Shown: in pieces, positions 1 through 29,459 of the stretch | Layout: the number at the start of each line of letters is the position of its first letter | Numbering within the stretch: the stretch's first letter is position 1 | Virus record (IMG/VR): IMGVR_UViG_3300008117_004325 | Span: 1 to 29,459 of that record | Strand: one strand, 5' to 3' | Source of the DNA: a virus | DNA: 29,459 bases | Program-made: the position numbers and the translations under genes | The notes under the pieces: generated by a model | What the model was told of the DNA's origin: nothing | The model's database searches: none | What the model saw: the letters and a program-made list of their open reading frames with translations, nothing else

Positions 1-139
1 TTAGATCCACTGCTCCAGAACTACCGGCACTTATGGTAAGATATAGTTCTGTGAAGTTGTCATTTATTCTATTAAATGCTTCGTCGACTGTACTCCACAG
101 TATCGGAGCAGAACCTGAATTTATTGTTTGTCTAGACAT
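1..139 (-). CDS. Partial virion (fibre/baseplate-type) protein, N-terminus only
   Basis: Only the first 46 residues are present; the frame stays open to the left edge. The ATG overlaps the TAA stop of the upstream structural gene (TAATG), which indicates translational coupling. The start reads MSRQTINSGSAPILWSTVDE and continues with AFNRINDNFTELY. The same FNxINDNFxELY motif occurs near the N-terminus of the giant structural protein encoded upstream (SFRKVNDNFRELY). In T4-like marine phages I associate this motif with fibre or baseplate-attached proteins (recollection, not a search). The protein is therefore probably another virion component of the same assembly, sharing an N-terminal attachment module. 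Its function cannot be refined without the rest of the gene. Confidence 0.75.
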   Translation of the reverse strand, partial: MSRQTINSGSAPILWSTVDEAFNRINDNFTELYLTISAGSSGAVDL

Positions 140-1701
140 TATGTTCTTCCTACGGCAACTTCAACAGTGCCAATATGATCTGAATCGTAATCAACCAAAG
201 ATTTTCCTATGATCGTGCCAGCCTTTACATCGCCCGTTGCAGATATTCCCACGCCTGGTATATTAGATGTCACTATCAAATCTCCTTTCTTGATCTTGCC
301 AACCACTCTACATGGCACACGACCTTGCAGTGCTATAAGATTTTTATGTCCAGGGCATGCACCATTCATGGTATAGCCAGCTGTGTCGCTGACCACTCCT
401 GCAACTCTATGATCGCCATAGTTCTGAGACACGGTAACTTCTTTATCCCCACCAAATATCAACACAGTGCCTACTGCATATTCTCGGTCTCCTTCATAGT
501 ATTCTGCAAGGTCCGCAGAATAGGTTGACTGCAACTTACTGCCTGCAGTCAAGGTCCAGTTACCTGTTATGGTTCCTCCAGTGCCTGCTGCTCCTGTGGT
601 AATCACTGGGGTGGTAATTGATCCCACAGTAATAGGTGCATTGCTGAGTCCGTTGTAGGTTCTAAACACATGAGAATCATTGTCATAGAATGTGCGCTTG
701 TCTGTAGCTACTGTGCCGTCGCCAATTAATATACCAACGTTGTTGGCAAAACCATACAGCTGAGTATATCCACCTGTTGCAGTAGTAGTGGTATCGAGTA
801 TGGTTTTTGTGTCAATGATCAACTTTTCCATGCTGATGTATCTACCAGCAAAGTCTGCATTGACATCACGCTTGACCAATGTACTGGCAGTAGCGGCAGT
901 TGCTTCATCTACAATAGCATAGTCGCCATCGTTGGTAGAAGTAAAGCCAATTCTTCTTAGATAGCCTGTACTGCCATTGTACTGTGATTTCTTAATTGCA
1001 CCACCGTCACTAACCACTGTGCTGAACAGAACTGCGGCCACGTTGGCAGTGGCCAGCAGTGAATTACCTAATACTGTTTTAGATGCTATCTGTGGAAGGT
1101 CTGCTAAATTAATACCGTTGTCTTTTATTGTGACCCAACCGTCAGTGACGTCAAACTGCGCACTATCAAAACTGGATATACCTTTTTCTGCCTGTGTAAT
1201 ACTTGTGGCATTGGCTCTGGTAGTGGCAGATGACAACACCAATTTGCTCTGCACTATACCAGCAGCACTATTAATGTCTGCATTCACAATCACATTGGGA
1301 TTGATCTGTGCATCCACGGTATTGGCCGTAGAGTCAATGCTGAGACTGATGTCTCCTACCATGGTGCTGTTCTGGGCAAAATCACCAGCACCAGTAAAGG
1401 TCAAAATGTCAGCACTCTTGCTAGCAGTCACAGCTACATCATTGAGATTGTTCAGTGTCAATGTTTGAAGATTTACAGCATCTGTAGGGTTTACAGGATC
1501 AGCTAGATTGAAAATCTTAAACGAGCCTAGATCCATATCTGCTTTCATAGCCAGTTGACCGTCCAATGCCATGAAGCCGCCGCTGAATGCCGGAATTACA
1601 CTGCCCGCAACAACTGCAGAACCAGTATGACTTATGCCCAGTCTTCGATCAATATAGCCTCTGGTGGCATTTTCTGTTGGCACAGTATCTGCCCGCAACA
1701 A
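139..1701 (-). CDS. C-terminal part of a giant fibre-like structural protein, displaced in frame by a duplication
   Basis: This open frame holds the last ~515 residues of the structural protein encoded at 1649-7576. It has no ATG near its beginning (first possible start is TTG at 1701) and no ribosome binding site, and its first ~30 residues (DTVPTENATRGYIDRRLGIS) repeat the end of the upstream frame. It is best read as the natural C-terminus, put out of frame by the 88-bp tandem duplication. The middle is Thr/Ala/Gly-rich, beta-type sequence (TTPVITTGAAGTGG). The last ~120 residues form a compact domain containing ADLAEYYEGDREYAVGT, then VAGVVSDTAGY, then LQGRVPCRVVG and IPGVG. A similar domain ends many T4-like cyanophage structural proteins and resembles C-terminal autoprocessing/chaperone domains of phage appendages (from memory). 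If the duplication is real, this part would be lost from the virion or need frameshifting. Confidence 0.8.
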   Translation of the reverse strand: MLRADTVPTENATRGYIDRRLGISHTGSAVVAGSVIPAFSGGFMALDGQLAMKADMDLGSFKIFNLADPVNPTDAVNLQTLTLNNLNDVAVTASKSADILTFTGAGDFAQNSTMVGDISLSIDSTANTVDAQINPNVIVNADINSAAGIVQSKLVLSSATTRANATSITQAEKGISSFDSAQFDVTDGWVTIKDNGINLADLPQIASKTVLGNSLLATANVAAVLFSTVVSDGGAIKKSQYNGSTGYLRRIGFTSTNDGDYAIVDEATAATASTLVKRDVNADFAGRYISMEKLIIDTKTILDTTTTATGGYTQLYGFANNVGILIGDGTVATDKRTFYDNDSHVFRTYNGLSNAPITVGSITTPVITTGAAGTGGTITGNWTLTAGSKLQSTYSADLAEYYEGDREYAVGTVLIFGGDKEVTVSQNYGDHRVAGVVSDTAGYTMNGACPGHKNLIALQGRVPCRVVGKIKKGDLIVTSNIPGVGISATGDVKAGTIIGKSLVDYDSDHIGTVEVAVGRT

Positions 1702-1779
1702 CTGCAGAACCAGTATGACTTATGCCCAGTCTTCGATCAATATAGCCTCTGGTGGCATTTTCTGTTGGCACAGTATCTG
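1601..1779. repeat. Perfect tandem duplication, 91-bp copies with an 88-bp period, causing a frameshift
   Basis: Copies 1601-1691 and 1689-1779 are identical and share 3 bp (ctg). The period of 88 is not a multiple of three, so it shifts the reading frame of the structural gene. Deleting one copy gives 7350 nt from 7576 to 139, which is exactly 2450 codons including the stop. It may be a genuine recent tandem duplication or an assembly-join artefact; the sequence alone cannot decide. Confidence 0.97.
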
Positions 1780-4700
1780 TGGCGTTGTCTGCAAATGCGC
1801 TGTCTGTGGAAAATTCGCTGACAGGTACTCCTCGTTTAAAACCAAGACCATCTAGATTGCTCAGTGCAATGGCGGCTGCAAAGGTCACAGTACCTGTGCC
1901 TTGGTCAACACGGAAGTAAGGTCCCACCGAGAAATTACCAAATTGATCAGTGGTTACATAGAATACACGGCCTACATCACGTTCCTGTGTTTCTGAATCA
2001 GGATCTAGGGCATTTACAGGAGGTCCGAAAATTTCATTGGGGTAATTGGTATCTGCATAAGATCCAGTACCAATTTCCAATAGATCATGTGAGGTTACAC
2101 GAGTCAATGAAATTCTAATGGTCAGTGTGCCAGACTCATCTTTTGGCACAGCGGACTTGAGTGTTGGCAGATTGGTAAAATAGATCACCGAGGCAACCAA
2201 TGGAGTGCCTAGTGTTAGGAGCCCATAATTGTCACCGGTGATGAGTTCATTTTGATAGGCCTGTACAGTGTACACCACTCCTTTAAACACCAGTTTGGTA
2301 CCAAGCAGTCTTCCTTCATCGGCGCTGCTGATTGGAACCACTGCCACGGTGCTGTCACCCGCTCTTCCTATCACCTTGCCAACTCTCTGAACACCATTCT
2401 GCGTGCCTGTGGTTTCAAGTGCCACTGATATAGCAGTTGCTACATCTGTTATGGTAAATGTATTTGCATCTAGAACAGTTTTAACAAAGTACAGTCTATT
2501 GGCCAATATGCCGCCAGGTAATGCACCTGTTGTGGTAAATCTAACAACATCATCAGCTACAAATCCGTGACCAACTAATGTGACTACCGCAGGATTGGCA
2601 ATGCTAATTGTACACACGCTTGGTGAAGTTACAAACGGCTGTTGTGGATACAGTGAAAGGTCTATGTAGTTGTAGTTTTCTCTTAGAGTGGTTTGAGCCA
2701 ATCCAAACACAATATAGGTGTGTGTGCCGCTTTGACTGCCTGAAGTATTAATGGCAGTGCCACGTCTGGTTGAAGACAGTCTAAACGTATTGGCAGTGAA
2801 TCCATCTGCCTGCACAAAATAAGTTTCACCGGCAGTGAGTCCTGTTGGCAGTGCGCCCGTAGTGGCCAATGTGATTTGATAGCCAGGTTGGAGACCGTGT
2901 GCTGCTCTGGTAATAATAGCCGGTGTGCCTAGACTCACAGTAAACGTTCTTGCGCCCGCAAAGTCAGCGTAGGCTTCAAATTGCAGTACTCGATAAACTT
3001 CGGGCGACTCAGCAAGTACCAGACCAGTACTTGGACGAACAGCCACATCAACGGCATTGCCAGTTAATATCACATTGCTGTTTTGTCTAATGGTTAATGG
3101 AGTGCCGTTGGGGATTACTGCTGCAAGACCGTCTACGCCTACACCTTCCGAACTACGCAGACTCAGTCTTGCCACTCCCGCTGGTAAACTTGCATCTGTG
3201 GCAACACCCGTAATAGGATATCTAAAGATGTCTCCAAGCCCGTGATCAACTTCCAGTTCACCATTTGGCAATGGAGGATGTGTGTAATTAGTTACAAATA
3301 ATTGTAGACCACCCGCGGTGTTGGCATATGAACCTGATGGAAAATAGCATTCTGCCCCCTGTGCTAGGTCATAGTACAAGGTTACTGGTGTAGGTACTTC
3401 TAATGGGTCACTGCCTTCCGCCACCAAGGCAAAATTACCATGCGCACTGGAACCACCAATTGATCGAATTTGTCCGCCACCTAGTGAATAATATGATATG
3501 TGGCAGTAGTAGGTAAACATGCTGACACATTCTGCAAGACCGCCGTTGTTAACCACAATGCCATAACCAAGGTCATTGATCTGCGTGAAGTCGTTGCTCA
3601 ACATGCTTCTGTTACCCGGCATTAACACTTCGTAGACGTTGGCATTTTCATTGATAAATGTTATCACTGAATCTTGCACAAGAGTTTTATTTGCCACAAT
3701 GGTGCTACGTGCAGACACGCCTGCTGCCAAATAGGCATAGGCAGTCAAGTCAGGCAGTGTTTCTGCTGCGGCTGATCCAACACCGCCTGTAAGTATGGCA
3801 CTTACATTGGTAAACAGTGTTTCTATAACTGTTTCGATAGCAGCATCGCTAGGTGTTCCAGTCACTCGAACTGTGGCAGAATAAGATACCGCGGGTGCAA
3901 GGTCAAGTATGACCTGTTTGGCCACATACTTGGCATGATCGATACCTGCGGCTGTTGCTGCCTGTATCAGCACAGGTATCTGCAGCACCACAGCATCGCC
4001 TACGCCATCCCAATATTTCAAACCTACTTTACGTGTTTCACTGTTGCCACCATAGATGATGTCATAAATCAATGATTCAATGGCATACTCTATATCTCTC
4101 GCAAAGTCATTAAAAGTAAGTGCTGGATATGTTGTGGCAAGATACCCCACTGCTTGATCTACGATGTAGGTAATATTGGCCTGTAACAGTGTTTTGGCAT
4201 TGGCTCTATTAGCTGCCAATCCAGGAGGAGAGGTAAAACTCAGCGCAGGAGCAAATATAGGACCCTCTCTCACTATGTTGGCAATGATTGTTTTACTGCT
4301 GGCCACCACTGCCTGTGCTGTGGGATAAAGTTCAAGATAGGTGCTGGCATCATCGTGAGCCTGTTCAATGGCTCTTACTGTGAGATCCAATTGATCATTG
4401 ATTACTACAGCAGCACTGGCCAGTCTATAGACAAGTCCAGAACGTCTGGCATGATAGTTGGTACTGAATACTATGTCATAGCCAACTCCATCAAGAATCA
4501 ATCCCACATCTCTTCGACATATAGCTTCATTGTAACTGAATAGTGCAAACGGCCACGGTGTGGTTTCATCCATGACAAATGACGCAGTTGAGCCTGCCAC
4601 ATTGAATGTGTAGTCTCTAACATAGTTGATTCTGTAGATTGTGTCGTCAACAATAAATGATCCAGGCAGTTGAGGTAATCGTTTTAGATCGCCAACACGT

Positions 4701-7576
4701 AGGAATGTGTCCGAGTCTTTGCTGAGAAGTTTGAATTTCAAGTTGCCAGTAAAGCCGTCAATGTATTGGCCACCGGCAAACGTTTGTCTACCTGTGCTGC
4801 GGGAGAACGATGCACATTCTTGTGCATATGGAGATTTAGCAAGAATTTGTCCTTCTGGATCGAGTACCATGGCAAATCCACCATGCCCTTGGAATGTTAT
4901 GGCCTGTGCTCTAGTTGCGTCATTGCACAACAGTACATCCATTTCGTTGTTGTTTTTTGGGAAGTTGATATTACTGCTGCCCACGCCATCGAGGATATCT
5001 AGCACAACGTCAAACAAGGCACCCAATACACCTCCTATACTGACAGCATTACCACCTGAAGTATATGTGCCAAAGGCAGCACCATTGACGGGAATGGTTA
5101 GTAGAGCGTCGCTGTAGATGTAAAAACTTGTGGGGTCAATAACATCTACGTAATAGTCATTGCCGTTTATTTCTGTAGTGCCTCCAACAGTGCTGATCAG
5201 TATTTGGTTGCCGTCAACTAATCCATGAGGTGTGCCAGTGGTAATGGCCATAGGATTGGCATTGGTAACACCTGTAATATTGAATGAAGTCCCAGTGGTT
5301 CCTGTTTCAGCCACGTAGGCACCATCTACTATTTGTGAAACGGTCTCTTGGAAAAGTTCCTGTATCGGCACATTTCTAACTACCAGTTGGGCCAATGTTC
5401 CTACTCTGCCAATTGCTGCAAGGGTCTCAGATCCCTGGGCACCAATTGCAATCAATCCGCTGGCAGATCCAAAGTACTTCAATGCCGCAGATATTGTTCT
5501 ATTGGCGCCGCCGTATTTCAAATCGAATACCATGGCATCTAGCAGTAGTCCAATATCTCTTTCACAGAGATCCGCGTTGTATAAAAAACTGGCAGTGAAT
5601 GGTGCAATTTCATTGTCGATTTGATCGGTAATCCAAGCTATGACTTCTCTTTGTATAAAGGTTCTGTTCAAGGTCAACAGTTGAGCCGCTGCTCTATAGG
5701 ATCCTCTATTGTCAACTAACGGATACACAGGTTCATCTGTGGCCTGTAGATAATGGTAACCAAATAGTCTGTCAGTTAATGTGATCTGATCAGTGCCCAC
5801 TACTCCCACAGTGAGATCTCTTCTGAAATACAAGAAAGCCCATGGGCTAGAACTTATACCGGGTTTTGGTCTTATGATACAGCGTCTGAATTCATCACCA
5901 ACTATAGAGACGTTGGCCGGCACTCTTAGGGGTAGATTTTCTTCGTAGACTCCGCTTTCAACTAGAACACTCAATTGAACATTTTTCTGTACATCACCAT
6001 ATGATATAACTTCACCAATTTGGAATGTACCAAATTTGAGATCAACGTCAAAAATTTCATCACCTGATGAGTCCAGAGCGCCTGTGTGTCCAAGTATTTG
6101 AGCCAAGGCTCCTGATGTCTCGCCTCTTAGGAAAAGACCCTCTCGTATATCTCTGCTTCTAATAGCACTAGGAGTTGATGTAGAGTAGTCTCCAGTAAAG
6201 TCTGTGCGATAGCCTCCGGTTTCTATGAAAAATCTAGGAAGAGATACCGTGACCACCGGCTGACTGGTAAATCCAGATCCTTGATCTGTAACTGTGATAC
6301 TGATCACACCGCCACTTACCACGTCGGCAGTGCCGAACGCTCCTGCACCTCCACCACCTGATATTCTAACAGATACTAGACCAAATCCACTGCCACTTGC
6401 ATTTACCACCACGTTGTTGACCTTGTAGGTCAAATCCAGAGTGGCCAACTGACCATTGTCGCTGTCATCTGTGGTTGCTACATTGGTATTGCTAGGAGGT
6501 AATACAGTGTATACTCCAGAGGACACAATGCGGAATGTTAACACGCCACCTGCTTCTGTTGTAGATAATATCTGTAGTCTAGCTGGTTCGCTGAATGTTC
6601 CTCCAACCACAGTTAGTATATCGCCAACTTGATAGTTCACGCCCACCACATTCAAAACCACAGTGTCAACACTCATTAGGGCACTGCCGCTGAATCCTGA
6701 ACCGCTGCCCGGAGCATCCTCGATCTTGGTCAAGGTACAGTTAGCGGCGCCATTGTTGTAGGTTAATGTTTTCTTGTAAGGACCTATTTCGTTTCTAGCC
6801 TCTAGAACAATTTCTTCTGCTCTCTTAAGTGCCGCTTCTAAAGTGCGATAGGCATAGGCCAACGCTCGACCTTGTAGTGCTACGCTGACTCCTGGACGAT
6901 CGTCTTGACCTGATGTGGCCACATATAGATTGATTGTGCTGCCAAAGGCAGAATTATCCACATATCGTTTGGTGGCAGCGATCAATCCACCATAGACATC
7001 ATCATCATCTGGCTCAGGGTCTCTGGACAGGATTAACGGCCCGCTCATTGTGCCGAACGCACCGTTTACCAGTCCAGTTCTTGGATCAATGGCGTTTGTA
7101 CCCGCCCTGGAAACTTTGCCATCAGCATAGCGTTTGTTGATGGCTTCGTGATCAAATATAGGAACCAATGGAATATTGTCGGTGCCCAGGTCTCTAATTC
7201 TAAATTGAGTACCACCTGATCGTGCGCTGAGATTGCCCCCTAACTGTGGGCTGGTGTCGCCAACCACTTCAGAAAACTCTGTACTGATGCTTATTTCATT
7301 TTGATTGGTGGTAAAATCAAGATTAATACCGGCACCTGAAATAAGTTGTTTGTATACAATACCTGTTTCTGTGTTGTTAACACTGAGTATGGCATTTTCC
7401 TGTCCAAGATAACTGCTAGGGGTGTCGTCTAGATTCTTGAAAGTGAGTTTTTCACCTAGACCCAATGAGCTGTACAGCTCACGAAAGTTGTCGTTGACTT
7501 TTCTAAACGAGTCGCGAATGCTGTCGCCTGTGCCGTCGTTGCCTACAACGCCGGTATCAATAATTTTTCTTGCCAT
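1649..7576 (-). CDS. Giant modular fibre/baseplate-like structural protein (main part)
   Basis: A 1975-residue frame; with one duplication copy removed it would be one 2449-aa protein ending at 139. ATG at 7576 has AGGA about 7 nt upstream and a late-type CTAAATAC motif at 7606-7613. Residues ~1-40 carry the attachment-like GDSIRDSFRKVNDNFRELY motif. Residues ~215-260 (NLYVATSGQDDRPG, LAYAYRTLEAAL, NEIGPYKK) match large cyanophage/pelagiphage structural proteins as I recall them. Around residues 540-590 there is a pectate-lyase-like beta-helix signature (VESGVYEENLPLRVP, SIVGDEFRRCIIRP). A module CxRDxGLxLDxxxxD...G occurs near residues ~669 and ~1020, with a weaker relative near ~1160. A module HGL/F-xxxD/G...TTGALPxGxL...YFV...NTFxx occurs at ~1559 and ~1670, with a related copy at ~784. 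Likely role: host-recognition appendage. The last 13 residues of this frame are out-of-frame junk after the duplication. Confidence 0.85.
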   Translation of the reverse strand: MARKIIDTGVVGNDGTGDSIRDSFRKVNDNFRELYSSLGLGEKLTFKNLDDTPSSYLGQENAILSVNNTETGIVYKQLISGAGINLDFTTNQNEISISTEFSEVVGDTSPQLGGNLSARSGGTQFRIRDLGTDNIPLVPIFDHEAINKRYADGKVSRAGTNAIDPRTGLVNGAFGTMSGPLILSRDPEPDDDDVYGGLIAATKRYVDNSAFGSTINLYVATSGQDDRPGVSVALQGRALAYAYRTLEAALKRAEEIVLEARNEIGPYKKTLTYNNGAANCTLTKIEDAPGSGSGFSGSALMSVDTVVLNVVGVNYQVGDILTVVGGTFSEPARLQILSTTEAGGVLTFRIVSSGVYTVLPPSNTNVATTDDSDNGQLATLDLTYKVNNVVVNASGSGFGLVSVRISGGGGAGAFGTADVVSGGVISITVTDQGSGFTSQPVVTVSLPRFFIETGGYRTDFTGDYSTSTPSAIRSRDIREGLFLRGETSGALAQILGHTGALDSSGDEIFDVDLKFGTFQIGEVISYGDVQKNVQLSVLVESGVYEENLPLRVPANVSIVGDEFRRCIIRPKPGISSSPWAFLYFRRDLTVGVVGTDQITLTDRLFGYHYLQATDEPVYPLVDNRGSYRAAAQLLTLNRTFIQREVIAWITDQIDNEIAPFTASFLYNADLCERDIGLLLDAMVFDLKYGGANRTISAALKYFGSASGLIAIGAQGSETLAAIGRVGTLAQLVVRNVPIQELFQETVSQIVDGAYVAETGTTGTSFNITGVTNANPMAITTGTPHGLVDGNQILISTVGGTTEINGNDYYVDVIDPTSFYIYSDALLTIPVNGAAFGTYTSGGNAVSIGGVLGALFDVVLDILDGVGSSNINFPKNNNEMDVLLCNDATRAQAITFQGHGGFAMVLDPEGQILAKSPYAQECASFSRSTGRQTFAGGQYIDGFTGNLKFKLLSKDSDTFLRVGDLKRLPQLPGSFIVDDTIYRINYVRDYTFNVAGSTASFVMDETTPWPFALFSYNEAICRRDVGLILDGVGYDIVFSTNYHARRSGLVYRLASAAVVINDQLDLTVRAIEQAHDDASTYLELYPTAQAVVASSKTIIANIVREGPIFAPALSFTSPPGLAANRANAKTLLQANITYIVDQAVGYLATTYPALTFNDFARDIEYAIESLIYDIIYGGNSETRKVGLKYWDGVGDAVVLQIPVLIQAATAAGIDHAKYVAKQVILDLAPAVSYSATVRVTGTPSDAAIETVIETLFTNVSAILTGGVGSAAAETLPDLTAYAYLAAGVSARSTIVANKTLVQDSVITFINENANVYEVLMPGNRSMLSNDFTQINDLGYGIVVNNGGLAECVSMFTYYCHISYYSLGGGQIRSIGGSSAHGNFALVAEGSDPLEVPTPVTLYYDLAQGAECYFPSGSYANTAGGLQLFVTNYTHPPLPNGELEVDHGLGDIFRYPITGVATDASLPAGVARLSLRSSEGVGVDGLAAVIPNGTPLTIRQNSNVILTGNAVDVAVRPSTGLVLAESPEVYRVLQFEAYADFAGARTFTVSLGTPAIITRAAHGLQPGYQITLATTGALPTGLTAGETYFVQADGFTANTFRLSSTRRGTAINTSGSQSGTHTYIVFGLAQTTLRENYNYIDLSLYPQQPFVTSPSVCTISIANPAVVTLVGHGFVADDVVRFTTTGALPGGILANRLYFVKTVLDANTFTITDVATAISVALETTGTQNGVQRVGKVIGRAGDSTVAVVPISSADEGRLLGTKLVFKGVVYTVQAYQNELITGDNYGLLTLGTPLVASVIYFTNLPTLKSAVPKDESGTLTIRISLTRVTSHDLLEIGTGSYADTNYPNEIFGPPVNALDPDSETQERDVGRVFYVTTDQFGNFSVGPYFRVDQGTGTVTFAAAIALSNLDGLGFKRGVPVSEFSTDSAFADNATDTVPTENATRGYIDRRLGISHTGSAVVAGRYCANRKCHQRLY

Positions 7577-7605
7577 GGTAGATCCTAAGATTTATGGTTG
7601 CTCAA

Positions 7606-7613
7606 GTATTTAG
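7606..7613 (-). promoter_or_regulatory. Late-type promoter motif CTAAATAC for the giant structural gene
   Basis: On the minus strand CTAAATAC lies about 30 nt before the ATG at 7576. It resembles the T4 late promoter element TATAAATA. A matching plus-strand element lies at 7636-7643, so the two form a divergent pair. The assignment is from motif similarity only. Confidence 0.5.
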
Positions 7614-7635
7614 CCCAAAGTTTTATAAGCCGAAT

Positions 7636-7643
7636 GTAAATAC
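7636..7643 (+). promoter_or_regulatory. Late-type promoter motif GTAAATAC, 4 nt from the ATG
   Basis: GTAAATAC ends just before the ATG at 7647; TAAATA and ATG are separated by 4 nt (CATT). With T4-late geometry (motif about -13 to -6) transcription would begin at the start codon. The gene has no Shine-Dalgarno sequence. Confidence 0.5.
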
Positions 7644-7646
7644 ATT

Positions 7647-7934
7647 ATGTTCTTGAAAAAACAAACTCAACAGACTCAACATGTTAGACTCAGTAAACTA
7701 GGAGTAGCACACAACTACGCTAGAAGAAAAACCATTGCAGTTTTTCGATGTGATAACTGTGATAGTGAATTCACACGTGAGCTACGCAAGATGGATCATA
7801 GAAGATTGAGCAACAACTACTTTCATGTATGTGCGTTATGCGATGCAAAAAAATTTGCCCAACGTAAGGGAGTTGAACGCAAGCAGATCTGGGACATGCC
7901 CGCTAGCACCACTTTGCCTGTGGGAAAATACTAG
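7647..7934 (+). CDS. Small zinc-ribbon phage protein
   Basis: 95 residues, basic at the N-terminus, with two cysteine pairs: [10 protein letters not shown] (CxxC) and, about 25 residues later, [11 protein letters not shown] (CxxC). This spacing fits a structural zinc-binding ribbon. Many basic residues (RRK, RELRK, DHRR) suggest nucleic-acid contact, but no catalytic motif is visible; an HNH nuclease is not supported because the expected His/Asn pattern is absent. It is transcribed alone on the plus strand from a late-type motif and converges with iscA, overlapping its stop by 4 bp. Small proteins of this kind are common in T4-like marine phages (from memory); their role is unknown. Confidence 0.75.
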
Positions 7935-8260
7935 ACTCTAAAACTTTCGCCGCAGCCGCAGCGATCGCGTTCGTTGGGATTGACAAAATCAAACCCCTCG
8001 TTAAGTCCTTTTTTGATCCAATCCATTTCTATACCTTCAAGATACACCAGACTTTTAGGATCCACAAACACATGCACACCGTGGCTGACAAAACTCACAT
8101 CATCCGCACGAATACCGTGGGGCAGATCCACGTACTCCAACACGTAGGCCAATCCACTGCAACCTGTGGTCTTGACGCCTACGCGGATACCCAGACCCTT
8201 GGGTCTCTGTGCCAGATTGAACTTAACCTTATCAGCGGCCGTTTCAGTTAGTGTAATCAT
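7931..8260 (-). CDS. iscA: A-type iron-sulfur carrier (IscA/ErpA/HesB family)
   Basis: 109 residues, the full length of an A-type Fe-S carrier. The three conserved cysteines are present: C34 in TTGCSGLAY, and C101 and C103 in the C-terminal RCGCGESF. Members bind iron or a [2Fe-2S]/[4Fe-4S] cluster and hand it to apoproteins in the cytoplasm. The start ATG lies inside the end of iscU (17-bp overlap), so the two are translationally coupled and probably act together. IscA, ErpA and SufA cannot be told apart from sequence by eye. No cysteine desulfurase (iscS) is in the window, so sulfur would have to come from the host enzyme. Confidence 0.9.
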
Positions 8261-8636
8261 GCCTGTTCTTGTAATCGGCTACAGCAGCTTTGATAGCATC
8301 TTCCGCAAGTATTGAACAGTGAATTTTAACAGGAGGTAGTGCTAGTTCTTCGGCAATTTCGGAGTTTTTGATTGATCCTGCTTGGCCGAGAGTTTTTCCT
8401 TTGACCCATTCTGTAATGAGGCTCGAACTCGCAATAGCCGATCCGCAGCCATACGTTTTAAATTTTGCATCTGTAATAATACCTGTATCATGATCAACCT
8501 TTATTTGTAGTTTCATAACATCGCCACAAGCAGGGGCACCAACCATACCAGTACCAATATCAGTATCACTCTTGTCAAAAGATCCGACATTCCTGGGATT
8601 TTCATAATGATCAATTACTTTTTCCGAATAGGCCAT
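8244..8636 (-). CDS. iscU: Fe-S cluster assembly scaffold IscU
   Basis: 130 residues, the usual size of bacterial IscU. The three cluster-ligating cysteines are all present: C37 in GAPACGDV (with D39), C64 in [11 protein letters not shown], and C107 in [11 protein letters not shown]. The LPPVK motif at residues 100-104, which in bacterial IscU is recognised by the HscA chaperone, is intact, so the protein should be able to use host Isc partners. IscU receives sulfur from IscS and iron, builds a [2Fe-2S] cluster and transfers it on. It overlaps iscA downstream and follows the 38-aa membrane-protein gene by 2 nt, in an operon SOD - small membrane protein - iscU - iscA. All residues needed for function look intact. 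Confidence 0.95.
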
Positions 8637-8638
8637 TC

Positions 8639-8755
8639 TTAACCCTTTTTAAATAGACTTAGAATTTTAGCCTGGATTGTTTTGGCAAAGTCGGGCTGAG
8701 GGAAATTCCAACCAACAAATGCACCTAGTGCTAACCAAAATAATGTTTCTAACAT
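8639..8755 (-). CDS. 38-residue single-span membrane protein
   Basis: ATG at 8755 is preceded by a strong ribosome site (AGGAG, then AATAAC), placed within the last codons of the SOD gene. The protein begins MLETLFWLALGAFVGWNFPQ, a clear hydrophobic span with GxFxGW spacing, followed by an amphipathic basic tail ending SLFKKG. It ends 2 nt before iscU. The strong RBS, tight spacing on both sides and membrane-type composition make a real gene likely despite its length. I recognise no function. Its place in the SOD-iscU-iscA operon may be incidental packing. Confidence 0.7.
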   Translation of the reverse strand: MLETLFWLALGAFVGWNFPQPDFAKTIQAKILSLFKKG

Positions 8756-8756
8756 G

Positions 8757-9317
8757 TTATTCTCCTATTAAGCGGTCGTTAACGACAGACCAGTCGATAA
8801 TACGCCAAATATTGTTTAGGTATTTGGCTTTATTCTGTTGATAGTCTAATGCCCAAGCATGTTCCCACCAATCAATGAGTAGAGCAATTTTCATGCCTTT
8901 ACGATATTCGTGATTGGGAATGGTGTGCAGTTTGCCCGCAGTATCCATATAGACCCAACCGGAACCTTGAATAGCCATAGCTTCTTTTTCTACAGCTTCT
9001 TTAAACTTGTCAAAGCTGCCGTAGACACTGTCAATTAATTCACCTGCTGCTTCTGTGGGTTTATTGGCAGCTCTTGGAGGAGTTAGATTTCCAAAGTACA
9101 AATTATGCAACATTGCGCCGCCATAATTAAATTTAGAATCACCTTCTCCGTCATTGTATCTTTCAAAATACTTGGCAGCTAGGCCTGAATAATGATAGTC
9201 CAGAGTATCTTTGCTCATCACGGGATCAAGTTCTTCTTTGCCAAAACTCAGTTTGTTTTGAACAATTTCTCTAGTATCAGTATCTTCGTGTAGGTATTTG
9301 ATGAAATGTAGCGCCAT
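8757..9317 (-). CDS. sodB: Fe/Mn-type superoxide dismutase
   Basis: 186 residues, converting superoxide to O2 and H2O2. By alignment to E. coli FeSOD from memory, all four metal ligands are present: H42 in LDYHYS, H71 in AMLHNLYF, and D149 and H153 in DWWEHAW. The gateway Tyr is Y50. The two His that normally follow the first ligand (KHHxxY) are Leu46 and Ala47. The second-sphere position that is Gln in MnSOD is His136 (PNHEY), paired with Gly67, a combination I associate with some Fe-specific or cambialistic enzymes. There is no signal peptide, so it acts in the cytoplasm. ATG at 9317 follows a TAAATA motif by 4 nt, with AGG adjacent. It is the first gene of the iscU/iscA operon. Confidence 0.92.
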   Translation of the reverse strand: MALHFIKYLHEDTDTREIVQNKLSFGKEELDPVMSKDTLDYHYSGLAAKYFERYNDGEGDSKFNYGGAMLHNLYFGNLTPPRAANKPTEAAGELIDSVYGSFDKFKEAVEKEAMAIQGSGWVYMDTAGKLHTIPNHEYRKGMKIALLIDWWEHAWALDYQQNKAKYLNNIWRIIDWSVVNDRLIGE

Positions 9318-9320
9318 CCT

Positions 9321-9328
9321 ATATTTAG
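9321..9328 (-). promoter_or_regulatory. Late-type motif CTAAATAT before the SOD operon
   Basis: TAAATA is separated from the SOD ATG by 4 nt (TAGG). It forms one half of a near-palindromic divergent element with the plus-strand CATAAATA at 9331-9338 (TATTTA-GCGC-ATAAATA). Confidence 0.55.
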
Positions 9329-9330
9329 CG

Positions 9331-9338
9331 CATAAATA
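9331..9338 (+). promoter_or_regulatory. Late-type motif CATAAATA before the Lys/Ala/Pro-rich gene
   Basis: CATAAATA lies about 20 nt before the ATG at 9359, with a good Shine-Dalgarno (AAGGAG) between them. It resembles the T4 late element TATAAATA. Confidence 0.6.
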
Positions 9339-9358
9339 ACCTACAAGGAGATTTCAAT

Positions 9359-9598
9359 ATGATCGGTTTATTAAAGAAACTATTTGGTTCTAAGCCAGCA
9401 GAACAAACTGCGGAAGTTCCATATAAAGTAGAGGCAGCACCAGTGGTCGAAGCAGCGCCTATACCTGCTCCGGTAGTTGAGGCAGCACCAAAAGCAGAGC
9501 CGCAGAAAAAGGCTGCTCCTGCAAAGAAAGCAGCCCCAAAAAAGCAACAGTTTGCCAAAAAGCCTCCTGTTCCTAGAAAACCAAAATCACAAGCCTAA
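9359..9598 (+). CDS. Lys/Ala/Pro-rich low-complexity protein
   Basis: 79 residues. The N-terminus MIGLLKKLFGSKPAE is a short amphipathic segment. The rest is repetitive: VEAAP-type repeats (VEAAPVVEAAP, VVEAAPKAEP) followed by a very basic KKAAPAKKAAPKKQQ tail. ATG at 9359 has a strong AAGGAG site 9 nt upstream and a CATAAATA late motif before that, which favours this strand over an overlapping frame on the other strand. The tail resembles histone-H1-like Lys/Ala/Pro tails and could bind DNA or an acidic surface; the N-terminus could touch membrane. No catalytic domain. It converges with uvsE and overlaps its end by 12 bp. Confidence 0.75.
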   Translation: MIGLLKKLFGSKPAEQTAEVPYKVEAAPVVEAAPIPAPVVEAAPKAEPQKKAAPAKKAAPKKQQFAKKPPVPRKPKSQA

Positions 9599-10609
9599 TT
9601 CTTTAGCTTGTTCGTAAAGTGCGAAGCTGGCTAAATTCTTGGCCTTGCTTTCGCACATGATATCGAATTGGTCTCGAAAGCTCAGTGCCCATTCATTCAC
9701 TGCTGTGTTCCAGTAGAATTCTGAATGTGCTCTGAGCTTTTGTTTTTTATAACCAGCTTCTAGGAGGGGCGAAAGAGCGGGACGTTGGTGTCGGGGATGG
9801 TCAATAAGGCAGTCTTCCCGTGAAAGACTATAATGTAAAGTAGGACGCACACCACGCCAACTATCAATAATCCTTTTAACACGGTCATCAGATGGGTCAA
9901 TATATTCTCCTGAGTTAATCCAATGGTGATGAATATCTAGAACTAGGGCACAGTCTTTGACCAGCTCAATACTGGAGTCAATGCCCCAGGTCATTTCATC
10001 ATTTTCAATTGTGATGCAATTACGAGCTTCGGGTGACAGCTTGGTCAACGCTCTGCGTATACCCTCAGGGCCTTCTCGACCTGAGATATGCACGTTGATC
10101 TTGAAGTCCTGGAATGTCTTTCCATAGCCCATCCATCGAGCCATGTCAGTATGATATTCAAATTCTTCAATGCTTCTATCTACAATACCAGGATTACTAG
10201 ATGCAAGCACAGTGAACTGACCAGGATGGAAACTAAGCCGAACACGATTCTCACGGGCCAGTTCACCCACTCGGCTAAAATTTCTTTGGGCGTAGTTCCT
10301 AACATCGGACTGCCGCCAAAACCACTTCCAACTAGGCTCAGTGTATACAGGCAATATATCACTGCTGAGTCGTACCATTCTAAGATCTTCATCTAGTGTC
10401 CCCACCCTGGCCACCAATTTGTAGCAGGCTTCTATGTTTCGTTCCATCAAGTCCCAGAGCCGCTGTTCTGCTTCTTGAGGATGCTCTCGCAGCCACCTCA
10501 CTGTGGTAGCACCTGTATTTAAGTCACGGTCACGAGCATTGATTTTCATTCCGTCAACTTCGGAAGGATCATTGATCCATTTGCAGGCAAAGCCTATACG
10601 TTTAGTCAT
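9587..10609 (-). CDS. uvsE: UV damage endonuclease (UvsE/UVDE)
   Basis: 340 residues, typical UVDE size, with a TIM-barrel arrangement of metal-binding motifs: RLSFHPGQF (128-131 HPGQ), a following EYHTD (~151-155), INVHISG (~171-177), ENDE (202-205), and DIHHHW (225-230). UVDE nicks DNA 5' of cyclobutane dimers, 6-4 products and some other lesions, starting excision repair without the host Uvr system; this suits a phage of sunlit water. The gene has a near-perfect host promoter (TTGACA, 17 nt, TATACT) whose -10 ends 6 nt before the ATG, so the mRNA should start at or next to the start codon. That predicts early expression. Confidence 0.93.
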   Translation of the reverse strand: MTKRIGFACKWINDPSEVDGMKINARDRDLNTGATTVRWLREHPQEAEQRLWDLMERNIEACYKLVARVGTLDEDLRMVRLSSDILPVYTEPSWKWFWRQSDVRNYAQRNFSRVGELARENRVRLSFHPGQFTVLASSNPGIVDRSIEEFEYHTDMARWMGYGKTFQDFKINVHISGREGPEGIRRALTKLSPEARNCITIENDEMTWGIDSSIELVKDCALVLDIHHHWINSGEYIDPSDDRVKRIIDSWRGVRPTLHYSLSREDCLIDHPRHQRPALSPLLEAGYKKQKLRAHSEFYWNTAVNEWALSFRDQFDIMCESKAKNLASFALYEQAKELGL

Positions 10610-10615
10610 ACAACA

Positions 10616-10644
10616 AGTATAACATCATCACCGCCAGTTGTCAA
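10616..10644 (-). promoter_or_regulatory. Sigma70 promoter of uvsE (TTGACA-17-TATACT)
   Basis: -35 TTGACA at 10644-10639, a 17-nt spacer, and -10 TATACT at 10621-10616 on the minus strand. The expected +1 coincides with the uvsE ATG at 10609, giving a leaderless transcript. Confidence 0.8.
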
Positions 10645-11440
10645 TCACAAACTGGTCCATAACTTCGTCGGGTTTTGGATCTCCGTGAAACACACAGACA
10701 GCACATTCTGGCAGTATTTTTGGACTGCGAACATCTTTAAAGTATCTCTTACCACCACTATACGCAAGTTCATTTCGATCACGTATTTCCCATTTATAAC
10801 TCTGTATCCATCGTTCGGGCCAAAAGGTTATACGACTTTTTGCCACTTGCCAAATCCAATCTTGATCGCCGTGTAATTTTTGAGCCTGTTTGGGATTGGT
10901 TTGAAAAGTGGTAAAAATATCTGGATGCAGGCCCGCAGGCCAACTCATAACAGAACTATTGAGAATGTTCCACTGGGGATTGAATTTTCTATTAAAGTCT
11001 CTAATGCCTAGAAACTCTCGGTCATAGCCTAAAACTAATTTATCAATATTCTGATGTATAACAATATCTAGATCAAAATATAAAACTCTTCCACGAAGAC
11101 CAAGTTCGGGATCGAACATGTGAACCTTGTGCCACCATCCTTTGGCATATCCTTCGTTGGGTCTAACAATACTGTGAACACCGTCTATTGGATGTTGGTC
11201 ATCAGTTAAACAGAAAAACTCATAAGGAACTGTTAGATGTCTAGCAACCATGTTACGTAGCCGCTCAACATATTCTCTACCATATCGTGTACCAAATCGA
11301 ACACACAATACCGAAATTGGTTGGACGTGAGTTTGTATAGGGGCAGTGACTGGTTCTTCTACACTAATTTCAGTAGAAGGGAAACCAAATTTTTTATAGT
11401 GTCGCCACTGATCTTTAGTGAGATTTTCTCTTGACCACAT
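10628..11440 (-). CDS. Glycosyltransferase-like protein (GT-A fold, DxD)
   Basis: 270 residues. The core reads [14 protein letters not shown], then [18 protein letters not shown], and [16 protein letters not shown], where D123-L-D125 is the DxD motif that binds the metal and nucleotide sugar in GT-A enzymes. Later come [12 protein letters not shown] and LHGDQDWIW, a pattern typical of family-8-like and related transferases (acceptor site, Gly-Asp-Gln-Asp). The ATG lies inside the end of kdsA (26-bp overlap), so the two are co-expressed. An envelope or lipopolysaccharide sugar target is plausible from that context; glycosylation of a virion protein or of DNA cannot be excluded. The sugar donor is not predictable. 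Confidence 0.75.
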
Positions 11441-12248
11441 TATCTATTTCTACTAAATCTTTTAATATATCACTTAGGTCATCGAGCTTGATCATGTTAG
11501 GTCCGTCACTAGGTGCGCGATCTGGATCTTCATGACATTCCATAAAGATGGCACTTACGCATCCGGTGGCCACTGCTGCCCTAGCGAGGTACGGGACCAT
11601 AGTGCGATCGCCTCCGGAGACTGAGCCCAATCCTCCTGGCTGTTGAACAGAATGTGTGGCATCAAAGACCACTGGATACCCGGTGCTTGCCATAATGGGT
11701 AGACTGCGCATATCCACAACAAGATTATTATATCCATGAATATATCCTCTTTCACATAACATGATGCGTTCATTGCCTGTTGAAGCAATCTTTGCTGCAA
11801 CATTTTTCATATCGTGAGGAGCAAGGAATTGCCCTTTCTTGATATTAACAGCACAACCAGTTTCCCCGGCAGCTAGTAATAAATCAGTCTGCCTGCACAG
11901 GAATGCTGGAATCTGTAGTATGTCTATGCCGGCTTCTGAACATTCTTGTGCCTGATAAATTTCGTGAATATCAGTCAAAACAGGCACTCCAAACTGATGT
12001 TTAATACCGTTAAGAATTTTAAGACCTTCATCTATGCCTACGCCTCGTTGCGTAGAAATACTAGATCGATTGGCTTTGTCAAAACTGCTTTTATATATCA
12101 AGGGAATGCCAAGCTGTGCTGTTATTGCAATGAGCCTAGCACAAGTAGCTTCGGCATGCTGTTGACTTTCAATTTGGCAAGGCCCAGCGATTAAAACAAA
12201 AGGTAAACGATTGCTAATAGCAAGACTGTTAATGTTGAATGTGCGCAT
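11415..12248 (-). CDS. kdsA: 3-deoxy-D-manno-octulosonate 8-phosphate synthase (KdsA)
   Basis: 277 residues from the ATG at 12248, the usual length of KdsA (EC 2.5.1.55), which joins phosphoenolpyruvate and arabinose 5-phosphate to make KDO 8-phosphate for lipopolysaccharide. Motifs: [10 protein letters not shown] (the Cys marks the metal-dependent class), [62 protein letters not shown] and [16 protein letters not shown] slightly longer frame begins at TTG 12263, but the ATG aligns with the family start and follows a TAAATA motif by 5 nt. Neighbours are a glycosyltransferase (overlapping downstream) and a small membrane protein (upstream). The phage may sustain or alter KDO/LPS synthesis during infection. 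All key residues look intact. Confidence 0.93.
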
Positions 12249-12253
12249 AGAAT

Positions 12254-12260
12254 TATTTAC
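12254..12260 (-). promoter_or_regulatory. Possible late-type motif GTAAATA before kdsA
   Basis: TAAATA lies 5 nt before the kdsA ATG, the same spacing seen before 14584, 23747 and 24536. Its TAA is also the stop codon of the upstream 63-aa gene, so it could be coincidence. Confidence 0.35.
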
Positions 12261-12448
12261 CAATGCCTAATGACGTTGGCAATAATAAACAGGCAGGTTA
12301 TAACATGTATGATGACCCAAAATGTTTTTAAAAATAATGCTACTCGTGCTTCCCGGACAGTAAGAATAGGAACATCCGGGCGGTCCTCGTCCGTCTGTCC
12401 CATCAGGTGCCCAGTTGCTCGAGCCCATATACGTTCGAAACTATTCAT
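12257..12448 (-). CDS. Small membrane protein, 63 aa
   Basis: 63 residues: a soluble N-terminal half ([17 protein letters not shown], acidic QTDEDRPD) and a hydrophobic C-terminal span ([19 protein letters not shown]) ending RHW. One transmembrane helix with the N-terminus likely in the cytoplasm. The start overlaps the queD-like stop by 4 bp (ATGA type) and the gene runs into kdsA, so it belongs to the queD-kdsA-glycosyltransferase transcription unit. I do not recognise the family beyond its being a typical small membrane protein of T4-like marine phages; function unknown. Confidence 0.7.
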
Positions 12449-12972
12449 CCTTGATAGATAGCAGAGTTTGCACCGTGTTCAAAAACTTCAGCACTTACTA
12501 AACGCACACTGGCATTTACAGGATACCGTCCTGTTGATCCTTGTTTAAGTTCATCCAAGATACGTGACATTTCATCGTAGCAGATTTTAGCAAACATTTC
12601 ACAGCCTACTCCTTCTACTATTCGAAGATCACATAATGCACCACGTTCATACGGTATTGTACTTAGATGATTTTTACTGTCTATGTCAACTATCTCGTTC
12701 ATGTGTTTGAAAAAATCCAACATGGGATCGTCGTGTGCAACTATCAGTGTATGATCAAACATAGAGTCTGCCCATTCTTTGAATAGCTTGAGGCCACCAA
12801 AGTCCATGACCCAATTTTTATCATCTAGTGTTTCGGATTCAAAAATCAGTTTAATACCAATTGAGTATCCATGTAATGTTGAGCAATGACTGTGCGTGGC
12901 ACGCCATTGTCTAAAACAGCATGACAGACCTCTGTCATTGCCGTAGGTTTTTGTTGAAAGATATTTCGCCAT
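12445..12972 (-). CDS. queD: 6-pyruvoyl-tetrahydropterin/6-carboxytetrahydropterin synthase-like protein (QueD family)
   Basis: 175 residues from ATG 12972, chosen because AGGAGG lies 6 nt upstream; the frame extends to 12990 but without an RBS. Family signs: CFRQWRA, THSHCSTLHGYS (C30, H34), WVMDFGGLK (D57), FDHTLIV (DH pair) and VFEHGANSA (C-terminal Glu). In E. coli QueD the zinc site is AAH...HGH; here those positions read FRQWR and HGY, so this is the divergent FRQWRA/HGY subgroup, and its zinc ligation may differ. QueD makes 6-carboxy-tetrahydropterin for queuosine/archaeosine and for phage 7-deazaguanine DNA modification. No queE, queC or folE is in the window, so the real role is open. 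Confidence 0.75.
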   Translation of the reverse strand: MAKYLSTKTYGNDRGLSCCFRQWRATHSHCSTLHGYSIGIKLIFESETLDDKNWVMDFGGLKLFKEWADSMFDHTLIVAHDDPMLDFFKHMNEIVDIDSKNHLSTIPYERGALCDLRIVEGVGCEMFAKICYDEMSRILDELKQGSTGRYPVNASVRLVSAEVFEHGANSAIYQG

Positions 12973-13072
12973 CTCTTGCCTCCTATGCATAAAGCGAGTA
13001 AGTTTGACGACATGCAGAGTTTATAAAGCGGGATGAATGACGTAAAAAGACCGCTGTGCCTGTGTGTATAGA

Positions 13073-13705
13073 TTAATTATACAAGGTATTTATAGGTAAT
13101 GCAACACCAATAGATTCTTTTTTAACATTATTTTGTTGCCATTCTTGGGGCATCTTCCAACCTTCTACATTGATAATGTTAAATTGAATATGCGGGAATA
13201 ATGAAAAGATTTTACCAAGTTGATAAATCCAATAGCTAGGATCAACAGCACTAGAATTTGGATTAGAATAGTTATTGGTTCCTTTGTAGATGTTGTTCAC
13301 AAGGTCCTGTCTTCCGTATAAATCAAATCCAACTAATGATACAGTTGGTAAATTTAATTGTGCGGCGATAAGAACAGCATATGTGCCAGATCCCCAATGT
13401 ATTGGCTTGTCTGGACGAAGTTCTCCCTTATAGGGTAAATCGGGTAAAAGTTTTATGTTCTTGTGCTTTTCTATTTTTCTAAAATAGTGATGCCAATTAT
13501 CTCGAACATGTATTATTGTATTGGCAGTTGTGGGATTTTCCAGAGCTTCACGAACCATTCGATGGTCGCAGCAGACAAGATGATCAACTACACAGTCTCT
13601 ATGCAAGGCATTACACCCCACAAATAAATGTGTATCTTTAAATTTATTTAAATCAATTCTGCCACGGCTTTCGCCGTTGCCTATAACCAGGGCCTGTGAG
13701 CCCAT
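13073..13705 (-). CDS. GNGESR-motif protein, Rossmann-like, possibly sialyltransferase/DUF115-related
   Basis: 210 residues beginning MGSQALVIGNGESRGRIDL. The glycine loop GNGESR after a first beta strand, followed by HLFVGCNALHRDCVVDHLV (residues ~26-45), then HWGSGTYAVLIAAQL and VSLVGFDLYGR, is a pattern shared by DUF115/MptE-like and CST-I-type sialyltransferase-like proteins, where the first loop binds a nucleotide sugar or phosphate. Catalytic residues cannot be assigned by eye. GAGG lies 7 nt before the ATG, and the gene follows the fibre protein by only 3 nt, so it is probably co-expressed with it. A glycan-modifying role on virion or host surface is possible but unproven. Confidence 0.55.
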   Translation of the reverse strand: MGSQALVIGNGESRGRIDLNKFKDTHLFVGCNALHRDCVVDHLVCCDHRMVREALENPTTANTIIHVRDNWHHYFRKIEKHKNIKLLPDLPYKGELRPDKPIHWGSGTYAVLIAAQLNLPTVSLVGFDLYGRQDLVNNIYKGTNNYSNPNSSAVDPSYWIYQLGKIFSLFPHIQFNIINVEGWKMPQEWQQNNVKKESIGVALPINTLYN

Positions 13706-13708
13706 GTG

Positions 13709-14584
13709 TTAACCTCGTTCTTTGATCTCGCCGAAGGGATACCATGCGCCAGGACTGCCTGCTCTTAGACAGACCCAACCAACACCAGTACCGACTCTGG
13801 CAGCAGTGTTCCAAACGATGTCTCCTACAGCATAGGTGCCTTCTTGCGGAGAATTGCTGGCATACATCTGTATGTGACCACTGAATCTCACAGCACCTGC
13901 AACGTGTAGATCTACAGCAGGATCTGGATTTTCAACACCCACACTTAGTTTGCCGTTGACCTTGACCTGTATGGGATTTCTTTTGGCATTACCTAGATCA
14001 ATATTACCATTGGCCTTGACCGAGATACGAGAAGTATTATCAGTAACAATGTCAAAATCTGTGCTGGCAAACGTGCCAACTATTCCATGAAAGTCATCAT
14101 TGGTGCCCAGCATTACTTCAATGGCATTTTCCGCCACGCTGAACGCAGCATTAGGAGCTTCTGTGCCTAGGCCCAATCTGTCAGTAGCACCATTATAGAT
14201 CAAATACTGATTGATATTAACAGATCCATCTACGATCAAGCCTTGAAGCCTACCCACAGTTTGTAGGTTGCTTTTGAGCACTGTAGATCCCAGTTCTTTA
14301 GTGGACAGCACCACAGTGTTGCCAATAGAGAAATTCTTGTCTTTGTCTAGATCAATGCTTTCTGAAGAGAAAAATCTATCAGGATTGCCATTGAACACCA
14401 ACTGTTTGGTATAGCCTTTGCCGCTCCAGATAATGCCTTTACCAAAGTTTTCCTCGCCCTTGCGAGCCCGGAATTCTAGGAACTGCGTGATTTCTTGAGC
14501 AACAGGTTGATGAGCGGCCGCAACAAGGTCTTTGAGAACGCGGCTTAAATCAGTGAGAGTTTGATCGATATTGGTATTGTTCAT
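13709..14584 (-). CDS. Tail fibre/baseplate-type structural protein
   Basis: 291 residues from ATG 14584 (the frame extends to a TTG but a late motif sits there). N-terminus: helical (IDQTLTDLSRVLKDLVAAAH). Middle: beta-rich with short repeats of the kind seen in phage fibres (VDGSVNINQYLIYNG, GLGTEAPNAAFSVAENA, VKVNGKLSVGVENPDPAVDLH). The C-terminal ~50 residues (EGTYAVGDIVWNTAARVG, then VGWVCLRAGSPGAWYPFG) form a domain shared with many T4-like marine phage fibre proteins as I recall them. GATAAATA ends 5 nt before the ATG and there is no Shine-Dalgarno. Late expression and a place in the virion are likely; whether it is fibre, fibre adaptor or baseplate spike is not determinable. Confidence 0.75.
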   Translation of the reverse strand: MNNTNIDQTLTDLSRVLKDLVAAAHQPVAQEITQFLEFRARKGEENFGKGIIWSGKGYTKQLVFNGNPDRFFSSESIDLDKDKNFSIGNTVVLSTKELGSTVLKSNLQTVGRLQGLIVDGSVNINQYLIYNGATDRLGLGTEAPNAAFSVAENAIEVMLGTNDDFHGIVGTFASTDFDIVTDNTSRISVKANGNIDLGNAKRNPIQVKVNGKLSVGVENPDPAVDLHVAGAVRFSGHIQMYASNSPQEGTYAVGDIVWNTAARVGTGVGWVCLRAGSPGAWYPFGEIKERG

Positions 14585-14589
14585 ACCAG

Positions 14590-14597
14590 TATTTATC
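14590..14597 (-). promoter_or_regulatory. Late-type promoter GATAAATA, 5 nt from the ATG
   Basis: GATAAATA on the minus strand, then CTGGT, then ATG at 14584. One mismatch to T4 TATAAATA. With T4-late geometry +1 falls on the A of ATG. Confidence 0.6.
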
Positions 14598-14614
14598 AAA
14601 CTTCAAACTAAACA

Positions 14615-15781
14615 TTAGGCAATTTTCAATAAAATTATGTCTTCGTTGATGCGGCCATTCATACGGGTATCTACTGCATTGATGTCTTCTAGGAACTTGC
14701 GTAGTGCTACTTTGCCTGCTGCCTTAAATTCTTTAAGTTGATCCGCTGGTTTGCGTAGGGTTTTTTGTACAGATTTTGGTTCACTAAATCCTGTAATAGT
14801 TGTGCCCTTGATACCGAGATCTTGAAATTCTTCTGCAATGTACTTGCCCAACTTGCGGCTCTTGGTATTGTAGGTCCATAATTCTTTGGCACCCAGAATA
14901 TCTGCAGGATTAATACTCACCAATTTCAACGGTTCGTCTGCTTTTTTATACTTGAGTTTGGCCACAATCTTTTCAGCGGGCACAGCTTTTTTGGCTTTGG
15001 GCTTGCGATTGACCTTGGCTTCTTGCGCCAACATCTCGCAGGCGCTGACAATTTCTTGATAGAAGGCTGTAATCTTTCGCAGTTGTACCTTGCTCAAATG
15101 ACTGTAGGCTTCTTTAAGTTGTTCATCTTTAGTTGTGGCTGCTTCTGTAAGTTCATCTAAATTTCTAGCATAAAAATCTTTAATGACTCGAGCATGAGCT
15201 GCCTTAGCTTGATGCGCTTTTAACAAGTTGAGAACCTTAAATGCTTTGGGATCAAACGCTTCAGGGTCAAGCTGAAAGGATTCAATAGCTGTTTCAATTT
15301 CCTCGGTCATTTTGTATGATGACTCACGCACTCGGTCTTGGATACTAACAACAGGTACAGTAGTTTTTATTTCTGCTACCGCTTCATCATCGATGTCATC
15401 TTTGCCTTCACTGACAATAGTAGCGATGGACTGTCCTAGCCAAACTGCGGCACTACGACCATCATTAAAGTCTGTACGTACAGGCGGCATGCCCTTTAGC
15501 AAGCAGGCAGCAATAGCACCAACAGTTGTACCGCAACGATTGTCTTTGGTCTTCTTAAATTCTGCTATCTGTTCTTTGGTGTAGCCATTCTGGCTCATCC
15601 AATTGATAACTTTGGGCTTGAGTTCTTTACCGCTGGATTCCAAACGATACCAACTCATAGCTGTATGGAAGTGACGCAAGAATTGATTAGTATCCCAAGT
15701 TTCGTGGCCATCCCACTTTGGAGAATGATCCTTTCCTTTGGATGCACGAGCTTCTGCTAGATGTTTTGCCTTGGTTGCCAT
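14615..15781 (-). CDS. Conserved phage protein of unknown function, 388 aa
   Basis: ATG at 15781 has AGGAG 7 nt upstream; a GTG six bases earlier is too close to that site. The protein is basic and largely helical, with three parts: an N-terminal region with WDGHETWDTNQFLRHFH and MSWY; a helical central part with RVRESSYKMTEEIETAIES and a Lys-rich linker (NRKPKAKKAVPAEK); and a C-terminal domain with DILGAKELWTYNTKSRKLGKY, FSEPKSVQKTLRKP and GRINEDIILLKIA. The C-terminal domain recurs in other T4-like marine phages as I recall, without known function. It is driven by a perfect sigma70 promoter at 15814-15842, so it is probably an early gene. The basic linker suggests nucleic-acid binding (inference). 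Confidence 0.75.
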   Translation of the reverse strand: MATKAKHLAEARASKGKDHSPKWDGHETWDTNQFLRHFHTAMSWYRLESSGKELKPKVINWMSQNGYTKEQIAEFKKTKDNRCGTTVGAIAACLLKGMPPVRTDFNDGRSAAVWLGQSIATIVSEGKDDIDDEAVAEIKTTVPVVSIQDRVRESSYKMTEEIETAIESFQLDPEAFDPKAFKVLNLLKAHQAKAAHARVIKDFYARNLDELTEAATTKDEQLKEAYSHLSKVQLRKITAFYQEIVSACEMLAQEAKVNRKPKAKKAVPAEKIVAKLKYKKADEPLKLVSINPADILGAKELWTYNTKSRKLGKYIAEEFQDLGIKGTTITGFSEPKSVQKTLRKPADQLKEFKAAGKVALRKFLEDINAVDTRMNGRINEDIILLKIA

Positions 15782-15813
15782 TGCCACACTCCTATTAATT
15801 AAACAATATATAT

Positions 15814-15842
15814 ATTATAGCATCGTTTGATCTATTTGTCAA
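15814..15842 (-). promoter_or_regulatory. Perfect consensus sigma70 promoter (TTGACA-17-TATAAT)
   Basis: -35 TTGACA at 15842-15837, a 17-nt spacer, and -10 TATAAT at 15819-15814 on the minus strand. A leader of about 26 nt leads to AGGAG and the ATG at 15781. An early, host-polymerase promoter. Confidence 0.88.
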
Positions 15843-16039
15843 GTGGGAGTATTTTGGAAAGTTTTGATAAGGATTGGATCCCCATCGTCCGTTTCTTGAT
15901 AAACTGTGGATGATGTGTAGCCGTCATTGAGACTAGATTGGGCTATTTCAAATGCTTCTTTTTGACTAGCAGTAGTATCCAACAATTCATTGTGGCCGTC
16001 TTCATCTTCGGCCCATACTTCGTATAGCATATATGTCAT
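15839..16039 (-). CDS. Small acidic phage protein, 66 aa
   Basis: 66 residues, starting MTYMLYEVWAEDEDGHNELL and continuing through TASQKEAFEIAQSSLNDGYT to YQETDDGDPILIKTF. The pattern (beta strand, acidic turn, helix, then beta strands ending in an acidic loop) suggests a compact alpha/beta fold. AAGG lies 9 nt before ATG 16039; an in-frame ATG three codons later is an alternative. It is last in a five-gene minus-strand unit starting at 17919, and its end overlaps the -35 box of the next promoter. No family recognised. Confidence 0.65.
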   Translation of the reverse strand: MTYMLYEVWAEDEDGHNELLDTTASQKEAFEIAQSSLNDGYTSSTVYQETDDGDPILIKTFQNTPT

Positions 16040-16060
16040 TTTGGTTGCCTTCTAACCTCC

Positions 16061-16609
16061 TTAACGGTCATCATCTTCTTGATCTAGCACAATCCAACCC
16101 AATTGTTTTAGATCCTCACGTATTTCATCAGTGACTACACTTTCTGAAACATATTCTTTGGTTCCGGTGGTATCACCATTGCCCAGCCCGTCTCCAATTC
16201 CCGAACAGTACCAATCAATGTAATCACCTTCCATCCGCATGTCTGCAATTATTCCACCAGCATGCCGCCAACTGCACGACCATCGTTCGTCTTTGAGAAC
16301 AGGCATGACATCCAATTTTTGAAATTGTCTGTTACACATTGCGGCATATAAATTTTGAGCATAGGTATCACTGCTTCGAACTTTATTTAACATTGGTTCG
16401 CAGGTACGGAGATCGTACTCCATGTTATCCTTCTGCCAAGCGGGAGTAATTTCCTGTGCCGTTGCTTCGTCCCGCCATTTGGCCCACATGTCGAGATAGG
16501 CCTGCGCACTGATTCGTTGTTCTTCAGTGATAGTGGGATCTGCCAATTTCTTTTCAGTCCGTTCTTGTTGAAAGGTCATTCGGTCAGGGCTTTTTGAAAT
16601 CTTTAACAT
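16061..16609 (-). CDS. Phage protein of unknown function, 182 aa
   Basis: 182 residues. The N-terminal third is charged and helical (FQQERTEKKLADPTITEEQ). The C-terminal part contains WSCSWRHAGGIIADMRM and DYIDWYCSGIGDGLGN, beta-rich with several aromatic residues and two cysteines, and ends acidic (DQEDDDR). The listed ATG overlaps the upstream gene by 26 bp. A second in-frame ATG at 16579 lies 4 nt after that gene's stop and is a reasonable alternative; neither has a strong RBS. Fourth gene in the 17919-15839 unit behind a consensus sigma70 promoter, hence probably early. Function unknown. Confidence 0.65.
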   Translation of the reverse strand: MLKISKSPDRMTFQQERTEKKLADPTITEEQRISAQAYLDMWAKWRDEATAQEITPAWQKDNMEYDLRTCEPMLNKVRSSDTYAQNLYAAMCNRQFQKLDVMPVLKDERWSCSWRHAGGIIADMRMEGDYIDWYCSGIGDGLGNGDTTGTKEYVSESVVTDEIREDLKQLGWIVLDQEDDDR

Positions 16610-16913
16610 CTTTGATTGCCAATTTGAGAGTTTCTGCGTAGTTTAATGCTGTTTGTTCTTTTAGGTGAATACTGCCTTCGAAGTCTACATAGCCTTTGGT
16701 AAGCAAGGTCCAAATGTGTGTCCACCTACGTTTAGACCAAAAGTTCGACCGAACGGTTGTGTAGACTATTACGGCCACGCCTGAGTCGTCTGCTTCTATC
16801 CATAGATTATGAGAGCAATCTGAACTGCCGCACTCGCATAGCACATGATAGGCACGGCTGTCGCCCCAGTCGTTGGTTTTTAAAATTCCTTCAGCTGGTG
16901 TTTGTGCTTTCAT
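16584..16913 (-). CDS. Phage protein with CxCGSxDC motif, 109 aa
   Basis: 109 residues. Near the N-terminus: HVLCECGSSDCSHNLWIEAD, giving a Cys cluster (C-x-C-x4-C) that could bind zinc. After it come beta strands (AVIVYTTVRSNFW) and a helical C-terminus (TALNYAETLKLAIKDVKDF). The ATG overlaps the preceding stop (ATGA). Third gene of the five-gene unit from 17919. Similar proteins with this Cys cluster occur in marine T4-like phages (from memory); role unknown. A small zinc-stabilised protein active early in infection is the most that can be said. Confidence 0.68.
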   Translation of the reverse strand: MKAQTPAEGILKTNDWGDSRAYHVLCECGSSDCSHNLWIEADDSGVAVIVYTTVRSNFWSKRRWTHIWTLLTKGYVDFEGSIHLKEQTALNYAETLKLAIKDVKDFKKP

Positions 16914-17086
16914 GTTTTATCTCGTTGATGTTTGTATTCTCGTTTGAGCCAATATTTGTAAACTTGAAAATACTCACGCATATCTCGTTCAGGAATAGGA
17001 ATTTTTAAATCAGAGTACTCATCTTTGTGTTGCATCCACAATTCTTGCACCCAGAATTTAAAAGGTTTTTCTTTTTTCAACATCAT
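16910..17086 (-). CDS. Small basic phage protein, 58 aa
   Basis: 58 residues from ATG 17086, which overlaps the stop of the 278-aa gene as ATGA; the frame extends two codons further to a TTG. Composition is basic and aromatic: KPFKFWVQELWMQHKDEYS and YFQVYKYWLKREYKHQRDK. It is probably mostly helical. Overlaps at both ends (ATGA upstream and downstream) show strict translational coupling within the unit. No family recognised. A short, very basic early protein could be a host-takeover factor, but nothing in the sequence shows this. Confidence 0.62.
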   Translation of the reverse strand: MMLKKEKPFKFWVQELWMQHKDEYSDLKIPIPERDMREYFQVYKYWLKREYKHQRDKT

Positions 17087-17919
17087 GTCCAAAGACTATC
17101 TCTTGCTTTGATCAGACGGATCATCATGGCTTCATCTTCAGCTTCATATTCTGCTTCGATCTTCTGTAGCAGTTCATGTGATCGTGTGCTGAGTTCTTCA
17201 AGTTCAGGAGTCTTCTTACCGCCAAACAATCTTCCATCGTTGAGAATTCTAGTCTGTTCGCAGTATTCAGTCCACCCACTAACTTCGTAAGGGTCAGGAC
17301 GATTTGGATATACAGTAGTCCACCATATGTACAACTCCCTGAGTTCTTTTGCACGAAGTGCTTGACCGGTAGGCTTGCCATATTCTGGGTGATCTGGTTC
17401 GCACCAATCAGTGTTGGTTAGAGTCATTGCCCAGTCAAGATGATCGATACCTGCTTGAGGGCAACGCCAAGTGCGCCAACGCCACCAACCACTAGCCCAA
17501 AAGGGAGGATCATACTTAGCACGATCTTCTTTACTTCCCCAGGCGATGTGCGACCATGCGGATTCAATTTCGACGAAATCAACCAACTCATTAAATAGGC
17601 ATGGCAGGAACCGATTGCCAACATCACACCAATTACCAGGCTTAATATCACGAGCATGGGCGGTAAGACTGTGAGTACGAGTAACCCAACGGTTATTGAT
17701 GTAATACTTAACATCGTAGATCTTTCTAACGGGCCAAGTGACAAAATCCTGGAGATAGCTTAGGCCTTCTTCAGCTAACCAGTAACGGACAGGATGATAG
17801 CGTTTGGCTTCGTCTTCCCATTCGGCCCATCCGTCTGAAGTTAACGCACCCTTCTTAGGGGTGCCTCGAACCCAGTCTGCAAAGGGACTGCAACTCCAGT
17901 AGTTTGTGTGATGTGCCAT
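17083..17919 (-). CDS. Trp-rich conserved phage protein, 278 aa
   Basis: 278 residues, unusually rich in Trp. Motifs: NYWSCSPFADWVRGTPKKG at the N-terminus, RYWLAEEGLSYLQDFV, KYYINNRWVTRTHSLTA, LPCLFNELVDFVEIESAW, and FWASGWWRWRTWRCPQAG. The last third is helical and acidic (HELLQKIEAEYEAEDEAM). The family is familiar from marine and vibrio phages (from memory) and has no known function. It is first in a five-gene unit behind a perfect sigma70 promoter (17950-17978), so an early role is likely. The start at ATG 17919 has AGAGGT about 11 nt upstream. No catalytic motif is recognised. Confidence 0.78.
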   Translation of the reverse strand: MAHHTNYWSCSPFADWVRGTPKKGALTSDGWAEWEDEAKRYHPVRYWLAEEGLSYLQDFVTWPVRKIYDVKYYINNRWVTRTHSLTAHARDIKPGNWCDVGNRFLPCLFNELVDFVEIESAWSHIAWGSKEDRAKYDPPFWASGWWRWRTWRCPQAGIDHLDWAMTLTNTDWCEPDHPEYGKPTGQALRAKELRELYIWWTTVYPNRPDPYEVSGWTEYCEQTRILNDGRLFGGKKTPELEELSTRSHELLQKIEAEYEAEDEAMMIRLIKARDSLWT

Positions 17920-17949
17920 TATAGTATATTACCTCTGTTGAACACTTTA

Positions 17950-17978
17950 ATTATACTATCTTTCTAGAAACCTGTCAA
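17950..17978 (-). promoter_or_regulatory. Perfect consensus sigma70 promoter (TTGACA-17-TATAAT)
   Basis: -35 TTGACA at 17978-17973, a 17-nt spacer, and -10 TATAAT at 17955-17950 on the minus strand, with a leader of about 24 nt to the ATG at 17919. It would drive five overlapping genes, 17919 to 15839. Confidence 0.88.
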
Positions 17979-17995
17979 TAAGAATCTTTTTTGAC

Positions 17996-18379
17996 TCAAA
18001 TTTTTCTTTGGTAGCCTGCTAGATTGAGCATGATACTATACTGCTCGTAGGCCTTTTGGACAGCGGCATTAGATTGTCTATGCCAACTTTCTTCACGTTC
18101 TTTTTCCATAAGCATAGCAAACATATCAGAATCGCTGTAGCCATGGTTGTGATGGCCAAAAAATCTATATTCCATTTCAACCAGAGCACGAAATCTGCTT
18201 TCAGGTATCTGGACTGTGTATACCTTTTCTGTTTCATATTCTATAGTATCCTTGCTTACAACGTCTGCTCGCAGAGGATCTGTGAAATACCTAGGAGGAT
18301 GATATCTAGCTCTACGTTTTTGATCATCTACGATTTGCACTTCGTAGTTTTTGCAAAACTGATCAATTTTTTCTTTCAT
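17996..18379 (-). CDS. Conserved phage protein of unknown function, 127 aa
   Basis: 127 residues, basic and charged. N-terminal part: KEKIDQFCKNYEVQIVDDQK, then RARYHPPRYFTDPLRADVV. Middle: beta-type YETEKVYTVQIPESRFRAL. C-terminal half: helical with EMEYRFFGHHNHGYSDS and KAYEQYSIMLNLAGYQ. The HHNHGYSD stretch could bind metal but no known motif fits. The ATG overlaps the thyX stop (ATGA), so it is co-translated with thyX. A short intergenic region with a sigma70 promoter for the next unit follows. Function unknown. Confidence 0.7.
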   Translation of the reverse strand: MKEKIDQFCKNYEVQIVDDQKRRARYHPPRYFTDPLRADVVSKDTIEYETEKVYTVQIPESRFRALVEMEYRFFGHHNHGYSDSDMFAMLMEKEREESWHRQSNAAVQKAYEQYSIMLNLAGYQRKI

Positions 18380-19041
18380 TGTACAAGACTTTCTGCTAAT
18401 GGAAATATCTCTGCGATTACCTTTGCACAGGCTTTGGCAACTTCTTGATGCTCTTTCTGTGTACCGTTAGCACTTCGTAATTCGATAAAGTGTACCCATG
18501 AACGCAGTGTGCCATTCATATACAGGCGGCTTTCGATAAGTCCTTCTGGCAGTACTGCCCGAGCTTGTTCTTTGGCTATGCCGTTAGCGATAGCCCATTC
18601 GTATTCTCGTTTGGCAGCATAGATGACTCGTTGTTGAGCACGGTACCAATCATTTTGTAATAACTGATCATCGACTTCGACACTGTTCTGTCTATTCTTG
18701 GTGTCTTGAAGTCTAGCTTCTCTCGTAACAAAATTGAGATCTTTCGTTGGGTCAGCATAGCGTTGAGAGAACTCTTGGAAACTGAAACTTCTGTGTCGCA
18801 AGATTTGACGGGCAATGTCTCGAGTGGTTGTGATTTCGATACAGGCTGAGACCATTTCGAGTGGGCTCCAGTGTTGGTGCTTGACCAAGTATCGGATAAG
18901 TTTGTCTGATGTATCTGTGTTGAACTGATTGGAAGGATTGCTGACACGGGCGCAATACGCAATGAGTTCCTGTGCATCTCCGATACCCATATCTCGAAAT
19001 TCGTCTGCGGGTTGACTATATGATAAAAGTTTAACATTCAT
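18376..19041 (-). CDS. thyX: Flavin-dependent thymidylate synthase ThyX
   Basis: 221 residues, typical of ThyX (EC 2.1.1.148), which makes dTMP from dUMP using methylene-tetrahydrofolate and FAD/NADPH. The signature RHRx7S is present: RHR at 82-84 and S92 in LRHRSFSFQEFSQRY. Also seen are HQHWSPLEM (residues 55-63), which helps position substrate, and the C-terminal MNGTLRSWVHFIELRS with the catalytic Arg and His region. Phage ThyX supplies dTMP for genome replication. TAAATA precedes the ATG by only 3 nt and no Shine-Dalgarno is visible. The downstream 127-aa gene overlaps by 4 bp. Confidence 0.96.
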   Translation of the reverse strand: MNVKLLSYSQPADEFRDMGIGDAQELIAYCARVSNPSNQFNTDTSDKLIRYLVKHQHWSPLEMVSACIEITTTRDIARQILRHRSFSFQEFSQRYADPTKDLNFVTREARLQDTKNRQNSVEVDDQLLQNDWYRAQQRVIYAAKREYEWAIANGIAKEQARAVLPEGLIESRLYMNGTLRSWVHFIELRSANGTQKEHQEVAKACAKVIAEIFPLAESLVQ

Positions 19042-19044
19042 TTG

Positions 19045-19052
19045 TATTTACT
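19045..19052 (-). promoter_or_regulatory. Late-type motif GTAAATA just before thyX
   Basis: Minus strand AGTAAATA, then CAA, then the ATG at 19041. Same arrangement as at 7636, 23735 and 24523. Confidence 0.45.
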
Positions 19053-19054
19053 GC

Positions 19055-19603
19055 TTAGGTTAGTATATCGAAGTTTACAACACAGCGTGGTCCTGTTTTA
19101 GGAATACCGCCACCGTGATATATAAGTCCATCAAACACGACCACCCGGCCGCGTTTGGGAGATACTGATTGAACTATGTTATTGTCGCCGTCAAAGAATA
19201 CGGTGTCTCCATCTGCGTCGTTGACATAATACAATACTACAGTATGTTTAAAGGGGAAGTCTTGATGTGCTGCATAATTTTTTAATTTTGTTTCGTAAGG
19301 TAGTATAAGATAAATCCTAGCTACCATTATTTCTTTTAAAGTTAATCCTAGGTCTTGACATACCACCTGCGGTATCAATGCAAAATTATCTAGATGATTA
19401 GATCGTTGAGAACTAGATTTTAACACGTGAACAAAAGAAATAGAGTTAACTCCTGGTTCATTTGCCGTTGATTCGTATTTGCATCGCAGATCAACTGTGG
19501 GATGCATGATCTCTTCCTCTACACTAGTTCTTCCTAAAATACTTAATTCATAATAATCTTGAAGATGTTTAGGAATCAAGTCATCATAGATCTTGATATT
19601 CAC
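19055..19603 (-). CDS. 2-oxoglutarate/Fe(II)-dependent oxygenase (prolyl-4-hydroxylase type)
   Basis: 182 residues. The double-stranded beta-helix ligands are visible: H113 and D115 in AAHQDFPF, H163 in LIYHGGGIP, and the 2-oxoglutarate-binding Arg (R173) in TGPRCVVNFD. Between them, LYYVNDADGDTVFFDG is typical of phage P4H-like enzymes, which are frequent in marine T4-like phages. The substrate (protein proline, nucleotide or other) is not predictable. The start is GTG at 19603, overlapping the stop of the upstream virion-like gene as GTGA. No signal peptide, so it acts in the cytoplasm. One of five Fe(II)/2OG-type enzymes in this window. Confidence 0.87.
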   Translation of the reverse strand: MNIKIYDDLIPKHLQDYYELSILGRTSVEEEIMHPTVDLRCKYESTANEPGVNSISFVHVLKSSSQRSNHLDNFALIPQVVCQDLGLTLKEIMVARIYLILPYETKLKNYAAHQDFPFKHTVVLYYVNDADGDTVFFDGDNNIVQSVSPKRGRVVVFDGLIYHGGGIPKTGPRCVVNFDILT

Positions 19604-20109
19604 TTTGGTTCTTCTATAGGTTCGTCAAAACAAAGACTTTCCATAGTCTTGTAATGTTCGTAGGCTTTTTTAAGTGCTTCGAACTTTTCAAGTTTTACGG
19701 GATCAGGAACAAGTATAGCTAATCTCTGCTCCATCTTCTTCATAAATTCTTTTAGGCTCTTACCATCAATTTTAATATCAGTACCTGCTGCCATTTCGAT
19801 ACCAGTGGTATTAATGTTAACCGTGCTAGGACTAACTCCGTAATTAGGGCTTATGCTGTACCCCGAAGTTCCAGTAGTCCATTGACTGTTGGAATTAATA
19901 TTGTTAATTGTAGTAATACCACCAACTGTTGCTCCACCGTAGGTAAATGTACTACTTGGTAAAGTTATTGTATTGATATTTGAATATTGATCCGAGCCAG
20001 TGAGCGTAATAGTATCTAAGGTATCGATCATGGTGCTTGCCTGAGCGGCACCATAATCACTTAGATCAATTTCAATATCATCTAATGTGATATTGTCCTT
20101 GTCGTCCAT
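19600..20109 (-). CDS. Virion-associated protein with C-terminal coiled coil
   Basis: 169 residues from ATG 20109, which lies 1 nt after the stop of the Hc1-like gene; the frame extends upstream across that gene but without support. Acidic start (MDDKDNITLDDIEIDLSDYG), then a Ser/Thr/Asn-rich low-complexity middle (SDQYSNINTITLPSS, TTINNINSNSQWTTGTSGYS). The C-terminus DGKSLKEFMKKMEQRLAILV, followed by PDPVKLEKFEALKKAYEHYK, is a conserved helical module I recall from T4-like cyanophage structural proteins. A virion or assembly role is likely; the specific position is unknown. Coupled to the downstream 2OG oxygenase by GTGA overlap. Confidence 0.7.
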   Translation of the reverse strand: MDDKDNITLDDIEIDLSDYGAAQASTMIDTLDTITLTGSDQYSNINTITLPSSTFTYGGATVGGITTINNINSNSQWTTGTSGYSISPNYGVSPSTVNINTTGIEMAAGTDIKIDGKSLKEFMKKMEQRLAILVPDPVKLEKFEALKKAYEHYKTMESLCFDEPIEEPK

Positions 20110-20110
20110 A

Positions 20111-20299
20111 TTAGGCCTTGGCTTCTTTGCGAGCGTTCTTTTCTGCTGTGATTTCGTTGCGACGAGCTTTAACACCCTTGGCAACATCCTGAAGTGCTTT
20201 ACGAGCGCGAGTACCGGCAGCGCCATTACCTGCTGCGAATTTGGCATCCTCAGCCAAGAATACTTCAAAGTCTGCTTTTAATTGATCAACTGTTGACAT
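20111..20299 (-). CDS. Histone H1-like DNA-binding protein (Hc1-type)
   Basis: 62 residues. The core GNGAAGTRARKALQDVAKGV closely follows the GNKAAxxRxR...I/V..K pattern of chlamydial Hc1 and bacterial Hc1-like proteins, which bind DNA without sequence specificity and compact it. The N-terminal MSTVDQLKADFEVFLAEDAK is an amphipathic helix, and the C-terminus is basic (RRNEITAEKNARKEAKA). A phage copy could coat phage or host DNA. AAGGA lies 9-10 nt before ATG 20299. The leader includes a small hairpin and, further up, the tRNA-like gene, so both may come from the promoter at 20483-20511. The alternative, a generic basic helical protein, is less likely given the motif. Confidence 0.78.
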   Translation of the reverse strand: MSTVDQLKADFEVFLAEDAKFAAGNGAAGTRARKALQDVAKGVKARRNEITAEKNARKEAKA

Positions 20300-20335
20300 A
20301 ATATTTTTTTCCTTATAGTTATGTTTTTATACTTA

Positions 20336-20351
20336 TAAGCCACCCGGCTTA
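20336..20351. other. Short hairpin between the tRNA-like gene and the Hc1-like gene
   Basis: TAAGCC-ACCC-GGCTTA, a 6-bp stem with a 4-nt loop. There is no U-tract on the minus-strand side, so it is more likely an RNA processing or pausing hairpin between the tRNA-like RNA and the downstream mRNA than a full terminator. Confidence 0.4.
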
Positions 20352-20365
20352 CAGAGGCTTAAACG

Positions 20366-20476
20366 TGGTATGGTCGGTAGGTTTCGAACCTACAAAGACT
20401 CTGTCTACGACTTTGTCCCGTCCCCAATCTAGCCTATGGGGCTAGCGGGAGGTCTGCCTATTCCACTCACGACCAT
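20366..20476 (-). tRNA. tRNA-like gene, class II (Leu-like D-arm) with an oversized anticodon loop
   Basis: Seen on the minus strand: a perfect 7-bp acceptor stem ATGGTCG/CGACCAT; T8 G9; a D region with Leu-type AGTGGAATAGGCAGAC; a 5-bp stem TCCCG/CGGGA exactly where the anticodon stem belongs; a 22-nt variable region that can fold AAAG/CTTT; a perfect T-arm GTAGG-TTCGAAA-CCTAC; discriminator A; and encoded CCA. The loop in the anticodon stem is 25 nt instead of 7, so no anticodon can be assigned. Inside it CCCCA/TGGGG can pair. An alternative fold, CTAGC-CCCATAG-GCTAG, gives a 7-nt loop with CAT but lacks U33. It is a degenerate tRNA, a tRNA with an insertion, or a tRNA-like RNA. The promoter at 20483-20511 would start transcription at its 5' end. 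Confidence 0.65.
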
Positions 20477-20482
20477 ATGTAT

Positions 20483-20511
20483 ATTATATATGTGTAAATC
20501 TCCCATGTCAA
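20483..20511 (-). promoter_or_regulatory. Perfect consensus sigma70 promoter (TTGACA-17-TATAAT) for the tRNA-like gene
   Basis: -35 TTGACA at 20511-20506, a 17-nt spacer, and -10 TATAAT at 20488-20483 on the minus strand. The predicted +1 (~20476) coincides with the tRNA-like 5' end, so little or no 5' processing would be needed. The -35 overlaps the end of the hydrolase gene. Confidence 0.87.
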
Positions 20512-21518
20512 CGATTATTAATATCGTTACTAATTATTTTCTTAATTTTTCCTAAAACTTCGTATGTAATCTTGTCATTTCGACATTGCTGAAATCTCAA
20601 TATTGGATTTTTTGCTCTCATACATTCTCCATCGACTGCTGGACCTACTCCACGATTAGGCAAATCCCAACTGTGGGTACCTTCGGGATAATGGTGCCAT
20701 TCTGTGGCTTGGGAAAATACAGTTTGGTTACACTGAGCAGGGTCAGTGGGTTCGTCCTTGCCTGCGGTAAACACGTATATTTTGCCAAAGTAAGGTCCAA
20801 GATTTGGAGCTTGCCATGGTTCAAAATGCAAGTTTGTGTTTACGTGCGTTCCGTGCTTGCCTCCATATTTAGGAGATTCTCTGCAAAAGGGGTACAAACC
20901 AAATGCTCCTCGAATTTTATTCCCCACTTGTTTTTTAATAAATGGATCATCAGTCATAATTCGTAAAGCAGTCCACCCGCCCTGACTACCACCATAGACA
21001 TACACAAGATTTTGATCTATGTTGGTGTTAGATTCTAACCATTGTCTTGCCGCTATAACGTCTAGAACACGCATGTCTACACCAAATTGATTAGTGCTTT
21101 CGTGATTTTCGAATCTCCCACGGCTCCAAAAACTATCTAAAATTAATATGTTGGCATTCAGGTTTTTTCGAAACCACATACCAGCAGATAGTTCTGATGG
21201 GGTTATTCCGTGCCCACCATGTACTATTATCATAGTAGGAGAATTGGATTGACCACTAGGTGTCCAACTAGAAAATAGTGTACCTTTTTTTTCATAAGTG
21301 GGAATAGCTCTTTCAAAAAAGTTTAGTCCAGATCCCCGCATATTTCTGTCATAGTGCCAAAGATCATACGGCCGTTCTGGAATTACAAACTTTTCATCTG
21401 TAGCAGGTTGCCAATGCCGAACTGTTTCTTCTTTTAGACTGAGATCTTCTCGATTCCAAAAAAACGCATGTGCATCTGTAATAAATAGTGCTGTTAGTAG
21501 TAGAAGTAAAAGTTTCAC
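20508..21518 (-). CDS. Secreted alpha/beta hydrolase (dienelactone-hydrolase/PHB-depolymerase-like)
   Basis: 336 residues from GTG 21518. The N-terminus MKLLLLLLTALFITDAHA is a textbook signal peptide cleaved after AHA, so the enzyme is exported. Hydrolase features: oxyanion-region IIVHGGHG (~100-104), the nucleophile elbow GGSQGG (Ser ~178) in VYVYGGSQGGWTALR, a late Asp in FTAGKDEPTD, and His in YPEGTHSWDLP. The substrate is unknown (ester, lactone or peptide-like). The frame also opens at ATG 21557, but a TTGACT-17-TAATAT promoter (21548-21576) overlaps that ATG, while GTG 21518 has AGG 7 nt upstream. Six Cys in the mature part fit a periplasmic, disulfide-containing protein. Divergent from the 2OG-like gene at 21585. 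Confidence 0.8.
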   Translation of the reverse strand: MKLLLLLLTALFITDAHAFFWNREDLSLKEETVRHWQPATDEKFVIPERPYDLWHYDRNMRGSGLNFFERAIPTYEKKGTLFSSWTPSGQSNSPTMIIVHGGHGITPSELSAGMWFRKNLNANILILDSFWSRGRFENHESTNQFGVDMRVLDVIAARQWLESNTNIDQNLVYVYGGSQGGWTALRIMTDDPFIKKQVGNKIRGAFGLYPFCRESPKYGGKHGTHVNTNLHFEPWQAPNLGPYFGKIYVFTAGKDEPTDPAQCNQTVFSQATEWHHYPEGTHSWDLPNRGVGPAVDGECMRAKNPILRFQQCRNDKITYEVLGKIKKIISNDINNR

Positions 21519-21547
21519 AATTTTGCCTAAATTGAGTTGATTACAAT

Positions 21548-21576
21548 ATATTAACATCTTTAAGTAGAAAAGTCAA
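21548..21576 (-). promoter_or_regulatory. Probable sigma70 promoter of the hydrolase gene (TTGACT-17-TAATAT)
   Basis: -35 TTGACT (5 of 6) at 21576-21571, a 17-nt spacer, and -10 TAATAT (4 of 6) at 21553-21548 on the minus strand. It covers the ATG at 21557 and supports a start at GTG 21518. Confidence 0.5.
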
Positions 21577-21584
21577 TCGTACAA

Positions 21585-22214
21585 ATGTCATTACAAATTG
21601 AAAATATAAATTATGTCCCCTTTCATATCAAGGATTGGATAGGTCTTCATAAAGAACTCAGTTCAAAATATCACAATGGCATAGTAGAACCAAACGAGGT
21701 TAATGGTCGTGTAGGCACAAGAGTTTACGAATGGAGTTATGAAAATTTTGGAAATTTTTATTCTGAATTGACTCTATTGCTTACTCGTTTTACCTGCAAG
21801 GTTCGGCGAGCTAGATTTTTTTATACCGCTCCTAAGGGTCAGTTAAACGTGCATATTGACGGTACCAATCAAAATGGACATAATTATTGGGCCATAAATT
21901 TTCCAATTCATGTCCCACAAACAGAGCACTATCAAGAATGGTACGAATATAAGGGAGAATACAAAGCAAACTTTAGTTCTAACTATACAGATAGTACTAT
22001 ACTAGAAAATCCACAAGATATTAAACTTATTGATAGGTTGGTATTAGATAGACCCTATCTAGTTAAGGTTGGAATTCCTCACGCTGTTTATAATTTTTCT
22101 TCTTGCCCTAGATTAATTTTGTCTATACGATTTGAGTCTTGGGCTATAAACTTAATGAATCTTATTAATTATTCTATCGAGCAAGAAACCGCGTTTAAAA
22201 AAATAATAGATTAG
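21585..22214 (+). CDS. 2OG/Fe(II) oxygenase-like protein (aspartyl/asparaginyl hydroxylase-like)
   Basis: 209 residues. A probable Fe(II) site is visible: H90 and D92 in LNVHIDGTNQN, and H166 in GIPHAVYNF, followed by R176 in CPRLILSIRF as the likely 2-oxoglutarate anchor. The strand order (RARFFYTAPKG, WAINFPIHV, YLVKVGIPHA) fits a jelly-roll fold. Overall similarity to known families is low by eye, so the substrate is unknown. It is a single gene on the plus strand, divergent from the secreted hydrolase and convergent with the TauD-like gene; a strong hairpin follows its stop. No Shine-Dalgarno before ATG 21585. Confidence 0.68.
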   Translation: MSLQIENINYVPFHIKDWIGLHKELSSKYHNGIVEPNEVNGRVGTRVYEWSYENFGNFYSELTLLLTRFTCKVRRARFFYTAPKGQLNVHIDGTNQNGHNYWAINFPIHVPQTEHYQEWYEYKGEYKANFSSNYTDSTILENPQDIKLIDRLVLDRPYLVKVGIPHAVYNFSSCPRLILSIRFESWAINLMNLINYSIEQETAFKKIID

Positions 22215-22235
22215 CTGTTAGAAAAAACAGAAACT

Positions 22236-22260
22236 AGCGTTGCCTACTGTAGGCAACGCT
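22236..22260. terminator. Hairpin terminator between convergent oxygenase genes
   Basis: AGCGTTGCCT-ACTGT-AGGCAACGCT, a perfect 10-bp stem, followed on the minus strand by a T-rich run (TAGTTTCTGTTTTTTC). It overlaps the last codons of the TauD-like gene. On the plus strand no U-tract follows. Confidence 0.7.
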
Positions 22261-23122
22261 GATAAAATTCTACAAGTCTTTCTTCAATATGATCTATATT
22301 AGTTCTATAGAACTTTCTTTCTAGATTTGGATCGAACTCTAGTTGGCTTCGATTGTGTACAAATGGCCAATTGTCATAGATAACAATATCAAAATCGTCC
22401 CACTTGTGGGTATACAACAGATCTTTTTGTGTTTCTAAAAATTTATAATAGGGAGACAATATTGATTTTGGATCCATAGTTTCATTTTTAAATTTTACTT
22501 TTTTAATCCATGCATCATTTATATCTTCTTCTGGGACACAGTAATAGTTTAATCTTAGAGATGGCTTTCCGGTGATAGGATGTATTTTAATAAAATCAAA
22601 TTCTTGAACTTCGGTTCCTTTTTGATACCAGCTTTGTTGAATGATCTTAATATCTTGTATTTGAGATTTTAAATTTTCAGGCAATCGGTCCAAGCCCTCT
22701 TCAATATTAAGCCACGTAGTCAGTCCGGATTCCGGATTGGGATTGCTGACCATCCATAAAGTTCTATGAGGGAACGGTTTTATTTTTTTATTAGGAATAT
22801 CAGAATGCCATGGCATGAATTTTAATCCTAGTTTAGGACTAATTTTATTACTAATAGGACTAAGAGCAATTTTTCTATGTCCTACATCAACCATCTCAAC
22901 AGATTCCAAACTGTATTCGTAGTCTTTTTCAGTCCACATCATGCCAAAGTGACTGCACAATTTTATATAATCTTGTTTGGAAAAATTCATACGTTTGAAA
23001 ACTATTAATTTTCTGGCATAGATCATGTTTCTCCAGAAGGAAAAATCCTGTTTAAAAAAGTCTAAAGGATTCTCAAACTCAATTATAGTACCCCACCCGG
23101 AATGTATTTGTGTTTCTTTCAT
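22244..23122 (-). CDS. TauD/TfdA-family 2-oxoglutarate/Fe(II) dioxygenase
   Basis: 292 residues, the usual TauD-family length. Fe(II) ligands: H106 and D108 in FMPWHSDIP, and H256 in WPFVHNRSQL; R273 in RKFYRTNI is the 2-oxoglutarate anchor. N-terminal strand-helix elements (LIVFKRMNFSKQDYIKLCSH) also match the family. TauD-type enzymes hydroxylate small acids such as sulfonates, amino acids or carnitine-like compounds; the substrate here cannot be read from sequence. No signal peptide. The start overlaps the stop of the upstream 23727 gene by 4 bp (ATGA), so two oxygenases are co-translated. Ends in a strong hairpin. Confidence 0.87.
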   Translation of the reverse strand: MKETQIHSGWGTIIEFENPLDFFKQDFSFWRNMIYARKLIVFKRMNFSKQDYIKLCSHFGMMWTEKDYEYSLESVEMVDVGHRKIALSPISNKISPKLGLKFMPWHSDIPNKKIKPFPHRTLWMVSNPNPESGLTTWLNIEEGLDRLPENLKSQIQDIKIIQQSWYQKGTEVQEFDFIKIHPITGKPSLRLNYYCVPEEDINDAWIKKVKFKNETMDPKSILSPYYKFLETQKDLLYTHKWDDFDIVIYDNWPFVHNRSQLEFDPNLERKFYRTNIDHIEERLVEFYQRCLQ

Positions 23123-23727
23123 AATATCCTAGCATCTACTATTAGGTTGATTCGGTCTTTGTTCGATGTGTTTTTTAACCAATGCGGAACATGATTGTTA
23201 ACCCAGTAAAGATTTCCCTGTAATAATTTTACATCTTCGTCTCGAATATGAAAAATATTTTCGTTGTCAGTTTGATCTATTACAAAATGAAATCTATCAT
23301 AATAGTCAAAGTATTGTCCTTGATCGGTATGAATGTCTATATCACTATTGGCAAAATGCTTGCTAAAAAATATTCGCCCCCATTCAACTTTGTTAGCACC
23401 TGCATTGATAAGTGATTGTTCTAACCATGCTACCATTTCTTGAAATAAGAGAGTTTTAGTTAAGATGTCAGTATCTGCCACAGTCATTATCTGATTGGCC
23501 TGGTTGGTCGATTTTATGGTTGAAAAGTCTCCAACTGGCTTTCTCAAGACCACCATTTCGGTATGGCGCAAGGCGTGAGCCATTTTTTGTCTATTAGTAA
23601 TCAGCTTCCACATAAAGTCAGTTTTTGGATTGCCGAAATACAGTTTTAATTCTTCCGCAAGTTTCTTATTTTCATCTATATGAAAGTAGTTGTTTTCGAA
23701 ACTGCAAAATTTATTAGGTGAGTGCAT
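23119..23727 (-). CDS. Aspartyl/asparaginyl beta-hydroxylase-like 2OG/Fe(II) oxygenase
   Basis: 202 residues. The catalytic half shows H133 and D135 in IDIHTDQGQYF, H182 in HVPHWLKNTS and R192 in DRINLIVDARI, the order and spacing of the Asp/Asn hydroxylase-type cupin fold. RFHFVIDQTDNENIF and GNLYWVNNH supply the core strands. Its N-terminal ~100 residues are less typical. It is probably cytoplasmic. It shares a transcript with the TauD-like gene (4-bp overlap) and is divergent from another family member at 23747, so three oxygenase genes sit side by side. The substrate is unknown. Confidence 0.8.
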   Translation of the reverse strand: MHSPNKFCSFENNYFHIDENKKLAEELKLYFGNPKTDFMWKLITNRQKMAHALRHTEMVVLRKPVGDFSTIKSTNQANQIMTVADTDILTKTLLFQEMVAWLEQSLINAGANKVEWGRIFFSKHFANSDIDIHTDQGQYFDYYDRFHFVIDQTDNENIFHIRDEDVKLLQGNLYWVNNHVPHWLKNTSNKDRINLIVDARIL

Positions 23728-23734
23728 ATTTAAA

Positions 23735-23742
23735 GTAAATAC
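23735..23742 (+). promoter_or_regulatory. Late-type promoter GTAAATAC, 5 nt from the ATG
   Basis: GTAAATAC on the plus strand; TAAATA is followed by CCTTA and ATG 23747. No Shine-Dalgarno. It supports the ATG start over an upstream TTG at 23690 that would run into the divergent gene. Confidence 0.55.
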
Positions 23743-23746
23743 CTTA

Positions 23747-24475
23747 ATGGAACCCTATATTTATTTTAACTCAAATCCCTTTTGTAATTCTCTACAGGCC
23801 AATTGGCTGTTGATTAGAAAGGAGATATATGATATTATGCATATCAGAGGGCTGATCGACAAAGACGGAAACATACTAACTAATGATCAAACTCAGTCAG
23901 GAGTTAAGCCCAATGCTTTAGAGACACTGTATTCAGGATCATTCAAAAGTCTATGCATCTATATTAAAGAAAACATGCTGGACCAATTTGAAATGAAAGC
24001 AATGAGTTGGGGTCCAAATGAAAAAGAAAGATGGAACCCGTATGCTAAACGTATGGAATTCCTAGGTGCTTTTATTGCTGCCTATAAAGATTTAATAGGA
24101 TCAGCAGTGTTTAATATTAGCTATCCAGGAAGTGAGTTAAAACATCATTTTGGATTAGATCCAGACTATATCCGACTGCACCTTTGTATAAAAGAAGATC
24201 CTCATTGCGTTTTTGATATAGAAAATCATAGGCATGTATGGAAAGAAGGCGAACTATTTGCCTTCGATGATGCAAATGTTTTGCATGGAACTAAACATTT
24301 TATTGAAGGGCAGGGACCTAGGATTATTTTATTGATGGATGTTAAAAAAGAATACCTTAAACCATTTGCAAAGAACTGGCCTTGTAGAGATAGCAGACCA
24401 AAAATTTCCGAATTATCGCAATTAGTTGGGTGGGGGAATACCAAACTTAAAACTTTTGCATCAGACAAGGCTTAA
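23747..24475 (+). CDS. Aspartyl/asparaginyl beta-hydroxylase domain protein
   Basis: 242 residues from ATG 23747. The C-terminal ~110 residues follow the Asp/Asn hydroxylase pattern well: SELKHHFGLDPDYIRLHLCI (Fe-ligand His 133 or 134), HVWKEGELFAFDDANVLHG (second His 180), and PRIILLMDV (R192, 2OG anchor). In this family the iron site uses two His and lacks the usual acidic ligand, as seems to be the case here. Known members hydroxylate Asp/Asn or related side chains, or small peptidic metabolites. A rho-independent terminator follows directly (24480-24505), so it is transcribed alone from its late-type promoter. The N-terminal ~120 residues are helical and unassigned. Confidence 0.83.
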   Translation: MEPYIYFNSNPFCNSLQANWLLIRKEIYDIMHIRGLIDKDGNILTNDQTQSGVKPNALETLYSGSFKSLCIYIKENMLDQFEMKAMSWGPNEKERWNPYAKRMEFLGAFIAAYKDLIGSAVFNISYPGSELKHHFGLDPDYIRLHLCIKEDPHCVFDIENHRHVWKEGELFAFDDANVLHGTKHFIEGQGPRIILLMDVKKEYLKPFAKNWPCRDSRPKISELSQLVGWGNTKLKTFASDKA

Positions 24476-24479
24476 CTGT

Positions 24480-24505
24480 ATTTGTGGAGTCGCCACAAAT
24501 TTTTT
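24480..24505 (+). terminator. Rho-independent terminator after the hydroxylase gene
   Basis: ATTTGTGG-AGTCG-CCACAAAT, a perfect 8-bp stem followed by TTTTT. It lies 4 nt after the stop codon and ends before the next late-type promoter at 24523. Confidence 0.85.
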
Positions 24506-24522
24506 GAAGTACTTTTTCATGC

Positions 24523-24530
24523 CATAAATA
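24523..24530 (+). promoter_or_regulatory. Late-type promoter CATAAATA, 5 nt from the ATG
   Basis: CATAAATA, then GACGC, then ATG 24536, placed right after a terminator. It differs by one base from the T4 TATAAATA element. Likely promoter for the 24536-27459 gene run. Confidence 0.62.
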
Positions 24531-24535
24531 GACGC

Positions 24536-25315
24536 ATGAATACACAGTATATTAAATCTTGGCTTACTGGTAATGCCTCTCGCCATTCTAGGCTTTATTC
24601 TTCTTGGTACGGAAAGAAAAATGCCAATGCTATATATGCTCCAGGCCTAGATAGATTTCTATTGGTAGATAATTTCGATCTCTGGTTAACCATGGAAGTA
24701 GCCAGAATATTATCATCCAAAATACCCACGCAGGTATTTTTGTTGGGCAAGGATGTACCAGAATTTGACAACACAAACTGTTTTGAAACAACGATTATAG
24801 ACAAAAGAAAATATGTCATCAACGGTTCTAACATCTTGACAGCAAGGCAAGTTCCTTCGCTACACGTACTAATGGAATCGGATTCTGTAGCCAATGTAGG
24901 TATACCTAAAGATTATCAAACAGGCACACATAAAAAAATGTTAGATAATCTCAAAAGCTATTCTTTGTTTGTGTTACGAAATATACACGCTATAACTATT
25001 GCAGACTCTATTAAGAATATAACACCATTTGAGGACATGATTAAAACATACTTGCCAGATCATATTCCAGATGTTAAATTACCACAAGATCAGTCTCCTG
25101 TTCCTAATGGCATAAAAAATCAAATCAAATCAATATTATATCAAAGTCAATCTGTTAAGGAAGCGTTGGAAAGAATTGAAACTGTTTGGTTTGACTACGG
25201 ATATAATTTACCAGATTATCGCAATATGTACTACTACTATATGGGCCTAGACACTCCTCAGCATCTTAAAGAACAAGAAATAAATTCGAATCAATTTACT
25301 CCGAGGGCCGTATGA
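24536..25315 (+). CDS. Unknown protein linked to a PP-loop ATPase, 259 aa
   Basis: 259 residues from ATG 24536, set by a late-type promoter 5 nt upstream; the frame extends back to a TTG inside the terminator. I recognise no family. It has an alpha/beta look: IYAPGLDRFLLVDNFDLWLT, then TQVFLLGKDVPEF, TTIIDKRKYVINGSN and VPSLHVLMESDSVANVGIPK, which could be a nucleotide- or sugar-binding Rossmann-like domain, then a helical, Tyr-rich C-terminus (YGYNLPDYRNMYYYYMG). Its stop overlaps the start of the PP-loop gene by 4 bp, so the two are co-translated and probably act together. No signal peptide or membrane span. Confidence 0.65.
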   Translation: MNTQYIKSWLTGNASRHSRLYSSWYGKKNANAIYAPGLDRFLLVDNFDLWLTMEVARILSSKIPTQVFLLGKDVPEFDNTNCFETTIIDKRKYVINGSNILTARQVPSLHVLMESDSVANVGIPKDYQTGTHKKMLDNLKSYSLFVLRNIHAITIADSIKNITPFEDMIKTYLPDHIPDVKLPQDQSPVPNGIKNQIKSILYQSQSVKEALERIETVWFDYGYNLPDYRNMYYYYMGLDTPQHLKEQEINSNQFTPRAV

Positions 25316-26568
25316 TGTTAGATAAAGAGGACTCTTTGTATTTTAGCAGCATTATTTTTAACGGATACCAAGATGATTTCTGGAATCAGGTAAGAGAAGA
25401 AGCTGGAGAAGCCGGCAAGTTTATTATTGATCTAGGAAAGAGAATCAACCCTAATAGATTTGTAACTAGACACGGAGAATGGAGTCTTCCTTGGAAACAA
25501 GAATTGCCTCCAACATTTGAAATGCCTGAATACGATCCGCTATTTGCGAAGAGTTTTAGCCAAGTAACTGACGAACGTGCATTAGAAATTAAAAAATTAA
25601 TCAATGAACACAATCAAAAGTTTGCAGTCATGTACTCTGGGGGCATCGATAGTACCATTGTTTTGTGTGCGCTAATTAAAAATCTAACATCGGAAGAATT
25701 AAAAAATGTTGTGATCGCAACCAGCAGTCATGCCATAGTAGAGAACCCAACTTTTTGGCAGCAGTTTGTCTACGGCAAATTTAAAATTCTTGATTCTGCC
25801 AGCATGAAATATGACAGTCTTATAGAAATGGGATATCGGCCTATTACAGCAGACGAGGGCGACTGCATCTTTGGAACAGCTTTAGGATTGACATTGTATA
25901 CTAACTATGATGCTTATCTTATAGGAATGGATCAAGAATCCAGGAGTAGATTATCAGCAATTAAAGGTAAGATCACTTCAAACGAAGTACACTACAGTCA
26001 ATATAAAGACGTCATCATTAAACATTTTAGTCAGCCGCATGATCCTATGTTCGGTGAAAATTTCTACAATAAATTTGTCAAGAATATCGAAACAAGTTCC
26101 GTTCCAATACATAGTCTGCATGATTTCTTTTGGTGGATGATTTTTAATATCAAATATCTTAATTGTTCAATACGCGGCGCAATATATTTCAATGATAGAA
26201 TTCCAGTAAAGGAAGCCATATATGATTGGATTGTCAATTGGTTCAATGGTGCAGACTATCAACGTTGGAGTATGGTCAATAACAATAACGGTGAAAAGAT
26301 CGGATACAGCCAAAGCACATACAAGATGGCGGGAAGAAAATATATCTATGATCTAGATAAAAATTCTTGGTACTTTCATTTTAAGGTAAAGTTAGAAAGC
26401 CTAGGAGGCAGTATTGTATACGCACAAAACAATGACAACTTGCCTACAGAGATACATCCCAACGCTAGGTTTGGTCTAGATAAAGATTTTAATATTCTTT
26501 ATATTGATGATCCAGTGGTGCAAAACTACATTAGAGAAAATGTTATTAACTATAAAAAAGATTGGTAA
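25312..26568 (+). CDS. PP-loop (asparagine-synthetase-like, N-type) ATPase domain protein
   Basis: 418 residues. The PP-loop is clear: FAVMYSGGIDSTIVLCAL (SGGIDS at ~109-114), the AMP-forming nucleotide site of N-type ATP pyrophosphatases. It is followed by a second strand NVVIATSSHAIVENP and AYLIGMDQESRS. The order resembles asparagine-synthetase C-terminal or tRNA-modifying adenylating enzymes, but there is no N-terminal glutaminase and no zinc Cys of QueC or rhodanese of ThiI. Such enzymes activate a carboxyl or carbonyl group as an acyl-adenylate. The start (ATG 25312 or 25315) overlaps the preceding gene. The downstream tctC-like gene begins directly after its stop. The product is unknown; peptide-like or nucleobase modification are both possible. 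Confidence 0.75.
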   Translation: MMLDKEDSLYFSSIIFNGYQDDFWNQVREEAGEAGKFIIDLGKRINPNRFVTRHGEWSLPWKQELPPTFEMPEYDPLFAKSFSQVTDERALEIKKLINEHNQKFAVMYSGGIDSTIVLCALIKNLTSEELKNVVIATSSHAIVENPTFWQQFVYGKFKILDSASMKYDSLIEMGYRPITADEGDCIFGTALGLTLYTNYDAYLIGMDQESRSRLSAIKGKITSNEVHYSQYKDVIIKHFSQPHDPMFGENFYNKFVKNIETSSVPIHSLHDFFWWMIFNIKYLNCSIRGAIYFNDRIPVKEAIYDWIVNWFNGADYQRWSMVNNNNGEKIGYSQSTYKMAGRKYIYDLDKNSWYFHFKVKLESLGGSIVYAQNNDNLPTEIHPNARFGLDKDFNILYIDDPVVQNYIRENVINYKKDW

Positions 26569-27459
26569 ATGAAAAAAATATTGTTGTTATTATCTGTACT
26601 GGCATCTTCATTAGCACATGCATCAGAAACAATAAAAATTTATTCTCCTTACAGTCCTGGACACAGTGCAAGTCCTGCGCTGTTTAAAATTATAGACGTA
26701 GCTAACAATTCTCAAAATCTTTACAAGTTTACATTGGAGTTTAAGCCCGGAGCAAATCAATTACTGGCTGTTAGAGCACTGGACGACAAAAGTCTAGCAA
26801 TAATTGCTCCTGCATTTGTTGAAAATGTTCAAGAAGGAAAATTAAACGAAAGCGATTATATTCCAGTACACGCATTCGGCGATGCTTGTTGGGCAGTTGT
26901 TGTTAACAAACCCTTAAAAGGTGCTAAAGAATTCACAGTAGGCGGTGTAGGGTTTGGCAATGCTGCTCATTTAACTTCGTTGGCGTTGGGTGAAAAATAC
27001 AACTTTGATGTTCGATACATTGTTTTTAAATCCAACAACGATGCACTCATAAACATGGCTGGAAACAATGGAGTTGAGCTGGTCATTGACAAGTTTGAAA
27101 ACTATAAAGGCTTAAAGGACAAAAATCCTTCCATGAACATGATTGCTGCAAGCTGCCCTAAACGATTGCCGCAGGCGCCTGATGTAAAAACTTTAAAAGA
27201 GTTAGGTATTAATGCGCCTTATATTTTTAATATTATGGTAGCGCATAGAGATATGCCCTCAGCTAGAAGAGACGTAATTAAACAGATACTTAACGATGCT
27301 ACTGTAAAACTAGGAGATAAGGAAATCTTTAAATTATCTGCGATGCGCCCTCCGGTTTTTGATAATATCAATGTTGAAAAATTCTACGAAACCAGCATAT
27401 CTACAGTAAAAAAACTACAGTTAAAGTATAGAGATAAGATAGAAAGCTCTAAAAAGTAG
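26569..27459 (+). CDS. tctC: Periplasmic substrate-binding protein, TctC/Bug family
   Basis: 296 residues, the usual length for this family. The N-terminus MKKILLLLSVLASSLAHA is a signal peptide cleaved after AHA, so the protein should reach the periplasm. Mature features: IYSPYSPGHSASPALF (first ligand loop), LEFKPGANQLLAVRAL (the family's pGAgg...a...l pattern) and FGDACWAVVVNK, TVGGVGFGNAAHLTSLALG, and a C-terminal PDVKTLKELGINAPY. Bug/TctC proteins present carboxylates such as citrate to a tripartite tricarboxylate transporter; no membrane subunits are in the window, so host TctAB would be needed. The ATG directly follows the PP-loop stop. A secreted solute-binding protein in a phage implies action on host uptake. 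Confidence 0.85.
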   Translation: MKKILLLLSVLASSLAHASETIKIYSPYSPGHSASPALFKIIDVANNSQNLYKFTLEFKPGANQLLAVRALDDKSLAIIAPAFVENVQEGKLNESDYIPVHAFGDACWAVVVNKPLKGAKEFTVGGVGFGNAAHLTSLALGEKYNFDVRYIVFKSNNDALINMAGNNGVELVIDKFENYKGLKDKNPSMNMIAASCPKRLPQAPDVKTLKELGINAPYIFNIMVAHRDMPSARRDVIKQILNDATVKLGDKEIFKLSAMRPPVFDNINVEKFYETSISTVKKLQLKYRDKIESSKK

Positions 27460-27486
27460 TAGATAACACCCAAACCGTTTAAAATG

Positions 27487-27494
27487 AATAAATA
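27487..27494 (+). promoter_or_regulatory. Late-type promoter AATAAATA before dctP
   Basis: AATAAATA lies about 47 nt before the ATG at 27542. The leader between contains a small hairpin (ACAGG-CTTCATA-CCTGT, 27499-27515) and GGAG 6 nt before the ATG. Unlike the near-leaderless genes, this one has a proper leader and RBS. Confidence 0.55.
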
Positions 27495-27541
27495 ATACAC
27501 AGGCTTCATACCTGTATTTTAACGTTAAAATGGAGTTTCAT

Positions 27542-28483
27542 ATGAAAACAATTCGCTGGGTTATTGCCCATGAGCCAATTGATCTATTCCTTAGAGCAGC
27601 AGAACGCTTTAGCAAAGCAGTTAAAGACCAAACCAACGGTGAACTAGACATCGAAATTTTGTCCTTGACAGATTATTCTAAGAAGTATAACAACGGCGTA
27701 AAAGTAACAAAACACGATCTTCTACAGTTAATGGAAGATGGCGTTGTTGAAATGAGCCAAATGTATACAACATGGTTGGGACACTACAGCAAGGACATGT
27801 TTGTTTTAGACATGCCGTTCTTGTTCCGTGATCATCAACATGCTGACCGTGTGCTAGAAGGTGAGATTGGGGAATATTTGCTTAAAGGCCTTGAGCAGAA
27901 TTCTGCAGTTCGCGGACTATCATTCACATACAGTGGCGGTTTTAGAATTATTCCTAGCCAGAAAGAGCTAGCAACTGTTGAGTCTTTCCGTGGTACAAAG
28001 ATTCGTACTGCTCGTAGTCCAGTAGCAGTTGATACATTTAAAGCAGTTGGTGCTGAAGTTATCGACACTATTGAACTAGAAGAAATGAACGAAGCTGTTA
28101 AGGCTGGTGTTATTGATTCTGGTGAATCTACTTTTGTTCGTGTGTTTCCTTTACAACAGGCAGAAGCATTTGGTGTAGTTAATGATACAGCTCACAGCTT
28201 GTTCTTAACCAGCATCATTGTTGCTACCAAGTTCTGGGATACATTAGATGCTAAGACACAAGAAATTATGAAAGATGCTGCTCTTGATGCTGCTCGTGCA
28301 GAGCGTCGTGAAAGCGTTGAACAAGTTGCTGACGTTGTAAAACAATGTGAAGCAAAAGGTGTTCCAGTTATTTCTATGAGTCAAGAAGAAACTGCTAAGT
28401 TTAAAGCAGCAACTGAAGTAGTCTATGACAAGTATCAAGACTTCTTTACAACAAATTTAGTTGCACAGATTCAATCTAAGTAA
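27542..28483 (+). CDS. dctP: TRAP-type (DctP/SBP family 7) substrate-binding protein lacking a signal peptide
   Basis: 313 residues from ATG 27542 (GGAG 6 nt upstream; an ATG 12 bases earlier carries the GGAG itself). Family features: FLRAAERFSKAVKDQTNGEL (the canonical F.e.v...t.G.l), MEDGVVEMSQMYTTWLGHY, FVLDMPFLFRDHQHADRVL, and FRGTKIRTARSPVAVDTFKA with the carboxylate-binding Arg (IRT), then LFLTSIIVATKFWDTL. The N-terminus MKTIRWVIAHEPIDLFLRAA starts at the first beta strand of the mature domain; no signal peptide is present, so it should stay in the cytoplasm unless exported otherwise. Arg codons are mostly CGT/CGC, unlike AGA/CGA in adjacent genes, which suggests high expression. A strong UUCG terminator follows. 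Confidence 0.88.
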   Translation: MKTIRWVIAHEPIDLFLRAAERFSKAVKDQTNGELDIEILSLTDYSKKYNNGVKVTKHDLLQLMEDGVVEMSQMYTTWLGHYSKDMFVLDMPFLFRDHQHADRVLEGEIGEYLLKGLEQNSAVRGLSFTYSGGFRIIPSQKELATVESFRGTKIRTARSPVAVDTFKAVGAEVIDTIELEEMNEAVKAGVIDSGESTFVRVFPLQQAEAFGVVNDTAHSLFLTSIIVATKFWDTLDAKTQEIMKDAALDAARAERRESVEQVADVVKQCEAKGVPVISMSQEETAKFKAATEVVYDKYQDFFTTNLVAQIQSK

Positions 28484-28499
28484 TTAATATTGTAAAAAC

Positions 28500-28528
28500 A
28501 AAATAGGCTCTTCGGAGCCTATTTTTTA
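28500..28528. terminator. Bidirectional rho-independent terminator with UUCG tetraloop
   Basis: AAAATAGGCTC-TTCG-GAGCCTATTTT, an 11-bp stem, followed by TT on the plus strand, with GTTTTTAC after the stem on the minus strand. It sits between dctP and the convergent gene ending at 28526 and can serve both. Confidence 0.93.
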
Positions 28529-28927
28529 TAGTTGTTCTAACGCCCAATATGCGAACGGAGATTCAAACTCAAATTCAAATCTTCCAGATTTATGTAGCAC
28601 ACACGGAAAATTGTTAATTGTATTAATTTCACCCGATGCAGAAATAAATCTACAATTTTTTAGCATCAGGTTATTTGTATCGCACTTGAATTTGTTGATT
28701 ACTGTATTAAATATTGTTACGGTTGATTCGTTATTGACAATGTCAAACGTTAATATATGCTTACCCGACTCAACTTCAACAGTGAATTTTCTTTCAAAAG
28801 GAATTCTTGGTCTAGATAATTCTGTTCCTAAATTTATTTCTCGATGGTCTAAATAAACCTTATACTGCGGATGATGCTTGGTATAGTTTAAACTTAAATA
28901 TATTGCAATATCAAGTGTTTCTTTCAT
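28526..28927 (-). CDS. Phage protein of unknown function, 133 aa
   Basis: 133 residues, predicted mostly beta: IAIYLSLNYTKHHPQYKVYL, then REINLGTELSRPRIPFERKF, TVEVESGKHILTFDIVNNES and TVTIFNTVINKFKC, ending SGRFEFEFESPFAYWALEQL. The pattern of alternating strands, with charged turns and a final aromatic stretch, suggests a beta-sandwich such as a carbohydrate-binding or virion decoration module, but no specific family is recognised. The ATG overlaps the stop of the upstream gene (ATGA). Ends within the bidirectional terminator. Confidence 0.68.
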   Translation of the reverse strand: MKETLDIAIYLSLNYTKHHPQYKVYLDHREINLGTELSRPRIPFERKFTVEVESGKHILTFDIVNNESTVTIFNTVINKFKCDTNNLMLKNCRFISASGEINTINNFPCVLHKSGRFEFEFESPFAYWALEQL

Positions 28928-29459
28928 AGTAGTTGTTTTATCAGCTCTTGTTTTGAACCCATGAAATTACATTCACTACTACCTAGATAGTTTCTAAGCA
29001 CAACAATATTTGACAAGTCTGGGTCCCTATTAAAAATATATTCAGGTATACCCATATTTTTAGGTCTCGGATAACATCCTGTAATATCTATTTTATTTTC
29101 TTCGTTGTTTTTATCTAGATCTCTAACAGCAACATAACTTAACACAATTTCAGGGGTCCAGCTGTAAAAGTTAAACGGCATTTCTGGCATCATCATACTT
29201 CTAATTATGTCAGGCTCGTTTAATACAAACCCTTCAACCGTTGGATTATGATTTTGATCTTCAATTTCTTTGTCGTAACCGAATAGAAATGGACTGGCAT
29301 GGAAAAATGTAGGGTCAGGGTAGTATTCTAGATCCCCTCCACCAGTTACGAGATGCCCATTTTTAGATCTGACATAATCTCTAATAATTCTAAGAACAGC
29401 AGTTCCGCCTGGAGTTCTTGTATGGTATTCTTTTAAATTTTTTAATACTTCATTTGTGT
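28924..29459 (-). CDS. Unknown phage protein, 5' end beyond the window
   Basis: The frame is open from the stop at 28924 to the right edge (178 residues visible), so the ATG at 29196 is an internal Met rather than the start. Visible parts: RTPGGTAVLRIIRDYVRSKN, GHLVTGGGDLEYYPDPTFFH, NPTVEGFVLNEPD, then MPFNFYSWTPEIVLSYVAVR, and CYPRPKNMGIPEYIFNRDPD near the end. No family is recognised with confidence. It is coupled to the 133-aa gene by a 4-bp overlap, so the two may work together. The product may be far larger than what is seen here. Confidence 0.7.
   Translation of the reverse strand, partial: TNEVLKNLKEYHTRTPGGTAVLRIIRDYVRSKNGHLVTGGGDLEYYPDPTFFHASPFLFGYDKEIEDQNHNPTVEGFVLNEPDIIRSMMMPEMPFNFYSWTPEIVLSYVAVRDLDKNNEENKIDITGCYPRPKNMGIPEYIFNRDPDLSNIVVLRNYLGSSECNFMGSKQELIKQLL

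Follow-up and report, generated by a model that had tools for sequence, protein, structure and literature searches.

Do the oxygenase and PP-loop genes clustered in this phage fragment form one fixed system, and which of them make up the conserved unit? The window, that is, the whole stretch of DNA analysed here, is a 29,459-base record from an uncultured phage. A sequence-only reading had described in it an accessory island of six genes, encoding three Asp/Asn-hydroxylase-like oxygenases, one TauD-like oxygenase, and a co-translated pair consisting of a partner protein (X) and a PP-loop enzyme (PPa), and had put these forward as a candidate system. We find that the conserved unit is not these six genes but X and PPa together with two solute-binding proteins encoded downstream.

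The island and its genes

The presence of an accessory island is supported, and all six open reading frames were confirmed in position and strand (Table 1). The inventory of three Asp/Asn-hydroxylase-like genes, one TauD-like gene and the X/PPa pair holds, but it had left out two binding proteins by which the cassette extends past the pair: the TctC-like gene begins at the first base past the PPa stop codon, and the DctP-like gene follows after a gap of 70 nt. The island also runs off the window, since a second PP-loop gene is cut by the contig end. Assignment of this fragment to the PPc family is based on three loci (L007, L008 and L048) and the profile, pairwise comparison with the L003 and L010 copies being not significant. 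Several related phage contigs encode a member of the T4-type gp23 capsid family as well as a terminase.

The island had been pictured as separate small units with their own late-type promoters and terminators. Convincing terminator-like hairpins do occur at three places, but late promoters do not exceed chance, with 57 TATAAATA-like sites where 52 are expected.

Table 1. Features of the island, in window coordinates
Feature	Position	Strand	Evidence
Asp/Asn-hydroxylase-like 2OG oxygenase, HID...H...R, oxy33/o199-related	21585..22214	+	Pfam Asp_Arg_Hydrox 20.7 bits; profiles from L006, L010, L013
Terminator-like hairpin	22236-22260		
TauD/TfdA-like 2OG oxygenase, HSD...H...R	22244..23122	-	Pfam TauD E=5.6e-16, 59.7 bits, cut-off 27
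Asp/Asn-hydroxylase-like 2OG oxygenase, HTD...H...R	23119..23727	-	Pfam Asp_Arg_Hydrox 29.2 bits, cut-off 22.6
AspH/LpxO-like 2OG oxygenase, HxG two-His type	23747..24475	+	Pfam Asp_Arg_Hydrox 53.6 bits; AspH alignment
Terminator-like hairpin between 23747 and X	24480..24500	+	
X, 259-aa partner protein	24536..25315	+	Family alignment A6, 21 members; AF2 pLDDT 80.5
PPa, stand-alone PP-loop enzyme, probably of asparagine/beta-lactam-synthetase type, without glutaminase domain	25312..26568	+	Alignment A5, 22 members; AF2 pLDDT 88
TctC-like solute-binding protein, signal peptide	26569..27459	+	Pfam TctC E=1.6e-5; hydrophobic N-terminus
DctP-family TRAP solute-binding protein, without signal peptide	27530..28483	+	Pfam DctP E=5e-49, 167.6 bits; NCBIfam TRAP_S1 145 bits, over cut-off
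Bidirectional terminator-like hairpin closing the cassette, strong	28500..28525	.	
Second PP-loop protein (PPc family), C-terminal part, cut by contig end	28924..29457	-	PPc profile E=1e-30; 34-35% to L007/L008

A conserved core of X, PPa and binding proteins

Relatives were collected in a first PPa scan (3 viral contigs), a PPa profile scan (21), a TctC scan (53 loci) and one genome scan that gave two loci in bacterial MAGs. According to the gene maps, in which some viruses are near-identical, X lies immediately upstream of PPa in 24 of 26 loci, typically overlapping it; the two remaining loci, both from one virus, have three genes between X and PPa. The ATGA overlap of X and PPa in the window is real and close spacing is kept across loci; the pair is supported as the co-translated unit that had been proposed. 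Distances of X and PPa correlate (r=0.85), a relationship that common ancestry alone could explain.

We measured linkage against random placement on seven long contigs (G003, G004 and G006-G010; about 1.07 Mb), using profiles whose source loci had themselves been collected by way of PPa or TctC. X is near PPa in all seven. DctP has one copy per contig, always within 6 kb of PPa (7/7, p<=5e-5), and all six TctC copies, found in four of the contigs, fall within the same distance. The AMP-ligase, SDR and BKACE genes each have three of four copies within 8 kb of PPa. The binding proteins are thus linked to X-PPa far more tightly than any oxygenase. Islands of the relatives also hold desaturases, Rieske proteins, GNAT proteins and further PP-loop proteins, and TctC-related loci elsewhere hold other cargo without X-PPa. 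In the named-phage collection there were no relatives of X, PPa, TctC, TauD, PPb or PPc, and DctP matches had identities of 19-29%.

The two binding proteins differ in their probable location. The TctC-like protein, at 68% and 66% identity to the L002 and L003 copies, scores 25.0 bits with PF03401, under the cut-off of 27, and matches PDB 4x9t at E=0.002; by its N-terminus it is predicted to be exported. The DctP-like protein is a clear family match, and its KIRT arginine region aligns with solved DctP structures; it differs from TRAP DctP proteins in its tie to a synthetase, in having no TRAP membrane subunits recognised nearby, and in the absence of an export signal. Phage and bacterial copies alike start at the mature domain and have a low N-terminal hydrophobicity compared with TctC, and this protein is accordingly predicted to stay in the cell. 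Retention of a TRAP binding protein in the cytoplasm is itself unusual.

Oxygenases gather loosely around the core

Testing with PF05118 placed 23119 and 23747 above the Pfam cut-off and 21585 just under it (cut-off 22.6), and the metal-binding pattern (HxD or HxG, followed by H) is present in all three. The TauD-like 22244 scored above the PF02668 cut-off, also with its HxD...H pattern; its best PDB relatives are TfdA-type enzymes, CarC and ScoE, carbapenem synthase being among the distant ones (E=0.001).

Counted with iterated oxygenase profiles on the long contigs, the Asp-hydroxylase-like genes total 20. Of these, 17 are no more than 16 kb from PPa, where random placement gives a mean of 5.6 (p=0.002), and at 8 kb the number is 10 (p=0.011). 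Their gathering around X-PPa is therefore non-random, as the clustering in the window had suggested, yet membership is loose, with families that differ between viruses. The same profiles found no Asp-hydroxylase-like gene in G003 or G006, and this variability argues against any fixed oxygenation step.

Individual oxygenases recur to different degrees. The overlap of 4 nt between 23119 and 22244 is kept in one other virus (L010, the same virus as L100), at 56% identity for 23119 and 48% for 22244; there the oxygenase pair stands beside X-PPa-TctC-TctC-DctP, together with a relative of 21585. The oxygenase profile search found no counterpart of 23747 in related islands. Co-occurrence, which had been named as the check on the six-gene proposal, thus holds for X-PPa and in one further virus for the 23119-22244 pair, but not for 23747, and a fixed system of six genes is not supported.

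The PP-loop enzyme and its partner

In Pfam, PPa shows the PP-loop alone (SGGIDS; ATP_bind_3 E=0.003), starting at residue 109 of 418 with about 100 residues upstream, and the SGGxDS motif is invariant in all 22 members of the family. Its sequence falls under every family cut-off in Pfam and NCBIfam. Asn_synthase (PF00733) gives no match to PPa of the window, although 8 of the 22 family members do match (best E=0.0015). The nearest fold class is that of the asparagine and beta-lactam synthetases: the best Foldseek matches in PDB are beta-lactam synthetase, asparagine synthetase and carbapenam synthetase, all weak (E about 0.01, TM <=0.34). This suggests that PPa is a distant enzyme of the asparagine/beta-lactam-synthetase type, the modelled resemblance being remote.

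The N-terminal glutaminase domain of asparagine synthetases is absent from PPa, and X did not supply a candidate for it: we rejected X as a glutaminase (Ntn) domain on finding no PDB fold match. X also had no match in Pfam, PHROG or NCBIfam, and its predicted structure resembled a few proteins from uncultured phages, none of them characterised (best E=1.7e-5).

Bacterial and cultured-phage relatives

The module is not confined to phages. In L076, a Xanthobacteraceae MAG, genes for DctP, X, PPa and a 208-aa oxygenase-like protein follow one another in one direction; the last has an HTD...H...R pattern and resembles a phage oxygenase. Base composition of this module is 0.55-0.61 against 0.64-0.66 in its surroundings, as expected of transferred DNA. 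In L077, a 2.7-Mb MAG, X-PPa-DctP is accompanied near clpX/clpP by SDR, AMP-ligase, BKACE, Asp-hydroxylase-like proteins and two desaturases.

The order to which L077 belongs holds more distant PPa-like proteins (profile comparison probability 100%). Most of these adjoin a partner gene of 190-240 aa, and one such cluster includes a phosphopantetheine carrier protein. Despite the shared gene position and overlap, we do not claim that X is homologous to this upstream partner, because the profile comparison was not significant. The bacterial PPa-like profile also matches two proteins that are annotated as MnmA in Pseudomonas phage Cygsa01 (E=1e-20 and 2e-19); their genes adjoin tail-fibre-like genes, and the stretch inspected there yielded no match to X, DctP or the oxygenases.

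A possible amide synthetase and the alternatives

The nearest fold class of PPa, its lack of a glutaminase domain and its coupling to a carboxylate-binding family together suggest an amide (or lactam) synthetase. We favour, at slightly less than even confidence, an island for metabolite tailoring in which X-PPa is a two-protein synthetase that uses ATP to form an amide from a carboxylate and, with its binding proteins DctP and TctC, works alongside varied oxygenases. PPa would activate the carboxylate through its PP-loop with release of AMP and PPi, as asparagine and beta-lactam synthetases do, and would join it to an amine; without a glutaminase domain, that amine would not be generated in situ from glutamine. 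X may serve PPa as a dedicated partner, either in recognising the substrate or in stabilising the enzyme. The DctP-fold protein, predicted to be cytoplasmic, may bind the carboxylate as substrate or product, and in islands that have a TctC-like protein, predicted to be exported, this may aid uptake of the carboxylate by the host. The oxygenases (here Asp-hydroxylase-like and TauD-like) and the other enzymes of the relatives would vary the scaffold, and the genes may thus share one pathway whose product would be a small carboxylate-derived metabolite, made or modified during infection. In more general terms, the island probably gives the infected cell the means to make or modify a small molecule.

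Clavam and carbapenem pathways use an asparagine-synthetase-like enzyme and then a 2OG oxygenase. By analogy, the logic of the island suggests a resemblance to these pathways, not membership in them. Also in keeping with the amide-synthetase reading are the carrier protein beside bacterial PPa-like genes and the carbapenem synthase among the distant relatives of 22244, whereas the weakness of the structural and Pfam matches of PPa speaks against it.

The main rival to our interpretation is that the region is simply a hypervariable accessory one, in which an insertion-prone locus has brought together the X-PPa-DctP unit and oxygenases that are independent cargo with targets of their own. This accords with the differences in oxygenase families between viruses and their absence from some X-PPa contigs, with their placement in the window on both strands in units split by the hairpins, and with the related TctC loci that have other cargo. 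It accords less well with the recurrence of the 23119-22244 pair beside X-PPa, with the unidirectional DctP-X-PPa-oxygenase-like locus in a bacterium, and with oxygenase clustering above random placement. We regard independent cargo as possible, though doubtful.

Two further explanations are less likely. The island might decorate the cell surface, altering LPS or capsule through hydroxylated or amidated sugars or acyl chains and so blocking superinfection; 23747 weakly resembles the lipid A hydroxylase LpxO and OlsC in NCBIfam, and the window has a glycosyltransferase-family gene at 10628 and, as read from sequence, a putative KDO-8-P synthase gene at 11415. However, the LpxO score is 35 bits against a cut-off of 500, 23747 is the sole oxygenase that does not recur, and no genes for sugar nucleotides were recognised around X-PPa in related islands, which makes this improbable.

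Least probable of all, PPa might modify RNA or nucleobases or transfer sulfur, as TilS, MnmA, LarE and DndC do: its best weak NCBIfam matches are a hypothetical protein, LarE and DndC, with TilS also weak, which keeps sulfur chemistry possible, C285 is invariant in the family, a QueD-like gene lies at 12445, and the cultured-phage relative carries the MnmA label, but the fold search puts beta-lactam and asparagine synthetases first, C285 is not conserved in the bacterial PPa-like relatives, and the genes around PPa code for binding proteins, CoA enzymes and oxygenases. The nucleobase modification that had been raised for these genes found no specific support, the remote fold resemblance of PPa being to amide formation of the asparagine/beta-lactam-synthetase type.

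Relation to known systems and significance

Phage-borne biosynthetic islands are already known. Jumbo cyanophages such as S-SSM6a have a secondary-metabolite-like cluster with several 2OG/cupin oxygenases (Iyer et al. 2021, PMC7824862), which has in common with the present island its phage setting, multiple 2OG oxygenases and predicted small-molecule tailoring enzymes. That cluster is centred on carbamoyltransferases, a halogenase and a HemK-like methylase (PMC7824862), whereas ours is centred on X-PPa and solute-binding proteins; none of those three enzymes was found among the scanned proteins of the island, which is cut by the contig end. Asparagine synthetase-like natural-product enzymes include beta-lactam synthetase, carbapenam synthetase, lasso cyclases, and amidating and nitrile-forming enzymes (PMC13060819). 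PPa shares their PP-loop, and they are its best, though weak, fold match; it differs in lacking the N-terminal glutaminase-type domain and in having X as a separate partner. Neither our literature search nor the named-phage collection yielded an X-PPa-DctP module, and this core appears to be new.

A broader interpretation, which we advance only as speculation that may well prove wrong, is that X-PPa-DctP is a two-component amide synthetase whose partner protein has a new fold and whose carrier, of periplasmic-binding fold, is cytoplasmic. It would occur both on bacterial chromosomes and in large T4-like phages, which would use it with oxygenases to make a natural product during infection. Family libraries recognise neither PPa nor X, and even the distant cultured-phage relative is labelled as something else. 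Being small and well defined, the conserved unit lends itself to expression and metabolomics, and its bacterial copies make it testable outside a phage. Should the module do what we propose, large environmental phages would hold biosynthetic chemistry that standard annotation misses.

Gene context of the X–PPa pair in the window and in related loci

The island, the accessory region around the overlapping genes for protein X (259 aa) and the PP-loop enzyme PPa, extends past the window end, and the contig end cuts a second PP-loop gene, of the PPc family. The type of the fifth oxygenase is dispersed across related phages rather than island-clustered. The consensus promoter lies upstream of leftward genes that begin at 20268. 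IscA-like and IscU-like Fe-S genes (7931-8636 and 8757-9317) adjoin a putative superoxide dismutase gene.

Features of the window and related loci
Feature	Location	Strand	Basis
UvdE-like endonuclease-family gene	window 9587-10609		PHROG match (endonuclease family); sequence (UvdE-like)
QueD-like gene	window 12445-12990		PHROG match
ThyX-like thymidylate synthase gene	window 18376-19041		PHROG match
Fifth 2OG-oxygenase-like gene	window 19055-19603	-	HQD...H...R pattern
Sigma-70 promoter	window 20483-20511	-	perfect consensus TTGACA-17-TATAAT
PPc-family protein, C-terminal part	window 28924-29457	-
AMP-ligase, SDR, BKACE module	L002 (viral) 3278-6221; L077 (bacterial) 2871-6541
Partner-PPa-PPa-partner-carrier protein	L093 (bacterial) 8015-11767
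Two PPa-like PP-loop proteins	L158 (Cygsa01) 7685-8593 and 8878-9834

The three-gene module repeatedly adjoins X-PPa, in phages and in one bacterium. The L093 cluster, with an adjoining cupin gene, is an unannotated operon, biosynthetic by appearance. In Pseudomonas phage Cygsa01, tail-fibre-like genes immediately precede the PPa-like pair, which is annotated as tRNA 2-thiouridylase MnmA, a label that looks doubtful; this phage is a cultured model carrying PPa-like genes.
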